61,991 nt of DNA from a virus. A program made the translations under genes and the position numbers. Shown piece after piece: positions 1-61,991 of the stretch. The stretch covers positions 1 through 61,991 of IMG/VR virus record IMGVR_UViG_3300030328_003511; one strand, 5' to 3'. How positions within the stretch are numbered: the stretch's first letter is position 1; every line of letters begins with the position of its first letter. The notes under the pieces were generated by a model. The model ran no database searches. It worked only from the letters and a program-made list of their open reading frames with translations, and was not told the DNA's origin.

Positions 1-98
1 AACAGCGCCCACAATTTCTATTTGATACCCTTTATATTTAAACGGAATCATATTTATTTAATCTCCAATTTGTAATTGGTTCTTAATTCGTTTGATTC
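1..98. repeat. Left copy of terminal direct repeat
   Basis: The first 98 bases match 61892-61989 exactly; base 99 differs. An exact end-to-end overlap of this size is what a circular or circularly permuted genome gives on assembly, so the two window ends are probably adjacent in the real molecule. A physical short terminal repeat is possible but less likely, because a gene runs through the junction. Confidence 0.9.
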
Positions 99-407
99 AC
101 CGCCTATTAGATATTGTCTATACAATTCCGGGTTCTCTTCCTTGAATTTAGTTATATCAAATCTAGTAGTTTTTTTATTTAATAACTGAATCGATCCAAT
201 ATAAACGCCCTTCTTACCAATTGTTTTTTGGTGTTTAAATTGAAAGTAGTTATCGTTATTTTCACAATATTCAACTAATTCTGGTTTTAATAATTTGTTA
301 ACCTTCGAATAGTTTTTTATTGTGTCTGAAAATTGACTGTAGACTAATGCCTTATAGTCAATTTTTTTGCTGTTAACATCTGACAGCATTTGTTTAAGTG
401 TTTTCAT
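54..407 (-). CDS. Hypothetical protein, 117 aa
   Basis: I do not recognise this 117-residue protein. It is rich in Lys, Asn and Tyr, with no membrane segment or cysteine pair. It starts after a strong AAAGGAGG ribosome-binding site and lies just downstream of its own promoter (455-483) and of the terminator of the preceding operon. Across the circle junction it is followed two bases later by the 68-residue gene at 61736-61942, so the two probably form a short operon. Its position among small genes next to the terminase end of the map suggests an early accessory role, but that is only context. Confidence 0.75.
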   Translation of the reverse strand: MKTLKQMLSDVNSKKIDYKALVYSQFSDTIKNYSKVNKLLKPELVEYCENNDNYFQFKHQKTIGKKGVYIGSIQLLNKKTTRFDITKFKEENPELYRQYLIGGESNELRTNYKLEIK

Positions 408-454
408 AATTAAACCTCCTTTGTTAGTTTGTTTTTTTATTTAACACTATCTCA

Positions 455-483
455 TTAATATAAAATTTAATAAGATACGTCAA
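455..483 (-). promoter_or_regulatory. Sigma-70-type promoter
   Basis: On the minus strand a TTGACG -35 box (478-483) is followed after exactly 17 bases by a TATTAA -10 box (455-460). It sits between the terminator at 490-538 and the gene starting at 407. Confidence 0.7.
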
Positions 484-489
484 GAAGAT

Positions 490-538
490 TCGAAAAAAAA
501 ATAAAAATATTTACAGCCTACAACCGTAGGCTGTAAAT
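490..538 (-). terminator. Intrinsic terminator
   Basis: A perfect 13-bp stem (509-521 with 526-538) closes a 4-base loop and is followed on the minus strand by a run of T residues broken by one A. It ends the leftward operon containing the GP88-like gene and the 31-residue microprotein. Confidence 0.85.
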
Positions 539-553
539 TAGAATCATTCTAAA
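537..553. promoter_or_regulatory. 17-bp palindromic motif, copy 1
   Basis: ATTAGAATCATTCTAAA, with a perfect 7+1+7 palindromic core. Related copies lie at 3312-3328 and 11611-11627. It looks like a dimeric operator site, but no cognate regulator is identified. Confidence 0.4.
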
Positions 554-644
554 CAGCCGTGAAAATTACTATTAAAATGATTAATACTGTTACTGGATAG
601 AAAACTACCGCCCGAATAAAAAAAGCCAGTAATATATCTATCAT
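549..644 (-). CDS. 31-aa membrane microprotein (FIR-FYPV family, copy 1)
   Basis: A 31-codon frame begins with an ATG that overlaps the stop of the upstream GP88-like gene in an ATGA junction, so it is probably translationally coupled. The peptide is one hydrophobic segment with the core FFIRAVVFYPV near its middle, followed by an Ile/Leu/Val stretch. The same core occurs in the 32-residue frame at 5898-5996, which is good evidence that both are real and paralogous. Its stop codon lies inside a palindromic motif (537-553) just ahead of the terminator. Function unknown; a small inner-membrane protein is the plain reading. Confidence 0.7.
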   Translation of the reverse strand: MIDILLAFFIRAVVFYPVTVLIILIVIFTAV

Positions 645-1327
645 GCAGCAGCCTTAATAAATCGATTGTTTATGTTACGTCCTAAGCCCTTAGCAATGAG
701 ACCGACTATAACACCCGCTGGATCTTTAAAGCGCAGGTCGTGTTTATCTCCATTAATCACTTTTTTTTGCATCCAGATTCGAGGTAACACGTCCTTGAAA
801 ACTACCGCAACATTAACAGATTTTTTTATAGCTTTTTTTATATCTGCTAAGTTACGGCCCGAGTCTGAAAACGTCTGATGGTAGTTCTCCAGATCATGAT
901 CTAAATAATTCAAAACTTTTGTATAATCGTAGAATTGAACGTCCTGGTGAATCTCCATCAGTGAGCCGCCGCCGTCTACTTTCATTCGATGGAATGGCAG
1001 GTCACTTGTCCCGTTTAAACGTACAGCAAATTTATAACCTTGATTCGCAGCCCGTTTTTTTAGTTGCTGGATCTCCAGGCTTAAATCATGTAAGAACCCG
1101 TTTTTATTGGTCCAGAAATATTTTGTTTTATTTATTCTGGCCTTCTGGACAGAGCCCATCTGGCCCCGTCCCGATGTATTTAAACAAGCTGCAGCGCATT
1201 CCGGAGAAGCTTTAGGACATACATTCTTGCCGCTTAGATCGAATGGCGCTAGATGCAAAATAGCTGTTTTAAACCCTAACGCTTCACCCTTAGCCATCTT
1301 AGTTTGAGAATAATAATTTAATAACAT
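641..1327 (-). CDS. GP88-like phage protein of unknown function
   Basis: This 228-residue protein has the hallmark of the mycobacteriophage L5 gene 88-like family: a Cys-rich CPKASPECAAACLNTSGRG stretch near residues 37-55, then a conserved ARINKT segment and RLNGTSD near residue 105. The cysteine spacing could bind a metal or iron-sulfur cluster; the biochemical activity of the family is not established to my knowledge. The start codon overlaps the stop of the upstream gene (TAATG), and the gene is the third in a coupled leftward operon from the promoter at 1806-1834. Confidence 0.8.
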   Translation of the reverse strand: MLLNYYSQTKMAKGEALGFKTAILHLAPFDLSGKNVCPKASPECAAACLNTSGRGQMGSVQKARINKTKYFWTNKNGFLHDLSLEIQQLKKRAANQGYKFAVRLNGTSDLPFHRMKVDGGGSLMEIHQDVQFYDYTKVLNYLDHDLENYHQTFSDSGRNLADIKKAIKKSVNVAVVFKDVLPRIWMQKKVINGDKHDLRFKDPAGVIVGLIAKGLGRNINNRFIKAAA

Positions 1328-1539
1328 TATAGATCCTCCACTAATTTTTTTAATTTATCTAATTTATTTTCATAATCAAACGGAGCCCTTAAAAAATGAA
1401 ATAGATCCATATCACCTATTTTTATATATTCGCTCCGACTGTAACTATAGCGCTCCTGCTCAAGCATTTTTTCAATATCACACGGCGTTTTTTTGCCAGT
1501 AATTATTTTTATTATTTTTGCCAATTGAATTAGAGTCAT
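1327..1539 (-). CDS. Hypothetical protein, 70 aa
   Basis: An unrecognised 70-residue protein (MTLIQLAKIIKI...). I chose the ATG at 1539 because it overlaps the previous stop in an ATGA junction and is preceded by GGAGGTGAAGGC; a longer reading from 1557 would place the ribosome-binding site inside the protein. It ends in a TAATG junction with the GP88-like gene, so the operon is tightly coupled. It is charged and probably helical, with no clear motif. Confidence 0.75.
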   Translation of the reverse strand: MTLIQLAKIIKIITGKKTPCDIEKMLEQERYSYSRSEYIKIGDMDLFHFLRAPFDYENKLDKLKKLVEDL

Positions 1540-1778
1540 GCCTTCACCTCCTCCCATCTGCCGGCTGCATTCTTAGCCAATTTTATATTGTGACTATAGA
1601 CGCTGCCCGCTTCACTGAATAAGCCCACCTCTGCCCCGTTTGAATGAATTAAAATTATTTTTTTAATTCCTTTACCCTGGACCGGTGATTCAAGTAGTTT
1701 ACCAGTAACCAGCAAGAACGGATGCAATTGATCGCTCTTAATTTCTTGGCCCTTCTTTAGATCTTTAAAGTTTATCAT
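1536..1778 (-). CDS. Hypothetical protein, 80 aa
   Basis: First gene of the leftward operon 1778-549. It has 80 residues, a basic N-terminal part (INFKDLKKGQEIKSDQ) and a probable beta-rich middle, with no recognised domain. It is preceded by the AACAGGAAGG leader shared by several early genes and by a promoter at 1806-1834. Confidence 0.75.
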   Translation of the reverse strand: MINFKDLKKGQEIKSDQLHPFLLVTGKLLESPVQGKGIKKIILIHSNGAEVGLFSEAGSVYSHNIKLAKNAAGRWEEVKA

Positions 1779-1805
1779 TTTTTTTTCCTTCCTGTTATCC
1801 CACGG

Positions 1806-1834
1806 TTATAAGATAAAGCTCTATAAGCTGTCAA
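1806..1834 (-). promoter_or_regulatory. Sigma-70-type promoter
   Basis: TTGACA (1829-1834), a 17-base spacer, then TTATAA (1806-1811) on the minus strand. It drives the operon starting at 1778, whose leader carries the AACAGGAAGG ribosome-binding sequence. Confidence 0.75.
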
Positions 1835-1878
1835 CTATTATTTTTAAATAATTCCAGGCCCTGGACTCACGGCCCCCG

Positions 1879-1933
1879 GTTAGATTCAGTTAGATTCAGT
1901 TAGCCCCGGTTAGCTCCAGTTAGGCCCGGTTAG
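1879..1933. repeat. GTTAG array with exact 10-bp period
   Basis: GTTAG occurs at 1879, 1889, 1899, 1909, 1919 and 1929, six copies exactly 10 bases apart, with spacers alternating between ATTCA-like and C/G-rich pentamers. One helical turn per copy would put a bound protein on one face of the DNA. Confidence 0.85.
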
Positions 1934-1953
1934 ATCTAAGGACCAGAGAAAAT

Positions 1954-2153
1954 GTTAATGTTAAGAATTAAAAAAAATCCCATATGAATAGTTAATGATA
2001 CACGCATATATAATGTGAATAACCGAAAAGAAAAAAATCCCATATGTAATGTTAATAATTGAAAAGAAAAATTTTGCCATATGTGAATTTAACTATTCAC
2101 TTTTTTTTCCATATTAAAGGTTAATGGTTCAATGTTAATGAAGCATGTTAATG
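1954..2153. repeat. GTTAATG iteron-like words
   Basis: GTTAATG occurs at 1954, 1991, 2120, 2134 and 2147, and GTTAATA at 2050, all on the plus strand. This cluster in 200 bases lies beside the GTTAG array and the CCCATATG motifs. Confidence 0.5.
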
Positions 2154-2178
2154 ACTATCCCATAGGGATAGTCATTAA
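2148..2178. promoter_or_regulatory. Perfect 14-bp inverted repeat containing GATAGTCAT motif
   Basis: The arms 2148-2161 and 2165-2178 pair perfectly around ATA. The right half reads GGGATAGTCATTAA and matches the GATAGTCA half-site seen in the 32-bp repeats at 6507-6602. An operator is more likely than a terminator because no T-run follows on the minus strand. Confidence 0.5.
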
Positions 2179-2196
2179 GTCATGCGTGAGGCGAGG

Positions 2197-2559
2197 TTAT
2201 TGCGTCAAGATTTTAAATGCTTCAGTCAAGTTTAGGTTCTCACAAACTAGAACCAATTCTCTCGGTTCACGAACCACGAATAATTGTAGATTTTTGGAAG
2301 CCCTTTGCGAGAGGTCTTCTCGCAAGATAAAAGAAGTGCCTTTGTTTTGAAAATGTTTTAAATGCCAATTTATTTGGTACTTGGAAAGACCACAATTCTT
2401 GACATCATTAGACTTTAATTCTATCCAAATACTTTTACCATTTATCAAGTAAAATACATCTGGAATACCATTAATAGTGTTGCTTTCTATACGAAATATT
2501 TGACCTTTTAATTTTAATTTTTTAATCCTTTTCCATAAATTACTTTCATTTTTTTTCAT
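2197..2559 (-). CDS. VRR-NUC / PD-(D/E)XK nuclease
   Basis: A 120-residue small nuclease. It shows GIPDV (residues 31-35), IWIELK (44-49) and LSKYQINWH (58-66), which match the PD, ExK and Q motifs of VRR-NUC type endonucleases, a PD-(D/E)XK branch that includes Holliday-junction-cutting enzymes. The length is normal for stand-alone phage VRR-NUC proteins. The C-terminal 40 residues hold a GC-richer stretch with a palindrome and hairpin (2264-2325), which looks like an in-frame insertion. It probably works in phage DNA recombination or repair. Confidence 0.8.
   Translation of the reverse strand: MKKNESNLWKRIKKLKLKGQIFRIESNTINGIPDVFYLINGKSIWIELKSNDVKNCGLSKYQINWHLKHFQNKGTSFILREDLSQRASKNLQLFVVREPRELVLVCENLNLTEAFKILTQ
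2264..2325. repeat. Composite palindromic element inside the nuclease gene
   Basis: GGTTCACGAACC (2264-2275, palindrome) plus the word GAACCACG (2271-2278) is followed about 30 bases later by a perfect 8-bp hairpin (2305-2312 with 2318-2325). The same arrangement is found in the primase gene at 18400-18469. Confidence 0.45.
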
Positions 2560-2591
2560 TGTGTTATTCGGTCAATAACACAACAAAATTG

Positions 2592-2741
2592 TTAATTCAA
2601 TACTGACCTAAAGCAAAGGCAAGTTCCACTAATTCCTAACAAAAAACCGATAGCCAAATCGCCAGAAAAAAGAATTACAATACCAGAAATTGCTATTATA
2701 AAACTAGTTAATACAATAAATAAATGTAAAGCAAAATCCAT
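2592..2741 (-). CDS. Small two-helix membrane protein, 49 aa
   Basis: A 49-codon frame starts two bases after the stop of the upstream gene at 2744. It is almost entirely hydrophobic, with one segment near residues 3-24 (LHLFIVLTSFIIAISGIVIL) and a second near 30-43, joined by a short SGD turn. It is probably an inner-membrane protein of the early operon. The function is unknown. Confidence 0.6.
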   Translation of the reverse strand: MDFALHLFIVLTSFIIAISGIVILFSGDLAIGFLLGISGTCLCFRSVLN

Positions 2742-2743
2742 AC

Positions 2744-3040
2744 TTAATGATTTTGAGTTATAAATCTTGTTGTATTGGGTATAGATATATAAGTTGTTGC
2801 GCTTTGAATATCTTCAATAGAATTAATAGAAGAATAATTTTTTTTATATTCTTCTAGATTTTCATATTCAGAAAAATCACCACATAAGGCAATTACATCT
2901 AGTTCTATTTCTTGTCCTGTATCTTGCTCTAAATCTTCTAAATGATTATACAAAGCAGTCAGTCCTTCATAAGTAAAATTATCTGGTCTTAACTTTATAA
3001 ATGCGTTTCTAAAATCATATTCATTAATTGATTGTTTCAT
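2744..3040 (-). CDS. Conserved phage protein, 98 aa
   Basis: A 98-residue acidic protein of a kind often seen in phage and bacterial genomes, recognisable by NFTYEGLTALYNHLEDLE and the following ELDVIALCGDFSEYENLEEY stretch. No activity is established for it that I know of. The start overlaps the stop of the upstream gene as ATGA and is preceded by AAGGA. Its acidity and place in an early operon fit a host-interaction protein, but this is inference. Confidence 0.75.
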   Translation of the reverse strand: MKQSINEYDFRNAFIKLRPDNFTYEGLTALYNHLEDLEQDTGQEIELDVIALCGDFSEYENLEEYKKNYSSINSIEDIQSATTYISIPNTTRFITQNH

Positions 3041-3249
3041 TTTAAATAATCCTTGTTAATAATAAATTGTTTTATCAATTTTAAGTAAGTTGGGTTTTGA
3101 GTTCTTAAAATTGCTCTAAAGATTGTTGACTGTTCTTCTATGTTTTCCAAATCATAAAAAAGTTTGTCAATATCGTTTACTAAATCCATTTTCTTTAAAA
3201 GTGTTTTAGTAAAAACATTTTTTTGTGTGTTTGTTTCTTGCGTTCCCAT
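3037..3249 (-). CDS. Hypothetical protein, 70 aa
   Basis: First gene of a leftward early operon that continues into 2744-3040, the small membrane protein and the VRR-NUC nuclease. The 70-residue product is helical and charged, with no recognised motif. Transcription starts at the strong promoter 3274-3302, and the leader carries CAACAGAAAGG, the shared ribosome-binding sequence of this region. Confidence 0.75.
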   Translation of the reverse strand: MGTQETNTQKNVFTKTLLKKMDLVNDIDKLFYDLENIEEQSTIFRAILRTQNPTYLKLIKQFIINKDYLK

Positions 3250-3273
3250 TTTTTCCTTTCTGTTGATAATGGG

Positions 3274-3302
3274 ATATTATGGGAGATATAAAAAAATGTC
3301 AA
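3274..3302 (-). promoter_or_regulatory. Strong sigma-70-type promoter
   Basis: A consensus TTGACA (3297-3302) is followed by a 17-base spacer ending in CTCCCA and a TAATAT -10 box (3274-3279), read on the minus strand. It follows immediately after the terminator at 3325-3360. Confidence 0.85.
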
Positions 3303-3311
3303 TTAAATTAG

Positions 3312-3328
3312 TTTAGAATGGTTCTAAA
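3312..3328. promoter_or_regulatory. 17-bp palindromic motif, copy 2
   Basis: TTTAGAATGGTTCTAAA, palindromic with one mismatch. It lies about 10 bases upstream of the -35 box of the promoter at 3274-3302 and overlaps the T-run of the preceding terminator, which is a natural place for an operator or activator site. Confidence 0.4.
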
Positions 3329-3360
3329 AAAAGAGGGCTTCCACTCTCGCTTCCACCCTC
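3325..3360 (-). terminator. Intrinsic terminator
   Basis: Arms GAGGG and CCCTC (3356-3360 with 3333-3337), joined by a partly self-complementary GGAAGC/GGAAGC region, are followed on the minus strand by seven T residues. It ends the operon whose last gene stops at 3426. Confidence 0.7.
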
Positions 3361-3425
3361 TAATTTAGCAGTCCTTTAGCTTTCCTTTATATACTAGCTT
3401 CAAGGAAATACAGGTTCTAGCTTAC

Positions 3426-3785
3426 CTATTCTTCGTCAAGAATTTTGTTAAGTGCTTTTGCAATCTCATTAGCATATGCGCTATCGCATGCAAACGCAAT
3501 ATCCTCTATTTTGCCATTTTGCATATCTCTTTTTACAATATGCCCTTCAGTAAAAAATATATTTTCTTCATCATCTTCATCATCTTCATCTTTAGCTTCT
3601 ATTTCTTCTAAAGAATATTCATTATCATGCCCACACTCTACATTATAATCTTCTTCCCAATCATTGTTTCCTTCATTTTCTACAATTTCTTGGGCTTCAT
3701 CTTCATCTTTAGCTTCTATTATTTTTGTTTTAACTAAAGTTCCCGAAGTTATATCTTCTATTATTTTTGCTTTGTATTTTTTCAT
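3426..3785 (-). CDS. Acidic hypothetical protein, 119 aa
   Basis: A 119-residue, strongly acidic protein starting MKKYKAKIIEDI. I chose the ATG at 3785 because it overlaps the upstream stop (ATGA) and has GGAGG in front. Residues 25-80 are dominated by Asp and Glu, and the 10-residue stretch DEENIFFTEG is repeated in the tiny frame at 3964-4005. The N-terminal 30 residues resemble the short beta-strand plus EAxDExEA pattern of DpnD/PcfM-type small domains, a weak match also shown by the upstream gene. A DNA-mimic or host-protein binder is conceivable but unproven. Confidence 0.7.
   Translation of the reverse strand: MKKYKAKIIEDITSGTLVKTKIIEAKDEDEAQEIVENEGNNDWEEDYNVECGHDNEYSLEEIEAKDEDDEDDEENIFFTEGHIVKRDMQNGKIEDIAFACDSAYANEIAKALNKILDEE
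3543..3569. repeat. 27-bp direct repeat, copy 1
   Basis: An exact 27-base match to 3973-3999. In this copy it encodes part of DEENIFFTEG inside the 119-residue acidic protein. Confidence 0.8.
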
Positions 3786-3967
3786 TCTTCCTCCCATACA
3801 TCATCAATTACAAAGCCACTATCATCATTTGAATTTTGCAATTCGTCCCAATGTGAAATTCCTATTTTTTCTGCTTTTTTAATTGCATCTTTACTATCTT
3901 CAGCTTGTACATTTATTTGATACTGTTCGTAAACTGTAAAGCCACCTATAACTTTGTATGTTTTCAT
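3782..3967 (-). CDS. Hypothetical protein, 61 aa
   Basis: A 61-residue acidic protein (MKTYKVIGGFTVYEQY...AEDSKDAIKKAE). The pattern of a first beta hairpin then a helix with AxDSKDAIKKA suggests a small domain like the N-terminus of the following gene. Its ATG overlaps the stop of the 13-codon leader at 3964-4005 (ATGA), and its end overlaps the next start in the same way, so three frames are coupled. Confidence 0.7.
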   Translation of the reverse strand: MKTYKVIGGFTVYEQYQINVQAEDSKDAIKKAEKIGISHWDELQNSNDDSGFVIDDVWEEE

Positions 3968-4005
3968 ATTATCCCTTCAGTAAAAAATATATTTTCTTCG
4001 TCCAT
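3964..4005 (-). CDS. 13-codon leader peptide, duplicated DEENIFFTEG segment
   Basis: A frame encoding MDEENIFFTEGII begins right after the stop of the zinc-ribbon gene, with GGGAGGAATAA in front, and ends in an ATGA overlap with the 61-residue gene. Ten of its residues are the same as a segment of the 119-residue protein, because 27 bases are duplicated exactly. It is either a coupling leader made from a duplicated fragment or the scar of an internal deletion. Confidence 0.45.
   Translation of the reverse strand: MDEENIFFTEGII
3973..3999. repeat. 27-bp direct repeat, copy 2
   Basis: Exact copy of 3543-3569, here forming most of the 13-codon leader frame. Confidence 0.8.
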
Positions 4006-4275
4006 TTATTCCTCCCTATGTTTTTCGCAATCATCACACCAATAGTTGCCATTTTCAGATTGATAGCTTTCACCTTGATATTTATTATTTTTGTCAACCC
4101 AAACTAGCCATTGTAAATTATCGCTTTTGCATTTATTACATTTAATATCTTTATTAACCTCTTTCTTTTTAATGATTATTTTTTCTAGTTCTGAAATAAA
4201 ACCAGAATATTCGGAAGTCATATCCTCGCCATATACTTTGTTCCAAGCGTCCATTATTTCTTTAATTGTCAACAT
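4006..4275 (-). CDS. Small zinc-ribbon protein, 89 aa
   Basis: The C-terminal half carries CNKC and CDDC about 34 residues apart, a four-cysteine zinc-ribbon pattern (IKCNKCKSDNLQW... YWCDDCEKH). The N-terminal half is helical and charged. I start it at the ATG at 4275, which has GAGGGAATA upstream; a longer frame from 4311 lacks that. It overlaps the end of the 52-residue gene by 14 bases. It may bind nucleic acid or act as a transcription accessory factor, but no family is certain. Confidence 0.7.
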   Translation of the reverse strand: MLTIKEIMDAWNKVYGEDMTSEYSGFISELEKIIIKKKEVNKDIKCNKCKSDNLQWLVWVDKNNKYQGESYQSENGNYWCDDCEKHREE

Positions 4276-4420
4276 TATTCCCTCTCGCTTGTTTATTTTC
4301 TTTTTCTGCATCTATATGGTCGTAATCAATAATTTCATAATTAAGTTTATTATGAAATTCTTTTGGAATTACAACGTCAGTACAAACTCCACCCTCTATA
4401 TATACTTTAATTGTTTTCAT
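4262..4420 (-). CDS. Small conserved-type protein, 52 aa
   Basis: A 52-codon frame reads MKTIKVYIEGGVCTDVVIP... and later EIIDYDHIDAE. The pattern YIEGGV..xV..P followed by xDYD is common in small phage and bacterial proteins of unknown function, which supports this as a real gene despite its size. It begins after the hairpin at 4437-4469 and overlaps the zinc-ribbon gene. Confidence 0.6.
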   Translation of the reverse strand: MKTIKVYIEGGVCTDVVIPKEFHNKLNYEIIDYDHIDAEKENKQARGNNVDN

Positions 4421-4436
4421 ATTATTTCTTGCTTTA

Positions 4437-4469
4437 TTAAAGGTGTTGTGCAGAACACAACACCTTTAA
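4437..4469. terminator. Perfect 14-bp hairpin between operon segments
   Basis: Arms 4437-4450 and 4456-4469 pair perfectly around CAGAA. It follows the stop of the gene at 4476 on the minus strand. There is no T-run on the leftward side, but a T-rich tract lies on the plus-strand side, so it may terminate, process or stabilise leftward transcripts. Confidence 0.5.
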
Positions 4470-4475
4470 ATAAGA

Positions 4476-5021
4476 TTATTTTTTATAACCTAAAGATTTG
4501 AAACTATTCCATTGAATACCAACATATCCCAACATTTCATTCAGTTGTTTAGTTAGTTCGCCTTGTGTTGAAGCTTCCATTATTAAATCATCACAAGCTT
4601 CTTCAAGAGTTTCAAGTTTATTAAGTTTTTTGCCTTGTTCAGTTTTAGCTACCTCTCTTTCAGCAAACTTCTCACTCCACTCTCTCATTTGTTCACGACA
4701 TTTTTCAGAAGTAATTTTTTTACTTTCGCCATTTCTAAATTCATAATTTAATGAATCTCTATATGCTACATTACTCCTACTATGTTTTTTAAAAAAGCTA
4801 GTAGCTGACCTAACTGCGTTGTCATGCTCTAGTTCTGCTTTAGCTAATTGGTCTATAACTTTATCAGCACCAATTTTTTTTGACAAAGCTACATATCCTT
4901 TTTGCGCCATGTCAGAAACTAAAGACTTCAACATTAATTTTTCATCTTCAATTAATGGGTTTAGTTTTTTTCTTACTTTTTGTCTTAAATGGTCTTGCGT
5001 TCTTACTTGTACTCCACTCAT
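4476..5021 (-). CDS. Hypothetical protein, 181 aa, largely helical
   Basis: An unrecognised 181-residue protein, highly charged and predicted by eye to be mostly helical (for example REWSEKFAEREVAK and KKLNKLETLEEACDDLIME). It has no cysteine clusters or membrane segments. The leader carries CAACAGAAAGGTAGTT, the same ribosome-binding sequence as 3249 and 5819. A 15-base palindrome GTTTGAAATTCAAAC lies upstream at 5101-5115. It probably belongs to the early expressed accessory genes. Confidence 0.75.
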   Translation of the reverse strand: MSGVQVRTQDHLRQKVRKKLNPLIEDEKLMLKSLVSDMAQKGYVALSKKIGADKVIDQLAKAELEHDNAVRSATSFFKKHSRSNVAYRDSLNYEFRNGESKKITSEKCREQMREWSEKFAEREVAKTEQGKKLNKLETLEEACDDLIMEASTQGELTKQLNEMLGYVGIQWNSFKSLGYKK

Positions 5022-5100
5022 AACTACCTTTCTGTTGTTAGTTTTAAAGTGTATGTTTTATGTGAGGAAAAACATACAAAAACCCAAATTTCATTTTAAG

Positions 5101-5115
5101 GTTTGAAATTCAAAC
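5101..5115. promoter_or_regulatory. Operator-like palindrome
   Basis: GTTTGAAATTCAAAC, a perfect 7+1+7 palindrome upstream of the gene at 4476-5021. It lies in a 201-base gap (5022-5222) that otherwise shows nothing clear. Confidence 0.35.
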
Positions 5116-5222
5116 TTACCTAATTATTTTTATATTACCCTTGACTAGCCACCACTATTACAGATGGACATTACAATCTAAAGCAGTTCTTTGGACATCT
5201 TAAAAAACAATTAAAAATTCTT

Positions 5223-5819
5223 TTAGCCAATAGTGAACCCTCCACTATTTTTACAAAAATCAGCAAACTCTTTTACATTTTCTACTGAAAAAGGATAACT
5301 TGCGTCAGAATTTCTTTTTTTATAAATTCTATCCCATGTTTTTTTGTCATCTATTGGAAAATCGCATGGTGCAAGATTTTTCTTCTTCATTTTCTTGCAT
5401 ACTCTTTTAGAAAAAAGAGATAATTCTTTTTCAACTTTGTCGTTCTGAAGCTCTAAAGTCTTTCTTCTTGCTTCATAGGTTGCTTCAAATCGTTTAGTAT
5501 GACCTTTTTTTATTAGCGCATTTAATTGATTAGCAATTTGTGTAGCATGTTCTTCATCAACTATATATTCATCATTATACGACCAATTTTTTTTATCTTT
5601 TTCATCAATAACTTTCGTATGTTCTAATACATAGAAAGCTAAAGGTCGCCACCACCAAACATTATTTCTAAAATAAGTACCAGATTGAGAAGTATATTTT
5701 TCTCTTTCTTCAAAATATTTTTCTACTTCTTCTTTTGATAAGTCGTGTAATCTATCTGGTCTTTCTGGTGCTTGCACTTTTATATTTTTTGGGTTTAGCC
5801 CTGTTAAATCAAATCCCAT
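5223..5819 (-). CDS. Conserved phage hypothetical protein, 198 aa
   Basis: A 198-residue protein starting MGFDLTGLNPKN, with the marker YFRNNVWWWRPLAFYVLEH near residues 49-67. This N-terminal signature recurs in phage and bacterial proteins of unknown function. The rest is lysine-rich and helical. The start is preceded by TAACAGAAAGGTAATT. Neither fold nor role can be named from sequence. Confidence 0.75.
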   Translation of the reverse strand: MGFDLTGLNPKNIKVQAPERPDRLHDLSKEEVEKYFEEREKYTSQSGTYFRNNVWWWRPLAFYVLEHTKVIDEKDKKNWSYNDEYIVDEEHATQIANQLNALIKKGHTKRFEATYEARRKTLELQNDKVEKELSLFSKRVCKKMKKKNLAPCDFPIDDKKTWDRIYKKRNSDASYPFSVENVKEFADFCKNSGGFTIG

Positions 5820-5854
5820 AATTACCTTTCTGTTAGTTAATTAATAATTATCCC

Positions 5855-5883
5855 ATGAATATAGGATAAAATAGTAATGTCAA
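5855..5883 (-). promoter_or_regulatory. Probable promoter with weak -10
   Basis: A consensus TTGACA (5878-5883) lies upstream of the gene at 5819; the -10 region at 17 bases (ATTCAT) is poor, and TATTCA at 16 bases is little better. A TATCC and GGGATAAT-rich stretch surrounds it, as near the other early promoters. Confidence 0.4.
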
Positions 5884-5897
5884 GTATAAAAAGTAAT

Positions 5898-5996
5898 TTA
5901 TTTGAAAATAAAATAGACCAATAAAGCTAATAAAATAAGGGTTGGAACAGGGTAAAATACTAATAATCTAATAAAAAGAGCAAAAATTGTTTCCAT
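5898..5996 (-). CDS. 32-aa membrane microprotein (FIR-FYPV family, copy 2)
   Basis: A 32-codon frame reading METIFALFIRLLVFYPV, then a Leu-rich stretch ending YFIFK. It shares the A.FIR..VFYPV..LI.L core with the 31-residue frame at 549-644. Two independent occurrences of this pattern in separate operons argue strongly for a real, conserved microprotein family. It is a single hydrophobic helix with a buried-looking Arg and a Tyr-Pro kink. The function is unknown. Confidence 0.65.
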   Translation of the reverse strand: METIFALFIRLLVFYPVPTLILLALLVYFIFK

Positions 5997-6030
5997 AGTG
6001 TAAGTAGGAATAAGGATAATTTTTTAAAAA

Positions 6031-6174
6031 TCAAGAAGTAAATTTTTTTATTTTTGAATAGATAAAAGACCATAGCACTACCAACAAAAAAGCAATCAAC
6101 ATTAACCCAATAAAGAAAAAATAAATAATATTAAAGAAGGCAGTTTCAAGAAAAGTAAATATTTTTTTTATCAA
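6031..6174 (-). CDS. Small membrane protein, 47 aa
   Basis: A 47-codon frame starting at a TTG that overlaps the stop of the upstream gene (TTGA). It has a charged N-terminus (MIKKIFTFLE), one long hydrophobic span of about 25 residues, and a basic tail (SKIKKFTS), as for a one-pass inner-membrane protein. It sits between the 108-residue gene and the second FIR-FYPV microprotein. Confidence 0.5.
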   Translation of the reverse strand: MIKKIFTFLETAFFNIIYFFFIGLMLIAFLLVVLWSFIYSKIKKFTS

Positions 6175-6497
6175 ATTTTCTTAATTTCTTTTATTACTGA
6201 ATTAGGAATAATTGTAGAATTTCCAATAGTTTCAATTCTTTTTTTATCTTCGGATAAAGAATAATCGCCAAATATTCTAGTAATACCTTTAGATTGAGAT
6301 AATAAATGTCCTTTAGTAATACAGGTTGCTAAAGTGCTATTTTTTATTTGTTCAAAACTACTCCATGAGCTATCACTAACAATATCAAACCACTCAACAG
6401 AAACCATAGGATATTTTTCTATCTCATTATAAATTTTTTTTGGGATAGAAATTTTTTTATTTTTTTTAAAATTTTTTTTTAATCTATTTTTTCTCAT
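6171..6497 (-). CDS. Conserved phage protein of unknown function, 108 aa
   Basis: After a basic N-terminal tail, the protein reads PMVSVEWFDIVSDSSW and then TCITKGHLLSQ, a pattern found in many phage proteins of about this size with no known activity. It is the first gene downstream of three 32-bp repeats (6507-6602), so its operon may be controlled by whatever binds them. Confidence 0.75.
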   Translation of the reverse strand: MRKNRLKKNFKKNKKISIPKKIYNEIEKYPMVSVEWFDIVSDSSWSSFEQIKNSTLATCITKGHLLSQSKGITRIFGDYSLSEDKKRIETIGNSTIIPNSVIKEIKKI

Positions 6498-6506
6498 TCA
6501 AATATT

Positions 6507-6602
6507 CCCATAAAGATAGTCAGCTATTCATTTTATTTCCCATATGGATAGTCACCTGTTCATTTTATTTCCCATATGGATAGTCACCTATTCATTTTTA
6601 TT
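6507..6602. repeat. Three 32-bp tandem repeats with CCCATATGGATAGTCA motif
   Basis: CCCATA begins at 6507, 6539 and 6571, an exact 32-base period. The second and third copies share CCCATATGGATAGTCACCT; the first is diverged (CCCATAAAGATAGTCA). The array lies immediately upstream of the gene starting at 6497. Three helical turns per unit fits cooperative protein binding. Related motifs lie at 1979, 2039, 2076 and 2159. Confidence 0.7.
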
Positions 6603-6687
6603 TGTTGTTAACACAGAAACAATGCCGATTGAAGTATTTAAATGGCTGTTGTGAACCTCATTAAAAACAGTCATCCAATTATCTGTT

Positions 6688-7227
6688 CTAAGTAATTTCT
6701 TTTGGCGTAACGTCAATGATGTTTTTGGCTTCTCCGATTTTACCTTCAAGTTCGGATAACCTCTTTTCAAGTTGCTCACGACTCATTCCCTCCAATCCAA
6801 CATGTGTAACTTCTTTCTTATCTACAAACATACCGGCCATTTGACCAGATCTATATTCAGCATTTACTGCTACTGAAAATTGTTTTTTGTCTTCTGCTTT
6901 CTTACTTAATGTTTCAAATCTTTTATATTTTTTTAATTTATCACCTTCATGTTTTTTTAACTCTTGGTTATACTTCATTTCCATATAACGCACTACATGA
7001 GGGTTCTTGTTAGGATCGGTTAATCTGCTCGCAATCTCTGTCGGGCCCTCTGGTTTATTAGATTGATACCCGGCTCTCTTTGCTGCTTCAACTTTACTTA
7101 TCTCTCCCCAATTACTTACATATATATCTACAAACGCTTTTTGTTTCAGCGTTAATTCAGAAGTAGATTTTAATACATTTTTTCTTTTGGGCATTCTTGA
7201 CCGGATACTATCATAATTTTTTCCCAA
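6688..7227 (-). CDS. terS: Terminase small subunit
   Basis: A 179-residue protein with LTLKQKAFVDIYVSNWG (near residues 25-41), then KVEAAKRAGYQS, EIASRLTDPNKNPHVVRYMEMK and a helical C-terminal half. This is the classic arrangement of terminase small subunits that bind the packaging site through an N-terminal HTH-like domain. The best start is a TTG at 7227 with AAGGAAG in front; the next ATG (about 7194) has no ribosome-binding site. It is unusually far from the large subunit (59958-61439) on the linear map, yet only about 7 kb away once the circle is closed. Confidence 0.8.
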   Translation of the reverse strand: MGKNYDSIRSRMPKRKNVLKSTSELTLKQKAFVDIYVSNWGEISKVEAAKRAGYQSNKPEGPTEIASRLTDPNKNPHVVRYMEMKYNQELKKHEGDKLKKYKRFETLSKKAEDKKQFSVAVNAEYRSGQMAGMFVDKKEVTHVGLEGMSREQLEKRLSELEGKIGEAKNIIDVTPKEIT

Positions 7228-7245
7228 TACACTTCCTTACAAACA
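7219..7245 (-). repeat. 27-bp inverted repeat, arm over the terS start
   Basis: On the minus strand this arm reads TGTTTGTAAGGAAGTG then TATTGGGAAAA. It matches the plus-strand arm at 7426-7452 in 24 of 27 positions. It contains the ribosome-binding site and TTG start of the terminase small subunit. Confidence 0.65.
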
Positions 7246-7425
7246 ATTTTTTATAAAAATTTAAGCACAAAATGCCTCCTCTGTATCTTATTTCTGTCAT
7301 ATTCCTAAAACTGTCTAGGAATTTCCCAGTGTTTTCCCAGTGTAAAATGCTCTAGAAGTATTGATTTAATTAGGATTTTCCTAGTTTCCTAGAAAAAAGT
7401 CTGTTTTAAAAAAAAAAAAATAAAA

Positions 7426-7452
7426 TGTTTGTAAGAAACAGTATTGGGAAAA
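7426..7452 (+). repeat. 27-bp inverted repeat, distal arm
   Basis: Plus-strand copy of the terS start region (24 of 27 bases), preceded by a 12-base A tract. About 180 bases separate the arms. Confidence 0.65.
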
Positions 7453-7549
7453 TGAACCGGGAGCCGTGGGACGTGGTTCCTGTACCCACTATAATTATCG
7501 AAAAAAAATTTTTCGCTTTCTAAGAATCAACGGTCACGAACCACGAGGT

Positions 7550-7578
7550 TTGACAAAGGGTATTCAATAACGTAATAC
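7550..7578 (+). promoter_or_regulatory. Orphan plus-strand promoter
   Basis: TTGACA (7550-7555), an exact 17-base spacer and TAATAC (7573-7578). No coding frame follows on the plus strand, so it would transcribe a non-coding RNA or antisense across the gene at 7811-8284. Confidence 0.6.
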
Positions 7579-7584
7579 TGAAGT

Positions 7585-7665
7585 AAGCAAAAATTTTCAT
7601 TTTTGCCTCTTTGTTAGTTATCTAGGTCATTATCTTTTTTTAAAATTGTTTCAATAATGGCCTAG
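7585..7665 (+). ncRNA. Candidate small non-coding RNA
   Basis: The stretch after the orphan promoter contains GCAAAAA..TTTTTGC self-complementarity near 7590-7609 and a 12-bp inverted repeat with one mismatch (7622-7633 with 7654-7665). There is no coding frame or strong intrinsic terminator, so the 3 prime end is a guess. This is inferred from the promoter and structure only. Confidence 0.25.
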
Positions 7666-7741
7666 AAATACTTCTTGTAATTTCTGAAAATACGTATATC
7701 TATATAGATATGTTTCATATATCTAATATGAACCTTTCTGT

Positions 7742-7781
7742 CTTAGGCGGTGCTAAAGATAGCTCCTTAATGCCGCCTAAG
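7742..7781 (-). terminator. Inverted repeat after the 7811 gene, possible terminator
   Basis: Perfect 9-bp arms CTTAGGCGG and CCGCCTAAG (7742-7750, 7773-7781) are separated by 22 bases and followed on the minus strand by ACAGAAAGG rather than a T-run. It may end the leftward operon 8933-7811 or form part of a leader. Confidence 0.4.
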
Positions 7782-7810
7782 TTAAAATCCCCCTCAGAGT
7801 TAAAATTTTT

Positions 7811-8284
7811 TTATCCGCCGTGACTAAAATCTTTTAAGAATTTATCTACATAGACATTATCTGCATCCATAATCTGTCTTCTTTTGTTTTCAATATTTCT
7901 TCTTAATTCTCTCCTGGAATCTAAATCACTTTCTTCCTTAAGTCTTTGAAATAACTTACTATATTCGTGCCAAAGAAAATGCCTTCGTTTAAACTTTATC
8001 AGTCCATCTCTTAAAGCTTTTAAATATCTATACCTAACGTTATCCGGTTCCCAACCTGCCCACCAACAAATTTGTTCGAAGTCTTTAGATCTCGCTATCC
8101 AGAAATGAGCATCGCATTTATTGAGACTTGATTTTCTATCCCCGGATAATAATCTAACATCTTCAAAAGCATTTAAGATTACATGCCGCCAAAGTTTTTG
8201 TTCATTACATACATGATTTTCAGCAATTATATCAGACGCAATATTAGTGCCCATAAGCTTTAACAAGTCTAGAGAGTAGATCAC
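7811..8284 (-). CDS. Phage protein of unknown function, 157 aa
   Basis: A 157-residue protein with LWRHVILNAFEDVR, then CDAHFWIARSKDFEQICWWAGWEPDNVRYRYL. The WI...DF..IC..AG..P..VR pattern is recurrent in proteobacterial phage proteins usually found near terminase genes, but I know of no assigned activity. The C-terminal half is basic and helical. The frame starts at a GTG that overlaps the upstream gene by about 40 bases; an internal ATG at about 8254 is an alternative start. Confidence 0.7.
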   Translation of the reverse strand: MIYSLDLLKLMGTNIASDIIAENHVCNEQKLWRHVILNAFEDVRLLSGDRKSSLNKCDAHFWIARSKDFEQICWWAGWEPDNVRYRYLKALRDGLIKFKRRHFLWHEYSKLFQRLKEESDLDSRRELRRNIENKRRQIMDADNVYVDKFLKDFSHGG

Positions 8285-8459
8285 GGTAATGGCCTTTCGA
8301 TTTTCTTAAATGTAAACGATCGGCGACCTCGTAATGTTTATAGACATCATCAATTAGTATTGTGATGGCAGCACCTTCTAAGTTAGTGTCAGAGATATAC
8401 GATTGTATATCTTTGAAATCTTGAAACATCTCTTTTTTAGTATAGTTATCCATTCTCAT
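8244..8459 (-). CDS. Hypothetical protein, 71 aa
   Basis: A small charged helical protein of 71 residues with no recognised motif. Its ATG overlaps the upstream stop (ATGA), so it is coupled to the 97-residue gene before it. Confidence 0.65.
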   Translation of the reverse strand: MRMDNYTKKEMFQDFKDIQSYISDTNLEGAAITILIDDVYKHYEVADRLHLRKSKGHYRDLLSRLVKAYGH

Positions 8460-8749
8460 ATTTTAACATCTTCTTTTCGATATGAGCTTATGTCAATAAC
8501 GTTGGACTTGTTATTTTTTATTTTTACTATTACTTTTTTTGTTTGCTTTGTTTTCTTGCTGTGAAAAGAATATAGATCATTGGAGTCGGTTAAGAATTGT
8601 GGACCTAATTCGGTGTAACCAAATTGAACCCCATTAAGTAAAGAAAAAACTACGGTTTGATATAGTTTAAATTGATTCGGTGTAAGCTTCTCTGCCGCTA
8701 AGACAGAAAGCCTAGTTAAATCAGTGATACCATCCTTTTTCTTTCCCAT
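8456..8749 (-). CDS. Hypothetical protein, 97 aa
   Basis: I start this at MGKKKDGITDL (8749), which keeps the overlap with the upstream gene at 29 bases; a start at 8767 is possible. The N-terminal part (LTRLSVLAAEKLTPNQFKLYQTVVFSLLNG) is helical and the C-terminal part very basic, as in a small nucleic-acid-binding protein. No family was recognised. Confidence 0.65.
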   Translation of the reverse strand: MGKKKDGITDLTRLSVLAAEKLTPNQFKLYQTVVFSLLNGVQFGYTELGPQFLTDSNDLYSFHSKKTKQTKKVIVKIKNNKSNVIDISSYRKEDVKI

Positions 8750-8933
8750 TAATATAATCCCATGCAATTTTAAATAACATAACTTGTTGTGATTCTGATT
8801 GTTGGCCGTGAAACGTGGTTCCTGCTCCGTTGCAAATAATACAAGAAACTATCGACTTAGAAAAAGGTGTAATAATATATCCTGTACCTTCGCAGTCTTT
8901 ACATTTATTGTAGTTGCTTCTATTAACACTCAT
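8721..8933 (-). CDS. DnaJ-type zinc-finger small protein, 70 aa
   Basis: The sequence CKDCEGTGYI and, 17 residues later, CIICNGAGT form a pair of CxxCxGxG repeats, the signature of the DnaJ cysteine-rich zinc domain, here without the J-domain. Such stand-alone mini-fingers occur in phage genomes as possible assembly chaperones or host-factor binders. I use the ATG at 8933 (MSVNRSN); an upstream TTG at 8957 would add eight residues. The dispersed CGTGGTTC word lies inside the gene (8814-8821). Confidence 0.7.
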   Translation of the reverse strand: MSVNRSNYNKCKDCEGTGYIITPFSKSIVSCIICNGAGTTFHGQQSESQQVMLFKIAWDYINGKEKGWYH

Positions 8934-9019
8934 ATAAAAAAAATAATTTAGTTGCAAGTTAAAATTATAAAATTAAATTTAGATGGGATCAATGGGTTGG
9001 CTTATAACCCACGACAAAA

Positions 9020-9529
9020 TTAATATAAAAGTTCGGAATTAAAAGCTATTACACTCTTTCTTTCACTCGCATTTGTCTTAGAAGAATGCAAAATATATGC
9101 AGGAAAAGTAATGATTTGGCCCTCTTTAACTTCATATTCATACTCTTTGTTGTTAACTAATATAGAAGTTTTAAAATTTAAATCGGGAAGTTCTAAAAAA
9201 TAAACATTAGTTAAATTAGTTCTAGGATGAGTATGATAAAAATGACGAGAACCTTCACCATATTGCTGGAACCAAGTTGCACTATTAGCGATATTTTTTA
9301 CATTAAAATATTTCTGGTGTTCTGCTATACAACGATTTCCAATGTTATCCCAAAAATATTTATGATATTTTCTTTCGAAGTTTGGAGGAAGGTTATAATC
9401 TGTTTTGCTTACATCTTCGTAAGGGTTATTAGGTATCTCATTAATTAAATCTAATATCTTATCTTTATGCCGGTCATGATCCGGAACATCATAGATTAAA
9501 AGTTCAGTTTTAAGTTCTTTTGTTTGCAT
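9020..9529 (-). CDS. 2OG-Fe(II) oxygenase-like protein (HxH type)
   Basis: A protein of about 169 residues with HFYHTHPRTNLTNVYFLE, then GQIITFPAYILHSS and RKSVIAFN near the C-terminus. These match the double-stranded beta-helix of putative 2OG-Fe(II) oxygenases common in marine phages: the first His cluster, a distal His after FP..(L/I).H, and an Arg for 2-oxoglutarate. The start at MQTKELKT (9529) avoids a 65-base overlap with the upstream gene. The substrate is unknown. It is one of ten such genes in this genome. Confidence 0.75.
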   Translation of the reverse strand: MQTKELKTELLIYDVPDHDRHKDKILDLINEIPNNPYEDVSKTDYNLPPNFERKYHKYFWDNIGNRCIAEHQKYFNVKNIANSATWFQQYGEGSRHFYHTHPRTNLTNVYFLELPDLNFKTSILVNNKEYEYEVKEGQIITFPAYILHSSKTNASERKSVIAFNSELLY

Positions 9530-9734
9530 ATTTTTTAAAGTGACACATCCATAACCAATTCCAAAAAGAACCACCTCTTCTTATATGAAATCTATTTAAC
9601 CATTTAATTTCTGTTGGTGTATCTTTACCATATAAATTTTCTGTGCTTTTAATATCATACTCAACTTGTAATTTTTTTCTTTCTGGCTTAGAGAGTGCCA
9701 TAAATAATTTATATGCTTTTCTATTATTTTTCAT
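9510..9734 (-). CDS. Basic hypothetical protein, 74 aa
   Basis: A basic 74-residue protein, rich in Lys, Arg and Trp (RRGGSFWNWLWMCHFKKY at the C-terminus). It lies between two 2OG-oxygenase-like genes and shares a base with the previous stop. No family was recognised. Confidence 0.65.
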   Translation of the reverse strand: MKNNRKAYKLFMALSKPERKKLQVEYDIKSTENLYGKDTPTEIKWLNRFHIRRGGSFWNWLWMCHFKKYANKRT

Positions 9735-10243
9735 TAGATCTCTACAATTATATTTAAATTAATTCTATATGTTTCTGTTGATGGCCCATGTCCAGCATGA
9801 GGTAATTTACTTTTAAAAATTTTTGCTTCATCTTTCTTATCTTCTACTTTCTCGTCTTCAACCTGTAAGTAACCATCACAAGTATTAAAAGAATAAATGA
9901 TAGTCAGAAAATTTTCATCTTTGTGGTCTATATGCATATTACATTTTTGATCTTTTGTATAATAGTTCCACATAAATCTCTCTATACGTTTATATTGTAA
10001 ATTAATTTTTTTACATATTAACTCGGTGATTATAAATGCATACATATTAAGTTTAATTTCATTTTCATTTTTAGGTGGTATTGTACATTTACTCATACCT
10101 TCAAATTGCATATTATTTGTAAAAAGTTTATTTTGACTTTCTTTTGTTGTGCTCCCTATTTCAAACTCCAAAGATTTTAATTCGTTTTTAATGGTATCAA
10201 TAATGTTATCGGTTAATATATAATTAACTTTTTGTATTTTCAT
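9734..10243 (-). CDS. 2OG-Fe(II) oxygenase-like protein (HxD type)
   Basis: A 169-residue protein with MHIDHKDENFLTIIYSFNTC, then KLPHAGHGPSTETYRINLN. HxD, a distal His and an Arg about 10 residues later give the Fe(II) triad and 2-oxoglutarate site of the prolyl-hydroxylase-like fold. It is related in layout to the genes at 45608 and 48685, which also carry xNNCDGY or LTNCDGG after HxD. Confidence 0.75.
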   Translation of the reverse strand: MKIQKVNYILTDNIIDTIKNELKSLEFEIGSTTKESQNKLFTNNMQFEGMSKCTIPPKNENEIKLNMYAFIITELICKKINLQYKRIERFMWNYYTKDQKCNMHIDHKDENFLTIIYSFNTCDGYLQVEDEKVEDKKDEAKIFKSKLPHAGHGPSTETYRINLNIIVEI

Positions 10244-10406
10244 TTTTATTAAATTGTTTATTTGTTTTATCTCTATATTTTTCTGCCGTAGTTTTATCAG
10301 TGAAAGCTTTAGAGTTAAAGGAATGCTTATTTAATCTCTTTAATAGAGTAGATAAATTAATTCTTTCTAATCTTTTTTTACCATGTCGTACTATGTATAT
10401 CTTCAT
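10224..10406 (-). CDS. Basic hypothetical protein, 60 aa
   Basis: A lysine- and arginine-rich 60-residue protein (MKIYIVRHGKKRLERINLS...). It overlaps the 2OG-oxygenase gene by 20 bases. No motif can be assigned; the RHGK start does not belong to a full phosphatase domain. Confidence 0.6.
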   Translation of the reverse strand: MKIYIVRHGKKRLERINLSTLLKRLNKHSFNSKAFTDKTTAEKYRDKTNKQFNKNENTKS

Positions 10407-10618
10407 TAGTTTTGGGTTTCTTGACGCATTTTTAAAAATCTAAATTTTGCAATTTTTAACATACGGTCAAATAAAGGTTCTGCTTTGACCGTATGTATTT
10501 TATTTCTTAATTCTCCGTTAACATATAACGTAACGGTGTCAGTAGTATGATCGAGTTCAATTGTAAAAAACTCTTTAGCTTTTATTTTTTTTGGGTCCAT
10601 CTTTCGATTCACCACCAT
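10406..10618 (-). CDS. Hypothetical protein, up to 70 aa
   Basis: The core reads FFTIELDHTTDTVTLYVNGELRNKIHTVKAEPLFDRMLKIAKFRF, a likely beta hairpin and helix. The start could be at 10618 (MVVNRK) or 10600 (MDPKKIK); neither has a strong ribosome-binding site. It overlaps the RHH-like gene upstream. Confidence 0.65.
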   Translation of the reverse strand: MVVNRKMDPKKIKAKEFFTIELDHTTDTVTLYVNGELRNKIHTVKAEPLFDRMLKIAKFRFLKMRQETQN

Positions 10619-10802
10619 TTAAAAGTTTTTTCTTAAAAGCTTCTGGTGTCATCTTATGTTTTTTAGCTTGATGCCCAACATAGTCATTGAGAATTTTAGA
10701 GATCATTGCTCCGGGAGCTCTAAACTTTTCTATACACATGCCTTTAAGAATTAAATAATCTTCTTTTTTAATTGCAACGGACTTCCATTTATTTATGTCC
10801 AT
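10575..10802 (-). CDS. Putative ribbon-helix-helix-like small protein, 75 aa
   Basis: MDINKWKSVAIKKEDYLILKGMC, then APGAMISKILNDYVGH, looks like the strand-helix-helix of a small RHH-type DNA-binding protein: a short basic strand, then two helices with conserved Leu/Ile spacing. The C-terminal tail is basic and probably flexible. A regulator of the neighbouring early operators is an attractive but untested idea. Confidence 0.6.
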   Translation of the reverse strand: MDINKWKSVAIKKEDYLILKGMCIEKFRAPGAMISKILNDYVGHQAKKHKMTPEAFKKKLLNGGESKDGPKKNKS

Positions 10803-11091
10803 CTTTAACCTCCATATCCGGGGTTAACTTAAGAACATCTAATTTTAATCTCATGTCTTTTTTATCTTCGACTGTTTCGTAGATATTTAAAAGTTCTTTA
10901 AGTTTATTATTTTCTTCTGTTAACTTTTTTAGATTTTTTTGAAGTTCATCTAAATTGTTAAACAGACTTTTCATCGCTTCTTCTAATCTACCTAGCGAAT
11001 CTAAATTACCTTCGGGTTGTTGTCCTAATGGTAAGTCTAAGCTAACTGTAGGTAATATTTTCTCTTTTAGTTTATTTAATGTCAGTGCCAT
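10789..11091 (-). CDS. Coiled-coil hypothetical protein, 100 aa
   Basis: A heptad-like stretch (LEEAMKSLFNNLDELQKNL and the following LKKLTEENNKLKELLNIYE) makes a long coiled coil likely across residues 36-72. Nothing else is recognisable. It is probably an oligomeric accessory protein, overlapping both neighbours by under 20 bases. Confidence 0.65.
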   Translation of the reverse strand: MALTLNKLKEKILPTVSLDLPLGQQPEGNLDSLGRLEEAMKSLFNNLDELQKNLKKLTEENNKLKELLNIYETVEDKKDMRLKLDVLKLTPDMEVKDGHK

Positions 11092-11359
11092 TTATGTCCT
11101 CCTTTGTTGGTTCATTGTTTCGGCCTTCGATTTCGTCTTCTACTAAGATTGTTGCAATAGTTTTAGAAATTGGATAATGTTTTCTTCCTATCCCATCTAT
11201 AAAATGTATATTTGCAATACCATCTATAAGCATATCCAAATGTAATGAATCTTCAATAGGGCTACCAAACACATCGCTTGTTGGAATAGCCGCTAATTGT
11301 TTATCCAAATCAGTTATGATATTCTCTAGTATAAGACTTTTACTTTTTAATTGCTTCAT
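11072..11359 (-). CDS. Hypothetical protein, 95 aa
   Basis: First gene of the leftward operon that runs to about 8.9 kb. The 95-residue product has no motif I recognise. A TTGACT box (11390-11395) 17 bases from a weak TATGTA is the likely promoter, in the short gap shared with the rightward genes starting at 11403. Confidence 0.65.
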   Translation of the reverse strand: MKQLKSKSLILENIITDLDKQLAAIPTSDVFGSPIEDSLHLDMLIDGIANIHFIDGIGRKHYPISKTIATILVEDEIEGRNNEPTKEDINGTDIK

Positions 11360-11366
11360 GAAATCT

Positions 11367-11395
11367 TACATATATGGGATAAACAAGAAAGTCAA
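11367..11395 (-). promoter_or_regulatory. Possible promoter in divergent gap
   Basis: TTGACT (11390-11395), 17 bases, TATGTA (11367-11372) on the minus strand, within the 43-base gap between divergent genes. TTTATCCCATATATG in the spacer resembles the other early promoters. Confidence 0.4.
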
Positions 11396-11402
11396 ATAAA
11401 TT

Positions 11403-11615
11403 ATGAAATATATTTTAACAATTTTATTATGTACGGCAGTAGAAAAAACATGCCTTCCTCCTCATACATTTGAGGAAACTTACCCCGATATATATACATG
11501 CCACTTAGACGGGTATAAAAAATCGATAGACAAAATTAAAGAAATAGGTAGTGTAGAAGTAAATAAGCATCAAATTTATACATCATTTTGGTGTAGGGAG
11601 TTAAAGACTATTTAG
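11403..11615 (+). CDS. Small secreted-type Cys protein, 70 aa (paralog 1)
   Basis: It starts with a hydrophobic segment MKYILTILLCTAVEKTC that could be a short signal peptide, followed by a cysteine-containing domain (DIYTCHLDGYKKSIDKIKEIG... YTSFWCREL). The C...KIKE(I/L)G...(V)N.H pattern is repeated in the next gene, so the two are likely tandem paralogs. It may act in the periplasm or envelope. No clear ribosome-binding site precedes it. Confidence 0.6.
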   Translation: MKYILTILLCTAVEKTCLPPHTFEETYPDIYTCHLDGYKKSIDKIKEIGSVEVNKHQIYTSFWCRELKTI

Positions 11616-11627
11616 AATGATTCTAAA
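11611..11627. promoter_or_regulatory. 17-bp palindromic motif, copy 3
   Basis: TTTAGAATGATTCTAAA, a perfect palindrome around a central base, covering the stop of the first and the start codon of the second plus-strand gene. Other copies lie at 537 and 3312. Confidence 0.4.
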
Positions 11628-11877
11628 ATATATACTATTAGGTACTTTATGCTGGAATTTTCCAGATACAGGTACTCAATGCTCACAATATCTAGTAGAT
11701 GACCTCTCAGATGGTGCTATATGCAAGGAAAGAGCTTTAGCTGTTGGTAGGCACAATAAGGCCAAGATCAAAGAATTAGGGGGTTCTATGGAAGAATACA
11801 ACGTACATTGCATGGCTATTGATAAAGAAGGATATAATGTTGACGAATCCTTTAGAATATCTTATACTATCTTATGA
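11617..11877 (+). CDS. Small secreted-type Cys protein, 86 aa (paralog 2)
   Basis: The N-terminus MILKYILLGTLCWN is hydrophobic, then cysteines occur in TQCSQYLVDDL, AICKERA and VHCMAIDKEG. It resembles the preceding gene in size, hydrophobic start and KIKELG...YNVHC pattern. It may be an exported, disulfide-stabilised protein. The role is unknown; superinfection exclusion would be one idea for an envelope protein of this kind. Confidence 0.6.
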   Translation: MILKYILLGTLCWNFPDTGTQCSQYLVDDLSDGAICKERALAVGRHNKAKIKELGGSMEEYNVHCMAIDKEGYNVDESFRISYTIL

Positions 11878-12116
11878 AGGCTTATCGTATCCAAGCGAGA
11901 GTGGGAGATTACTACTTAGATCATAAGCTAGAAGCTGAGAATGATCGGGATGCGTTAAATAAGTTTTCTAAAGCAGTAGACTCGGGGACTGTAAAAACTG
12001 AAGATGAAGGTTTTTATGGAAATAAAGATGGGAGTAGAGTTTACATAACATACGAGGAGATCGTAAATGTTGAGCCCGGAAAAGATAAAGTTGTTGAAAG
12101 AACTTCAACACCTTGA
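11874..12116 (+). CDS. Hypothetical protein, 80 aa
   Basis: An 80-residue protein, MKAYRIQARVGDYYLDHKLEAENDRDALNKFSKAVDSG, with the same strand-plus-EAENDRDAL helix layout as the small proteins at 3426 and 3782. It overlaps the upstream stop as ATGA. No function known. Confidence 0.65.
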   Translation: MKAYRIQARVGDYYLDHKLEAENDRDALNKFSKAVDSGTVKTEDEGFYGNKDGSRVYITYEEIVNVEPGKDKVVERTSTP

Positions 12117-12252
12117 GCATAAATGGTCGGCTGAGTTAATGACCAATGGTAATTGCACAGTTGATATGCTTAAGACAGAAGCTGATATTAAATCAAAAAG
12201 AAATGCGATTAAATATCAAGATGTACAAGAAACTTTAGCCTTCGCTGGTTAA
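12067..12252 (+). CDS. Hypothetical protein, 61 aa
   Basis: It begins inside the previous gene (50-base overlap), but GAGGAGATCGTAA before the ATG is a strong ribosome-binding site. It is a charged helical protein (SPEKIKLLKELQHLEHKW). It ends tail-to-tail with the homing endonuclease gene, sharing four bases. Confidence 0.65.
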   Translation: MLSPEKIKLLKELQHLEHKWSAELMTNGNCTVDMLKTEADIKSKRNAIKYQDVQETLAFAG

Positions 12253-12680
12253 TTTTTCTTAGCTTTAATAAAAGGAAACTTTTGTCCTAGGGCTTCTATC
12301 GGTTTTTTAAACTCATAGTGATTTATAATTTTAAATAATTTTTCTCTTTTACTTACTGAATAAGGTATAAATAATTTTGCTAATTGAAGAGCTTTTTGGT
12401 GAGAGCATCGCCACCTCCATTGATCCTTTTTAGCTAGAGAACCTTTTGGAATTCCTTTAAAATTAATAGAGCCTACTTTAACAATATCATAAAAATTTTT
12501 TATACAATCTAAATCTGCCATAGCTATTTCCATTGCAATATTCCATTTAAGATAAACTTTACCACTTGGTTTTTTACATTTGTATTGCGCATAATTAATA
12601 TTACCTTCTCCATCAAATAATCCTGCAGCGTAAGCAATCATATCTTTGTTATCGTGTGGAAAATTTTTTTTATTTTGCAT
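12249..12680 (-). CDS. LAGLIDADG-type homing endonuclease
   Basis: A 143-residue protein with AYAAGLFDGEGNI at residues 16-28, the LAGLIDADG motif with its catalytic acidic residue, followed by WNIAMEIA and WRWRCSHQKALQL, typical of single-motif enzymes that act as dimers. It is free-standing, directly downstream of the DNA polymerase gene with an 11-base overlap. Such genes spread by cutting alleles that lack them, and the polymerase locus is a common target. Confidence 0.85.
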   Translation of the reverse strand: MQNKKNFPHDNKDMIAYAAGLFDGEGNINYAQYKCKKPSGKVYLKWNIAMEIAMADLDCIKNFYDIVKVGSINFKGIPKGSLAKKDQWRWRCSHQKALQLAKLFIPYSVSKREKLFKIINHYEFKKPIEALGQKFPFIKAKKN

Positions 12681-14541
12681 CTCCCCAACTTTCTCCTAGA
12701 CCATAATCAACTACACTTGGTACTTTAAATTCAATTGCATTTTGCATAATTTTTTGTATTTCTTTTGCATGCTTATCATCTTTAATATTAAAACATAATT
12801 CATCATGTATTTGTAACATTGGTAAGTGCCCAGCTTTATAACAATCCAACATAGATTGTTTTGTTTGGTCTGCAGAGGAACCTTGGATTAATCTATTTAA
12901 AGCTTTATAGGTGTAAGCTCTTTTAATATTATCTTTACCATATTTTGCAACTGCATCTTCATATTTTTCTGCCATATGTAAACCAAAATCTCTTGTTTCC
13001 CACATATCAAATCTGCACTTCCTTCCTTTTTTAGTTCTAATAACTCCTCTATCATCCGCTGCATATTTACATCTATCAGATAATTTTTTAACAAAAGGAA
13101 CCTTCTTGTTATATTTAATAATTAATTCATCTGCTTCTTCCTTGGTAACACCTAAAGAATTAGCTAATTTATTTTTTCCCATTCCATACATCAAACCTAA
13201 ACCAATTGTTTTAGCTTGAGTTCTTTCTATACCTACAAGATCTGCAACTGTTTGGTGGAAGTCTGCACTAGCATTTTGATAAGCAGCTACTAACTCATTA
13301 GATCCTTCATAACCATCCCCAATTGAAGCTGCATAGTGAACCGTCATTCGTGGTTCTTGTTGTGAATAGTCAAAGCTTCCCCATTTATAACCTTCTTCCG
13401 GAATAAATAAGCTACGAATCTTAGGACCAAAATCTTTGTTTCTAGCTGGAACCTGTTGTAAATTTGGATTACTCATACTTAATCTACCCGATACTGTTCC
13501 TCCATTGTCTCCTCTTAATTGATTTATCTCCCCATGTATTCTCCCATTTATTTGGTATTTCATAATAGAGGCTAAAAAAGTTCCATGAAATTTATTGACC
13601 TCTCTTGCTTGAACAATAAGTTGTGCTATCTTGTTTTTATTATTAATCAACCAATTTTGAGTAAAGGAAGGTTCTTTTGTTTTTTCAGTACGTGGGTATT
13701 CTAGCTTCAACTTATCAAAAGCTTTGGCAATCTGGCGTGGGGCCCAAATGTCTATGTTTATTCCTGCTTCTTTTTTTATGGCCGATAGTAATCCTTTTTC
13801 TTGGTGCATCATTTCTTTTTGTAATTCTTGAGCTTTTTCCACTTGCACTCTTACTCCTCTTTGGCGCATTTTAATTAGCATCGGAAGTAGTTGTTGTTCC
13901 ATTTCCCAAACAGTAGTTAAACTTTGGGTTATTATTTCTTGTTTAAATCTTTGCCATAATTTTAAAGTTAATTCTGCATCTTGTTCTGCATAATATCCAA
14001 CATGCTCTGCGGGTAGTTTCCACATTTCTGCTTTAGGATCTATGCCATGAGCTGCAGCCGCTTCTCTTAATTCTGTTTCAGCTTTTATTTCATTTAAGTA
14101 ATCAATTGATAATGCATTTAATGAATATGAAAATCTATTCTCATCTACTAATGCTGCCGCTATCATTGTATCAACTATCTCTCCATTTACTTTTATTCCC
14201 GATGCTTCTAGCCAACCAACATCATACTGTGCATTGTGAAATATTTTTGTAGAAGGAAGTGCGCATACATCTTTCATATATTTTTTTACTTGTTGAGGTA
14301 TCATATTACCACCACCTAAATGTCCAAAAGGAAAATAACCTTTCCATCCCTCAACAGCTACTGCAAATCCTACAATCTCTCCTTTACCTAAAGCCCATCC
14401 AGCCCCAAGTTTTTGATTAATACCATCATCCCTAGTTTCTAAGTCAATAGCTATTTCTTTATAACTAGATAAATCTTTATATTCACTAGGTGTATTCCAC
14501 ATAGATTTTTTAAATGTTAATGTAAGTTGAAGACCGTTCAT
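12670..14541 (-). CDS. polA: Family A DNA polymerase with 3 prime-5 prime exonuclease
   Basis: A 623-residue replicative polymerase. The exonuclease domain shows IDLET (Asp33, Glu35), HNAQYDVGW (about 102-110) and YAEQDAE (184-190). The polymerase domain shows motif A SFDYSQQEPR (Asp391), motif B RTQAKTIGLGLMYG (440-453) and motif C QIHDEL (577-582). The residue matching E. coli Pol I Phe762 is Leu448, a state frequent in marine phage polymerases. There is no 5 prime nuclease domain, as in other phage enzymes. It follows the replication genes and overlaps the homing endonuclease. A GC-richer word (13349-13356) lies inside. Confidence 0.95.
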   Translation of the reverse strand: MNGLQLTLTFKKSMWNTPSEYKDLSSYKEIAIDLETRDDGINQKLGAGWALGKGEIVGFAVAVEGWKGYFPFGHLGGGNMIPQQVKKYMKDVCALPSTKIFHNAQYDVGWLEASGIKVNGEIVDTMIAAALVDENRFSYSLNALSIDYLNEIKAETELREAAAAHGIDPKAEMWKLPAEHVGYYAEQDAELTLKLWQRFKQEIITQSLTTVWEMEQQLLPMLIKMRQRGVRVQVEKAQELQKEMMHQEKGLLSAIKKEAGINIDIWAPRQIAKAFDKLKLEYPRTEKTKEPSFTQNWLINNKNKIAQLIVQAREVNKFHGTFLASIMKYQINGRIHGEINQLRGDNGGTVSGRLSMSNPNLQQVPARNKDFGPKIRSLFIPEEGYKWGSFDYSQQEPRMTVHYAASIGDGYEGSNELVAAYQNASADFHQTVADLVGIERTQAKTIGLGLMYGMGKNKLANSLGVTKEEADELIIKYNKKVPFVKKLSDRCKYAADDRGVIRTKKGRKCRFDMWETRDFGLHMAEKYEDAVAKYGKDNIKRAYTYKALNRLIQGSSADQTKQSMLDCYKAGHLPMLQIHDELCFNIKDDKHAKEIQKIMQNAIEFKVPSVVDYGLGESWGDAK

Positions 14542-15137
14542 TATATACTTTTAATATTATTAGTATTAAAAGCAACACTTATTCTTTCTACCTCTGATTT
14601 AAAAGGAGCAACCGTATGTTCTAAACCTGCAGGAAATATATAGATATCTCCTTCTCTTGGAAATTCACCGTGAGAACCTATAAAATAGGAAGGCTTATAA
14701 GATAATAGATTAAAGGTTATAGATCCCGGGCCAGCATCATTTCCCATAAATTTGTTTTGTTCTTCTTGTAGTTCTTTAGGTACATTTAAATATATAACTC
14801 CAGAGAACACACATTTAGAGTGAGTGTGTAAAGGATTAAAGTCTCCTTTCTTCATATAATTAACCCATGCATCATTTATACCTTGTTTCTTACATTGTTG
14901 GTTATAAAACCTTGAATAACCATCATAAAACAAATCAAAAGTGTTTTTTAAAATACAATTTAACTTTGCCCGATCTATTGAATATTCATTATATATATGA
15001 CCTGCTAAGTCATGTCTTTTACTATTCTTTTGATCCTTACTACATAAAGATTTTATATCCTCTATTTCTTTTTGAGATAATTTTGCTTTAAACAGAATAG
15101 GACCAAAGGGTAATACTTTATATGAGTTACTTATCAT
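14541..15137 (-). CDS. 2OG-Fe(II) oxygenase-like protein (HxH type)
   Basis: A 198-residue protein with FNPLHTHSKCVFSGVIYLNVP, then DIYIFPAGLEHTVAPF and ERISVAFNTN. This is the putative 2OG-Fe(II) oxygenase pattern: paired His, a distal His after FP, and a C-terminal Arg in RISVAFN. It lies between DUF3310 and the polymerase, so its substrate could be a nucleotide, DNA or a host protein; none can be named. Confidence 0.8.
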   Translation of the reverse strand: MISNSYKVLPFGPILFKAKLSQKEIEDIKSLCSKDQKNSKRHDLAGHIYNEYSIDRAKLNCILKNTFDLFYDGYSRFYNQQCKKQGINDAWVNYMKKGDFNPLHTHSKCVFSGVIYLNVPKELQEEQNKFMGNDAGPGSITFNLLSYKPSYFIGSHGEFPREGDIYIFPAGLEHTVAPFKSEVERISVAFNTNNIKSI

Positions 15138-15366
15138 CTTTTATTTTTAAAATTTCTAGTTGGCAGTAGTGAATTATTTTTTCCAAATCTTCTATTTTAT
15201 TTTTAAATAAATATCTACAAACATACTTCACAACATTTCCTTGAAAGAAAGATAAGTTATTTTTACTTATAAATTCATAGGGCTGAATTTTAAAATTTTT
15301 ATAATGGTTTCCTCCGATTTGTTTATCTTGCGGAAAAGCATCTTCAAGTAAGTCTTTATTTGTCAT
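15127..15366 (-). CDS. DUF3310 family protein
   Basis: A 79-residue protein with QIGGNHYKNFKIQPYEFI and GNVVKYVCRYLFKNKIEDL, the complete signature of the DUF3310 (SaV-like) family, sometimes described as nucleotide-kinase related. It is common beside phage replication genes. It overlaps both neighbours by 11 bases. Confidence 0.85.
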   Translation of the reverse strand: MTNKDLLEDAFPQDKQIGGNHYKNFKIQPYEFISKNNLSFFQGNVVKYVCRYLFKNKIEDLEKIIHYCQLEILKIKDDK

Positions 15367-16999
15367 TTTTCTCCTGTATATAAACTAAATAATCTTGTCC
15401 AATAGGATAGTTAAACTTATAGTCACTTCTTAATAAATGTAAAGTTTTTCTTGCTCTAGTTACCCCAGTGTACCAAACCTTACGTTCATCACTTTTTTCC
15501 TGTTTATTTTTTTTAGAGTAATCAGATGGATAGTTACCTTTACTATAAAGAACCACATGGTTTGCTTCTCCACCTTTAACAGAATGTATTGTATCAATGG
15601 TTACTAAAGGTTCTTTATCTAATTCTTTTTGTCCATACCTCCTAAGTAATCTTATAAAGTGTCTTACTTGTTTAGGTTTAAAATTTCTTCTTAATATCCA
15701 AAACCAAGGTTTTTGTTTTTGATTATTTTCTAATGTTAATCCACACCATTCTTTTAAATCTTTAAAATTATATTCTTTAAAATCGGGTTCACTTCTCCAA
15801 AACTTATCTGCTCTATATCCGGGATCTTCTAATTCTCTAATATACTTATACATATTCTTTGCTGCTTTCTTATCTAGCTTTTTACCTTTAGTTATTGCCG
15901 TCCATGCTTTAATTGCTTCCCATTGTTTTTGATCAAAACATTTAGTACCTTTATTATCCTTGTAATAAAGGCCAGCATCTTTAGCTAACATTCTTAATTC
16001 ATTAACAGTTTCATTAATGCGTCCTAGGATGTACCAATCTTCTTTAAATGTTTCAAAAGGTATTTCTTTAAAAGATAAATAAGCTTTAACATAACCTTTA
16101 GTACCTCCCGGTAAATATTCTTTTTCTTCACTATCACTAATACCTCTTCTAATTACTTGAGAGAAACGATGTATAGCTTCTCCAAATCTTTGAGTCTTTC
16201 TTAATTTTACTTTACGTCCTGGAAAAAAAGTTGTGAAGTATTTTGGATCTGCTCCATTCCATTTATATATTGCTTGATCGTCATCCCCGGCTAGATATAT
16301 TCTTTTAACTTTAGAAGCCATCTTATATATAACCGACCATTGAAGAGGAGTGCAATCTTGAGCTTCATCTAATATTAAAACTTTAAGTGAAGGAAAGTCT
16401 ATTTCTGTTATAGCTCTTTCAATCATATCATCAAAATCTATAAATGATCTTTCTCCCCCTCCACTTTTATAATGTTCATATGTACTAATCTTTCTAAGAA
16501 ATACAGTTAGAGAATCTCTTTTATAGCTTTCTCTTTTGTAAGCATCTGCTGGAGGAATTAATAAATTTCTTGCTTTACTATATACACCAAGCGACCAGTC
16601 CTTATACATAAAGTTATCATCAGCTAATCTCTTGTCACTTGTTTTAATTACTTTTGTTTTTAACGCAAAATCTATTGTACAATCTTTAGGATCAAATACT
16701 TCTTCTGGAAAGTATCTTCGACAATAAGTGTGTAGAGTTTTAAATCTTGAAAAGTCATCGGTAGTGTAATTGGGAAAAGATTCCATAGCTCTTCTAACTG
16801 CAGTATTAACTGCTTTGTTAGTAAAAGATAGATAAGCTATATCTTGAGGCTTTATACCTTTTCTTAAATAACTTTTTAAAACTTTTTCAATTAAAGTATA
16901 AGTTTTCCCAGTTCCAGGAGGCCCAAATATTTTTACTGTTTTATGGTATAGCTCCTTTAATATCTTAAGTTCTGAACTTTCCTGTGTGGAATTCTTCAT
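15356..16999 (-). CDS. UvrD/Rep-like superfamily 1 DNA helicase
   Basis: A 547-residue helicase. Walker A is GPPGTGKT (26-33), motif Ia is SFTNKAV, motif II is LDEAQDCTPLQW, motif III is GDDDQAIYKWNGA, motif V is TIHSVKGGEANHVV and motif VI is WYTGVTRAR. This is the full SF1A set, with no nuclease domain. It overlaps the primase gene by 35 bases and is probably the replicative or repair helicase, as no DnaB/gp4-type helicase is visible. Confidence 0.9.
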   Translation of the reverse strand: MKNSTQESSELKILKELYHKTVKIFGPPGTGKTYTLIEKVLKSYLRKGIKPQDIAYLSFTNKAVNTAVRRAMESFPNYTTDDFSRFKTLHTYCRRYFPEEVFDPKDCTIDFALKTKVIKTSDKRLADDNFMYKDWSLGVYSKARNLLIPPADAYKRESYKRDSLTVFLRKISTYEHYKSGGGERSFIDFDDMIERAITEIDFPSLKVLILDEAQDCTPLQWSVIYKMASKVKRIYLAGDDDQAIYKWNGADPKYFTTFFPGRKVKLRKTQRFGEAIHRFSQVIRRGISDSEEKEYLPGGTKGYVKAYLSFKEIPFETFKEDWYILGRINETVNELRMLAKDAGLYYKDNKGTKCFDQKQWEAIKAWTAITKGKKLDKKAAKNMYKYIRELEDPGYRADKFWRSEPDFKEYNFKDLKEWCGLTLENNQKQKPWFWILRRNFKPKQVRHFIRLLRRYGQKELDKEPLVTIDTIHSVKGGEANHVVLYSKGNYPSDYSKKNKQEKSDERKVWYTGVTRARKTLHLLRSDYKFNYPIGQDYLVYIQEKNDK

Positions 17000-18521
17000 C
17001 CATCTCCGATACTGTTTTCTTTTTGTCTTTTATTTTTATAACTTTTTTATAATCTACAAACTTAGGCATTTCAACAGACCAAACATTTTTAACTCCTTCG
17101 TGATAATCTATTCTTTCACAACCTAATAAGTGCATTGCTTCAGCAGCGCTTTTAAATGTTTTGTCATTACCTAAAAATTTTTCAAATGTAATTTTTTTAA
17201 AATAACAAACATTTGTTTTAGAATCTAACACTACATAGTTATCTTGCAGCTTTTCAAAATCATCCTCTTCAATATGACTCTCAAAGAATTTTTTAAGGAA
17301 GTTATATTTCTCTTCCCCTAAAGTATCTTCAAATTTCATTTTCTCATTCTCAACTGCTTTCTTAACCATTGTAGACATAAGCATTTCAAATGGAGAAGCT
17401 CCAGACCTTGGTCGTGGTAAAGTTATCCAATATATTCCATATCTTAAAAGTTTAACTCTAAATGATTTTTCATCTTTCATATCTTCTGGGCCAATAACAA
17501 TTTTTTCTCCTTGAAACGAAAATGAATATTCAATTGATTTTGTACTTCTAATAAATTCAATATCTTCAAAGTCATCAATTAAATCTGGAACTTGAGATCC
17601 TATTCCTAACTTTCTAAACTTACATAAATCTTTATTACATATAGGTGTAATAGCTCCTAGCTTAGGTGGACATTTATAATTATAATCTTTTTTAATTACA
17701 GATTTAGCTACAGAGTTTTCTACTTCTCTAGGATCCATTGGTGTAACAAAAATTTCTTGATTTCTTTTTTGAAGGATTGTTCTCATTTCTTCAATATTAA
17801 TTTTGCCATCAGACTTTTTCATTTCAAGAACACCAACATTATAAAGTAAATCATTTCTATGATTGCCCGACCATTTATCCATAATCATTTTTTGAACACA
17901 TGGAGGATAATGTTTCCAATCTTCTTCGGGCTCATATTCTTTTACTTTAATATTTTGTAATTGTTCTAAAGATAAAGTTTTACTTTTAATCATTTCTATA
18001 AAAGAACCAATCATTACTGGAGTGTTGGTTTCATTATAAGCAAACTCAGTTGTAGCATTCATATTAAAGTAAGGCATGTTCATACACTTATTCATAGGAA
18101 ACACTTCTAATGCTTGAAAGAAATTTTTATTCCATTCATTTAATTTTTTTAATACTTCTTTTACAGGATACCAATTATCTAAAAATAAAAATAAATGTAA
18201 TCCACCGGATTTTGATCTAACTGGAACTAATGGTAATCGATTATCTCTAAGTATGTTTATTACTTTCTTTTGTGAATAGTCTTTGTAGCTTTGTGGATCT
18301 ATATCTATACAACCCCACTTACATACATCACCCTTCTCGGGTTTGATGCCGATACGTTTCTTACCTTCTAAATGTTCCTTCCATATTTCAAGAGTAACTG
18401 GTTCGTGAACCGTGATTGTTTGGCCAACCGTCTTTCCCCGTTCATCTACCTCTCCGGTGAGAGAGGTAGTAATGAACAGTTCAGAATTACCCTCAAAAAT
18501 TTTTAAGAGCTCCTGTTCCAT
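16965..18521 (-). CDS. AEP-superfamily DNA primase/polymerase
   Basis: A 518-residue protein. The N-terminal half has WGCIDIDPQSY (about 69-79), carrying the DxD metal site, and VRSKSGGLHLFLFLD (about 101-115), carrying the SxH motif, which identify an archaeo-eukaryotic type primase core. The middle has a probable zinc site (CPPKLG...ICNKDLCKFRKLGIG). The C-terminal part is unassigned. Residues near 18-40 lie in a GC-richer insert with a palindrome and hairpin (18400-18469). With no TOPRIM primase present, this is the likely primer maker. Confidence 0.8.
   Translation of the reverse strand: MEQELLKIFEGNSELFITTSLTGEVDERGKTVGQTITVHEPVTLEIWKEHLEGKKRIGIKPEKGDVCKWGCIDIDPQSYKDYSQKKVINILRDNRLPLVPVRSKSGGLHLFLFLDNWYPVKEVLKKLNEWNKNFFQALEVFPMNKCMNMPYFNMNATTEFAYNETNTPVMIGSFIEMIKSKTLSLEQLQNIKVKEYEPEEDWKHYPPCVQKMIMDKWSGNHRNDLLYNVGVLEMKKSDGKINIEEMRTILQKRNQEIFVTPMDPREVENSVAKSVIKKDYNYKCPPKLGAITPICNKDLCKFRKLGIGSQVPDLIDDFEDIEFIRSTKSIEYSFSFQGEKIVIGPEDMKDEKSFRVKLLRYGIYWITLPRPRSGASPFEMLMSTMVKKAVENEKMKFEDTLGEEKYNFLKKFFESHIEEDDFEKLQDNYVVLDSKTNVCYFKKITFEKFLGNDKTFKSAAEAMHLLGCERIDYHEGVKNVWSVEMPKFVDYKKVIKIKDKKKTVSEMDEEFHTGKFRT
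18400..18469. repeat. Composite palindromic element inside the primase gene
   Basis: GGTTCGTGAACC (18400-18411) is followed about 35 bases later by a perfect 9-bp hairpin CTACCTCTC...GAGAGGTAG (18446-18454 with 18461-18469). The layout matches 2264-2325 in the nuclease gene. Confidence 0.45.
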
Positions 18522-18524
18522 AAT

Positions 18525-19334
18525 TTAAAACGGAACAGATTCTTTATTATTATTTCCTTGAGCTTGATTCTCTGCAGTAAAGTCAACTTTACCAAAGATA
18601 TCACTCTTCATGGCACTCTTATAAAAGCCTTGAGTAGTTTCTAAACATTTAAGATGTTCGTTAGTGTTTAAAAATTTATCAAACTCTACTACCCAACCAT
18701 ACCAAGAATTTTGTGAATTAGATTCTTTGGTAGTAGTTAGTCTATATGCAGAAGACCAAGATGGTGGATTAAACATTCCATTTTTACCTTGGACTCTTCT
18801 AGACATAATCATAGAGTTCCATGTTTTAGACTTTTTCTTTTGAGTGGATTTCATAGCAATCAATGCTTGTTCAATTGGATTATACTCTTCATCCAAAATG
18901 AAAACAAAATGATTTCCAGTATCTTCAACATAGTTACCATTCTTTAGTCTATCTTTATTGTCTGCACCTCTAGTAGTTTCAGACATGATAGCTGGATCAG
19001 TATGAATACCTACTGGTCTTCCCGGACTGTCCCCTTTGTCTTTCCACTCATTAAAAGTGTTTATATAAAGACAAGGTACTACTATTAGTCCTTGTTTACC
19101 TTTCCAAACTTTACCAGATGTTTCACTCCATATGTCTCCTTGCTTTGCAGTCTCAACATACTTACCATCAGTCTCATCCAATACTGGAGAGTTAGCGTAA
19201 AGTATTTTTAGGATTGGTAGTTTTTGATCTCGAGCTGTTACAAACTCTTGACCTTGACCCGCCATCTGCTCTAAATTAATTGCAGTAGGAAGGTTGTCTT
19301 TTTTGGTTGTCATTGCTTTTTTTTCTATTTGCAT
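18525..19334 (-). CDS. Probable single-stranded DNA-binding protein
   Basis: A 269-residue protein. After a flexible start it is beta-rich with aromatic residues, and it ends NNNKESVPF, which resembles the acidic DxxIPF tip of SSB proteins. Proteins of this kind regularly lie between primase and the coiled-coil gene in marine phages and are often annotated as ssDNA-binding. I assign it from position, composition and tail; no OB-fold signature can be proven by eye. GAAGGAAT precedes the ATG. Confidence 0.55.
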   Translation of the reverse strand: MQIEKKAMTTKKDNLPTAINLEQMAGQGQEFVTARDQKLPILKILYANSPVLDETDGKYVETAKQGDIWSETSGKVWKGKQGLIVVPCLYINTFNEWKDKGDSPGRPVGIHTDPAIMSETTRGADNKDRLKNGNYVEDTGNHFVFILDEEYNPIEQALIAMKSTQKKKSKTWNSMIMSRRVQGKNGMFNPPSWSSAYRLTTTKESNSQNSWYGWVVEFDKFLNTNEHLKCLETTQGFYKSAMKSDIFGKVDFTAENQAQGNNNKESVPF

Positions 19335-19336
19335 GA

Positions 19337-19882
19337 TTATTCCTTCGTGGTTATTTTAGTTTTACTTGCAACATAAGTTCCAAACAGTTCAACAGGTACA
19401 TCTTTTCCAAGATCTTGAATTTGTTCTCTAACAAATCCTCTAAGACTACTTGGATGCACAGATGTTTTTTGTTGTACTGCAAGTCCCTTCTGCTTCAGCT
19501 CTTCTACAAGTGCTTTAGCTTCATTGTCTTGCTTCATTCCAAATTCCATAGATACTTGGTTTTTAATCAAATCTCCATGGCCATTTTCCCTAAGCCAGTC
19601 AAAAGCTTCTTCACTTTTAGAGGCCGGTATTCTAGCTGAATAGAATGGCTTAACTTCGACAGACGAACCGTCTGCTAATTTAAGCATCGAGATACCAGCT
19701 TGTTGCATTAAGTTTGGAATTGTTTGCTCAGAAAGAGTAGTTTCAACTTCTTTTAACTTTTTTAGTTCTTCTTCAGCCGTTGATATTTTTTTCTGAGTTT
19801 CCAATAACTTATTGCAAGATTTGGCAATGTCTGATGACATGCCAGTATCTACCGTTACGATAGATTCTGCTTCTAAGTCCAT
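19337..19882 (-). CDS. Conserved phage coiled-coil protein, 181 aa
   Basis: Residues 20-60 form a likely coiled coil (LLETQKKISTAEEELKKLK). The C-terminal part reads ADGSSVEVKPFYSARIP, then HGDLIKNQVSMEFGMKQDNEA and SSLRGFVREQ, a pattern seen in marine phage proteins beside SSB-like genes. It is probably a replication or recombination accessory factor. It is the first gene of the leftward replication operon, with ACAAGGAGG in front. Confidence 0.7.
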   Translation of the reverse strand: MDLEAESIVTVDTGMSSDIAKSCNKLLETQKKISTAEEELKKLKEVETTLSEQTIPNLMQQAGISMLKLADGSSVEVKPFYSARIPASKSEEAFDWLRENGHGDLIKNQVSMEFGMKQDNEAKALVEELKQKGLAVQQKTSVHPSSLRGFVREQIQDLGKDVPVELFGTYVASKTKITTKE

Positions 19883-19919
19883 AAGAACCTCCTTGTGTCA
19901 GAATCAATATATTATTTAT

Positions 19920-19948
19920 TTGATATTTGCAAACAAATAATTTAAATA
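19920..19948 (+). promoter_or_regulatory. Promoter for the divergent SNF2 gene
   Basis: TTGATA (19920-19925), a 17-base spacer, TAAATA (19943-19948) on the plus strand. A leftward promoter overlapping the same AT-rich gap (TTTGCA, 16 bases, TATATT) is also possible. Transcription would begin at or next to the GTG start at 19956. Confidence 0.5.
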
Positions 19949-19955
19949 ATTCTTC

Positions 19956-21362
19956 GTGTATAATTATAAAACAAAACCGTTTAAACATCAAAGACAATCA
20001 CTAATTGAAGGGGCTAAACCTTACAATTTTGCCTATTTTATGGAAATGGGAACTGGTAAAACTAAGGTGGCTATTGATAATGCTGCTTATTTATTCCAAG
20101 CTAAAAGAATTGATTTTGCATTTGTTGTTGCTCCTAATTCAGTTTATCAAAATTGGAAAAAAGAAATTGACTTTCATTGTCCAGAAAAAACTAACATTTA
20201 TATTTGGAAGGTTACTAAAGATAAGGAATTTAAATATGAGCCCGACAAACTAACCTTTATTTTAATGAATGTTGAAGCTTTATCTCATGCATCTGGTAAA
20301 AAATGGCTTGAGAAGAAACTATCAGTGCACGGTATGAGAAGTCTATTTATATTAGACGAAAGTACATCTATTAAAAATTTAAGAGCTTCTAGAACTAAAG
20401 CTTTAATTAAATTAGGTCAATTAGCTAGATATAGAAGAATATTAACTGGATCCCCTATAACTAAATCACCTTTAGATTTATTTTCTCAATGTGCTTTTTT
20501 AGATAAAAAATTATTAGGGTATGATAGTTTTACAGTTTTTAAATCTAGGTATGCAGTTATGTATAGTATTGAAAGAGGTGGATATAATATACAAATTCCT
20601 AAATACTATATTAATTTAGAAGAGCTTGAATATAAACTAAAAAATTTTTCCTATAGGGTTCGCAAAAAAGATTGTTTGGATTTGCCTCCCAAGATGCATA
20701 TAAAAAGAGAGATAGAATTACCTTTGGAACAAAGAGAGGCTTATGAAAAGTTAAAAGCTTCTGCATTAATTATACTTAAAAACGATGAAGTATCTTACAA
20801 TAATAAACTAACTGAATTATTAAAACTCCAACAAGTAGCAAATGGGTTTGTTAAAACAAACGATGGAAAAATTATTGATTTTAAAACAAATGCAAAACTA
20901 AAAGAATTAATGAGTATATTGGAGGAGAGTGAAGACAAGTGTATTATATGGGCTAACTATGTACATAATATAGAAACTATTAAAAAGAAATTAGAGGAGA
21001 CTTATGGAACAGATTCGGTGGTTTCGATTTACGGAAAAGATTCTGTTGAAGTACGTAACCGGGCTGTTGAAAGTTTTCAATCTGATGATAGATGTCGTTT
21101 CCTCATTGGGAATCCTACTGTTGGTGGTTATGGTCTCACCCTTACTGCTGCTAAGTATGTTATATATTTTAGTAATTCTTATAACTTGGAAGTCCGTCAA
21201 CAAAGCGAAGATCGTGCTCATAGATATGGTCAAACTTCTCAAGTCACATACATAGATTTAATTGCAAGGGATACTATTGATGAAATGGTATTATATAATT
21301 TAGAAAATAAACTTAAGCTTTCTGCTCAGACTCTTGGGGAACAGGTTCAGAAGTGGTTTTAG
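19956..21362 (+). CDS. SNF2-family (SF2) DNA helicase/translocase
   Basis: A 468-residue protein. FKHQRQSLIEG is the Q-like motif, MEMGTGKTKVAI the Walker A (about 29-40), FILDESTSIKN motif II, LTGSPI motif III, and GYGLTLTAAKYVIYFSN with EDRAHRYGQ motifs V and VI, as in SNF2/RapA-type translocases. The start is a GTG at 19956 without a ribosome-binding site, only about 8 bases from the -10 box, so the mRNA may be leaderless. It is the only large rightward gene; its end overlaps the nuclease gene by 50 bases on the opposite strand. Confidence 0.9.
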   Translation: MYNYKTKPFKHQRQSLIEGAKPYNFAYFMEMGTGKTKVAIDNAAYLFQAKRIDFAFVVAPNSVYQNWKKEIDFHCPEKTNIYIWKVTKDKEFKYEPDKLTFILMNVEALSHASGKKWLEKKLSVHGMRSLFILDESTSIKNLRASRTKALIKLGQLARYRRILTGSPITKSPLDLFSQCAFLDKKLLGYDSFTVFKSRYAVMYSIERGGYNIQIPKYYINLEELEYKLKNFSYRVRKKDCLDLPPKMHIKREIELPLEQREAYEKLKASALIILKNDEVSYNNKLTELLKLQQVANGFVKTNDGKIIDFKTNAKLKELMSILEESEDKCIIWANYVHNIETIKKKLEETYGTDSVVSIYGKDSVEVRNRAVESFQSDDRCRFLIGNPTVGGYGLTLTAAKYVIYFSNSYNLEVRQQSEDRAHRYGQTSQVTYIDLIARDTIDEMVLYNLENKLKLSAQTLGEQVQKWF

Positions 21363-22065
21363 TATTGTGAAACTTTTCTACTCTTTCTAACCATTTGTCT
21401 TCATACTCTTTTAATTTTTCCTCATTCATTTTAAATTCTTGATATAAAATATCTTTAGTACAAATACATATAAGACCTTGAGTAATTGGACCGTATTGTT
21501 TTTTATGAGCTAACGAATAAGCTGCTATTTGATAATAATAATCTTCAACGTATTCTTCTCTCTTTGGTTTATTACTTTGTTTAAAATCTATAATAGTTGG
21601 TTGCTGATCATAAAGTCCTACAACATCAGTAGCCCCAGCCCATCTATCTTCATAAGCAAGACTTACTTCATTACCCCAAACAGTTTTTAACTTTTCTAAA
21701 TTGTTTACTATTTCATGAGCCATTAATCTTGCTTGAGCTCCATCTTGAGAAAGATTTAAATATCCTCGACCATCAATATAATTTTCAAGAACATAATGCA
21801 TTTCTGTTCCTCGAGTAGATGCTTGTTTAGTTATTCTAGCTGCTTCTGCATAGCCTACTCTTTCTCTCCATTTATCTAGTCCTTGTCTTTTTTCTAGAGA
21901 TTGAGTGGCAGATAGTATCGTAGTAACACTTGGTATTTTTTTATCACCTACATTATAGGTTCGTGAGCCATTCTCTTCTTGGCGGCTATATTTTTTATAT
22001 TTATATTTATTTTCTTTTTTAAGATCAGTAATTATAAATTTATTATTTTCTTTAAGTAGAAGCAC
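21313..22065 (-). CDS. PD-(D/E)XK (RecB/Cas4-like) exonuclease
   Basis: A 250-residue nuclease. KIPSVTTILSAT is the typical N-terminal motif, RGTEMHYVLENYI a helix with conserved His, GATDVVG and IIDFKQSN give the D...(D)xK catalytic core, and YYYQIAAYSLAH is the Q motif helix. This matches phage RecB-like exonucleases related to mitochondrial MGM101/MGME1-type enzymes. It probably processes DNA ends in recombination or degrades host DNA. It is convergent with the SNF2 helicase gene and overlaps its end. Confidence 0.85.
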   Translation of the reverse strand: MLLLKENNKFIITDLKKENKYKYKKYSRQEENGSRTYNVGDKKIPSVTTILSATQSLEKRQGLDKWRERVGYAEAARITKQASTRGTEMHYVLENYIDGRGYLNLSQDGAQARLMAHEIVNNLEKLKTVWGNEVSLAYEDRWAGATDVVGLYDQQPTIIDFKQSNKPKREEYVEDYYYQIAAYSLAHKKQYGPITQGLICICTKDILYQEFKMNEEKLKEYEDKWLERVEKFHNTKTTSEPVPQESEQKA

Positions 22066-22073
22066 ATGGCTTT

Positions 22074-22289
22074 TTAGAATACTTTGAATAAAAGAGCAAC
22101 AATTAATCCTAGCATAGATGTTGTTAAAAATGCAGAAGAAGATATCATTATTTTTTCTATACGATGAATATCTGTGTGTAATTCATTTATTTTACGATTT
22201 GTTTCGCTTTGCATTATTTGGCAAAGCTTTTCGTGATCATCAATTCTTTGATGAGCAAGTAGGTCTTTACTAGAAATTTTTCTTGGCAC
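22074..22289 (-). CDS. Small coiled-coil membrane protein, 71 aa
   Basis: A charged helical N-terminal part (IDDHEKLCQIMQSETNRKINELHTD) is followed by a hydrophobic C-terminal span of about 20 residues (SSAFLTTSMLGLIVALLFKVF). This XhlA-like layout could serve in lysis or DNA ejection. It overlaps the large internal virion gene by 20 bases. Confidence 0.65.
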   Translation of the reverse strand: MPRKISSKDLLAHQRIDDHEKLCQIMQSETNRKINELHTDIHRIEKIMISSSAFLTTSMLGLIVALLFKVF

Positions 22290-24900
22290 TAACTATTCCT
22301 CCCTTATTAAAAAGGTTAAGGGCTTGCGCCAATTGATAATTAGGTTGCTGACCTCCGCCACCACCGCCTCCACCTAAAGGAAGATTAGAAGGAGTCACTT
22401 TTGGTAAAGGTATACTTCCCGAATCTTGAGTCTGAGAAGATAAAGTTTGTGTTGCTTTATTTAACTCATATGGAATAGATGGTTCAGTAGAAGGATTATA
22501 TGTGTCTTCACCTGTCATAAAAGTATTGTCGGGTAGTTCACCTTTAAAAATTTTTTCTAAATTTTCTTGATTTGTCTTTATATTAGCTTGAACCATAGAA
22601 TTATTTTCTTCAGAGATTACACCTTCGGCAACTAATGCAGAACCAAATTGTCCCATAAATCTTGAGAATTGATTAAAGTCTCTAGCTTTAGCACCTTTAG
22701 TTCCATCAATTAAAAATTTCATTAATCTTGGATTTGTAAATATTCTTGATAAAGCCCAAGGCGCAGCAACAAAAGCCATTGCAGAACCTGGATCTATTGC
22801 ACCACCACTTGCTAAAGCTACTGTACCCAATTGAGTTAATGCACCCATTTCTTTTAATTGAATAAAGATTGTACCTCTACCGGCTTTTGCCCCGGGAGCC
22901 GTGATTGCTCCATCTGCAAATTTTAATGCATTAGTAAATTCTTTTAAGTGATCTGTTTGTTTGGCAGTAAGTAAGCCCCCCTTCTCTATAAATTCTTTAA
23001 AATCTCTTTCTACAAAATCTCTAGCTTTGTTAGCTCTTAAATATAAATACTGATCTTTCATATCTGTAGAATCAGCTATAAATTTTTTTATAAAGTTTCC
23101 TCTTATTCCATCTTTAATTTTATTCGCTTCATCAACTGGTAATAATCTCTTACCGGCTCCTTCTAGACCATCAACTATTCCAGTATCAGTCATATCTAAT
23201 TTATTTAAGAAATCTTGCGCAACGTCATTTTTACCCTTAACTAATATTTGATCTAAAACTTTTTTCTGGCCGATATCGGTATTAGCTATTCTATTAAATA
23301 TACCAGCATTAAACATTGGATGGCCCATTTTAGTTAGATTACTTAACTTATTATATTCTGCTCTTATCCCTACAGGTAAATTCATTTTATCTAATTCTGC
23401 TTTTAAAAGTTTTTGAATAGCTCTTCCTGTTTCTTGATAAGAAGGAGATTTTCCTCCTACACTTAAATTACGACTTAAATCTCTATACGTTTCTAACACT
23501 CTACCAAATGTAACCTGGTTATCCATTGCATCTAATTGATTAATTAAATTCAGTGAATCTTCAGTTCCTTCTTTTATAGCTTTATTAGCAATTTTGTTAC
23601 GTTCTTTAGCTAGTAATGCTTTTAAACTAATTGCATCTTCTGCTTTTCTAGTTGTTGAATTCCATACATAATTTTTTCTTACACCCTCCCATGATAAATC
23701 TATTCCATAACCAGGCTTAGGAATAATTTTTCCATTAACTACTTGCTCAGTAGCTTCAGCTAACATAGGATATAAATTTTTATATCCTGTATCCAAAGCT
23801 CTATCATATCCAAGTCTGCTGTTTTTAACTGCCGTTTGAATTAAAACATTTAAACTGTTTGGGTCCAATACACCTTTATCAACTCCTTTTATAACTTGTT
23901 CTGTAAACTCATCCATAGAACCTAGTAAGCCTAATCGAGCTCCTTCTTTAGCAGTTAACATTCTACCTCCTCCAAAGAATGAAGATCCAATAATACTTTC
24001 TAAAGTATCAATTACATTATTTTCTGTAACAAGTGCTGGTGTAAGTGTACCTTCTTCAACTCTTTTAAAAAAATCTGCTCCTCTTTCAGTTGTTAATCTT
24101 TCTACATTTTTAGAAGCAAGTTCTGGGTTTTTTAAAATTTTAAGTTGCTCTTCTGTCATCTGTCCGCCAATTTTATTTTGAGTTTTGGCAATTAAATCAT
24201 CTGTAATTGTTTCTCCTTTAGCAGCTTTTTCCAATAATGAATAATAAGCTTTTTGTCTTAAGACAACTTGTGAAGCAGCTCTTCCACCTTTAATCATTTG
24301 AATTTTTTGTCCGGCAACTTTGTTATAAACTTTACCTAATGCACCAGCCATACCAAAACCAAGCACTTCACCAAATCCCCCTTGGAAAGCACCTCTTGCA
24401 ACTTCTTTAACTATATCTTCTTTTGGATCAAAAGTTTGTGCAATCGCAGCACCCGATCCTCCTCCAGCTGCAGCTCCAACTATACCAGATCCCATTTTAG
24501 CCACTTGTCTTGAAGATACATTTAAAAGAGGTCTTGCTATTCTTGCTATTCTTCCGGCCATAGCAGCGGTACCAATTAATGATGATCCACCTGTAAATGG
24601 AGCGGCAGCAAAACCTGCTATACCACCTACTATAGATAAACCAACTTCAGTAATAATTCTTTTAAATGTTGGGGATGCTAAAAAAGATTCTGTGTCTTTA
24701 TTATACTTACCCTTTTGTGCTTCTGTTAAAACATCTTCTGGAGTAATATAAACTAAACCATCATCAATATCTTTGAGGCCAGTTTGTTCATCAGCTGTAT
24801 TTCTAGCTTGTAAAAAAGTATCAATCCCTACTTGTTCTTGAGGAGTAGGCTCGTTTCCTTTTATTTCGAATGTTTGTCCTGCGACTACTATTTCTCCCAT
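22270..24900 (-). CDS. Internal virion / DNA ejection protein, 876 aa
   Basis: A large protein with an Ala/Gly-rich, membrane-like region at about residues 85-180 (for example LSIVGGIAGFAAAPFTGG and GSGIVGAAAGGGSGAA), a long helical middle, and a low-complexity C-terminus with poly-Gly and NKGGIVSAKKNF. The position at the end of the virion gene block and the amphipathic Gly/Ala segments are typical of podovirus inner-core proteins that form a channel across the envelope. No lytic transglycosylase motif is seen. Confidence 0.65.
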   Translation of the reverse strand: MGEIVVAGQTFEIKGNEPTPQEQVGIDTFLQARNTADEQTGLKDIDDGLVYITPEDVLTEAQKGKYNKDTESFLASPTFKRIITEVGLSIVGGIAGFAAAPFTGGSSLIGTAAMAGRIARIARPLLNVSSRQVAKMGSGIVGAAAGGGSGAAIAQTFDPKEDIVKEVARGAFQGGFGEVLGFGMAGALGKVYNKVAGQKIQMIKGGRAASQVVLRQKAYYSLLEKAAKGETITDDLIAKTQNKIGGQMTEEQLKILKNPELASKNVERLTTERGADFFKRVEEGTLTPALVTENNVIDTLESIIGSSFFGGGRMLTAKEGARLGLLGSMDEFTEQVIKGVDKGVLDPNSLNVLIQTAVKNSRLGYDRALDTGYKNLYPMLAEATEQVVNGKIIPKPGYGIDLSWEGVRKNYVWNSTTRKAEDAISLKALLAKERNKIANKAIKEGTEDSLNLINQLDAMDNQVTFGRVLETYRDLSRNLSVGGKSPSYQETGRAIQKLLKAELDKMNLPVGIRAEYNKLSNLTKMGHPMFNAGIFNRIANTDIGQKKVLDQILVKGKNDVAQDFLNKLDMTDTGIVDGLEGAGKRLLPVDEANKIKDGIRGNFIKKFIADSTDMKDQYLYLRANKARDFVERDFKEFIEKGGLLTAKQTDHLKEFTNALKFADGAITAPGAKAGRGTIFIQLKEMGALTQLGTVALASGGAIDPGSAMAFVAAPWALSRIFTNPRLMKFLIDGTKGAKARDFNQFSRFMGQFGSALVAEGVISEENNSMVQANIKTNQENLEKIFKGELPDNTFMTGEDTYNPSTEPSIPYELNKATQTLSSQTQDSGSIPLPKVTPSNLPLGGGGGGGGQQPNYQLAQALNLFNKGGIVSAKKNF

Positions 24901-24903
24901 ACA

Positions 24904-25761
24904 TTACTCCGTTACTAATTTAATTGCACCACTTTTTGTTTTTTCATAACCAATAGGTACTGAAAAATCTACAAATTGACTTACACCGCCAGATTCATTA
25001 AGTATTTCTATTGCTGTTTTTAAATTACCACCCGATTGTTCTGATATGTCTTGAGCGGCACCTAAATATGTTTCAAGGGCTTCAATTTTAGCTTCAAAAA
25101 CAACTTCAGTATCTCCGACTTGAGGTATTAATTCTTTTATTCTTTCTCTTTCTTGGTCTGATACTTGAGCACCAGAAATTGCTTTTGTTAAGAAAATAGT
25201 TGCTTCATCTATTTTAGTTTTAAATCCTGCATATTGTTTTGCATATTGGGTTCCAGCTGCTTTACCCATAAACCCTTTTATTCGATCAAAATCCATAAAT
25301 CCAACTGGTTTTCCTAAATCTTTATAATCCTGTGCAATGCTACCTAAAAGTTTTCTTGTAGATTGAAAACCTCTTCTTTCTTCTAATTCTTTTGATGTAG
25401 GTTTAGATACAACAGTAATTTTACCGGTTGCATCTATTTGAGCAACAGTTCCCTTTGGAAGTTTATATTCTGCGAGTTCTGCTTCTCCCAAAGTTCTTAC
25501 ACCTTTTCCCGCCCCTTTTTGTTTTTCTACAGCTAATATAGTGGAAGGCATTTTACCCATTCCTTCACCTAGAGCACTAAAGACTGGGGAAATACCAGAA
25601 CCTTTAGCTTGTAATAAAGGAGCAGCAAAAGTAGCTGCGTAGATAGCTTTTTCTTTTGGTGATAGCATACTAATTCCACCTGTAGCAAAATGTTTTACTT
25701 TAGGTTTTAAAGATTTAAAATATCTATCTTTGAATAATTTTCTTGTTAATACTGAATCCAT
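24904..25761 (-). CDS. Internal virion protein candidate, 285 aa
   Basis: A 285-residue protein with HFATGGISMLSPKEKAIYAATFAAPLLQAKG near the N-terminus and a helical, charged rest. It is sandwiched between two other ejection-type genes, with which it shares single-base or three-base spacing, so it is likely co-packaged. The family is unnamed. Confidence 0.65.
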   Translation of the reverse strand: MDSVLTRKLFKDRYFKSLKPKVKHFATGGISMLSPKEKAIYAATFAAPLLQAKGSGISPVFSALGEGMGKMPSTILAVEKQKGAGKGVRTLGEAELAEYKLPKGTVAQIDATGKITVVSKPTSKELEERRGFQSTRKLLGSIAQDYKDLGKPVGFMDFDRIKGFMGKAAGTQYAKQYAGFKTKIDEATIFLTKAISGAQVSDQERERIKELIPQVGDTEVVFEAKIEALETYLGAAQDISEQSGGNLKTAIEILNESGGVSQFVDFSVPIGYEKTKSGAIKLVTE

Positions 25762-26606
25762 TACGAAGCCTTTGGTTGCATCATGTTGTATGTAGCATAA
25801 GCTCCAAGTCCCGCACCTAATGCTTGCCCAATTGGATTAGCGCCGGGAGCCGTGGTTGCTGTAAGTGTACTCTGTGTTGTTGGTAAATTTGTCATAATAC
25901 CTTTTAAGAATTCTATTCTTTGATAAGGCTCGTATGCTCTTTGTAATGCAGTTTGTCTTGCCGCATCAAGGCCAGCTTGTCCAACACCTCTTTGTAAAGC
26001 ACCTGCTTGCATTTGTGCTTGGATGTCCGCAAGAGACATAGCTTGTTGTTGAGCACCTATTTGTCCTAAAGCTTGTCCGGCACTTAATTGTTGTTGTCTT
26101 TGATTTTGTGCTGCCGCTAATGCAGTTTGAAAACCTTGAGCTTGAGCTGCACCAATATTTGCCAGTCTTCCTCTTTCAATTTCTGCTTCGGCAATTCCTT
26201 GTCTGCCTCCTCCAAATGCACCGCTTTGAACAGCTTGAGCTCCTAATCTATTTGTTGCCATTTGAGCTTGTCTAGTTATTTCATCAGTTACATATGATTG
26301 ATAAGGATTTAAAAATTGATTTATATTTGGCGCACTTACTCCTGCTGCAATCTGTCCAATACCACCTAAAACTGTAGGAGCACCTACACCTGTTTGTCCT
26401 GCTTGAGTTACAGCTGCTTGTTCAATTCCGGATAAAGGTGCAACTTGAACTGCCGGTAATGATACTGGCGAAGTTGCTAACTTAGCTGCTTGATCATAAA
26501 GTGAAAGTTTTCTAGCTTCAACTCCTGGAGCTTCTCTTTGTGTAACAGTTGATGATCCCGATTGTTGTGGAGCACTTCCGCCGCCACCACCAAAAATAAA
26601 ACTCAT
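25761..26606 (-). CDS. Ala/Gln-rich internal virion (DNA transfer) protein, 281 aa
   Basis: After a Gly-rich start, residues 85-225 are rich in Ala and Gln (FLNPYQSYVTDEITRQAQ, QSGAFGGGRQGIAEAE, ALAAAQNQRQQQL), the typical composition of phage DNA-transfer/inner-core proteins. NPY.. followed by GAFGGGRQG is recurrent in marine phages. It ends with a small hydrophobic GAGLGAYATYNMM tail. Confidence 0.75.
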   Translation of the reverse strand: MSFIFGGGGGSAPQQSGSSTVTQREAPGVEARKLSLYDQAAKLATSPVSLPAVQVAPLSGIEQAAVTQAGQTGVGAPTVLGGIGQIAAGVSAPNINQFLNPYQSYVTDEITRQAQMATNRLGAQAVQSGAFGGGRQGIAEAEIERGRLANIGAAQAQGFQTALAAAQNQRQQQLSAGQALGQIGAQQQAMSLADIQAQMQAGALQRGVGQAGLDAARQTALQRAYEPYQRIEFLKGIMTNLPTTQSTLTATTAPGANPIGQALGAGLGAYATYNMMQPKAS

Positions 26607-27067
26607 TATTTAATCTCCTTTGTATATAAATATCTTTTTACATCCCAACCTTTTGTTTTTAAAAAAGGCTGCCATCCAGGTCTTGCATGCACCGCTACTC
26701 TTTTACATTGTGTGCTCTTAGCTAAACCTTCTATAGTATTAGCAAGATCATCTTGCCATAATTCTCTTTTTTCCCCTTTTAATAAAATTACTTCACATTG
26801 ATTAAAGTTAGGAAGGGCCGTGATTCGTGTTACACAAACACCGAATACTTTATATTTAATCTCATCATCTGAGCCAAACATAATGAATAGCTGCAGCTGT
26901 CCTTGTTTAATCAACTTCTTAAGATCTAAAATACTCATAGGATCTCCATCATATTTTAAACCTTCTCTCAACATAAAGTCTACCAAATTCCAATACTCAT
27001 CTAAAGATGATGGAAATATTTCAAGCACTTCTACTTGCTTTTTTATTTTATTTTTGTGTGTTTGCAT
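26606..27067 (-). CDS. GNAT-like protein in the virion block, 153 aa
   Basis: The pattern of strands and KVFGVCVTRI, CEVILLKGEKRELWQDDL, RVAVHARPGWQPFLKTKGW resembles GNAT acetyltransferase-like phage proteins that lie beside inner-core genes. The acetyl-CoA loop (Q/RxxGxG/A) is not obvious, so it may be a non-catalytic structural homolog. It overlaps the next gene by 20 bases. Confidence 0.6.
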   Translation of the reverse strand: MQTHKNKIKKQVEVLEIFPSSLDEYWNLVDFMLREGLKYDGDPMSILDLKKLIKQGQLQLFIMFGSDDEIKYKVFGVCVTRITALPNFNQCEVILLKGEKRELWQDDLANTIEGLAKSTQCKRVAVHARPGWQPFLKTKGWDVKRYLYTKEIK

Positions 27068-27917
27068 TGACTAAATCAAAAACCCTTTTTAAATCTTTTT
27101 GTTGTTTATAAAAAAAATTAGCACCCGCTTTTCTCATACTCTTAAAATTTTTTGGATCACCTCCGGATAATATACCAGCTCCTAATACTGCATCTGCTCT
27201 AGATACAAACTCTCCGTCTGCTAATTGAGCCAGCATGGTATCTTCATCTTTATCTCCTACACCACTACCATCTTCAACATAGCCTTCTGCTCTTACATAA
27301 TTATTAAAATCATTCTCGTCATGACTGACTTTAGATGGTAAATAACTTACACCACCAGTATTAAATTTTTTTACAACTTCTGCTAAACCACCTTCGTTTG
27401 CATAAAACATATTTTGACCGTATATTTCAGAATCGGAAGGTAATGCCGAAGAACCCGGTTCAAAGCCACCTTCTAATTTTTGTGACTGTTCTTTGTAAGC
27501 TTGTTTATAATCTTCTTCAGTGAATTGTGGTTTTGCTGTTTCTTCTTCGCCTTCTAAAAATGGAAGTAGCATTGAAGCAGTCATTAGTTGACCGCCTGTT
27601 CCCATTCCTTTTAATCCAGAGCCTTTCATAGCTGCTGCGATTGCTTCTTCAGAAGCACCTTTACCTAAAGCTTCTTTAGCCGCTACTTCACTCATACCTT
27701 TTTTACCAAGTACAGAGCCTATACCGCTAAGTGGTTTACCTTGTCCTATACTTCCTAAAAAACCTCCAGAACCGCCTAACATACCTTTAGAGGTAGCTTG
27801 GCCTATACCATAAGAACCTATACCAAATAAAGCTGCGTCTCTTAAAGCTCTCTTTGTAGATTTTCCTCTAAGTTTTTGTACACCAAATGTGGCTAATGCT
27901 ATTGTAAATGGATCCAT
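27048..27917 (-). CDS. Virion-associated protein, 289 aa
   Basis: The N-terminus is Gly/Ala-rich and membrane-like (TIALATFGVQKL, FGIGSYGIGQATSKG). Later it has ANEGGLAEVVKKFNTGGVSYLP and DTMLAQLADGEFVSRADAVLGAG, a motif repeated across phage internal or tape-measure-like proteins (LxxGEFVxxxxAV.G.G). It is probably an inner virion component with the genes that follow. Confidence 0.7.
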   Translation of the reverse strand: MDPFTIALATFGVQKLRGKSTKRALRDAALFGIGSYGIGQATSKGMLGGSGGFLGSIGQGKPLSGIGSVLGKKGMSEVAAKEALGKGASEEAIAAAMKGSGLKGMGTGGQLMTASMLLPFLEGEEETAKPQFTEEDYKQAYKEQSQKLEGGFEPGSSALPSDSEIYGQNMFYANEGGLAEVVKKFNTGGVSYLPSKVSHDENDFNNYVRAEGYVEDGSGVGDKDEDTMLAQLADGEFVSRADAVLGAGILSGGDPKNFKSMRKAGANFFYKQQKDLKRVFDLVNANTQK

Positions 27918-27954
27918 ATACTATTTTCCTAATTATAGCATACATTATACCTTC

Positions 27955-28839
27955 TTACCTCTTCGTTATCAACTCATCCCCAAAACGACCTTCATAAGCA
28001 TGTTCGCCAATATGAACTATTCCCGACTTAACATAGGCATAACATTTACCACCTATATCTTTCCATAATTTACAAAAACTAAAATCTTCTCCTAAATATG
28101 TTTTAGTTTTAGGATCATGAAGACAATCAAAAAAATTCCACATATTTGGTCTATCTACATACTCACCATTTATAACTGTTTTTTGAACAATAGCTTTCTG
28201 TGGATAAGCTTTTATCATTTTTTCAAATACTGATCTTTTAATTAACATACATCCTGTTGGGCTGTGGGTTACTTCCATAACACCATCGTCCAGCATAATA
28301 CTGTTAGGGTTATCTACTTTCATAGGATAAGTGTTAAGCCATTTTTTTAAATCTTCTGGTTTTTTTACTTGGCCTTCTTGAATTTTTTTAAACAATTTAT
28401 CCCACATCATAGTCTTAAGAGGATAAGGTATAGATATTAATTCTTTATCTTTTTCAATCATCCTAAATATTGAAGGAGAGTGAAAGTATATATCTGAATC
28501 AATAAATAACATATGGGTATGATTTGTTTCTAAAAAACTAGATACACATAAATTTCTTCCTTGAGTAACCAAGGAAGACTTTAGTAAACAGAACTGAGTT
28601 TCAACACCTTTGTCTAAACCTAGTTTCTGTAATTCAAGTAATGCTTGTGCATAATGAATTGAACAGTCACTATGAACTGGAGTTGCTACAAATATTGAGT
28701 AATCAGCTTTTGATTTTTTTTCTTTAGCTTTATCTTTCCATAATGGAATAACTGCCTTTTGATCTGATTGAGGATCAGTTTTTATTTCAGTTAAAGTTTG
28801 ATAGGTGTCTTCATTTATAAATTGATTACTTTCTTTCAT
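27955..28839 (-). CDS. GT-A type glycosyltransferase
   Basis: A 294-residue protein. SIFVATPVHSDCSIHYAQAL starts a Rossmann-like fold, MLFIDSDIYF gives the DxD metal/nucleotide-sugar site, and GCMLIKRSVFEKM plus EDFSFCKLWKDIG follow as in family 2-like or ANP1-like enzymes. It is the partner of the GT-B gene upstream, with a 14-base overlap. The pair may glycosylate virion proteins or a host surface polymer; the acceptor is unknown. Confidence 0.8.
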   Translation of the reverse strand: MKESNQFINEDTYQTLTEIKTDPQSDQKAVIPLWKDKAKEKKSKADYSIFVATPVHSDCSIHYAQALLELQKLGLDKGVETQFCLLKSSLVTQGRNLCVSSFLETNHTHMLFIDSDIYFHSPSIFRMIEKDKELISIPYPLKTMMWDKLFKKIQEGQVKKPEDLKKWLNTYPMKVDNPNSIMLDDGVMEVTHSPTGCMLIKRSVFEKMIKAYPQKAIVQKTVINGEYVDRPNMWNFFDCLHDPKTKTYLGEDFSFCKLWKDIGGKCYAYVKSGIVHIGEHAYEGRFGDELITKR

Positions 28840-29755
28840 TTAAAGCTCCTCTTAAAAAACTTGTCCATTCTTGTCCTTTTTTATTCCAATTATAAAATCT
28901 TTTATAAAACTTTTGTTGTTCGTCTAAATGCTCTTGAATAAAATCTTCATGTAAATAAGTAGCGGCAGTTTTAATTGCTGCAGCGGTATCAATCGCCATT
29001 TGTTCATAGTTAGTAGAATAATTTATATATATAGGCCACTCAGCGCATGTTTCATATAAGGCTCCAAAATTATTTGTAATTACATGTACACCTGCCGTTA
29101 GTGCTTCTAATGCAGATACACAAGATGTTTCTTCAAATATAGAAGGATATACAAACATATCATAATTAGGCATTTGTTCTAAAATATATTCATTAGGTTT
29201 ATATCCAATATAATTTACATTGGGTAAACTCTTAGCTTGTTCATATAATGGTATGTACTCTTTATCATTAAGTTTACTAAACTCGCTACCATATACTTGT
29301 GAAGAAGAATACACATCTAATGTAATATTAGGATCTGTTATTTCCTGCATTGCCCTTAATACTATGTTTAAACCTCTCCAAGGAGTACAATGATGGATTA
29401 ATTTTATTGGATCACCTTTTTTATAAATTTTTCTTTTTGGAAAATGTTCACAGGCATTTTTAATTACAATAGATTTTTCTGTGGGAATATTAAAAAAGTA
29501 TCTAAACTTTTCATAATTCCAATGGCTATTAAAAATATACCAATCATATTCTTGGTGTCTTGGTTTATCTCTAAAAAATTTTTGAAGGTTTGGCTGATCC
29601 CAAGAATTTTTTTGCCAAAGAATATTTAGTTTATTAGGATCAAGTGGAACCTTACCGGGAATAGATGTACATATTTGTACTTGATCTAAAAGTTCTTTTG
29701 GGACATGCTTATAAAGCATTTCCATTTGAAGTTCAGTTGCACCTCTGGGTTTCAT
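28826..29755 (-). CDS. GT-B (GT4-like) glycosyltransferase
   Basis: A 309-residue protein. The C-terminal domain has HHCTPWRGLNIVLRAMQE, NVNYIGYKPNEYI and YPSIFEETSCVSALEALTAGVHVITNNFG, the full donor-binding ExxxxxxxEA motif of GT4-type enzymes. The N-terminal domain is shortened relative to bacterial members. It lies between small virion genes and the second glycosyltransferase. Confidence 0.85.
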   Translation of the reverse strand: MKPRGATELQMEMLYKHVPKELLDQVQICTSIPGKVPLDPNKLNILWQKNSWDQPNLQKFFRDKPRHQEYDWYIFNSHWNYEKFRYFFNIPTEKSIVIKNACEHFPKRKIYKKGDPIKLIHHCTPWRGLNIVLRAMQEITDPNITLDVYSSSQVYGSEFSKLNDKEYIPLYEQAKSLPNVNYIGYKPNEYILEQMPNYDMFVYPSIFEETSCVSALEALTAGVHVITNNFGALYETCAEWPIYINYSTNYEQMAIDTAAAIKTAATYLHEDFIQEHLDEQQKFYKRFYNWNKKGQEWTSFLRGALNERK

Positions 29756-29979
29756 TTTACTGTATCTATAGTAGTCTTTTCTTGTGTTTGTAGTTCAGTA
29801 AGTTTAGGATGATCTTTAGAAAATCGAATGTGGAGCTCTCCCACAATCTTTGATAAATTATTTACTAAATGTCTAATGTTCTCGTATTGAAATACTATTT
29901 TTTGTGTTTCTTGTAAATTTCTAATTTCTTCTTCACTAAAATGCATTTCTGCTTGTTTGTCTTTATAAACAAAGTTCAT
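29752..29979 (-). CDS. Small coiled-coil protein, 75 aa
   Basis: A helical, charged protein (FSEEEIRNLQETQKIVFQYENI). ATGA-type overlap with the glycosyltransferase and one shared base with the gene before indicate coupling. No family is recognised. Confidence 0.65.
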   Translation of the reverse strand: MNFVYKDKQAEMHFSEEEIRNLQETQKIVFQYENIRHLVNNLSKIVGELHIRFSKDHPKLTELQTQEKTTIDTVK

Positions 29980-30173
29980 TATTCTTTAGTTTTAGATTCC
30001 ATAGAAACTCTAGCAACTGTTATTTCTAAATCTTGTCTAAAGTCTTCTGCCGTAGTATCTGTATTTGGATCTGCAACATCTGCATCAAATTCAGCTTTGT
30101 CTGCGTAGACTTTACCACTTCTTTTATTTTTAATTATTTCTTTTGCTTGAGCTGGTATTTTATTTATTGCCAT
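29979..30173 (-). CDS. Conserved small phage protein, 64 aa
   Basis: KEIIKNKRSGKVYADKAEFDADVADP and TTAEDFRQDLEITV resemble small proteins frequently encoded beside tail and fibre genes in marine phages. It is acidic and likely a compact helix-strand domain. The role is unknown. Confidence 0.7.
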   Translation of the reverse strand: MAINKIPAQAKEIIKNKRSGKVYADKAEFDADVADPNTDTTAEDFRQDLEITVARVSMESKTKE

Positions 30174-30217
30174 ATTTTTTCCTTTAGGTTTTTATATAAG
30201 GGGTTTTGTTTCTAATG

Positions 30218-30355
30218 TCAAACACGACCTTGTCCTTTATATCTAGTTAATTTTTTGTTTCTTTTTTCTGATTTGTTTAAGCTCTTTTTATGACGACCCG
30301 GGCGCTTACGAGGTTTTGGTCTGGGTACAAAATGGGTAAATTTAATTCTAGCCAT
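30218..30355 (-). CDS. Very basic small protein, 45 aa
   Basis: A 45-codon frame, MARIKFTHFVPRPKPRKRPG then HKKSLNKSEKRNKK and ending YKGQGRV. The frame overlaps the end of the upstream gene by 8 bases. About 40 percent of residues are Lys or Arg, and the ordered KRPGRHKKSLNKSEKR core is of the kind conserved in marine phages, so I regard it as a real nucleic-acid-binding or virion protein. Confidence 0.65.
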   Translation of the reverse strand: MARIKFTHFVPRPKPRKRPGRHKKSLNKSEKRNKKLTRYKGQGRV

Positions 30356-30689
30356 TTTCTTGAGATCTATCTATTTGAGCATAACTTACAATGCCTTGTA
30401 TCTCTCCGCCAGTCCCCGCAGTCATTTTTAAAATATCATTTTCTTCAAGTATTAAAGTTTGGTTAATAATATTTTCTACAGTTTCGGCAGCTATAGCTTT
30501 TCTCCAAATTGAAAAAGTAGTTGAAGCAGAACTATCAGTTACTTGTACAGATAAATTTACTGGACTACTAGAAGAATTATCAACTTGTATTTGTTTTATC
30601 AAGCATCGTGCATTTGAAGGTGATGTTAAAACAGAAGTAGTTCCTGTTGTTGTTAAATTTATACCTGCGTTTTTATATTGTATTGTCAT
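30348..30689 (-). CDS. Small beta-rich virion protein candidate, 113 aa
   Basis: A Ser/Thr-rich protein (GINLTTTGTTSVLTSPSNARCL, then LILEENDILKMTAGTGGEIQGIVSY) that looks like a small beta-sandwich, similar in style to the head protein at 49275. It is coupled upstream by ATGA. It is probably a structural or fibre-associated protein. Confidence 0.65.
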   Translation of the reverse strand: MTIQYKNAGINLTTTGTTSVLTSPSNARCLIKQIQVDNSSSSPVNLSVQVTDSSASTTFSIWRKAIAAETVENIINQTLILEENDILKMTAGTGGEIQGIVSYAQIDRSQENG

Positions 30690-30850
30690 GATATAAAAAA
30701 GTTAAAAGCATCTTGTTCATTTTTTAATTCTTGTTGGTATGATGTATTTAACTTATCCTTTAAAGTTTGTAAAGTCTGTGCAATCTGTCTTTGATTTTCT
30801 GCTGAATAATTTACAGTTGGCTCTGGTATTACAATATCTACTCTTGCCAT
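30686..30850 (-). CDS. Small helical virion-associated protein, 54 aa
   Basis: A 54-codon frame, MARVDIVIPEPTVNYSAENQ followed by helices with NEQDAFNFFIS at the end. Its start overlaps the stop of the big upstream gene (TAATG), and its stop overlaps the next start (ATGA), so coding and coupling are both well supported. It may be a small tail component. Confidence 0.7.
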   Translation of the reverse strand: MARVDIVIPEPTVNYSAENQRQIAQTLQTLKDKLNTSYQQELKNEQDAFNFFIS

Positions 30851-33000
30851 TATCTCATTCCATCTGGTTGAACATCTGCTCTAAAAGTACCATATCTCCA
30901 ATTTTCATCTGTAGAAGTATTAGCTATTTTTAAACTAGCAAATCTTGATCTTGCTCTAGTATCAACTTTTTCTGTTGAGCTAGTAACAGTGAATGGTCCG
31001 AGAGGCGAGGATGATGCTGTGTCAGCCGGCCATTTTCTTAAGTTAATAGTTATTTGAGCATTACCAGTTAGTAATTTAAAATCTGGAACAAACCTTCTCA
31101 TGCTCATAAAAAATTCACCGTCTCCTCCTTGAGATAAATCAAAGTCTCCAGATTGAATATAAGCGGCAATAGCTGTCTTAGCTCCTGTATAATCTACTTG
31201 GTTATTACCTACCTCTTGAGCATAATATGTAGAAGCTCCATTTATTCCAGTTGCTCCTTGAATTGTAGGAAAACCTGGAGTAGCTGTTGAATTAAATTCA
31301 GTTGCATAAGGACTATCGAATAGTGTTGCATCGGCCCACGAAGTTCGAGACATAGATCCTGTTGTCCAAATATTTTCTGTATAATTATAAGTTACTACTC
31401 TATCAATTAATGAAGATCCATCTTTTGGATAAAACCAATTTATTTCATCATATAAATGATTTAGACCTGCATATATTTGTTCACCAGCAGAATAATTTAT
31501 ACCAAGGTTATCTCCTTTATTAGTAAATACAAAATCTTCAACTAAACATGGAACAGATTTTACTGTACCATCATAAACAAAAAAGCCACCGGCTTGGCCC
31601 ATCCACCACACCATACCATTTACATATTTAATAGCATGCTGTCCAATTAATCCACAATTTGATCCTACTTGTCTAATTGAAAAAGTAAAAGGAGGACCTA
31701 CAAACTGCATTACATACGCAGAAGTATCTGTTAAAATTAAAATATAATCTTTTGCTTTTGCAGCTCCTACAATTTTAACACCGGAATCTATTCTAAAAGT
31801 TCCAGCAGTATTAATTGATGTTGGTGCATAATCAGATATATCTTCTTGATCTGAAAACCTAATAAACATTTTATCTTGTGTTGAAGTTGTTGATATTGTG
31901 GTTTCAGTTCCAAGCATTATTAAATGTCTATCTCTTTCAGAAACAATAGACATAACCGATGCTGTTGGAGCTCCACTTACAACAGTTGCTCTTGTGGTTA
32001 ATGCTCCCGCTACAGAAGCAATTGGAGACCATTCATATGTTACTCCATTTTTAACTGTTGCAATTAATTTTTCTCCAAAATGATCTAAAGACCATGCTGC
32101 TGGATCTAAAACTACAGTTGATGTTAATGAAGCTACACCCCATCCTAAATAAACTTCTACCGAAGCTCCAGTAGAATGCGCTGATCTAGTTCCAGCTACG
32201 TCTCTAGTAATACCTGTTAAATCGTTTGTTGATATTCCAGTATAAGAAATAAATTCTGCTCCAACTTTTATAGTGCCGGACGTAGGAAAACCTGTAGTTG
32301 ACGAAAGAGTAATACTTGTACCCGAACCTCCAGTTCCGTTCGTGTCATCATTTAGAGATCCGTTTAACGTGCTTATAACTCCCGATGCTCCACCATAACC
32401 AGATGTACCCCAACCATACCCAGAGGTTTGGTTTAATGGGCCCACTGTAATGTATGGGTTTATAGTTGCTGAACCACTTGTTGCAACACTCGTTCCAGCG
32501 TTAGATGCCATAGTAATTTTAAATGTATCATTAGTTGGTACAGTGACTACTTGAAAAGTATTGGTTTCAAAATCAGCTGCTGTGTACCCAGCTCCAGTAG
32601 GAGGAGTAACAGAAGTAAATGTAAATAAATCTCCCTCAAGTAATCCGTGAGCAACTTTATTAACAGTTACCGAAGGATCAGTATTTACAGTTGTAAATGT
32701 TGCTCCTGTAATTGCAGTGCTTAAAGGTGTAATATCGTAAAAAGAATTTTCATAATAAATAAATAAACCTTTGTTAGTACCTAACGCAGCATATCTTCTA
32801 CCATCCAAATCAGCCCACACTAATTGTTCTCTGACTGCGCCAACAATAGTGTTCGTTGTTATTTGTTCCCATCCACCAATTTTTTCTGGTAGTCCATATC
32901 TAAATCTAACAAAGTCTCCATCTGTCCACTGACCTTCTGCGCCAGTAGGAGTAACTTGTTTATTAAATCCAGGTTTTATCTGTACATTTGTCAAAGGCAT
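30850..33000 (-). CDS. Tail tubular / DNA stabilisation-type virion protein, 716 aa
   Basis: A beta-rich 716-residue protein. The N-terminus KPGFNKQVTPTGAEGQWTDGDFVRFRYGLPEKIGGWEQ and the following WADLDGRRYAALGTN resemble the stabilisation or tail-tube hub proteins of P22-like and marine podoviruses. Two Ig-like or insertion stretches rich in Thr and Gly lie near residues 105-260. It lies downstream of the small 2OG genes and head-tail genes, consistent with tail building. Confidence 0.65.
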   Translation of the reverse strand: MPLTNVQIKPGFNKQVTPTGAEGQWTDGDFVRFRYGLPEKIGGWEQITTNTIVGAVREQLVWADLDGRRYAALGTNKGLFIYYENSFYDITPLSTAITGATFTTVNTDPSVTVNKVAHGLLEGDLFTFTSVTPPTGAGYTAADFETNTFQVVTVPTNDTFKITMASNAGTSVATSGSATINPYITVGPLNQTSGYGWGTSGYGGASGVISTLNGSLNDDTNGTGGSGTSITLSSTTGFPTSGTIKVGAEFISYTGISTNDLTGITRDVAGTRSAHSTGASVEVYLGWGVASLTSTVVLDPAAWSLDHFGEKLIATVKNGVTYEWSPIASVAGALTTRATVVSGAPTASVMSIVSERDRHLIMLGTETTISTTSTQDKMFIRFSDQEDISDYAPTSINTAGTFRIDSGVKIVGAAKAKDYILILTDTSAYVMQFVGPPFTFSIRQVGSNCGLIGQHAIKYVNGMVWWMGQAGGFFVYDGTVKSVPCLVEDFVFTNKGDNLGINYSAGEQIYAGLNHLYDEINWFYPKDGSSLIDRVVTYNYTENIWTTGSMSRTSWADATLFDSPYATEFNSTATPGFPTIQGATGINGASTYYAQEVGNNQVDYTGAKTAIAAYIQSGDFDLSQGGDGEFFMSMRRFVPDFKLLTGNAQITINLRKWPADTASSSPLGPFTVTSSTEKVDTRARSRFASLKIANTSTDENWRYGTFRADVQPDGMR

Positions 33001-33041
33001 GAGATATTATAACATATTAGACAATTATTTTAAATTACTGA

Positions 33042-33593
33042 CTAATTTTTAATTAAAGGTGCCCCTAAACTTACTCTTCTATCAAACTTATGCTCAGTAT
33101 ATGGCCCATCTTTATATACCCAATGTAAAAAAAGCTGCGCTTGTCCATCTCCTTGAAACTCTTCTCTCCAATGCTTTAGTTTTGCACCATGATATAAAGC
33201 AGCATCCCCGGGCTTTATAATTATTTTTTTATCTTCTACATGTAGAGGCCATTCAGTTCCACATCCACCTAGATTAATAGTAGCTGTAAGTTCACAACTA
33301 TCTCTATCTTTATGACTATCTAATACTGAATATTTAATATAGTACCTCCAAAAACTATAAGTAGGATGTAATTCTTTTTTAATTACTTCTTCAAATATTT
33401 TTGTTTTAAAGTGTAATAAAGTTTCCATAGCGGGATCAGCATAAAAAGCTGTTTCTCCTAATTTGGTTTGTTTATCATCAAAATTTGAAAAGTTATATGT
33501 ATGTCTCATTTGAGTATAAAAATTTAAAAACTTTAATTCTTCTTTACTCAAAACATTAGGCACATACCAAAAATTATCTTTTAATACATCCAT
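33042..33593 (-). CDS. 2OG-Fe(II) oxygenase-like protein (HxD type)
   Basis: A 183-residue protein with SHKDRDSCELTATINLGGCG, then KPGDAALYHGAKLKHWRE. HxD with the distal His after the GDA(L/A).Y.G loop is the phytanoyl/prolyl-hydroxylase-like pattern; the usual Arg/Lys is less clear. It overlaps the following oxygenase gene by 13 bases, so two oxygenases are coupled in one operon within tail genes. Confidence 0.75.
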   Translation of the reverse strand: MDVLKDNFWYVPNVLSKEELKFLNFYTQMRHTYNFSNFDDKQTKLGETAFYADPAMETLLHFKTKIFEEVIKKELHPTYSFWRYYIKYSVLDSHKDRDSCELTATINLGGCGTEWPLHVEDKKIIIKPGDAALYHGAKLKHWREEFQGDGQAQLFLHWVYKDGPYTEHKFDRRVSLGAPLIKN

Positions 33594-34144
33594 GAGACCA
33601 CTACATATCGCTTTCCAGAAATAAGAGGCTTAACCTTATGAGGAAAAAGTGTGTTACTAGGCCATACAATTAACCTACCTCCTTTTGGAGTTATTTCTTT
33701 AATTAATTCTTCTCCGTCAAAAAATTGTAAATCCCCTCCTTTATAATCATCATTTAGCATTAAAATAAAAGATAATTCTCTATATGCCGTAGGACAACAA
33801 TCTACATGTTTATTATAATGTCCTCCTACTTCATATTTTAAAATTGAAACATTAGTTACATTCTTTATTTGAGAAACATATTTATATTTGTTTGTAAAAT
33901 CAGCTCCTGCTTGAGAAATTCTATAAGATAAATATCTTAACCAATGAGTTTCAGTGTGACTTTTATTTGTACCTAAAGGATATTCTCCAACCTTTCTATC
34001 TTCTTCATTTATAATTTCAGTTCCATCATCTTTAATTATTTTTGCTTGTATAAACTCTGAATCTTTAAATGTTCTTATTATTGCAGAAACTGATTCTAAT
34101 GAAATAATATTATCATAAATTCTTATATATTTTTCTAATCCCAT
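33581..34144 (-). CDS. Prolyl-4-hydroxylase-like 2OG-Fe(II) oxygenase
   Basis: Around 187 residues, with YNKHVDCCPTAYRELSFILML and GGDLQFFDGE, then RLIVWPSNTLFPHKVKPLISGKRYVVVSW. HxD, a distal His after FPH and a Lys/Arg in GKRY complete the site, the clearest P4H-type match among the ten. The start at 34144 has GGAAAAG upstream; 34159 is an alternative. It may hydroxylate virion proteins. Confidence 0.85.
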   Translation of the reverse strand: MGLEKYIRIYDNIISLESVSAIIRTFKDSEFIQAKIIKDDGTEIINEEDRKVGEYPLGTNKSHTETHWLRYLSYRISQAGADFTNKYKYVSQIKNVTNVSILKYEVGGHYNKHVDCCPTAYRELSFILMLNDDYKGGDLQFFDGEELIKEITPKGGRLIVWPSNTLFPHKVKPLISGKRYVVVSWMY

Positions 34145-34881
34145 TGTTTTCTTTTCCATATGTTGTCTCTATACCATCTTTTAAGTTTTGTAGCATATTG
34201 AAAATAACTGGATTCATATTGTTCTTTATTTTTAATTTTAATATTCATTTTCCATTTTTCTCTTTTAAAAGGAATAACTCCAACTATTGGTTCTCCTTTT
34301 TTTAAAAGCCAAGTACCTTTTTTTCTTAATACTATTGGAAAATTAGTAGGAAGATCATAACCTTCATCTACAATTCCAGATAAAACCGTGAACCGTGGTT
34401 CTGGTCTATTTATTAAAGGACAAAATAAAACACTATAACCTGGAGGTAATACCATACTAAAAGGATTTATTATTTTATAGAGAGCTCTATCGGCATTCAT
34501 TTTAACAAAAGGACATCCACCCTCTGTTCCTCCAAGCTGCTCAATTGGATGGGTTTCTATTCCTGCATTAATATTATAAAATAATTGATTATGTTGTAAG
34601 TATGCTAATTGTTTATTGATATCTACAGAAATATGCTCATTACCATCTTCATCTGGTGTTAGGAAATTAAACTGTTGATCTATTGGATTTTTTAAAATGT
34701 ACCCAGCCATTAAAGAATCTTGAAATGGCATACAAGCTTTTATAGTTAATCCTACTCTATCATGTTTAAGTTTAAGTGGAATTTTTTTATACCATTCTGG
34801 TAAATGTAATTTAGCTGGTTCCGGCTGAATAGCCTTATCTTCTGCAATATCCTTTGCAGCAAGGAATGTAATGTCTGGCAT
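34135..34881 (-). CDS. DUF6065-like phage protein, 248 aa
   Basis: A 248-residue protein with EPAKLHLPEWYKKIP, then IKACMPFQDSLMAGYIL and PPGYSVLFCPLINRPEPRFTVLSGIVDEGYD, a beta-rich cupin-like arrangement like DUF6065 proteins that lie by marine phage tail genes. No catalytic residues can be assigned with confidence. The GC-richer CGTGGTTC word lies inside (34394-34401), encoding NRPEPRF. Confidence 0.7.
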   Translation of the reverse strand: MPDITFLAAKDIAEDKAIQPEPAKLHLPEWYKKIPLKLKHDRVGLTIKACMPFQDSLMAGYILKNPIDQQFNFLTPDEDGNEHISVDINKQLAYLQHNQLFYNINAGIETHPIEQLGGTEGGCPFVKMNADRALYKIINPFSMVLPPGYSVLFCPLINRPEPRFTVLSGIVDEGYDLPTNFPIVLRKKGTWLLKKGEPIVGVIPFKREKWKMNIKIKNKEQYESSYFQYATKLKRWYRDNIWKRKQWD

Positions 34882-34884
34882 AAT

Positions 34885-35319
34885 CTATACTTCTAATACA
34901 AGAGGTATAGGTATACTATTTTTTTCCGATGCGTCAACCCAATTATATCCAGTAACAGAAGCCATTGCGCCTCCATCATCTAGTGAGTCGTAGTTAGTTG
35001 ATTTTAAAGTGTTAAGATCAGTTGCCCAGTGTGAAGGAGCATTGTCATGATTAGCTACACTATGTTCTGCTATTGTAACAAATTTAGCTAATTCTTCTTC
35101 TAGTTCTAATCTTGTAAAAGTTATTACTGGTGCTTCAGAGTTATCTACCCAAGTTCCATCTTTCTCGTAAGATTTAGTTGACCATCTAACTCCATTAAAT
35201 TGATCGTCACTTATTGATGAAGAAGTGTATCCTTGAGCTTCCCAAAAATCTTTAGCTTCATCAGTAGAAGCTAATCTTGAGAAAGATCCGTCTGTGTTTA
35301 ATATAATATGCTTTGCCAT
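34885..35319 (-). CDS. Tail-fibre-associated protein, 144 aa
   Basis: An acidic 144-residue protein between the fibre gene and the DUF6065-like gene. The start MAKHIILNTDGSFSRLAS and middle EEELAKFVTIAEHSV give no strong family. Location suggests a fibre chaperone or attachment component. Confidence 0.6.
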   Translation of the reverse strand: MAKHIILNTDGSFSRLASTDEAKDFWEAQGYTSSSISDDQFNGVRWSTKSYEKDGTWVDNSEAPVITFTRLELEEELAKFVTIAEHSVANHDNAPSHWATDLNTLKSTNYDSLDDGGAMASVTGYNWVDASEKNSIPIPLVLEV

Positions 35320-35328
35320 TTTTTATCC

Positions 35329-36513
35329 TTAACTTATATGGTTATCAATTACAATTAAGAATCCAGCTGATTGTGAAGCTCCACCAGGAGCCATAAATCC
35401 ATCATCTGCATCTAAAGTTATTGTTGCACTTGGAGCCGTACCAGCTGTGCCCGGAGAGGGAGTAAATGGAGGAGATCTTCTTCCTCCTGCTCCACCGTTT
35501 CCGCCGTTTACAGTTAATAAGTTTGTAACTTCTGTTGCACCACCAGCATTTCCAGCAGGTGCATTTCCACCCGAAGCATTTCCATTGTTTCCTTGAGATC
35601 CAACAGAATAAGCATAACCAGTTCCACCAGTAGGAGTGACTTCGTAATAACCATAGCCACCTTTTCCACCAGTTCCCCCAGAACCCCAACCTTGTGAAGG
35701 CCCACCGTTTCCGCCACCGCCAGCACATGCAAAAATTCTTGCTTTACTTACTGATGGATGTGGAGTGTATGTTCCAGATGCAGGTCCTTTTGTCATTATT
35801 ACCTCTCCCATATTTGCTGCACTTACTGTTCCCGAAGAGGCTGCAGTAAGTCTTCCCTGTGCATCAACTGTAATTGAAGCAAGAGTGTATGAGGCTGCTG
35901 TTACAGCAGTGTCTGCTAATTTATCTGCAGTTACTGCATCGTCTGCAATTTTAGCAGTAGTTACATTTTTATTTGAAATATGTGCAGTCAATACTGCATT
36001 GTCTGAGATAGCTACACTTAAAATTGCATCATCATCAATTTTAGCTGCAGTTACTGCATCGTCTGCAATTTGTGCAGTTCCAATAGTTCCACCTAAAGTA
36101 TCTAGAGATACTTCTACAATGTTTGTGCCATTTGAATAAGCAGCATAAATTTTTGCGGCATCTGGAGTAAATCCAGTTCCACTTGCAGTTTTAATTGTAA
36201 GATTACTTGGATTCGTTAAAGCTGTACAATCAAAAATATAAAATTTTTCTATTGAATCTGGGATGGTACAAATTGTGCTTGCAGCAATTGAAGCTGAAGC
36301 AAATTTAATTACCATATTTCTAGCATTAGAAATAGTTTTATCAGTCATTGCTAAAGCTAAAGTTCCACCACTTGATAGTGTTACTTGCTCGTATCCTGCA
36401 ATAGCTTGTTGTATTAAATTTAAATTGTTATTAGTGTTATCGCCCCAAGTACCAGCATTTTCACCGGTTACCATTAATTCTAATTTTAAGTCTGCCGAAT
36501 AAGTAGATGTCAT
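35329..36513 (-). CDS. Tail fibre with glycine-rich adhesin tip, 394 aa
   Basis: The N-terminus TSTYSADLKLELMVTGENAG and TWGDNTNNNLNLIQQAIAGY is the standard fibre-attachment module of marine phages. The middle has repeated IADDAV/ISDNAV units (residues 147-205), forming a shaft. The C-terminal 150 residues are Gly-rich (CAGGGGNGGPSQGWGSGGTGG) with conserved aromatic positions, like polyglycine-sandwich adhesin tips. It probably contacts the host receptor. Confidence 0.85.
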   Translation of the reverse strand: MTSTYSADLKLELMVTGENAGTWGDNTNNNLNLIQQAIAGYEQVTLSSGGTLALAMTDKTISNARNMVIKFASASIAASTICTIPDSIEKFYIFDCTALTNPSNLTIKTASGTGFTPDAAKIYAAYSNGTNIVEVSLDTLGGTIGTAQIADDAVTAAKIDDDAILSVAISDNAVLTAHISNKNVTTAKIADDAVTADKLADTAVTAASYTLASITVDAQGRLTAASSGTVSAANMGEVIMTKGPASGTYTPHPSVSKARIFACAGGGGNGGPSQGWGSGGTGGKGGYGYYEVTPTGGTGYAYSVGSQGNNGNASGGNAPAGNAGGATEVTNLLTVNGGNGGAGGRRSPPFTPSPGTAGTAPSATITLDADDGFMAPGGASQSAGFLIVIDNHIS

Positions 36514-36552
36514 ATATATGTATTCTCCTAAATAATTATAATTTTACCTTAA

Positions 36553-38199
36553 TCAAGCTGCCAAATCAACCTCATGCCAAATATTAGTAACTCCAATATC
36601 TATTTCACCCCATGCGGTAATATCTACCTCTCCTGTGGAAGCTGTAAATTGTATGCCTGTTACTTCTACAGTAGCATGTCCCGTGATTGTTGTCGATCCT
36701 ACGCTACCTGTAATCTGAGATCCTGTTACACCAACAATTTGGTCTGGAACCTCTTCTGCATCACCAATAGTTAATGTACCTTGAATTCCAGTAGGAGCTT
36801 CAATTGTTGATTGGATTAAATTAATACTACCAAGACTCGTTGTAGCTTGAGAACCCGTAACTGGAACATCTTGTCGTGTTCCACCTACTACTGTTCCAAC
36901 TGAAAAAGTAGATTGACTTCCAGTAACGGAAACAGTCGCATCCCCAGTTATACTTGATGATCCTATTGTAAAATCTAATTGATCTTCAGAAGCTAATACA
37001 AATATATCTTGGTCTATTTGAATAGAGAATGAAGGACTTGCAAAAGTCATGTTAACTTGAGAACCACTAACTATTGCCAAATTATCAGTAAATGCTCCCG
37101 ATGCCGGGAAATTTATAGATGAAGTTAATTGTTGGCCTGTCGCTATTGCTGAATATGCGTCACCCCAAGCTAAGTTACCCCAAGTTCTTCTACCCCATCC
37201 AGCTCCAGTTAACCATTCGTCATCAATTGTAGCTGTACCTATACTTGAAGATAAAGTTCCTGCTGTTGTAACTGGAACTATTATTTCAATTACTTCTTCT
37301 CCCATTGAAGAAGTTAATTGTTGTCCTGTTACTGTTTGATCAACAGAAGTTCCACCTACTGCTCCTGCATTTGTAAGTGTTGTTTGCATTCCAGATAATG
37401 AAATGTTAGCATCAGCACCCATAGTTACTGATCCTATTGAAGATGTAAGTTGTGAACCAGCTGCAATTGGATTAGATCCCGATAGATCTCCCCATTCATT
37501 TTCATTCCAAGTATCTCCACCCCAACCAACTTGAATAATACCTGCACCCTCTACTGATCCTATTGAAAAAGTTGCAGAAACAGATCCAAGATTTATTATT
37601 TTACCAAGACCAGCTGTAGTGTTACCTTGCGATAATGTTGCAGCAATACCTGTTAATGTTTGATCAACAGAAGTTCCGCCTACGGCTCCAGCATTTGTAA
37701 GTGTTGCTTGTATTCCAGATACTGAAACATTAGCTTGACCAAAAGGTGTTTCGTTTCCGATTGAAGATGTTAATGATAAGCCCGCTTGTGATATATTTAC
37801 TTGACCTTGTTCACCCCAACCAGTATGGCCCCAATATAAACCACCCCAAGAGTTTGCGGTTAAATTTAAAGTTCCACCCATACCGGAGTCGTCTACCTCA
37901 TAATAGTACATAGTTAACGGAGGGCCAACTTCCGTTACAACAAATTGAGTGTAAGCTCCTGCTTGACCAGGAGTTCCAACTAATGTAACACCTGTCGTAT
38001 AGTCTGAACCCCCACCGTGAGTACCATCTGAAGTTGTAGAAATTTTTAAAGTATAACCTGCGTTTGAAGCATCTGATTGATCAAAACGATAGGTAGCCCC
38101 ATAAGCTAACGGGACAGCAGCTTGTAGGGCTCCGTCTATATAAAATTTGTTACCCGATCCAGGGTTAGAAACTGTAACAGTAAATGTTGTGTATGACAC
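36553..38199 (-). CDS. Repetitive tail/fibre protein, 548 aa
   Basis: The N-terminal 110 residues read FYIDGALQAAVPLAYG and GATYRFDQSDASNAGYTL, then YYYEVDDSGMGG, a cupredoxin-like module whose usual His and Cys ligands appear replaced. After it come many copies of a 30-40 residue repeat (SGSQLTSSIG..., VTGSQATTSLG), with WG-rich linkers such as NSWGGLYWGHTGWGEQG. Repeats differ mainly in loops. It is probably a long fibre or tail decoration. Confidence 0.8.
   Translation of the reverse strand: MSYTTFTVTVSNPGSGNKFYIDGALQAAVPLAYGATYRFDQSDASNAGYTLKISTTSDGTHGGGSDYTTGVTLVGTPGQAGAYTQFVVTEVGPPLTMYYYEVDDSGMGGTLNLTANSWGGLYWGHTGWGEQGQVNISQAGLSLTSSIGNETPFGQANVSVSGIQATLTNAGAVGGTSVDQTLTGIAATLSQGNTTAGLGKIINLGSVSATFSIGSVEGAGIIQVGWGGDTWNENEWGDLSGSNPIAAGSQLTSSIGSVTMGADANISLSGMQTTLTNAGAVGGTSVDQTVTGQQLTSSMGEEVIEIIVPVTTAGTLSSSIGTATIDDEWLTGAGWGRRTWGNLAWGDAYSAIATGQQLTSSINFPASGAFTDNLAIVSGSQVNMTFASPSFSIQIDQDIFVLASEDQLDFTIGSSSITGDATVSVTGSQSTFSVGTVVGGTRQDVPVTGSQATTSLGSINLIQSTIEAPTGIQGTLTIGDAEEVPDQIVGVTGSQITGSVGSTTITGHATVEVTGIQFTASTGEVDITAWGEIDIGVTNIWHEVDLAA
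37334..37415. repeat. Internal coding repeat, copy 1
   Basis: About 82 bases closely match 37658-37739, at an offset of 324 bases (108 codons). Both encode the protein stretch ATLTNAGAVGGTSVDQT or its near copy in the repetitive tail protein. DNA-level identity implies a recent duplication or gene conversion. Confidence 0.7.
37658..37739. repeat. Internal coding repeat, copy 2
   Basis: The partner of 37334-37415 within the same repetitive tail gene, with a few synonymous-looking differences. Confidence 0.7.
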
Positions 38200-38220
38200 T
38201 AGATCGGGCTCCCATAATTA

Positions 38221-38673
38221 TTATGCTAATCTTAAGATTGCAGCAGCAGTTGTAAATGCAGGGAACTGAATAGTAAACGTTCCAGATGTTGCAGTTTTAT
38301 CGCTTCCAAAATCTAAAACACAAACAGCATCAGTAGTGTTTGAACCACCGTTAGTTTGTGTGTTGTAAATTAGTGCTCCTCTAGCAGTTAGTGTAACTCC
38401 AGTAAAAGATAAATCAGCAAAATCAGTAATAGCTACTGATGATGATACTTTACATCCTTGATTAACTAATGCGCTTCCACCTGCAGTATATCCAGATGAT
38501 GATACTTCATTACCTGTTGCATAGTTTGCTGTTGATTTTCCCAAAGATGCTGAGTTAGTGTACATTGCTAATTTGAATGTATCTCCACCACCACCCGAAG
38601 TATCGAAATCGTGACTTCCTTGAAGTAATTCTTTTTTAAAAGAATCACAAATTGCGTTTGTTGTTATTGCCAT
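38221..38673 (-). CDS. Conserved marine phage structural protein, 150 aa
   Basis: A 150-residue protein, Ser/Thr/Gly-rich, with KKELLQGSHDFDTSGG, TFKLAMYTNSASLGKST and ALIYNTQT, then VCVLDFGSDKTATSGTFTIQ. This arrangement is common in marine phage tail or baseplate-like structural proteins. It sits between the adaptor genes and the fibre. Confidence 0.75.
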   Translation of the reverse strand: MAITTNAICDSFKKELLQGSHDFDTSGGGGDTFKLAMYTNSASLGKSTANYATGNEVSSSGYTAGGSALVNQGCKVSSSVAITDFADLSFTGVTLTARGALIYNTQTNGGSNTTDAVCVLDFGSDKTATSGTFTIQFPAFTTAAAILRLA

Positions 38674-38695
38674 AGTTTATTCTCCTTTTTAAACT

Positions 38696-39382
38696 TTATT
38701 TTGTATCTTGATTCGGAGAGGGTGACGGGATAACCATTCTTGGCACTCCATCTTGATACTCTCCTCTTCTTCTTCTGCCCATTTGTTGTAGAGCAAAATT
38801 CTGTACAGATTCATTATACTTGGTATTATAGAGCGTGTATAGATTGTCGGGTCCTTTTAAAAATCTATAAGCTTCAGCTAAAACTCCATATAATAACATT
38901 GATTCTTGATATGTTGAAAGATAAGTATTATCTGTGCTGGTAAAATTAGGTGGCTGTTTAATAAAATTTATTTGAACAGTATCAGCAGCTGAAGGTGTTG
39001 GTGCTACTAAAATTACGGGTCCTTGTTGAACATTATCTTCCCAATTAGCCCAATATTTAGGTGTGCCAGTAGTTGCACTATTTGGGTTTACTTCTGATAT
39101 AAAACTTGTGTCTCTTTTTTCTAAAAAAGTTCTTGCGCCTCCACTTGAAATGTGTTGCACTGATCTAACTACTATACAGTCAGCTGGTAAAACTACATAT
39201 CTTTTATCTTTAGTAAAATTAGATGTAGAATATTTTCTTAAATCATCATAGTCCACTTTACCTGCAACATCTAATTCAACTGATCTTATAAAATCTTGAA
39301 TAATTGCGTCAGTTAAAACTGTACTACCTACTTCAGTATAGTTTCTTACTTGTGTTAAAAAATTTGCGTGTGTTACTGCCAT
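38696..39382 (-). CDS. Head-tail connector/tail tubular-type protein, 228 aa
   Basis: A 228-residue protein starting VTHANFLTQVRNYTEVGS, with VELDVAGKVDYDDLRKY and a C-terminal LYGVLAEAYRFLKGPDNL helix. The pattern (N-terminal helical bundle, beta middle, C-terminal helix) is that of podovirus tail adaptor proteins. One-base overlap with the next gene upstream indicates coupling. Confidence 0.7.
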   Translation of the reverse strand: MAVTHANFLTQVRNYTEVGSTVLTDAIIQDFIRSVELDVAGKVDYDDLRKYSTSNFTKDKRYVVLPADCIVVRSVQHISSGGARTFLEKRDTSFISEVNPNSATTGTPKYWANWEDNVQQGPVILVAPTPSAADTVQINFIKQPPNFTSTDNTYLSTYQESMLLYGVLAEAYRFLKGPDNLYTLYNTKYNESVQNFALQQMGRRRRGEYQDGVPRMVIPSPSPNQDTK

Positions 39383-39840
39383 TATGTTATACTCACTGTT
39401 ACAATTCCTACTGTTGGAATAAGTTCTCTTCTTCTATTTTGTAAAGATGGATTTTCTGGAAACATACTTGAAACAGAAGTTGTAATTCCATTTGAAGTTG
39501 TTTGATAAGTTTGTGTTCTAAAAGCAAAATCTCCCGGTAAACTTAGATTAGCTACTGCTACAGTTATTCCACCAGAATCTACAATAGTATCATCATTAGG
39601 TGCAAAAACTGGATTTAATACAGAGATATCTTGTGGTTGTTGAAAATGTTGTACTCTAGGATTTCTCAAAGCAATAGGATCTGGTTTATGATAAGGTGGA
39701 TCCAGTTGTGGTTGCTTAGGTTCAAATTCAGAAATATGAACTAATGCACCAGTCCATTCTCTTACCATTTCTCTATATGGAAAAGCTTGTCCCGATCTAT
39801 CAGAAATTGCTAATGATCTCTTACCGGATGCGTAACTCAT
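39382..39840 (-). CDS. Virion protein, 152 aa
   Basis: A Pro/Gln-rich protein (PKQPQLDPPYHKPDPIALR) with a C-terminal beta-rich half. Similar proteins accompany head-tail genes in marine phages. It overlaps the 34-residue microprotein upstream by 20 bases. Confidence 0.65.
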   Translation of the reverse strand: MSYASGKRSLAISDRSGQAFPYREMVREWTGALVHISEFEPKQPQLDPPYHKPDPIALRNPRVQHFQQPQDISVLNPVFAPNDDTIVDSGGITVAVANLSLPGDFAFRTQTYQTTSNGITTSVSSMFPENPSLQNRRRELIPTVGIVTVSIT

Positions 39841-39925
39841 GATATTTCCTTCCTATTAAAAAGCCAATTCCAAAACTAATTCCAATAACCGTACAAATAG
39901 CTAAGATATGATATACCCAAAACAT
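39821..39925 (-). CDS. 34-aa membrane microprotein
   Basis: A 34-codon frame MFWVYHILAICTVIGISFGI, then GFLIGRKYHELRIR. The start overlaps the stop of the connector gene (TAATG). A single hydrophobic span with a basic C-terminal tail is obvious. It may be a membrane peptide made with the connector proteins. Confidence 0.55.
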   Translation of the reverse strand: MFWVYHILAICTVIGISFGIGFLIGRKYHELRIR

Positions 39926-40620
39926 TATACCCCATCACCAAAATAAGTTTGAGGAGAAATGTAAACAGAAGCTCTTTGACCGTCTTCGTTTAATGCTCTT
40001 AGTAACTCGTCTTCATAAAGTTGTTTTAATAATTGAACTCTTTCTAAAGATTTTTTTATAGATAAATAGTATGCCAGTCCTGCACACATACAAGGTAAAA
40101 ATCTGTAAGCAACGTCTGCTTGGTTTGTATAAGAACCAGCATCTTCAATTCTATTAATTGTATAAAATTTTACGTAAGTGTATGTATTTGCATCCGGTGC
40201 TAAATATAAATTAATTTTAGGATCACCTAATCTATCAACATAATATTGAGAAGGTTGTCCTGTTGAATACTTATTAGGTACAGCTGCGTATGCAGATCTA
40301 TCAATTTTTGTTAATGCTATATCGTTGGTTTCAGTATTATTAGATCCAGTTGCTGTTGTAGAAATATAAGCTTCTAAAACATCATTTACATTGGAAGCTA
40401 CCGTATAAGTAGCTTGTCCTGCAACTAATTGTTTTTCATCTAGTGTAACTTTCCAAAGATGAATTCCTCTATTTCCCCATTCTGCAAAAAGCAAATCTAA
40501 ACTTCTTCTAGCACTTTTTAAATCATAGCCACTATTAGTTCGCATCCCACATCTCTCGTAGGCTTCCTCAATAATAGTATCAATATCTAAATTGAATGAT
40601 GTAGTTCCAGAAGTTCCCAT
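39925..40620 (-). CDS. P22 gp4-like head-tail adaptor
   Basis: A 231-residue protein with DTIIEEAYERCGMRTNSGYD, ARRSLDLLFAEWGNRGIHLWKV, and a C-terminal helical segment RVQLLKQLYEDELLRAL. The N-terminal motif EEA.ERCG...tg.d...A.rsL..L...W.NRG is the hallmark of gp4-type adaptor proteins below the portal. Spacing from the portal is 17 kb. Confidence 0.8.
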   Translation of the reverse strand: MGTSGTTSFNLDIDTIIEEAYERCGMRTNSGYDLKSARRSLDLLFAEWGNRGIHLWKVTLDEKQLVAGQATYTVASNVNDVLEAYISTTATGSNNTETNDIALTKIDRSAYAAVPNKYSTGQPSQYYVDRLGDPKINLYLAPDANTYTYVKFYTINRIEDAGSYTNQADVAYRFLPCMCAGLAYYLSIKKSLERVQLLKQLYEDELLRALNEDGQRASVYISPQTYFGDGV

Positions 40621-40626
40621 AGATCA

Positions 40627-40896
40627 TTAGATTAAATCTTTGATGTAATCTCCACCTTTTAGAATTTCATAGTTCTGACCTGGTTTTAACTTCTCATCTT
40701 GTAATCCCATTCCAGAAGTTCTAGCCGCACCAAATCCTCTTGTAGAAACGTGTGCACCTGTAGATGCTTTTTTAATTTCACTAACTACTCTTTTTTTCTC
40801 TGATTTAAGATTTTTCTTACCTTTTTTTGTCCATGCTTTTTCAGCATCAACACGACCTAGTTCTTCTAGTTCGTTCATTTTCTTTGTATTTGACAT
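40627..40896 (-). CDS. Small basic virion-block protein, 89 aa
   Basis: A basic protein with VDAEKAWTKKGKKNLKSEKK and STGAHVSTRGFGAARTSGMG. The C-terminal GFGAARTSG resembles the GAAxRG-type tails of other small proteins here. It may be a DNA-binding virion component. Confidence 0.65.
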   Translation of the reverse strand: MSNTKKMNELEELGRVDAEKAWTKKGKKNLKSEKKRVVSEIKKASTGAHVSTRGFGAARTSGMGLQDEKLKPGQNYEILKGGDYIKDLI

Positions 40897-40948
40897 TATA
40901 TTCTCCTTTAATTTATAATTTATTTATTTTATCACTTTGTATACGTCA

Positions 40949-41173
40949 TTAAAAGATCCCCTTAAATCCAGTTCCTCTAACCGCTGCTCCAGAACCGGGA
41001 ACCCTAATTTCTCCCCCATGACTCTTTTTCTTAGGTTTTTTCTTTGGGATAATTGTCCAAGGTGGTAAATCTCTTGATTCAGCTGTAAGACCGGGATTAT
41101 GTTTTCTTAAATAAGCTTCCCCTTCTTTTGTACCTAAATCAATAACTTTCTTTTTTTTATTTTTACTACTCAT
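40949..41173 (-). CDS. Small basic protein with GAAVRG tail, 74 aa
   Basis: A lysine-rich protein ending SHGGEIRVPGSGAAVRGTGF then KGIF. The tail closely resembles GMGAAIRGHKFTGVK in the protein at 55904-56971. Overlaps the upstream gene by 8 bases. Confidence 0.65.
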   Translation of the reverse strand: MSSKNKKKKVIDLGTKEGEAYLRKHNPGLTAESRDLPPWTIIPKKKPKKKSHGGEIRVPGSGAAVRGTGFKGIF

Positions 41174-41426
41174 CTACCATTCCTTTATAATAGCTTGTTA
41201 AATTCTTATTACTTACTTCGTGTCCCGCTAAATTACCTTTAAGGTAAGAACCATTATAAGGTTGTAAGTTATTTACGAACATAGAAGGTTTAGCAGTAGT
41301 CGTGGCAAATTGAGCACGGCCCATGGCTGCTTTATATACAGGTATACCTTCTTTTTTAGCATAAGCTTTCGCTTCAGCTTTGCCTTCTTTCGTATAAGCA
41401 AATTTCTTATTTCCTACGTGTGGCAC
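41166..41426 (-). CDS. Conserved small marine phage protein, 86 aa
   Basis: It starts at a GTG with AAGGAGGAATA in front. The N-terminus MPHVGNKKFAYTKEGKAEAK then AYAKKEGIPVYKA is a pattern recurring in small marine phage proteins. It is basic and probably virion-associated. Confidence 0.7.
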   Translation of the reverse strand: MPHVGNKKFAYTKEGKAEAKAYAKKEGIPVYKAAMGRAQFATTTAKPSMFVNNLQPYNGSYLKGNLAGHEVSNKNLTSYYKGMVDE

Positions 41427-41563
41427 TATTCCTCCTTTTTAGCGGCCGCTTTGAGAGCGTTAGACTTCTCCTTTTTGCGGTTGTACAACTTCTTAGATTG
41501 TAACACTTTTGATCGAAAGATTCTAGACCGGAGCAGTCTAGCCATAAAATTTGGCTTTTTCAT
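41426..41563 (-). CDS. Basic small protein, 45 aa
   Basis: A 45-codon frame MKKPNFMARLLRSRIFRSKV then a Lys-rich rest ending AAAKKEE. Its stop overlaps the GTG of the next gene (TAGTG), and AAGGAGGAATA lies near its end as the next ribosome-binding site. It may be a DNA-binding or virion peptide. Confidence 0.6.
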   Translation of the reverse strand: MKKPNFMARLLRSRIFRSKVLQSKKLYNRKKEKSNALKAAAKKEE

Positions 41564-41572
41564 ATAGGATAC

Positions 41573-42154
41573 TTAATTACCTTCGTATCCTTTTTCTTTA
41601 TCTACTTGATCCACGACAGCTTCTTTTTCTATTATGTCAGTGACTGTAAGATTACCCGCATATGATTCTGTCCCACTTGATTTTTTTACCATGTGTTCAA
41701 TGAAGCTTGGGAATATTACTATCTGTCCTGGTCTGAATTCTGATTCATAGCTTACTGGAAAAAATTTATCTTTACCTACTTCTCCATAAAATGATTCTAG
41801 AATAAATTTATGAGGTGCAAAAAAAACAGTTTGTGAGCCACCTTTAACATACACAATAAAACTAAAATGAGATCCAGCATGAATATGATTTTCTTGAAAA
41901 TCATCTTTAATATATTTATTTCTCCAAATCCCTTGTAAATTAATTTTTGATTTAGCTGGAAGAATAGGCATTAACATATGACATATTTTTGTCATAAGAG
42001 TATTATAACTATGCGAAGTAAGTTTATTTCCTTGGTTAAAAGAACTATTAGTATTAGAAAACCATTTGTTATTCATTTTAGGAGATTCGAGCTCTATATC
42101 ATCTAAATTTATAGTAGATACGAATAAAGGTACTTCAAATAAGTTTAATTTCAT
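41573..42154 (-). CDS. 2OG-Fe(II) oxygenase-like protein (HxH type)
   Basis: A 193-residue protein with QENHIHAGSHFSFIVYVKG, then FRPGQIVIFPSFIEHMVKKSSG. Paired His, and distal His after FPS(F/L)IEH, match the group; the C-terminal Arg position holds YAGN instead, so it may be divergent or use another residue. It starts in ATGA overlap with the carbamoyltransferase, tying it to the halogenase cluster. Confidence 0.75.
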   Translation of the reverse strand: MKLNLFEVPLFVSTINLDDIELESPKMNNKWFSNTNSSFNQGNKLTSHSYNTLMTKICHMLMPILPAKSKINLQGIWRNKYIKDDFQENHIHAGSHFSFIVYVKGGSQTVFFAPHKFILESFYGEVGKDKFFPVSYESEFRPGQIVIFPSFIEHMVKKSSGTESYAGNLTVTDIIEKEAVVDQVDKEKGYEGN

Positions 42155-43752
42155 TTTTTTATAATTAATGTGTTTATATCTGCAAGATATGCATATTTTA
42201 AATTAGTTTCAAGCATCATATTTTTTAAATCATTTAAATCTTCAACTATAGGTAAACCGGGCTTGTTTAAAGAAGTGTTTAAAAGAAACGGAATATTATA
42301 GATATCATTAAATGCTTTTATCAAGTCATAAAAGTTATTATTTTTTTCTCTTTTAAGCTCTTGCACTCTAGATGTTCCTTGAGGACAAGTAACATTTTCT
42401 AAATGATTCTTTTTAGTTTCTTTAACATTAAATACATTCATCATAAATTCTGCGCTTCGATTTGTATCTCTTATAAAGTATTCTTCAAAATATTCTGATA
42501 AAATTGTACAAGCAAAAGGTCTATACCATTCTCTTTTTTTTATTGTGTTAATTTTATCAATACAAGTTAGATTAGTAGCATTCATTAAAAGACTTCTATT
42601 ACCTAAAGCTCTTTGTCCTTGTTCTGATCTTCCTTGAAATAAGGCTACAGGTTCATCAAAAAGTATTTTAGCTACTTCTCCTTCAGTAACTTTTTTTATA
42701 TTAAATTTTGTAGTAAATAGATTTAAATCATAATTAGGTTTAAAACCTAAATAACAATGATTAGGTCTTTCAAGTTTATGTTCTAAAAAATAATTTAGAT
42801 GGCCTAAAGAAATACTTTGATCATTACATATAGGATCAACAAAAACATCAAAATTGAATGACTTTGAAATATCAGTATTAATTAATATATTCTGGGCAAC
42901 ACCTCCGGTTAATGTTACGGGTCCATTAATATTTAAATCTTTAAAATATCTTCTAGCTACAAACTCACAAGATTTTTGAAAAGTAAAAGCAAAATTTTGA
43001 ACGTTTATATTTTTTAAATCTACATTATTAGGTAAATTTCTTTCTTTTTCCCATGCCTTATCGGGTAAAAGAAACTCTTTAGGAAAATAAATATCATCGG
43101 TAAAAATTTTATTCATACATTTCTCTTGATACTTACCATATGATGATAAGGCCATTGCTTTACCTTCTGAGAAAATATCATGTTTAAATAAACCCAATGC
43201 TCTTGTTAAATGAGAATAGGCTTCTCCTATTCCTAAATTCTTTTCTGAAATACTAAATCCTTTAGATTCATACTTAGAAATATCTGGATTAAATAAATAT
43301 TTATAAAGATTATTTACATTATTGTCATAATAACTGGTTTGTTCTACACCTCGTTTATCTCCATGGTGAAATATTGTTCCGTTACCATCCCAAACTAAAT
43401 AATTTGTATTTTTTTGAAAAGATTGAGCGCAAGATGCATGAAATTGATGATGTTCTTCTGATATAATAACTTTTGTTTTTTTTCTTAAGAATTGTTTAAA
43501 AAATTTAACAGGACTATGCTCCTCTAAGATTAATTCAACCCATAACTCTAAAACACTATTCGAAAGATGAGAAAATAAAATTACATCAAAAACTATATTT
43601 AAATCAGCAATCTTTTCTAATAAACCCACGGTAGGTAAAGCATGATGTTTTAATTTATTAAATCTACTTATTTCTGTATGAATAATTAATTCATTACCTT
43701 GAGATATAGAAATAGAACCATCGTGTGAAGCATGAATAGAAAGTACGTTCAT
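42151..43752 (-). CDS. NodU/CmcH-family carbamoyltransferase
   Basis: A 533-residue protein of nearly full family length. The Kae1-like domain has HASHDGSI, ISEEHHQFHAS (metal His), VWDGNGT, NLGIGEAYSHLT and TLTGGVAQNILIN. The YrdC-like/C-terminal domain has QGRSEQGQRALGNRSLL, REWYRPFACTILSEYFEEYF and FLLNTSLNKPGLPIVE. These enzymes move a carbamoyl group from carbamoyl phosphate and ATP to a hydroxyl; known substrates include Nod factors and cephems, and phage homologs have been reported to act on hydroxymethylcytosine. It is flanked by and coupled to an oxygenase and a halogenase. Confidence 0.9.
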   Translation of the reverse strand: MNVLSIHASHDGSISISQGNELIIHTEISRFNKLKHHALPTVGLLEKIADLNIVFDVILFSHLSNSVLELWVELILEEHSPVKFFKQFLRKKTKVIISEEHHQFHASCAQSFQKNTNYLVWDGNGTIFHHGDKRGVEQTSYYDNNVNNLYKYLFNPDISKYESKGFSISEKNLGIGEAYSHLTRALGLFKHDIFSEGKAMALSSYGKYQEKCMNKIFTDDIYFPKEFLLPDKAWEKERNLPNNVDLKNINVQNFAFTFQKSCEFVARRYFKDLNINGPVTLTGGVAQNILINTDISKSFNFDVFVDPICNDQSISLGHLNYFLEHKLERPNHCYLGFKPNYDLNLFTTKFNIKKVTEGEVAKILFDEPVALFQGRSEQGQRALGNRSLLMNATNLTCIDKINTIKKREWYRPFACTILSEYFEEYFIRDTNRSAEFMMNVFNVKETKKNHLENVTCPQGTSRVQELKREKNNNFYDLIKAFNDIYNIPFLLNTSLNKPGLPIVEDLNDLKNMMLETNLKYAYLADINTLIIKK

Positions 43753-45125
43753 TAATAATATTTTAAAATTAAATCTATCGCAGCTCGGTGTCCTATTTTA
43801 GGACTTGTCCTATTAAAAGCTACAAAATTTTCTGTATCTTGTATCACTTTTGACTGTAAATTTAAAGGTAGATTTTCAAAAGCAGTTTTAATTTGATCAT
43901 TATTAAAATAATTTAAGCCATGTAAAACTTCAATATAGTTTCCTACTTCAAATAAACCGTAAGGCACAATTACATCTTCTTCTGTAGGCAAATAAGATTT
44001 CCACTTTTTTAATTTTTCATCTAGTTCTTTGTCTATGGTGCCGTTTAACTCACTCTTCAAATAATGTAATTGTATAAATTCTACTAACTGATCAAAAACC
44101 TTATCTATTAAATCATTATAAGATTTAGAATTATTTCTATGATACATATCTATAAACATAAAAACTTGATTAATGGTACTACCAATAGAAGTTGCTTCTA
44201 AGGGTTCAACAAACATTGCTGAAAGACCAACTGATAAACAATTTTTATTCCATATCTTTTCTAATTTTCCAGGATAAAAATTAAATTCTCTTTTACCTTT
44301 TGAAATTAATTTTTTAGTTTCATCATTGATTAAGCTATCGTTATAGACCACACCATTACCGGTTCTATCTTGTGCAGGAATTTTCCAAACCCATCCTCCA
44401 GTAACTTTTTGTGCTAGGGTCCACGCATTGTATTCCTCTAGTTTTTCTGTTTGAAATGCAACAGCTTTATTACAAATTAATTTATCTGAATAACTTTTCC
44501 ATTTTGATTTATTTAAAAGTCTTTTAAAACCTGTGCAATCAAAATAAAAATTTGAAATATATTTTTGATTACCTTTTATAAAATTTATTTTATCTGTTTC
44601 ATTTACTTCAGTAATAATGTCATCAATAATTTTAATCTCTCTACTAACTGCTAACTTATTCAAAAAATCATTTAGCTTAAATGTATCAAAATGATACTGA
44701 TTTACAGGAGATTGATTTGGGTTTTCTAAAAAATTAGGATAGAACTGATTATCAAAATAACATTGATCGCTTAAAGGTGTATTTAAATTATTACCTATAT
44801 GATGTAAATAATATGGTTTAGTTTTAAACCAGTTATTATCATGGAATGAAGATCGTGTGTGTAAAAAATTTTTATTAGACCAGTCTTTAAAATGAATACC
44901 TGCTTTAAAAGTTGCGCCAGAATGTTTTAAAATATCGTAAGGCTTTATTCCAATATAATTTATAAAAGACGTAAATTCTTTTGTAGATCCTTCACCAACA
45001 CCTATGATTCCTATTTTATCAGATTTAATTAAACCTATAGATGTTTCCGGATAAGCTGATTTAAGTATTAAAGCTGTTACATATCCAGCTGTTCCTCCAC
45101 CTACAATTAAAAAATCAAAATTCAT
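43752..45125 (-). CDS. Flavin-dependent (tryptophan-type) halogenase
   Basis: A 457-residue enzyme. FLIVGGGTAGYVTAL (6-20) is the FAD-binding GxGxxG; GVGEGST (42-48) is the family motif; FKAGIHF (73-79) contains the catalytic-type Lys; GGWVWKIP (243-250) contains the diagnostic WxWxIP; and FVEPLEATS (305-313) contains the catalytic-type Glu. All key residues are present, so an active FADH2-dependent halogenase is expected, though the substrate may not be free tryptophan. It shares one base with the carbamoyltransferase gene. No flavin reductase is visible, so it would use host FADH2. Confidence 0.9.
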   Translation of the reverse strand: MNFDFLIVGGGTAGYVTALILKSAYPETSIGLIKSDKIGIIGVGEGSTKEFTSFINYIGIKPYDILKHSGATFKAGIHFKDWSNKNFLHTRSSFHDNNWFKTKPYYLHHIGNNLNTPLSDQCYFDNQFYPNFLENPNQSPVNQYHFDTFKLNDFLNKLAVSREIKIIDDIITEVNETDKINFIKGNQKYISNFYFDCTGFKRLLNKSKWKSYSDKLICNKAVAFQTEKLEEYNAWTLAQKVTGGWVWKIPAQDRTGNGVVYNDSLINDETKKLISKGKREFNFYPGKLEKIWNKNCLSVGLSAMFVEPLEATSIGSTINQVFMFIDMYHRNNSKSYNDLIDKVFDQLVEFIQLHYLKSELNGTIDKELDEKLKKWKSYLPTEEDVIVPYGLFEVGNYIEVLHGLNYFNNDQIKTAFENLPLNLQSKVIQDTENFVAFNRTSPKIGHRAAIDLILKYY

Positions 45126-45627
45126 TTATATTAGTTTTATTAAATACTTCTTTTGTAGATTGTTTTGTTAAAAGTTCAAGATTTAAAGATATTCTTTGTT
45201 CATCACTGTCTGAAACATTGGGATGATGCCATAGGGTACTTGGAAATATTAGAAGTTCATTTTCAACAGGAATATAATTTATTACTTTACCATTATCTAA
45301 AAAATCTATTCCTTTTTCATTATTTCTTACTTTTAAATAAATTACTCCATTTATATTAGCTGTCTTTTCATGATTGTGCCAATTGGTAGAAGAAAAATTT
45401 TTATCAGATACTGAGCACCAAACCAGTAACTCTTGCTGTATTAATTCAAACTCTTTAAAAAGACTTTTACATTTTTCCTCAAAAAGTAAATATAACTCTT
45501 TTCTAAATCTTGTATTTAAATTAAAATTAAAACCATTAGGATCAATAGTTCTTTTTTCCAGTATTTCTTTTATAAGCTCTTCTTTAAATGGTAATGATAT
45601 TTTAAAACTATGTATGTCTTTTATCAT
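45115..45627 (-). CDS. 2OG-Fe(II) oxygenase-like protein (HxH type)
   Basis: A protein of about 170 residues with STNWHNHEKTANINGVIYLKV, then LLIFPSTLWHHPNVSD and EQRISLNLEL. It is similar to 14541 and 46594. The ATG at 45627 is preferred over a TTG at 45642. It overlaps the halogenase gene by 11 bases, so it likely belongs to the same pathway. Confidence 0.8.
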   Translation of the reverse strand: MIKDIHSFKISLPFKEELIKEILEKRTIDPNGFNFNLNTRFRKELYLLFEEKCKSLFKEFELIQQELLVWCSVSDKNFSSTNWHNHEKTANINGVIYLKVRNNEKGIDFLDNGKVINYIPVENELLIFPSTLWHHPNVSDSDEQRISLNLELLTKQSTKEVFNKTNINEF

Positions 45628-46096
45628 AAGGTATATAGACAAAATTTATTACAATTCTTCTTTTACTATTAGTAGTTGTAGTTCCAGTATGCTTTGTATT
45701 AGAGTTTATAATTAATAATTTATTTTCTTCACTTTTTATAATTTTTTCACCAACTCTACAATACCCATCACAGTTATTTATAAAAAATATTGCCGATTTT
45801 AATTTACTATCATCACTATCTATATGCTCTCCTGTTTCTATAATCTTTGAAGTTTGCCAATTTAAATTACCTTTTATTCTTAAAAATTGTTGGGCTGGTA
45901 TTTCTTCTAAAATTGGTTGTAGTATTCCAGTATATGAACTTGGAATATTTTTGTATAAAAAACTATGTACTAATTGGGGTTCTGAATTTGGATGTGTAGA
46001 ATAGTCGTTGTAGTACCATGGAAAAGTAGTAGCTTCTATTTGTTCTTTAATATTTTTAAAAACAGTATTGGGTAAATAATTCTCAATAATTTTCAT
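45608..46096 (-). CDS. 2OG-Fe(II) oxygenase-like protein (HxD type)
   Basis: A 162-residue protein with TGEHIDSDDSKLKSAIFFIN then NNCDGYCRVGEKI, and SNTKHTGTTTTNSKRRIVIN. HxD, distal His and Arg are all present. It is the first gene of the halogenase cluster. It resembles the 9734 and 48685 proteins in the NNCDGY/NTCDGY/LTNCDGG segment. Confidence 0.8.
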   Translation of the reverse strand: MKIIENYLPNTVFKNIKEQIEATTFPWYYNDYSTHPNSEPQLVHSFLYKNIPSSYTGILQPILEEIPAQQFLRIKGNLNWQTSKIIETGEHIDSDDSKLKSAIFFINNCDGYCRVGEKIIKSEENKLLIINSNTKHTGTTTTNSKRRIVINFVYIPYDKRHT

Positions 46097-46105
46097 AAGT
46101 AGTTA

Positions 46106-46591
46106 TTAGCCTACTACTTTACCGTCTTTCCATTCCATTTCTGGTAAACCATTTTCGAATTTTTTTCCATCGTAAGTGAGGATTTGTTTTCTATTAGCAC
46201 CTTTTTCATTATAGGACACGTGCACCCAGCCCCCTGCTGGATCATCTGGGTTATAGAACTCGAGAATTAATTGATCAAAGTCTACGTTATTAGAAAGCCA
46301 GTAAGCCGTCTTAATATTTGGAACACCAGCTATTTCAAAATCAACCGCCTGCCCCTTAGCATGCTGACTCGTTTTTTTGCTGCCGATCGCCTCACAAAGC
46401 GCCTCGGAGCGGTAGCCCGATGTAATAGTAATAGGCTTATCAAAATGAGCTCTAACTGGTTCTAATATTTCGTAGCATACGTTTTCTAAATTTTTTATAT
46501 CTCCAGATCCTGGAGAGTTATCAATGCCTTTTCGTGTAGCGGTCATTGATTTAGTAAATTCTTCTAGTTTAAAATGTTTTGATAATTGCAT
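46106..46591 (-). CDS. Peptidase M15 endolysin (DD-carboxypeptidase-like)
   Basis: A 161-residue enzyme starting QLSKHFKLEEFTKS, with TSGYRSEALCEAIGSKK, SQHAKGQAVDFE (His77, Asp84) and GWVHVSY (His124), the zinc ligands and acid of M15_3 peptidases. It would cut peptidoglycan cross-links and serve as endolysin. There is no signal sequence, so it needs a holin. It lies at the boundary of the lysis block and the halogenase island. Confidence 0.9.
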   Translation of the reverse strand: MQLSKHFKLEEFTKSMTATRKGIDNSPGSGDIKNLENVCYEILEPVRAHFDKPITITSGYRSEALCEAIGSKKTSQHAKGQAVDFEIAGVPNIKTAYWLSNNVDFDQLILEFYNPDDPAGGWVHVSYNEKGANRKQILTYDGKKFENGLPEMEWKDGKVVG

Positions 46592-46593
46592 AG

Positions 46594-47115
46594 TTAAAAA
46601 TCTTTAATTGGATCTCCATTAAATGACAAAGCATATTTTGGAGTTTGGGTTAAATTACGATTTGCATAATGTCTTAGTATACCATCAAATAGGACAAATT
46701 TCCCCCTTGCTGGAACTACTTCTTTTTTAATTTCTGGAAAATATAATGTTTGATTAACATCATTCAAATATATTACACCAGAGCAAACACTTGGGATATG
46801 ATCATGCTCTTTTGTTCTACCAGAATAAGCTTCTTCAAGTCCCCATACTTCATTAATTTTAAAATTACGTAGCTTCATTATTTTCTCCAACTCATTCATT
46901 ATTGGCCACATCACCTCCCAAAATTTTTGATCCTTTAAAAAGTAAGTCCAATCTGTCATACCCCCATGAACATTTGTTCTAAAACTCCAATTACCCTCTT
47001 TGTGAATACCTTCTTTTATTTTATCTATAAAATATTCAGCATCAATATTACAAAATCCTTCTAAGAAAAAATAATCTTTTTTAACTTGAGATTGAATAAG
47101 GGTATTGATCTTCAC
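46594..47115 (-). CDS. 2OG-Fe(II) oxygenase-like protein (HxH type)
   Basis: A 173-residue protein with TKEHDHIPSVCSGVIYLND, then KFVLFDGILRHYANRNLTQT and KYALSFNGD. It shares SGVIYLN and the distal His pattern with 14541, and Lys in place of Arg. It sits between the endolysin and a membrane microprotein. Confidence 0.75.
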   Translation of the reverse strand: MKINTLIQSQVKKDYFFLEGFCNIDAEYFIDKIKEGIHKEGNWSFRTNVHGGMTDWTYFLKDQKFWEVMWPIMNELEKIMKLRNFKINEVWGLEEAYSGRTKEHDHIPSVCSGVIYLNDVNQTLYFPEIKKEVVPARGKFVLFDGILRHYANRNLTQTPKYALSFNGDPIKDF

Positions 47116-47127
47116 AAATTGAGATAC

Positions 47128-47244
47128 TTAATTAGTTATTAAATGATATAATATGACTATAGCAATAATAACGCCAGCAGCAACTTTTTTATTTGCCATA
47201 GCTAATCCCCATATTCTTTTAGCTTCGCTTATAACTTTTTCCAT
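47128..47244 (-). CDS. 38-aa membrane microprotein, holin candidate
   Basis: A 38-codon frame, MEKVISEAKRIWGLAMANKK then a C-terminal hydrophobic span VAAGVIIAIVILYHLITN. AAAAAGGAGAACACT gives a strong ribosome-binding site, and it has its own promoter at 47271-47299. The charged helix plus one span layout and the neighbouring endolysin make a small holin or antiholin a reasonable guess. Confidence 0.6.
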   Translation of the reverse strand: MEKVISEAKRIWGLAMANKKVAAGVIIAIVILYHLITN

Positions 47245-47270
47245 AGTGTTCTCCTTTTTATTTGAGTTAA

Positions 47271-47299
47271 ATTTTATAGTAAGATAAGTGTTTATTCAA
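47271..47299 (-). promoter_or_regulatory. Sigma-70-type promoter in the lysis block
   Basis: TTGAAT (47294-47299), 17 bases, TAAAAT (47271-47276) on the minus strand. It overlaps the end of the gene at 47292 and would transcribe the microprotein, an oxygenase and the endolysin, and possibly the halogenase island. Confidence 0.65.
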
Positions 47300-47507
47300 G
47301 TATTAACTTTTTAATAGTTAAAGATCCATCGATATTCGACTCGAGCTCCGCCATCGATTTCACGCATTGATAAACTACATTTTTTGAAGTATTTCCCCTC
47401 ATTGCGACACGCTTACCTTTAAGGCAATCGGACATCGCCGGTTGTATACGTGCTTCCTTAATCTCTCCGTTGATTATCAGAAGTAAAGCCACCACTAATT
47501 CTGTCAA
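47292..47507 (-). CDS. Small Cys-pair protein of the lysis block, 71 aa
   Basis: A protein with a hydrophobic start MTELVVALLLIINGEIK, then DCLKGKRVAMRG and VVYQCVKSMAELE, and a tail NIDGSLTIKKLILE. Two cysteines separated by about 20 residues suggest a disulfide in the periplasm. It resembles conserved small proteins of marine phage lysis blocks and, loosely, the pair at 11403-11877. The stop lies next to the promoter for the following genes. Confidence 0.65.
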   Translation of the reverse strand: MTELVVALLLIINGEIKEARIQPAMSDCLKGKRVAMRGNTSKNVVYQCVKSMAELESNIDGSLTIKKLILE

Positions 47508-47887
47508 TGTGTACCTCCATTTTTATTTGCTCTAACCTTATCTTTTAGAACCTCAACATCAACTAAAAGCTTCTCGGTTTGTTTTTGAATAAATTGGATA
47601 TTCACTTTATTATGCATCATGTCCTCAATTCTTGTTTCAATTTGCTCTACACTTTTATAAAGATCTTCCAATAAAAAATGTTGCTCCTGGTCCACGGGTA
47701 CCTGTTCAGATTTTTTAAGCAAATCATTTTCAAACAGCTCACGTGAAGTTTCTAACGATACTAATCTTGAAGTCAGCTCTGCGTATACGAACACGCCGGC
47801 TGCAACGAGCACGATCAGACTAGCAACCGTTTTCATCGGCATTTGCACAGCGGCTTCTTCAGAAATATTAAGTGGTTGTTTAGCCAT
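47504..47887 (-). CDS. Membrane-anchored coiled-coil protein, spanin-like, 127 aa
   Basis: One transmembrane span near residues 18-38 (MKTVASLIVLVAAGVFVYAE) is followed by a long coiled coil (LEDLYKSVEQIETRIEDMM, LVDVEVLKDKVRANK). N-in membrane anchor plus periplasmic coiled coil is the layout of an i-spanin (Rz). ISEEAAVQMPMKTVASL is a conserved-looking start. It is coupled to both neighbours by overlapping start and stop codons. Confidence 0.65.
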   Translation of the reverse strand: MAKQPLNISEEAAVQMPMKTVASLIVLVAAGVFVYAELTSRLVSLETSRELFENDLLKKSEQVPVDQEQHFLLEDLYKSVEQIETRIEDMMHNKVNIQFIQKQTEKLLVDVEVLKDKVRANKNGGTH

Positions 47888-48138
47888 TAGTTATAACTAT
47901 ACCCCGTGTTGCCTTGTTCTAATTTTTTAAATAATTTTTCGTGTTGTTCCATAATCTCTTCATCCGAATCCATCATATCATCCATCTTATCTTCTAATTT
48001 TTCTACTTGTCTTTCAAGTTTAGAAACTTTATCTAGCTGTACTGCTTGATTAGTAGAGAGATCAAACGTTCTAGTAAGAGTCCAACCAGCTAATGCCAGT
48101 AGAATTCCAACTAATAATGTCATTAATTTTTCAATCAT
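47887..48138 (-). CDS. Small membrane coiled-coil protein (GWTLxRTF family), copy 1
   Basis: An 83-residue protein with one hydrophobic segment (LMTLLVGILLALAGWTLTRTF) and an acidic coiled coil (KLERQVEKLEDKMDDMMDS). It is paralogous to 48279-48506, which shares LLAxLIALGGWTLSRTFSLS. Either a holin-like or i-spanin-like protein; which cannot be settled by sequence. Confidence 0.65.
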   Translation of the reverse strand: MIEKLMTLLVGILLALAGWTLTRTFDLSTNQAVQLDKVSKLERQVEKLEDKMDDMMDSDEEIMEQHEKLFKKLEQGNTGYSYN

Positions 48139-48254
48139 AGAAGAATTATACTTTCTTTAACCTTATGTTTCAATGAGGTGGGTTGGACTGGTTTTACGCA
48201 AAAAGCTAATAAACATAGCAGTATTATAAGTATTGCTGTAAAACGGTAGTCCAT
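48135..48254 (-). CDS. Small lipoprotein-like peptide, o-spanin candidate, 39 aa
   Basis: A 39-codon frame MDYRFTAILIILLCLLAFCV then KPVQPTSLKHKVKES. A hydrophobic signal ends in LLAFC, similar to but not a consensus lipobox, followed by a short Pro-containing tail. GGAGAG precedes the ATG; the stop overlaps the next start as ATGA. Size and position beside i-spanin-like proteins suit an Rz1-type outer-membrane lipoprotein. Confidence 0.5.
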   Translation of the reverse strand: MDYRFTAILIILLCLLAFCVKPVQPTSLKHKVKESIILL

Positions 48255-48278
48255 TTTGTTTCTCTCCATTATTAGGCA

Positions 48279-48506
48279 TTAATCCTGCTTTTTCTTTTTT
48301 TTCTTTTTACGTTTTTCTTTTTTCTTTTCAGATTTAATATCTTGAAGAGTGTTCCACACAGCTTCTTCCATATCTTTTTCAATTTGAGTAATTTTTTCTT
48401 TAACCAATACCATATCTTGGGAGAGCGAGAAGGTTCTGGATAACGTCCATCCGCCGAGAGCGATGAGAATAGCAAGTAGTGCGGCGATAAGTTTATCATT
48501 GACCAT
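48279..48506 (-). CDS. Small membrane coiled-coil protein (GWTLxRTF family), copy 2
   Basis: A 75-residue protein with LIAALLAILIALGGWTLSRT as membrane segment, a short coiled coil (LVKEKITQIEKDMEEAVWN), and a very basic C-terminal tail of mostly Lys. It is paralogous to the gene at 47887-48138. The opposite tail charge (acidic versus basic) suggests the two may pair. Confidence 0.65.
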   Translation of the reverse strand: MVNDKLIAALLAILIALGGWTLSRTFSLSQDMVLVKEKITQIEKDMEEAVWNTLQDIKSEKKKEKRKKKKKKKQD

Positions 48507-48678
48507 TTTTCACCTCGTTTTCATAAGACATATCAGTCCCATGATCTTTAATATTAGTGTAGGTTCTTTTGTCTTCCTTACAATTACAATTACCACAAGG
48601 ACAATAATCTAGATATTCATCTATATGCTTACCCTCTTTACAATGGCAATCGTGGTTACAATCTTTACATGTACTCAT
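48496..48678 (-). CDS. Cysteine-rich metal-binding-type protein, 60 aa
   Basis: The N-terminal half reads STCKDCNHDCHCKEGKHID then YCPCGNCNCKED, with eight cysteines and four histidines in about 36 residues. This could bind zinc or other metals or fold by clusters, as in metallothionein-like phage peptides. It overlaps the following membrane gene by 11 bases. No specific family is known to me. Confidence 0.65.
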   Translation of the reverse strand: MSTCKDCNHDCHCKEGKHIDEYLDYCPCGNCNCKEDKRTYTNIKDHGTDMSYENEVKNGQ

Positions 48679-48684
48679 TTAATA

Positions 48685-49206
48685 TTAATAATAATTTAAA
48701 TTAATATAATATCTTACCATTGAGTTATTGTTTCTAACAGACCTATGCAAAATTTTTGGATTAAAAATCAATATCCTATTTTCTTGGGATTTAACAAATA
48801 TTTCTTTATTATCTACCATTAAATGAGTTCCACCATCACAATTAGTAAGATTAAGAATAGCTGTAAAATTTCCAGTCAAATTATCTGTGTGATAATTTGA
48901 AGCATGGTTGATAAAGAGTTCTTTAAGCATTAAATTTGCTCTTGCTTGAATAAGAGCTTTTGCATTTAATTGTTTCATAATGGGAATAATTAAAGGATCG
49001 TATAATTCACTTGAACTTTTAAAATCATTAAAAAAATTGTAAGTAAAATATCCGTTATCAACTTCACTTCCCGGGCCTACTGTCATTCTAGGTCGTCTTC
49101 GCCACGGAAAATCTTGATCTGTAATTGTATCTTTTAAAAAATTAAAAAAATCTTGTTCAAGAAAATTATCAATAATGTTGTAGGTAAATTGATTATTATT
49201 TTCCAT
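48685..49206 (-). CDS. 2OG-Fe(II) oxygenase-like protein (HxD type)
   Basis: About 173 residues, with SNYHTDNLTGNFTAILNLTN then NCDGGTHLMVDN and LIFNPKILHRSVRNNNSMVRYYIN. HxD, a distal His and a C-terminal Arg are present. It lies immediately downstream of the head genes and their hairpin (49226-49266). I start at MENNNQF (49206); 49224 is an alternative. Confidence 0.8.
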   Translation of the reverse strand: MENNNQFTYNIIDNFLEQDFFNFLKDTITDQDFPWRRRPRMTVGPGSEVDNGYFTYNFFNDFKSSSELYDPLIIPIMKQLNAKALIQARANLMLKELFINHASNYHTDNLTGNFTAILNLTNCDGGTHLMVDNKEIFVKSQENRILIFNPKILHRSVRNNNSMVRYYINLNYY

Positions 49207-49225
49207 TACAGAAAATAATAACATC

Positions 49226-49266
49226 TAAGTAAGACATAGTCTAATTAATTATCTACGTCTTACTTA
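49226..49266 (-). terminator. 14-bp hairpin between head genes and the oxygenase
   Basis: Arms 49226-49239 and 49253-49266 pair with a single mismatch around 13 bases of AT. It ends the head operon, although no T-run follows, so it may attenuate or stabilise rather than fully terminate. Confidence 0.5.
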
Positions 49267-49274
49267 ATAAAATA

Positions 49275-49604
49275 TTATTTGTTAGTTGTAGTTAAAGTTG
49301 GACCAGAGTATTTATCAGTTAACAAAGTATAAGCTGCTACTTTTGTTTTTGTTTTACAATAAACCCCTGCTGGAAATAAAATACCATCTTCTGGAAAAGA
49401 AAAATTAATTACATCTCCATCTGGTACATCTAAATAAAGTAAACTTGTTCCAGTGTTTGAAGTAGTCGTTAATTCTAATGCCCCAGCACCAGTTCCATCC
49501 GAAGCGATTATTATACCTCTAACTCTTATTGGTTGAGCAATAATTGCAGTAACACCTGCCGCTGCAATTGATCTTGTTGCTTGGATGTCGTTTTTGAACC
49601 CCAT
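49275..49604 (-). CDS. Small head/decoration protein candidate, 109 aa
   Basis: A 109-residue Thr/Ala-rich beta protein (AAAGVTAIIAQPIRVRGIII then LLYLDVPDGDVINFSF). The layout matches small head-decoration or fibre proteins next to capsid genes. It follows a UUCG hairpin and a good ribosome-binding site. Confidence 0.65.
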   Translation of the reverse strand: MGFKNDIQATRSIAAAGVTAIIAQPIRVRGIIIASDGTGAGALELTTTSNTGTSLLYLDVPDGDVINFSFPEDGILFPAGVYCKTKTKVAAYTLLTDKYSGPTLTTTNK

Positions 49605-49622
49605 AAAAATTCTCCTTTGTTT

Positions 49623-49642
49623 GTGGCTCCCGAAGGAGCCAC
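49623..49642 (-). terminator. UUCG-loop hairpin between head genes
   Basis: GTGGCTCC-TTCG-GGAGCCAC on the minus strand, a perfect 8-bp stem with an extra-stable UUCG tetraloop. No T-run follows. It probably sets mRNA stability or partial termination between the two head genes. Confidence 0.6.
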
Positions 49643-49652
49643 TAATTATTTA

Positions 49653-50198
49653 TTACTGTGTATCAAAAGGTGTTGCTAAAGATCCAGTAGCATTAAGTAA
49701 TCCCTCTACAAAGTAAAGGTTTGCTGCGACTGCAGTAAACTTAATGTAAGAACCTTTTAAACCACCTGTTGTTGCAACAGCAGCACCAGCTTCACCATTT
49801 AGATTAACTTCATTGTTAGCTGCTGCCGGAACCCATTGTTTTCCAGAAACTGAAGCAGTAATACCAGATGTTATCATACCAATAAATTTGTCATTAGTAT
49901 CAGCTGTCTTGATTGTACCAGTGAAATCGTCTGTAAAAAGAATTTCAAAAGTTGTACCAATTGTGCTTGGATTACTTGGATCACTTCCAGGTCCTGCAAC
50001 TGCTGAATCAGCAGTAGAATTAATTGCTGGTATTGTGATTGCAGTTGGTGTTCCTGCAGGATCCATTAATACAAGTCTTCCTGCATGAGCAGCGACAGAT
50101 AAATCTGTAGCTAAAGTTAATGCAGGGATTGCTCCTGGTCCAATTGATTGAAAACCATTTTTCGATCTTACCGGACCATCAAAAGTAGTGTTTGCCAT
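49653..50198 (-). CDS. Head decoration/fibre protein candidate, 181 aa
   Basis: A 181-residue protein, Ala/Thr-rich and beta-like (GPVRSKNGFQSIGPG, LVLMDPAGTPTAITIPAIN, FEILFTDDFTGTIKTAD). NGF.S..G is common at the N-terminus of head-associated proteins. It follows the capsid gene and its terminator. Confidence 0.7.
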   Translation of the reverse strand: MANTTFDGPVRSKNGFQSIGPGAIPALTLATDLSVAAHAGRLVLMDPAGTPTAITIPAINSTADSAVAGPGSDPSNPSTIGTTFEILFTDDFTGTIKTADTNDKFIGMITSGITASVSGKQWVPAAANNEVNLNGEAGAAVATTGGLKGSYIKFTAVAANLYFVEGLLNATGSLATPFDTQ

Positions 50199-50298
50199 AA
50201 TTTTCTCCTTTGTGTATAGCTTTTAATTTTGTAGTCTCTATACCGTCCGCCTAGCCGGTCTACAAAATAATAATTAATCTAGGTTTTTATATTATACA

Positions 50299-50332
50299 TA
50301 AAAAAAGGGGCAGAGTAAACTCCGCCCCTTTC
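50299..50332 (-). terminator. Intrinsic terminator after the major capsid gene
   Basis: A GGGGCGGAG/CTCTGCCCC stem (one G-U pair) around TTTA, then TTTTTTT on the minus strand. It limits transcription from the capsid operon. Confidence 0.8.
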
Positions 50333-50353
50333 TAATTACTTACGTATTATTTA

Positions 50354-51271
50354 TTAAGTAGTTGGTAGATTTCCGTTACCAAAAACACATCTTGGATCAC
50401 TCCATCCAAAGCTGTATCTTTCTCTAGCTTTAAATCTTACGTTACCAGTATCGAAGTCTCCTTCAATTGCAGTTTTGATTGGTGATCTAACGAAATGTTT
50501 AAGTCCATTAGGTACATCAGTCAATAAGAAGAATGAATCAGTGTCAGTTAAAAAGTTATTCACTCTGTAACCTTCTGGTACCATTCCCATACTAACAATT
50601 GCGTTGATATCGTTATCAGCTGTGCCGACTCTTTGAGGAGATTTCATCAATCTCTCAGCAGTAAATTGTAATTCTTTTGGAATTATCATTTTTCTACCTT
50701 GAGTAGCGATTCTTAATCCTCTTTCGTCTACAAACCCAGCGATGTCGATTAACGACTGCTCTAAAGAAGTTTCGTTTAAGTCTGCAGCAGTAGCAAGAAC
50801 ATTTGAGAAAGTTCCACCAGTTGCAAGTGGGTGAGCGTTTCCGATTAAAGATTCGCCATCACCACCTGTTACAGTAGTAACTTGCGCATTGTTCAATACA
50901 TTAGCAGCTTTAACTTGCTTCGTATTTGCCATAGATCTTGCAAGAGCTCTTGTGTATCTTGCAGCTAATCTGTCATATAGGTTGTCTTCGATTGCTTCTT
51001 CAGTAATAGCAAATGCCAAAGCGATAGTTTCGTGATTGTATCTTGCTGTGAAAGTTTCACCTGCTTGATCAAACACTACTCCAGCACCTTCTGCTTTAGT
51101 CGGTGCAGAAGCAAATCCGCTTAACATTACTTCTTCTTCAAAAGCTCTGTCAGATGTTTCTGTTGCGAAAATCTCTGCGTCTTGATTTTCGTATCTATTA
51201 TATTCCAGGCCGAATAGTGCATTCAAACCTGGCTCTAGTTCTTTAACTAGTTGCGATCGTGATATAGCCAT
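50354..51271 (-). CDS. Major capsid protein (HK97 fold)
   Basis: A 305-residue protein beginning MAISRSQLVKELEPGLNALF then GLEYNRYENQDAEIF, with the E-loop-like FEEEVMLSGFASAPTKAEG, and later RIATQGRKMIIPKELQFTAER and RYSFGWSDPRCVFGN. It resembles the Mu gpT-type major head subunit family. It lacks a detectable protease or delta domain and works with the separate scaffold (52400-53482). It has its own terminator. Confidence 0.9.
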   Translation of the reverse strand: MAISRSQLVKELEPGLNALFGLEYNRYENQDAEIFATETSDRAFEEEVMLSGFASAPTKAEGAGVVFDQAGETFTARYNHETIALAFAITEEAIEDNLYDRLAARYTRALARSMANTKQVKAANVLNNAQVTTVTGGDGESLIGNAHPLATGGTFSNVLATAADLNETSLEQSLIDIAGFVDERGLRIATQGRKMIIPKELQFTAERLMKSPQRVGTADNDINAIVSMGMVPEGYRVNNFLTDTDSFFLLTDVPNGLKHFVRSPIKTAIEGDFDTGNVRFKARERYSFGWSDPRCVFGNGNLPTT

Positions 51272-51287
51272 AGTTATTTATCTCCTA

Positions 51288-51872
51288 TTATAGACCTGTT
51301 CCACCTTGACGGTAGAAATGATTGTTGATTCTAACAAGAATATTTGCATTTGATGTTGTCTGATCGTCATTCTCTGGATCTTGACATATATCAATTGCTT
51401 GTACTACATAAGACCCTGCTGTACCTGTGACAGCTACGTCTAGCATTACTTCTGATATTCCTGTTGTTGTACTTCCGCCGCCGTTATCTACCGAATAGTT
51501 TGTAAATAGATTCGCCTGCGCAAAAACCGCATCTGCATTCATCAAAAATACTGCGTCTGGATCGTCAACAATAAAAGCAGTTATCTGCCCTTGAGTTGGT
51601 GTAACTCCACCAGGATAGTAATTTGAGTAAGTTGGTTTTTGAGTAGTTGGATCATTATAAAAACATCCGTTAAATACACCCACAACAGCATAAGACGTAT
51701 TATAAGTGTGTCTTGAAATAGTACCATCAGTTAATGGTCTTACTAAGTCACCTTGATAAATTGCAGTAGCGTAGCCATCTGCGATCTTATATCTGTTTTG
51801 AGCTCCGACTAGTGGAGTACCATCTAGTTTTCGGTAAGGTCTCAGACCAAACTTTTCTAGTTGATTTGCCAT
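51288..51872 (-). CDS. Capsid-associated protein, 194 aa
   Basis: A 194-residue protein, MANQLEKFGLRPYRKLDGTP then YKIADGYATAIYQGDLVRPL and NILVRINNHFYRQGGTG, a beta-rich small head protein common beside gpT-type capsid genes in marine phages. It is 16 bases upstream of the capsid gene. Confidence 0.75.
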   Translation of the reverse strand: MANQLEKFGLRPYRKLDGTPLVGAQNRYKIADGYATAIYQGDLVRPLTDGTISRHTYNTSYAVVGVFNGCFYNDPTTQKPTYSNYYPGGVTPTQGQITAFIVDDPDAVFLMNADAVFAQANLFTNYSVDNGGGSTTTGISEVMLDVAVTGTAGSYVVQAIDICQDPENDDQTTSNANILVRINNHFYRQGGTGL

Positions 51873-51928
51873 AGTTATGTTCTCCTTTAACAGTTTATTT
51901 TAATAACCCAGCAGCAATAGCAAAAAAA

Positions 51929-52399
51929 TTATTTTTTGCGACTACCACCAAAGGTCACTCTTGACTGTCTATCAATATTGATAGGCATGTCTGGGTGCTG
52001 TTCCTTCATGAGATCGTTGTCAACTGCGTTCATTCTATCTTGAGTAATTTTTTTAAAATACTCAGCACGTGCAACCAGTATCTCTTCTGGTATCCTTGCC
52101 AGCACAAGGCCCCCAATTCCTATACACCCCTGGTATTTTCCTTCGGCATAGAAAGGATATTTATTTTCGCCAATCTCTTCTTTAATTTGATCGACTCTAA
52201 CAAACTCCCATCCTTCCCTTTGTTTTTTAGATACATTAGCTGTATCTTCAAAACCTTGAACGGTTGTACGTATCCATCTGTGGGCGTACCCGTTCGGTGC
52301 AGGTGGTGCATCCAAACTGGATGGTGGAGCCCAGGTTTTCTTAGCTTCTTTTGAAGCTTTGTTTTCTGACTCCCGTGAAGTTCTCTTAATTGTACTCAT
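51929..52399 (-). CDS. Conserved head-region protein, 156 aa
   Basis: The conserved part is TWAPPSSLDAPPAPNGYAHR then WIRTTVQGFEDTANVSKKQREGWEFVR. This Pro-rich opening and RWIR...REGWE motif recur in marine phage head operons. It is abutting the scaffold gene. It might bind the scaffold or capsid. Confidence 0.75.
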   Translation of the reverse strand: MSTIKRTSRESENKASKEAKKTWAPPSSLDAPPAPNGYAHRWIRTTVQGFEDTANVSKKQREGWEFVRVDQIKEEIGENKYPFYAEGKYQGCIGIGGLVLARIPEEILVARAEYFKKITQDRMNAVDNDLMKEQHPDMPINIDRQSRVTFGGSRKK

Positions 52400-53482
52400 T
52401 TATTTATCCTCCTTCACGTATCTAGCGTATTCCTCTAGTGGCACATTTAATCTTTTAGCAATTGCTACCTGTGATTTTGTGAGTCTCACAGTTCTACGTC
52501 CTTGTTGGCTACGACCAGCCGAGGCAACCGTTTGGACGGGTTTCGGTTTCTCTTTTGGCTCGTCTTTAGCGCCTTCAAAACTCTCGGGAAAGTACCTTTT
52601 GAGTCTTGCATTAACTTCATTATAATACTCATCGCTATCAACTGCAATACCCTCTTGAGAAATATTGTTGTGAATAGTGATGGCAGCATTAGTCATGACT
52701 TCATCATTTCCAAACCATTTATTATCCTCGGCCCACTTCTTGGCTCGAGGTGTAATTTGTGGCGCAGGTTCTGATGTTCCGCTGTTTGAGGTATCAGCTT
52801 GTACGTTTGGTTGTTGTTTATTTTTTTCTTCTTCAGCTTTCTTAAGCTCTTCTCGATTAGCTATCTCTAATCTAGCTTTTTCTTTTTCGACAGCTAATTG
52901 AGTTAACTTATCATTTGCTTCCATAATTTGAGAAGCATCTTGCTTTTCGATTGCTGACTGAAGAGCAACTTTGACTTGGTCTCTTTGAGCATCTACTCTA
53001 GCATCTAATTCTTTTAGATACTGATCATCAGTAGCACTTAACTTTTTAAGATTGACATCAAATTTCTTTTGTACTCCCTTGGCATATTCAAGAGCTGCTT
53101 TTTCTCTTCGTTCAGCTTCTTTTTTTTGAAAGACGAGTTTATTAATTCTTTTTTGATAATCTCTTCTTGATTCACCAAGGTTTGGTTTTTCTTCTTCCTT
53201 ACTTTCATCAGAAGATTCTTCTTTAGAAGTTTCACGTGAAACTTCTTCTGGTTGATCTTCTTTTATTTCGATTTCGGGTTTCTCGGGTTTTTTATCATCT
53301 TCTTGTTTGGGATGATCAGTATAACCTAAGTCTACTTCTCCAACATTTAAATTGGGAACATCTTCTTTTTCTTTAGTCTCTTTGACTTCAATGTTTTCTT
53401 CTTTAACATCATCAGTATCAAGTTCGACTTCGTTTTCTTTGGCTAATAATGCTTCCGCACTATAATCTTTAACTTCTGCCAT
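52400..53482 (-). CDS. Scaffolding protein
   Basis: A 360-residue acidic, low-complexity protein with a Glu/Lys-rich N-terminal half, a central coiled coil (QKKEAERREKAALEYAKGVQ...LTQLAVEKEKARLEIAN) and a basic C-terminal TVRLTKSQVAIAKRLN helix that would bind the capsid. Composition, size and position between the co-chaperonin and capsid genes fit a head scaffold. Confidence 0.8.
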   Translation of the reverse strand: MAEVKDYSAEALLAKENEVELDTDDVKEENIEVKETKEKEDVPNLNVGEVDLGYTDHPKQEDDKKPEKPEIEIKEDQPEEVSRETSKEESSDESKEEEKPNLGESRRDYQKRINKLVFQKKEAERREKAALEYAKGVQKKFDVNLKKLSATDDQYLKELDARVDAQRDQVKVALQSAIEKQDASQIMEANDKLTQLAVEKEKARLEIANREELKKAEEEKNKQQPNVQADTSNSGTSEPAPQITPRAKKWAEDNKWFGNDEVMTNAAITIHNNISQEGIAVDSDEYYNEVNARLKRYFPESFEGAKDEPKEKPKPVQTVASAGRSQQGRRTVRLTKSQVAIAKRLNVPLEEYARYVKEDK

Positions 53483-53497
53483 GTTTATCCTCCTATA

Positions 53498-53941
53498 TTA
53501 AAATAAATGGAGAATATCTTCTGGCTTTCCTATCGTTCCTATTATCTCATCGTCATTAAGAATACGGTGTTCACCAAATTTAGTTTGAAATCGTGAACCC
53601 GAATATCTACCATATACTACGAATGTACCTTCTTTACACCAAGCGCCACTAGGAAATTTTTCTTTGTCTTGATAACAAAGATCTCCCATTTTAACTACAA
53701 GTCCAACAACTGTTGTCATTGCAATTTTGTCGTTCGTTTCGTCAGAAAGTATTATTCCGCCTTTAGTCTTCTTTTTACCAGACCATGGTCTAACTAACAT
53801 ACGGTAACCTACGGGTGTAGGTATGATATTAAGATATTCTTTTATGCCTTTGGGATCTGTAGGAATCTGTGATTCAACCTCTTCTTTATTTTTTTCGTCT
53901 TTACCGAAATCAGTAAGTTTAGGTTTTATCAATTGGACCAT
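53498..53941 (-). CDS. GroES-like co-chaperonin
   Basis: A 147-residue protein. After a 40-residue extension, PVGYRMLVRPWSGKKKTKGG, IILSDETNDK (mobile loop region), VVGLVVKMG and GTFVVYGRYSGSRF match the Cpn10 fold. Phage Cpn10 proteins (for example T4 gp31) adapt GroEL to fold the capsid protein; its place by the scaffold and capsid genes fits. It overlaps the gene upstream by 23 bases. Confidence 0.85.
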   Translation of the reverse strand: MVQLIKPKLTDFGKDEKNKEEVESQIPTDPKGIKEYLNIIPTPVGYRMLVRPWSGKKKTKGGIILSDETNDKIAMTTVVGLVVKMGDLCYQDKEKFPSGAWCKEGTFVVYGRYSGSRFQTKFGEHRILNDDEIIGTIGKPEDILHLF

Positions 53942-54122
53942 CGTTATCCTCCTTATGCAAGCTTTTTATATCTTGAAGCAGCGCTTCTAAAGCACTGAGT
54001 CTGCCCCTAGCATACATCAGTTGAGATTCGGTTTCAACCCCATAGCAAATATGATCTTTAATATCTCGTATTGATCTATTTATAACGTTTTTTATTTGTT
54101 CGGCTGTATAAGGATCTAACAT
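53919..54122 (-). CDS. Small helical protein, 67 aa
   Basis: A 67-residue helical protein (IKNVINRSIRDIKDHICYGV, QLMYARGRLSALEALLQDIK). Its ATG overlaps the stop of the 37-residue membrane peptide (TAATG). Such proteins occur between portal and capsid genes of marine phages. The role is unknown. Confidence 0.65.
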   Translation of the reverse strand: MLDPYTAEQIKNVINRSIRDIKDHICYGVETESQLMYARGRLSALEALLQDIKSLHKEDNDGPIDKT

Positions 54123-54235
54123 TAAAATAATATTCCACCAGTAATCATGCCTAAAACAAAACAGATAATTTCAGTTCTATAATATAAGGATGATACAGCT
54201 AACCATTGTTTAAACTTTTCTATTTCTTTTTTCAT
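54122..54235 (-). CDS. 37-aa membrane microprotein
   Basis: A 37-codon frame, MKKEIEKFKQWLAVSSLYYR then a hydrophobic EIICFVLGMITGGILF tail. AAGGAATT precedes it, and it starts two bases after the methyltransferase stop. Charged helix plus one C-terminal span resembles other small membrane proteins in this genome. Confidence 0.6.
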   Translation of the reverse strand: MKKEIEKFKQWLAVSSLYYRTEIICFVLGMITGGILF

Positions 54236-54237
54236 AG

Positions 54238-54816
54238 CTAATTCCTTTTTAATGATATTTTATTTTTACCTTGTTTAAGTAGCATAAAACCAAAATCATT
54301 TACTATAATTTTTAAAATTGAATCCATGTTATATTTTGGATAATCATCAAAAATAAAAACTGTCCCTGCTTTTGATCTTTCTGCAAAAAATATTGCTTCC
54401 TTAATAACATCTAAAGACTTATGTGGTCCATCAAAATGGACTAAATCATATTGATTTCTAATTTCTTTTTTATCTCTATAAATAGGTACACCATCATGAA
54501 ATCGTTCCATAAATTCATCATCACCTAAACTAAATAAAGTAAAGTTTGGATAGTTTAAATCTTTTAATAATTGAAGTTTCATTTCATTTGTATAATCACA
54601 AACATAAGAAGAGCTACTATCATAGTGTTGATAATTTAAATTGCCGTATGGATCAATTCCTATATGCCAATGTTTTTTAGAAACAAATGAATCTAAAATA
54701 ATTTTAGAACCCTGTCCTTCACGGACACCTATCTCAGCTGTAAATAAATCATCACCTTCTAAAGATTTACAAGCTTCTTCTAGGATTTCGTATTCGGTAC
54801 TATCTCCTCTAATCAT
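54238..54816 (-). CDS. SAM-dependent methyltransferase (class I)
   Basis: A 192-residue protein with AEIGVREGQGSKIILDSF (SAM-binding motif I), HIGIDPYGN (acidic end of strand 2), YDLVHFDGPHKSLDVIKEA (motif IV-like) and TVFIFDDYPKY. It fits the Methyltransf_24 group, whose members often act on glycans or small molecules. Lying beside virion genes, it may be a modification enzyme like the glycosyltransferases. Confidence 0.75.
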   Translation of the reverse strand: MIRGDSTEYEILEEACKSLEGDDLFTAEIGVREGQGSKIILDSFVSKKHWHIGIDPYGNLNYQHYDSSSSYVCDYTNEMKLQLLKDLNYPNFTLFSLGDDEFMERFHDGVPIYRDKKEIRNQYDLVHFDGPHKSLDVIKEAIFFAERSKAGTVFIFDDYPKYNMDSILKIIVNDFGFMLLKQGKNKISLKRN

Positions 54817-54918
54817 AGATGAGAATTTATATTAATTAAAAAATTTATGCAATAGTTAAATTGGTAAACACTACATGTTGTGTCAAGAAATTTATTTTGG
54901 TATATTTTTACTTTTTTC

Positions 54919-54947
54919 TTTACTCCCATTTTATCCCATGTTAGAAT
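54919..54947 (+). promoter_or_regulatory. Plus-strand promoter
   Basis: TTTACT (54919-54924), a 17-base spacer containing TATCCCAT, then TAGAAT (54942-54947). AAAAGGAG follows just ahead of the gene at 54974. Confidence 0.7.
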
Positions 54948-54973
54948 GTTTTTATAAATAAAAGGAGAAAACT

Positions 54974-55369
54974 ATGAAACAAATAAAGTTTAAATATAAT
55001 GACGGAGGTTGGAAAGGTGCCAAAAGAGGGGATTGTGTAATAAGAGCAATCTCAATCGCTACTGAAAGATCTTATGACTTAGTCTTTAATGAACTAATGG
55101 ATATGGCTAGGGAAAAACAAAATCTCCCTAATGATAAAAAAATTTATACGCCATATCTTAAAAAGTTGGGCTGGACTTGGGTACCAACAATGGGAATTGG
55201 AACTGGTTGTAGGGTTCACTTAAAAGCAAGTGAGCTCCCTAAAGGAAAGATAATTTGTAGATTAAGTAAACACCTGGTTGCAGTTATAGATGGAGTAATG
55301 AATGATACTTACGATAGTTCCAGATATGGGAATAGATGTGTCTATGGTTATTTTGCTAAATTAAAGTAA
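54974..55369 (+). CDS. Papain-like putative cysteine protease, 131 aa
   Basis: The sequence RGDCVIRAISIATERSYDLV gives a Cys at the start of a helix, KHLVAVIDGV a His, and MNDTYDSSRYGNRCVYGYF an Asp, arranged as in papain-like/NlpC-type small peptidases. The family recurs in phages but its target is not known to me. It is the only rightward gene in the virion block, with its own promoter and AAAGGAG ribosome-binding site, which suggests early or host-directed expression. Confidence 0.65.
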   Translation: MKQIKFKYNDGGWKGAKRGDCVIRAISIATERSYDLVFNELMDMAREKQNLPNDKKIYTPYLKKLGWTWVPTMGIGTGCRVHLKASELPKGKIICRLSKHLVAVIDGVMNDTYDSSRYGNRCVYGYFAKLK

Positions 55370-55753
55370 CTATTTTTTACCGTTACGAAATATTTGAGTT
55401 CCCTTTATACCAAAAACGCTCGCCACGACAAGAATCCATAAATTTGTAAACCATGTCGGCAATGATTGGAAATGTTCGAAGAAAATTTTTATCTTGTCCA
55501 TAGCAGCCGGATCCTCTGACCATACCCCATATGCAAGCACCAAAATCGGGAGTGTGAGAATTGCCAAAATTACCTCGTCCTTATAATCTGTTTGACGGGC
55601 TTCTAAAAGTTTTCCTTGGTAAGCTTCCTCACCTCGGGCTTGTTTTTCTGCGTGCATTAATTGAGCATCAGACATAGCTATCTTTGCTCTTTGCTTGTTA
55701 GCATAAATTTTACTTCCAGCGCTAACGGCTAATTTAATTGCTGATAACCACAT
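55370..55753 (-). CDS. Two-span membrane protein, holin-like, 127 aa
   Basis: A 127-residue protein with a helical N-terminal half (AKIAMSDAQLMHAEKQARGE) and two membrane segments (VILAILTLPILVLAYGVW and LWILVVASVFGIKGTQIF). Similar proteins in marine podovirus genomes are usually called holins. It abuts the plus-strand gene tail-to-tail and follows the 49-residue gene with AGGAG seven bases before the ATG. Confidence 0.65.
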   Translation of the reverse strand: MWLSAIKLAVSAGSKIYANKQRAKIAMSDAQLMHAEKQARGEEAYQGKLLEARQTDYKDEVILAILTLPILVLAYGVWSEDPAAMDKIKIFFEHFQSLPTWFTNLWILVVASVFGIKGTQIFRNGKK

Positions 55754-55754
55754 A

Positions 55755-55904
55755 TTATTTACTCCTATAAATATCGTTTGGATTTATCTTACCTTGTGCA
55801 GCAAGTTTTTTCAAATCCCCTTTGGAAAGTTTACTAAAATCAATAGGCTCTTCTTTTTTATTTATTATCTTATTAGAGAAAAATTTTTTTATCCATTTCC
55901 ACAT
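55755..55904 (-). CDS. Small protein, 49 aa
   Basis: A 49-codon frame, MWKWIKKFFSNKIINKKEEP then IDFSKLSKGDLKKLAAQGKI and NPNDIYRSK. Its ATG overlaps the stop of the previous gene (TAATG). It is basic with an amphipathic N-terminal helix. Probably a real small virion or membrane-associated peptide. Confidence 0.6.
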   Translation of the reverse strand: MWKWIKKFFSNKIINKKEEPIDFSKLSKGDLKKLAAQGKINPNDIYRSK

Positions 55905-56971
55905 TATTTAACTCCTGTAAATTTATGACCTCTAATGGCAGCGCCCATTCCTCTTATGCCATCCGGTCTATGCGGGCATGATCCAACATATTTTTTTGTT
56001 AGTTTACCTTTTCTTAATTTAACTGGTGGTACTTGTGGATTAGGCCCTCTCTTAGGAGGAACAGTTTTTGTTAAGCCACCTTTATCATATGCTTGAAAAT
56101 CTCCTAAAAAAGTCTTTTGTTTTTTTGGAGTCACAGTTGTTGGAACTGCCGTTGTCTTACATGGAGGTAAAGTTCCATCGGGACATCTAACAGGAGCTCC
56201 ATCTCCTCCAGTTTGAGGTACTTTGTTTCTATCTTTATATTTATTAAACTCTGTTTGAGATACATTTCCTTTTTTAAGTTTATTCTCCATTTCAATATCT
56301 TGTCTTAAATCACCTAAAGTTTTAGCATCCCATTTATCTACTCCACCTTTTTTAGTGCTTGCAATTTCTCTTATAGAATCAAGATCAAATTTATGTGTTT
56401 CTTTTGGAACATGAAATGCATCTGCAATAGCAGCAACAGGCCCTAATGGAATTGATCTCTTACCAATATTAATTGTACCTTTACGTGGAACCATTCCTAA
56501 ATCTTTTAAGTTTGATGCTTTTGTTCTATGAGTAAACTTAAGCATTCCTTTATTTCTTCTATTTGCAATTCCTTCTTTAAATTTTTCTAATGTAGATTTT
56601 TCTTTTTTCTTATTTAAACCTAAATATTTTTTTGTATTTTGTTGTTGAGTAAAATTAGGTGTTACTCCTACTGATACTGTTTTTTGAGAACCATCAGTAC
56701 CAGATCCTCCGTGAGTAATTCTTCTTTTTGTATTTTGTTCATTGCCAGTCCCTAAAGTTTTTGTTGCTAACTGACTTGCAGTTTTATTATACTCTGGATG
56801 TCCAGGAGGTGGTTTAGAAGATTTAGTATTATATTTAGAGGCATCAGCTCCTCCGCCACCTTGAGCTTTAAATACATGACCTCCTTTTTTATATTCTTTC
56901 TCCCATGATTTAGCAATTGAAGGTTTATTAATGTGCATCCATCTTCTTTGTTTTTCTGATTTAAATGGCAT
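55904..56971 (-). CDS. Basic virion-associated protein, 355 aa
   Basis: The N-terminus MPFKSEKQRRWMHINKPSIA then KSWEKEY is a widespread phage signature. The body is Lys/Gly-rich and low-complexity. It has CPDGTLPPCKTTAVP near residue 258, and ends PDGIRGMGAAIRGHKFTGVK, a tail repeated in other proteins here. It shares a base with the portal gene and is probably packaged with the virion. Confidence 0.7.
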   Translation of the reverse strand: MPFKSEKQRRWMHINKPSIAKSWEKEYKKGGHVFKAQGGGGADASKYNTKSSKPPPGHPEYNKTASQLATKTLGTGNEQNTKRRITHGGSGTDGSQKTVSVGVTPNFTQQQNTKKYLGLNKKKEKSTLEKFKEGIANRRNKGMLKFTHRTKASNLKDLGMVPRKGTINIGKRSIPLGPVAAIADAFHVPKETHKFDLDSIREIASTKKGGVDKWDAKTLGDLRQDIEMENKLKKGNVSQTEFNKYKDRNKVPQTGGDGAPVRCPDGTLPPCKTTAVPTTVTPKKQKTFLGDFQAYDKGGLTKTVPPKRGPNPQVPPVKLRKGKLTKKYVGSCPHRPDGIRGMGAAIRGHKFTGVK

Positions 56972-59361
56972 TATTTTTCCTTTTTAGTTCTTCTATCTTC
57001 AGCTGTTCTTTTCATTCTTTCCATCTGAAGTTTTGCTTCCGCAATATCTCTAGTTTGTTTTAATTTTGTATCTGCAATTCTAATTCTTTCAGCTGCTTGG
57101 TCTTCATTATTTTCTAATTTCATTTTCTCAATTTCTAATTTTTCACCAATCTCATCTTCTCTAATATCATTAGAGACCATATCTTGTTCAGATTTTCTTT
57201 GAAGATCCATAGCTTTAATATCTAGTTCTCTTTGTTTTAAAGCAACTAGAGGATCTTGCTGTTGACCCATTTGTTCAGATTGTGCAAGTTCCATAGTTAG
57301 TTCAGCTACTCTTTGCGCAATCATAGCAGATACTCTTAACTCAGCTGCTTCTGGATCATTTTGTAACATCTGTTGCATTTGTGGATCCTCTTGTATTAAT
57401 GCACCTACTTCTCCTTGAGCTAACATTGAAACGTGCTGTGAGATATGAGCTTGTAAAGCTTGATAAACTTGTGGATTAATTTGTACCATTCTCGTAGACA
57501 TAAAAGCTCTATGAGCTGTAATATGAGCTTGATGGTCTTGAGTTGGAAAAGCTATTAATGGTTTTTGGTATAATGCTTCCATGTTTTCTGTAGCCGGATC
57601 TTTTGGTGTAGGCTTTTCTTGAGGTATTAATAATTGATCTATATCTTGAGTTCCTAAAGCTTCGTATACTCTTCGATATGCTTCTCTTAAATTATGCATC
57701 ATTGGATTTGACATAGCAATTTTTAAATTCTCATTCGCCATTGTAACTCTTTGTGCCATACTCATAATATTAGGATCAGCAACTGGAATAACATCTACTC
57801 TGTCATCAAAATCTGATTGTTTTACTGCTTGGTCTGCGCCGTATACTGAATAAGGATAAATGGGTGGTAAGTACACTGCAAAAACTTTTGATAAAAGTCT
57901 AAACTCTCTTCTCATTGAATAGTAACATCTTTTGTGTATAGCGCTCATGACTCTCGAACCACGTTCTAATAATGAAACAGTTGTGCCCACAGCTCTATTT
58001 TGTAAATCATTACCAGTATCCATATTAGTAATTGCTGCAAACTTTTGCCCAGCTTGAACAACAAAGCCCATTAACTGGTATAATGTAGCAGATGGTTCTT
58101 TAAATGGTAAAATTTGAAATTGATCTTTAATATTTCCACCGGGTGCATCTACATCTCTAAATTCTCCTGGTTGAAAAGGTTGATCATCGTCTCTAATTCT
58201 TATACCTCTAGATTTAAATCCAGCTGGTAAATTAGATAGTGTACCAGCATCAAGTAATTGTCTTAATGATTGTGTAGCAGTTCTAGATAAACCACCTATC
58301 ATATGAGTTAAACCAAAACCATAAAATCCTAGTCCCGGTAAAAATTTAAAGTGAACAAAGTATTCTTTTCTTTTTTTAGTTTCATCATTCATATCGTAGT
58401 TACGATATATAGATAAAATCTTTCCAGAGCCTTCATCAATTGTAACAATGTATGGAACTTTAACTTCTTTAGATTTATCGTTGTATTCAAAATCTTCTAA
58501 ATTACAATCAACATGCATTTCTAAAATTGAGAATGAAGTTTGTCTATCAGCTGCAGGAGTTACTCCTTCTAGCTCTTGATATTTTTTTTGAATTTCTGTA
58601 GGACCTGCTGCAGTTGGTTTTAATTCTACATCTCTATAAAATCCAGCTGCTTGTTTTTTAAGTATCTCGTTTTCCCCCATTTTAATAACATGAGTAATTC
58701 TTTCGCATTCCATTAAATCAGTTGCATAATAAGGTACAACTAAATCTTCAGCTGGAATAAATTTAGATACAGCTCTTTGCATTATTTCATCGTAATAAAC
58801 TTTTTTAAAAGCGGATCCAGCAAGAGCAAGATAAAATAACAACTGATCAAACTCTGGAGTGTATTCTTCCATTTCTTCCATAATCATATAGTTCATGAAA
58901 TCTTGAACACGTTGAGCTTGATTCATTTTTGCATTATCTTCTACACCTAGGACTCTTGTTCTTACTGGCCCATGGGAAGGTAATAATTCTTTATAAGCTT
59001 GTGCTTGAAATTGTGTAACTGCTTCAGATAAAAGTGGATGCGTAACAGATGCTGAACCTCTAAATGGTCTTGTCATTTCTCTTTGGTTTAAACCAAGGAG
59101 ATCTAAATTATTTGTGTAAGATGTTTCCCAATCTTTTCTTGAGATTCTATCTTTTTTAAAATCGTCAAGCAATTGATTAGACATTCTCTGTAATACTTCA
59201 TCAGACATATCTAAAGCTAAGTTGCTAAAGAATGCTTCAGTTTCATTTACAGTTTCTTCGACTGTCGTAGTCCCAGTATTTTCTGATTCTACTTCAACAT
59301 CGATTTCTTCTGTCTGAGGAGTTTCTGTCTCCTCAACAATTGCTTTTTCGATTTCAGCCAT
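56971..59361 (-). CDS. Portal protein (P22 gp1-like)
   Basis: A 796-residue protein. After an acidic tail it has DWETSYTNNLDLLGLNQRE, then GSASVTHPLLSEAVTQFQAQ and later AGSAFKKVYYDE, FVHFKFLPGLGFYGFGLTHM, and a long C-terminal helical region (EQMGQQQDPLVALKQRELDI, then coiled coil). This is the layout of large podovirus portals with a barrel at the C-terminus. Confidence 0.85.
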   Translation of the reverse strand: MAEIEKAIVEETETPQTEEIDVEVESENTGTTTVEETVNETEAFFSNLALDMSDEVLQRMSNQLLDDFKKDRISRKDWETSYTNNLDLLGLNQREMTRPFRGSASVTHPLLSEAVTQFQAQAYKELLPSHGPVRTRVLGVEDNAKMNQAQRVQDFMNYMIMEEMEEYTPEFDQLLFYLALAGSAFKKVYYDEIMQRAVSKFIPAEDLVVPYYATDLMECERITHVIKMGENEILKKQAAGFYRDVELKPTAAGPTEIQKKYQELEGVTPAADRQTSFSILEMHVDCNLEDFEYNDKSKEVKVPYIVTIDEGSGKILSIYRNYDMNDETKKRKEYFVHFKFLPGLGFYGFGLTHMIGGLSRTATQSLRQLLDAGTLSNLPAGFKSRGIRIRDDDQPFQPGEFRDVDAPGGNIKDQFQILPFKEPSATLYQLMGFVVQAGQKFAAITNMDTGNDLQNRAVGTTVSLLERGSRVMSAIHKRCYYSMRREFRLLSKVFAVYLPPIYPYSVYGADQAVKQSDFDDRVDVIPVADPNIMSMAQRVTMANENLKIAMSNPMMHNLREAYRRVYEALGTQDIDQLLIPQEKPTPKDPATENMEALYQKPLIAFPTQDHQAHITAHRAFMSTRMVQINPQVYQALQAHISQHVSMLAQGEVGALIQEDPQMQQMLQNDPEAAELRVSAMIAQRVAELTMELAQSEQMGQQQDPLVALKQRELDIKAMDLQRKSEQDMVSNDIREDEIGEKLEIEKMKLENNEDQAAERIRIADTKLKQTRDIAEAKLQMERMKRTAEDRRTKKEK

Positions 59362-59946
59362 TTAGAAAGTTTCTGTATATAATTTTCCGTTTAACTTAGT
59401 ATTAACCATCACACCACCTCTAGCTTTTATTACACCACCAGAAGATTGATATCTAGCACTAAGTCCTTTTTTTGTACTTTTTTTAATTGCTGTCTCAGCT
59501 GCTTTATCAGATATTTGTGAGTTAGCTATTTTTTGCTTAATTGCTGCACTTCTTCTTCCGCCGCTGCCAGCTGGTCTAACAGAAGTAGATGATTTGTAAG
59601 TAACTTTTCCACTATCAGAAACACTTGATACTTTAGGATTCTTTGCAGCTAAATTTCTTGCTCTTTCTCCTCTACTAATATTTTCATTAACCTGTGGACC
59701 GTGGCCCGTCATTCTAGATTGAAAAGGTGATGATTTACTTGCTGGGGCTTTTCTATCCATTCCCATATTCTTAGATAGCATTCCCGGTTTGTTTGCTTTT
59801 CTTCTTGCAATAGCGCTTGCGCTATCTCCACCTCTTCCACTATCTACATTAGCAGCACCTCTGCCACCCATTAATTTACTTGCTCCGTAGATTGCTCCGG
59901 CTGCGACTGCAGCTCTCTTAAGTCTTTTTTTCCATTTTTTTCCCAT
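59362..59946 (-). CDS. Basic Ser/Gly-rich protein, 194 aa
   Basis: A very basic, low-complexity protein (MGKKWKKRLKRAAVAAGAIY at the N-terminus; SGGVIKARGGVMVNTKLNGK near the end), placed between TerL and portal. It may bind DNA or the portal complex. The family is unnamed. Confidence 0.65.
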   Translation of the reverse strand: MGKKWKKRLKRAAVAAGAIYGASKLMGGRGAANVDSGRGGDSASAIARRKANKPGMLSKNMGMDRKAPASKSSPFQSRMTGHGPQVNENISRGERARNLAAKNPKVSSVSDSGKVTYKSSTSVRPAGSGGRRSAAIKQKIANSQISDKAAETAIKKSTKKGLSARYQSSGGVIKARGGVMVNTKLNGKLYTETF

Positions 59947-59957
59947 TGGGTTCTCCT

Positions 59958-61439
59958 TTAATAATATATATATTTTCGTTCTTTCATACTTTTAACCTCA
60001 TCCTCGTCAGAATAAGTTGTAACAAAAGAACCTTGTCGGTATCTTAACATAGCTTGAGTAGTGCTGTCCACATAATCATCATATTCTCCATGAGGAAAAG
60101 CTGCACATTCCTCTATTACTTCATGAGCCCAATGTTCGTCTCTAGGGTAGTAAACTTGCCCACTTTCAAAAATTGGAGAGCAAGCGTTGACCCGTGAGTG
60201 TTTGTCCTGTCCTCGTCCGGGGGTGTAATCCATAACAGGTATACCCATTTTACGAAATTCTTGTAATAAACTTTGTCCACTTGCTTTAGCTTCGATGATT
60301 ACTGTTTCTGGTTGCCAGTATTTATATTGATCTAAAGCAACAGCTTTTAATTCTGGAAAATCATATTTACCTTTAATAGCATCTATTAACATAATTGCAT
60401 CGGGCTCACCTTCGTGAGGCGTGAATATTCCCCATGTAGTAATAGCTGAGTAGTCGGCAGTTTCTTTTTTACTAAAAGCCGTGTCGTACGATTGTATAAC
60501 ATGTTTTAAAGTAGGAATATCCTCGGGCCACGGAACCCACCAATCTCTTTTTAAGATTGCTCCTTCTTCTGAAGTTGGATTCTGCATGTATTGTGCAGAC
60601 CAATTCCTAATGGATATAGACGCTTTAACTTTTTCCAATTCATCTAAAGACCAATACTCTGGCCAAACCGGTACTGGGTTGTCTTCACCCATTAATGCAG
60701 GGAAAGAAATTTTTTCCCACTTGTCAGCTTTAGGTTCATTCTCTGCTTTTATTAATCTTCCTGTTAAATCATCTTGAGCCCATCTTGTCATTACAAGTAC
60801 AATTGAGCCTCCGGGTTGTAAACGTTGTCTGGGTCCCGATAAGTACCAGTCGTAAGTTCGTTCCATTGCAGAATCAGATAATGAATCTTGTTCCGTGTGT
60901 GGATCATCGATAATAAGTAAGTCCGCCCCTCGTCCTGTGATAGAACCGCCAACACCCGCTGCAAAATATTCCCCACCATGATTGGTCTCCCAACGTCCTT
61001 TTGCCTTACTATCTTCTCGTAGTTTAACATCTCCAAAGATTTGTTTATACTCTGGGCTATCAATTAAATTTCTTACCTTAGCACCGAACCTTGCTGATAA
61101 CTCTGCGTTGTGGGACACTTGCATTAATTTCATTTTAGGATACTTCCCTATCATCCAAGCTGGAAAGTATATAGATGCAAATTCTGATTTAGTATGTCTA
61201 GGAGGCATGTTTACTATGAGCCTTCCTTTTTTATCTGCAGCTATCTTTGTAAACTCATGAGCTATATGTTGATGGTGGCCCCATTTGTTTGGGTCCTTTT
61301 CAGTTCTACAAATAAAATCTGGCCAAACATTTTTTACAAAATATAAGAAGTTATCTTGGCATAATTTAATATGTCTAAGCCACACCTTTTCGAGCCTCTC
61401 TCGTAACTGATCGGTGGTCAATAAATCTGTATCGGTCAT
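59958..61439 (-). CDS. terL: Terminase large subunit
   Basis: A 493-residue packaging motor. Walker A-like MPPRHTKSE (78-86), motor signature HNAELSARFGAKVRN, Walker B LLIIDDPH (174-181), coupling LVMTRWAQDDLTGR, and nuclease SYDTAFSKKETADYSA with a second acidic site VIIEAKASGQ are all present. It resembles the Terminase_6 group with ATPase and RNase H-like nuclease domains. It is the first gene of the leftward virion operon, downstream of the intergenic hairpins. Confidence 0.95.
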   Translation of the reverse strand: MTDTDLLTTDQLRERLEKVWLRHIKLCQDNFLYFVKNVWPDFICRTEKDPNKWGHHQHIAHEFTKIAADKKGRLIVNMPPRHTKSEFASIYFPAWMIGKYPKMKLMQVSHNAELSARFGAKVRNLIDSPEYKQIFGDVKLREDSKAKGRWETNHGGEYFAAGVGGSITGRGADLLIIDDPHTEQDSLSDSAMERTYDWYLSGPRQRLQPGGSIVLVMTRWAQDDLTGRLIKAENEPKADKWEKISFPALMGEDNPVPVWPEYWSLDELEKVKASISIRNWSAQYMQNPTSEEGAILKRDWWVPWPEDIPTLKHVIQSYDTAFSKKETADYSAITTWGIFTPHEGEPDAIMLIDAIKGKYDFPELKAVALDQYKYWQPETVIIEAKASGQSLLQEFRKMGIPVMDYTPGRGQDKHSRVNACSPIFESGQVYYPRDEHWAHEVIEECAAFPHGEYDDYVDSTTQAMLRYRQGSFVTTYSDEDEVKSMKERKYIYY

Positions 61440-61735
61440 ATATAATTCACTATATCCTAGGGTCCCCTAAAAAGAAACCCTATTCATTAGAAGCCTTACT
61501 ACTTCTATTTGTCATGCAATGTTAAGGGAAATAAAATAAAATAAAAAATAAAATAGTTAAAAAATAAAAAAAATAAAAATTTATTTTTTTGAGTTTTGGT
61601 TGGTACCTCTACGGAATTTTAACTGCGCCTGCAATGCAGGCGCAGAAGGGAAACTGGGCTACAACTCTAGGTTGTAGCCCTACTCTTTACCGATAGTCAT
61701 GCAGGGTTAATTAACTCTCATGACAGTAAGTAAAT
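61440..61735. other. Intergenic region before terL with two perfect hairpins
   Basis: 296 bases without a gene. It contains an A/T-rich tract (about 61525-61595), two adjacent perfect hairpins (61623-61645 and 61656-61680), two GTCATGCA.xGTTAA words (61513 and 61696) and one GATAGTCAT half-site (61692). A promoter for the virion operon must lie here or in the AT tract, but I cannot pick one with confidence. It could also hold a packaging site. Confidence 0.5.
61623..61680. terminator. Tandem hairpins downstream of the 61736 gene
   Basis: CTGCGCCTGC-AAT-GCAGGCGCAG (61623-61645) and GGGCTACAAC-TCTAG-GTTGTAGCCC (61656-61680), each with a perfect 10-bp stem. They end the short leftward operon 407-54/61942-61736, although T-runs are short. 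Confidence 0.6.
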
Positions 61736-61942
61736 TCAATTCATCTGCTCCAGATATTGAATTCGTTTATCTATGCATTTTTTAACTTTATTAATAAAGT
61801 TATGAAATAATAAATCTGATTTATTAAAATTCTTAAAATAGAAAATATTATCATCAGTATTATTATAAGCCTTAACTTTGGTTGTAGGCGCAACAGCGCC
61901 CACAATTTCTATTTGATACCCTTTATATTTAAACGGAATCAT
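61736..61942 (-). CDS. Hypothetical protein, 68 aa
   Basis: A 68-residue protein, MIPFKYKGYQIEIVGAVAPT then LLFHNFINKVKKCIDKRIQY. Small strand-strand-helix fold by eye; no family. Its start codon lies in the terminal repeat, two bases after the stop of the gene at 54-407 once the circle is closed. Confidence 0.65.
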   Translation of the reverse strand: MIPFKYKGYQIEIVGAVAPTTKVKAYNNTDDNIFYFKNFNKSDLLFHNFINKVKKCIDKRIQYLEQMN

Positions 61943-61989
61943 ATTTATTTAATCTCCAATTTGTAATTGGTTCTTAATTCGTTTGATTC
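61892..61989. repeat. Right copy of terminal direct repeat
   Basis: Exact copy of bases 1-98. It contains the start codon of the 68-residue gene at 61736-61942 and the last codons and stop of the gene found at 54-407, so the two genes are consecutive once the circle is closed. Confidence 0.9.
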
Positions 61990-61991
61990 GC

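Follow-up and report, generated by a model that had tools for sequence, protein, structure and literature searches.

A halogenase, carbamoyltransferase and oxygenase cassette beside the endolysin gene of an HTVC023P-type pelagiphage, and its possible role in modifying a late phage protein

The window analyzed here, the whole 61,991-nucleotide stretch of the virus record IMGVR_UViG_3300030328_003511, contains a compact cassette of five intact open reading frames on the minus strand, read from 46096 to 41573. In transcription order these are predicted to encode oxyC (45608..46096, 162 aa), a 2OG-Fe(II) oxygenase of the PHROG 274 family; oxyB (45115..45627, 170 aa from its ATG), a PF13759-type oxygenase-like protein; Hal (43752..45125, 457 aa), a flavin-dependent halogenase of the tryptophan type; a NodU/TobZ-type O-carbamoyltransferase, termed NodU below (42151..43752, 533 aa); and oxyA (41573..42154, 193 aa), a further PF13759-type protein and the constant partner of NodU. 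Successive genes overlap by 20, 11, 1, and 4 bp, as counted from the oxyB ATG at 45627, the start used by a relative on contig L002, and not from the upstream TTG. The gene order, overlaps, and coordinates are as given in the first-pass annotation, as are the enzyme identities, which rest on Pfam and PHROG profile matches above their cut-offs (PHROG 274 in the case of oxyC). Relative to L002, the cassette genes have dN/dS values of roughly 0.14-0.32, with dS near saturation, and differ mostly at third codon positions. They are evidently under purifying selection which, together with their conservation at the protein level, argues that the reading frames are not chance. The GC content of the individual cassette genes is 24-29% versus 32.7% for the window, and promoter and terminator scans gave signals not clearly above chance.

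Hal matches the Trp_halogenase profile PF04820 with 235 bits (cut-off 21; E=1.5e-69), and the four halogenase motifs previously listed for it, GxGxxG, FKAGIHF, WVWKIP, and FVEPLEATS, are all present. The FAD motif GxGxxG reads GGGTAG at residues 9-14, while the WxWxIP motif, here WVWKIP, occupies residues 245-250, and phage homologues retain W245, I249, and P250. The catalytic Lys and Glu (K74 and E310), whose motifs align with YKLGIRF and FVEPLEST of PyrH, are invariant across 51 phage halogenases, as are G9, G11, and G14. The AlphaFold2 model of Hal has a pLDDT of 93.6, and its best Foldseek matches in the PDB are tryptophan halogenases with TM-scores of 0.78-0.87, including 0.87 to 2pyx. 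On the basis of motifs, catalytic residues, and predicted fold, Hal is assigned as a flavin-dependent halogenase, and it falls in a phage-only clade.

NodU matches both Carbam_trans_C (PF16861; 154 bits, cut-off 27, E=2.8e-45) and Carbam_trans_N (PF02543; 38 bits, cut-off 24, E=2e-9), as well as the 'Nol-like' family PHROG 1601 (E=9e-98). The Kae1-like N-domain and the YrdC-like C-domain are both present with their conserved His, Asp, and Arg columns, and H101, H102, H105, D122, D311, and the C-terminal YrdC-like motifs are invariant in 10 homologues. The protein is a predicted O-carbamoyltransferase of the NodU/TobZ type, and it misses the equivalog cut-off for NodU proper (NCBIfam NF041651), scoring 81.7 versus 1000 bits.

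Among the cassette oxygenases, only oxyC has the canonical HxD...H...R motif, in which H91-x-D93...H136...R147 is invariant in 25 homologues. It has no Pfam match but scores 125 bits against PHROG 274 (E=5e-36), a family apparently mislabeled as 'DNA endonuclease V', and it weakly matches the profile of the prolyl hydroxylase PHD2 (E=0.086). The other two match PF13759 (2OG-FeII_Oxy_5; cut-off 27) with 34 bits for oxyB and 40 bits for oxyA, and share an HxH...H motif, invariant in 20 sequences, instead of the canonical one. Since oxyA also lacks the usual 2OG-binding Arg, as do its three closest relatives, 'oxygenase-like', the wording chosen at first pass, is the right term for both. The gene for oxyB is 64% identical to the one in the same position in L002, beyond which our scan of viral contigs found no homologue. 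A sequence search of the PDB gave no match to oxyA, while a fold search with its AlphaFold2 model (pLDDT 81.7, from an alignment of sequences from the window and scan loci only) had 3bvc, 2rg4, the 2OG oxygenase 6n1f, and the ribosomal oxygenase YcfD as best matches, at query TM-scores of 0.45-0.55; oxyA is thus predicted to adopt the double-stranded beta-helix (2OG) fold. Below uncharacterized family members, the best matches are mostly to protein hydroxylases (YcfD, FIH, JmjC), which are over-represented among PDB fold matches. With neither the canonical Arg nor the canonical Asp ligand, the hydroxylase activity of oxyA is uncertain. Two accessory oxygenase genes lie upstream, outside the cassette, on the same strand: oxyD (46594..47115; PF13759, 29.8 bits), with homologues in L002 and L010, and oxyE (48685..49224; PHROG 274, E=7e-30), 65% identical in L002. 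Genes for 2OG oxygenases are dispersed across the whole genome.

The phage carrying this cassette, which the first-pass annotation had not placed, has a capsid protein 92.5% identical to that of HTVC023P, 81.8% DNA identity over 3.85 kb, and the same late gene order, and its capsid gene and syntenic late module identify it as an HTVC023P-type pelagiphage. By analogy with the isolates HTVC023P and HTVC027P, its host is probably SAR11. The SAR11 bacteria are the commonest in the ocean. Also beyond the earlier description are the linkage to the endolysin and the existence of an empty site. Directly upstream of the cassette, at the left border of the insertion, lies an M15 peptidase endolysin gene (46106..46591, minus strand; PF08291, PHROG 894), and the gap between the two is 9 bp in the window, 5 bp in L002, 10 bp in L010, and 5 bp in L093. 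The right border, defined by synteny with relatives, consists of genes for small Lys-rich proteins and a tubular-type protein (39925-40620) within 39925..41426 on the minus strand, and these follow the endolysin immediately in HTVC023P and other relatives. HTVC023P has no cassette genes and its site is empty; among relatives that show the site, only L002, L010, and L093 (NodU alone) have such genes there. By this synteny, the cassette is inserted between the endolysin and the tubular and tail genes, in a position suited to co-transcription with the endolysin. Insertion hotspots occur at two sites in these phages, the tail region being a general one.

The five genes had been proposed to serve a single pathway, an idea that a lack of conserved co-occurrence in related genomes would have undermined. 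We find instead that L002 retains oxyB-Hal-NodU-oxyA, that L010 has a reordered trio NodU-Hal-oxyA, and that L295-L297 have NodU-oxyA-cupin-2OG-Hal, which supports a shared pathway; the neighborhood, as far as gene order tells, is conserved but reshuffled. The halogenase of L295-L297 is only ~31% identical to Hal and yet is joined to NodU-oxyA, so the association does not merely reflect shared descent. Some ten contigs have NodU and oxyA side by side, in one order or the other (oxyA adjoins NodU in 9/15 related oxyA loci), and six of these contigs have a halogenase, which in three belongs to a different subfamily, pointing to separate joining. Counted without selection, however, the halogenase-NodU link is only moderate, with NodU within 4 kb of the halogenase in 5/30 well-flanked loci; the matched set of well-flanked tubular loci, numbering 6, was too small for a comparison. 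A 2OG gene lies within 1 kb of the halogenase in 71/110 viral versus 4/127 bacterial loci, and the density of 2OG genes around phage halogenases, 0.71/kb at 0-1 kb, has dropped to 0.10/kb by 6-8 kb. A bacterial origin of the cassette was rejected, as the 80 nearest bacterial halogenase loci do not contain it: NodU occurs in 2 (>5 kb away and on the other strand) and a 2OG gene in 4. The cassette draws on a set of genes that recurs in marine phages, in which a 2OG oxygenase and a halogenase are combined with the NodU-oxyA pair.

We propose, tentatively, that this is a late-expressed, exchangeable cassette that hydroxylates, carbamoylates, and halogenates one substrate, most probably a protein made late in infection, with a Gly-rich tail adhesin or tail fibre as the first candidate. 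An oxygenase, most likely oxyA as the constant partner of NodU, would introduce a hydroxyl, which the carbamoyltransferase would cap using carbamoyl phosphate and ATP; Hal, with reduced flavin from the host and chloride or bromide from seawater, would halogenate an aromatic ring, probably that of a Trp or Tyr side chain, and oxyB and oxyC would hydroxylate further positions. Such modification would alter virion adsorption, stability, or protection. That these enzymes constitute a viral post-translational system, an interchangeable cassette for the hydroxylation, O-carbamoylation, and halogenation of amino-acid side chains in tail or virion proteins, is possible but somewhat doubtful. The lysis-linked position, 5-10 bp behind the endolysin in four phages, counts for late expression, as does the 2OG-Hal pair of HTVC008M, which overlaps terL and separates the genes of the two terminase subunits, and the protein hydroxylases among the fold matches of oxyA count for a protein target. 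The candidate substrate in the window is a putative Gly-rich tail-fibre tip protein (35329..36513, minus strand; PHROG 31104 and tail-fibre matches) with a 60-aa stretch that is 42% Gly and contains Trp and Tyr. Gly-rich adhesin genes are found near many phage halogenases, and in L296 tail-fibre and Gly_rich_2 genes lie ~20 bp ahead of the NodU-oxyA-...-Hal operon. In a control around the tubular gene, Gly-rich fibre genes were also present in phages that lack a halogenase, including HTVC023P, so the link is not halogenase-specific and is a hint, not a test. The C-terminal YYKD[LI] tags of neighboring basic proteins were considered as Hal substrates and rejected, since they too occur in halogenase-less phages.

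Among the other targets suggested earlier is a diffusible metabolite, and the cassette might tailor a host compound, such as free tryptophan or another indole or phenol, into a halogenated, carbamoylated product acting on the host, competing phages, or neighbors at lysis. Small-molecule tailoring is the classic role of flavin halogenases and of TobZ/GdmN-type carbamoyltransferases, which also include the solved structures closest in sequence. If the cassette is transcribed together with the endolysin, this could set the time at which the product is released, and related phage islands hold 2-5 halogenases along with 2OG oxygenases, one island (L003) adding radical-SAM-, aminotransferase-, and amidinotransferase-like genes; moreover, the viral halogenase VirX1 accepts many small aromatics (PMC8407142). 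We nevertheless regard a small-molecule product as doubtful, given that no scaffold-building (NRPS/PKS) enzyme was recognized in the cassette or among the window proteins scanned, that the cassette has a late, structural placement, and that the numerous small 2OG oxygenases are similar in fold to protein hydroxylases. It is unlikely that an insertion hotspot has simply grouped genes with unrelated roles (2OG oxygenases might, for instance, modulate 2-oxoglutarate or nitrogen status, a suggestion made for cyanophages in PMC3037559). While the spread of 2OG genes over the whole genome, the modest unselected Hal-NodU linkage, and the two hotspot sites would fit this, the tight gene overlaps, the recurrence of the NodU-oxyA pair in both orders, and the recruitment of different halogenase subfamilies to it would not.

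Modification of a host-envelope polysaccharide or lipid, or of a virion sugar, with NodU carbamoylating a sugar hydroxyl and, for example, blocking superinfection, is distinctly unlikely. The acceptors of NodU and TobZ contain sugars and there is a glycosyltransferase-like gene at 28826-29755, but it lies 12 kb from the cassette, halogenases require an electron-rich aromatic ring that sugars lack, and late timing is ill-suited to superinfection exclusion. A DNA base, also among the targets first suggested, is very improbable. We know of no flavin enzyme that halogenates DNA, the cassette is in the late and not the replication module, and no nucleotide-modifying enzyme was recognized among the window proteins scanned. 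Sewage phages do use this enzyme superfamily to make 5-carbamoyloxymethylcytosine (PMC8670742), and thymidine-hypermodification genes are described in clades V, VIII, and IX of the HTVC023P-type phages (PMC9599517). However, the phage carbamoyltransferases known to act on 5hmC are encoded alongside a thymidylate-synthase homologue, a partner that carbamoyltransferases on unmodified contigs lacked (PMC8670742). A DNA-base target is disfavored because a search for a thymidylate synthase/dCMP-hydroxymethylase homologue (PF00303) was negative both in the window and in eight related records, of which several are short fragments.

What the many halogenase and 2OG-oxygenase genes of marine phages are for has been a question since at least 2010. 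This compact cassette, with its constant NodU-oxyA pair and late position and with relatives that have an empty site or a different halogenase, represents a defined protein set for direct substrate tests. If a virion protein is the target, this would be the first case known to us of side-chain halogenation in a viral protein, and the protein-modification reading, if true, would mean that some of the most abundant phages in the ocean carry such an interchangeable cassette; if a metabolite is the target, lytic phages would produce a halogenated compound at lysis. The system was put forward as undescribed, and as far as we could find this applies to the operon itself, of which we found no published description, but not to the enzyme types, which are known in marine phages from VirX1 and from a 2010 study whose tables assign halogenase, carbamoyltransferase, and several 2OG genes jointly to individual cyanophage genomes (PMC3037559).

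Compared with known systems, Hal shares its fold, GxGxxG, WxWxIP, and catalytic Lys and Glu with PyrH, PrnA, and BrvH (PF04820), but it is only 20-26% identical to tryptophan halogenases in structural alignments and, at 457 versus about 510-540 aa, is ~55-80 residues shorter than the free-Trp enzymes. VirX1 of cyanophage Syn10 (PDB 6QGM), the characterized viral halogenase, has the same core motifs (E=2.6e-28), but many bacterial enzymes match Hal better. The Syn10 halogenase locus is ~28% identical to Hal, and a Syn10 operon that includes NodU has, to our knowledge, not been described. The nearest annotated phage homologues (35-40%) are those of P-SSM2, S-H38, and HTVC008M, of which several adjoin 2OG genes; none of the three has the five-gene operon, and in P-SSM2 and HTVC008M NodU is elsewhere in the genome. 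Other HTVC023P-type phages have 2OG oxygenases and a ferrochelatase-like gene in common with the window phage, but the main text of the survey of 80 such genomes mentions no halogenase or carbamoyl genes (PMC9599517), and we found no published description of a halogenase or NodU in this group. NodU itself shares both domains, the conserved His and Asp residues, and the YrdC-like motifs with TobZ, GdmN, and NodU (PHROG 1601), and phage copies in GenBank are about 25-34% identical to it. The phage 5-hydroxymethylcytosine carbamoyltransferase belongs to the same enzyme family (PMC8670742), but in place of the thymidylate-synthase-like partner of that system, NodU of the cassette is partnered by oxygenases and a halogenase.

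The five overlapping genes reported by the first-pass annotation are intact open reading frames on the minus strand of the window (46096→41573), in the order claimed. These are oxyC (45608-46096; PHROG 274), oxyB (45115-45627 from its ATG; PF13759), the halogenase Hal (43752-45125; tryptophan-halogenase family in Pfam and PHROG), the O-carbamoyltransferase NodU (42151-43752; two-domain carbamoyltransferase family in both) and oxyA (41573-42154; PF13759), with successive overlaps of 20, 11, 1, and 4 bp. The GC content is 24–29% per gene versus 32.7% for the window, and the counterparts in two related viral contigs, L002 and L010, are similarly low. Relative to L002, dN/dS values are ~0.14–0.32, which are rough because dS is near saturation, and substitutions are mostly in third positions, hence the genes are maintained. 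The cassette is real, conserved, and functional-looking.

The annotation of Hal as a flavin halogenase with diagnostic motifs is borne out by its FAD and WxWxIP motifs, by Lys74 and Glu310, which are invariant across 51 phage relatives, and by an AlphaFold2 model (pLDDT 93.6) that matches tryptophan halogenases (best 2pyx, TM-score 0.87). In the halogenase tree it falls in a phage-only clade of 75 members. NodU also holds up as a NodU-family enzyme, with conserved His/Asp columns and YrdC-like motifs retained. OxyC has a complete HxD...H...R motif, as do 25 of 25 aligned homologues; oxyA and oxyB have HxH...H, invariant in 20 relatives, and the usual Arg is absent from oxyA and its closest relatives in the alignment. 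The fold of the oxyA model is a double-stranded beta helix, the best matches being two uncharacterised family structures and a 2OG oxygenase, followed by the ribosomal oxygenase YcfD, FIH, and JmjC enzymes. PHROG 274 is labelled 'DNA endonuclease V', apparently in error, since aligned members show HxD...H...R, the pattern of 2OG oxygenases. Members of this family in the window are at 45608-46096, 48685-49224, and 9734-10243, and 2OG-type oxygenase genes total about nine. Another PF13759 oxygenase gene (14541-15137) lies inside the replication module, with a one-base overlap with the DNA polymerase gene (12670-14541).

The phage is similar in size to Pelagibacter phage HTVC023P (61,991 versus 60,878 bp), their capsid proteins are 92.5% identical, and an alignment over 3.85 kb of the late region gives 81.8% DNA identity; from this likeness we infer a SAR11 host. 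In HTVC023P, small basic-protein genes lie between an M15 endolysin gene and a tubular gene downstream of it, and halogenase, NodU, and oxygenase genes are all missing from this interval. We collected 80 loci around the tubular gene (39925-40620, minus strand, in the window). Those that also show the endolysin (46106-46591, minus strand) have 0–3 kb between the two, mostly small ORFs; a 2OG gene is occasionally present, but NodU and Hal never are. Hal- or NodU-type genes occur at the endolysin site only in the window, L002, L010, and L093 (NodU alone), and in all four the insertion starts 5–10 bp past the endolysin stop, a gap at which the cassette would be expected to be co-transcribed with the endolysin, late in infection. 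Gene content differs between phages: oxyB-Hal-NodU-oxyA-second Hal in L002, another 2OG-NodU-Hal-oxyA in L010 (whose contig ends before the tubular gene), and NodU-oxyA elsewhere in the genome of L092. Such variability indicates that the cassette is a variable, exchangeable insertion.

A C-terminal motif resembling YYK[DG][LI][LIM] is common to the small, Lys/Arg-rich late proteins of HTVC023P-like phages. It was seen in about 40 scanned loci, HTVC023P included (window 40627-40896 and 41166-41426; L002 13182-15633; HTVC023P itself, L117, 21081-21726; L218; L256), and might tag internal virion proteins for encapsidation or targeting. Downstream of the tail-fibre genes, a ferrochelatase-like gene (33042-34159) adjoins and overlaps a 2OG oxygenase gene, a pairing already known for HTVC023P-type phages (PMC9599517). 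Genes assigned to PHROG 'ferrochelatase' families turn up repeatedly next to phage halogenases, with 15 and 9 matches in a set of 110 neighbour proteins.

The search for a shared neighbourhood in marine viral genomes, as initially proposed, was productive. NodU directly adjoins an oxyA relative in 9 of 15 loci, in both orders, and the pair is found in about ten contigs when the window, L010, and L092 are added and contigs of the L002 phage are merged; Hal-bearing versions occur in L002, L010, and L295–L297. The last three contigs have an overlapping eight-gene operon, NodU-oxyA-cupin-2OG-Hal-2OG-2OG-ferrochelatase-like (3559-10866 in L296, where the families were annotated). Their NodU (41–44%) and oxyA (34–38%) resemble those of the window, but Hal is only about 31% identical, so NodU-oxyA is here joined to another halogenase line. 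NodU-linked halogenases are scattered over several separate tree positions. In counts uncorrected for relatedness, a 2OG gene lies within 1 kb of 71 of 110 dereplicated phage halogenases versus 4 of 127 from bacteria, 5 of 30 well-flanked phage halogenases have NodU no more than 4 kb away, and around the tubular gene NodU and Hal occur in 1 and 3 of 80 loci, respectively. The density of 2OG genes drops with distance from the phage halogenase.

Based on the chemistry, we propose that an oxygenase would create a hydroxyl that NodU would carbamoylate, and that Hal would halogenate an aromatic ring. Constant pairing of NodU with oxyA is consistent with hydroxylation followed by carbamoylation, with the caution that the metal/2OG site of oxyA is non-canonical. 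None of the proteins scanned was recognised as a flavin reductase, so reduced flavin for Hal would come from the host. A protein is favoured as the putative substrate over the main rival, a small-molecule product, because the cassette lies in a late position, no scaffold-building genes were recognised, and the oxygenases resemble protein hydroxylases. A DNA base, also listed as a target by the first-pass annotation, is disfavoured: a 5hmC carbamoyltransferase is known, but it acts with a thymidylate-synthase homologue (PMC8670742), and this is absent from the window and eight related records.

For a protein substrate, the first candidate is the Gly-rich tail adhesin. The L296 operon lies directly behind such a gene (about 20 bp behind tail-fibre and Gly_rich_2 genes), and the window encodes a Gly-rich fibre tip containing Trp and Tyr (35329-36513, minus strand); Gly-rich fibres occur in halogenase-less relatives too, and fibre proximity is thus no test of substrate. 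The tail-fibre protein at 36553-38199, with Trp-Gly-rich stretches GWGRRTWGNLAWGD and NSWGGLYWGHTGWGEQ, is a possible halogenase substrate.

Other phage halogenase islands differ in composition. Six contigs (L026, L027, L029, L045, which also bears a T4-type capsid gene, L055, and L081) combine 4–5 divergent halogenase genes with several 2OG oxygenase genes in a stretch of about 17 kb. What looks like a small-molecule cluster in L003 (736-15787) has two tandem halogenases, 2OG genes, two radical-SAM-like genes, and aminotransferase-like and amidinotransferase-like genes, the last assignments being by eye. In L041 (2963-10874) and its relatives L032, L083, and L089, with genes assigned partly by eye, 2OG-2OG-NodU-2OG-2OG-2OG-Hal precedes an SGNH-like gene and a HAD-type gene.

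The claim that the pathway is undescribed stands for the operon, of which we found no description in the open-access articles searched on pelagiphage/SAR11 halogenases or phage halogenase plus carbamoyl genes; the main text of an accessory-gene survey of HTVC023P-type phages does not mention halogenase or carbamoyl genes (PMC9599517). The claim does not extend to the gene set, as prnA, carbamoyltransferase, and 2OG genes were already tabulated together in single cyanophage genomes (Sullivan et al., 2010; PMC3037559). The cyanophage halogenase VirX1 has been characterised (PMC8407142), and a cyanophage with 24 oxygenases is known (PMC9602691). Hence the cassette contains known kinds of enzyme in a new combination and setting, and is an undescribed variant assembled from known phage gene families.
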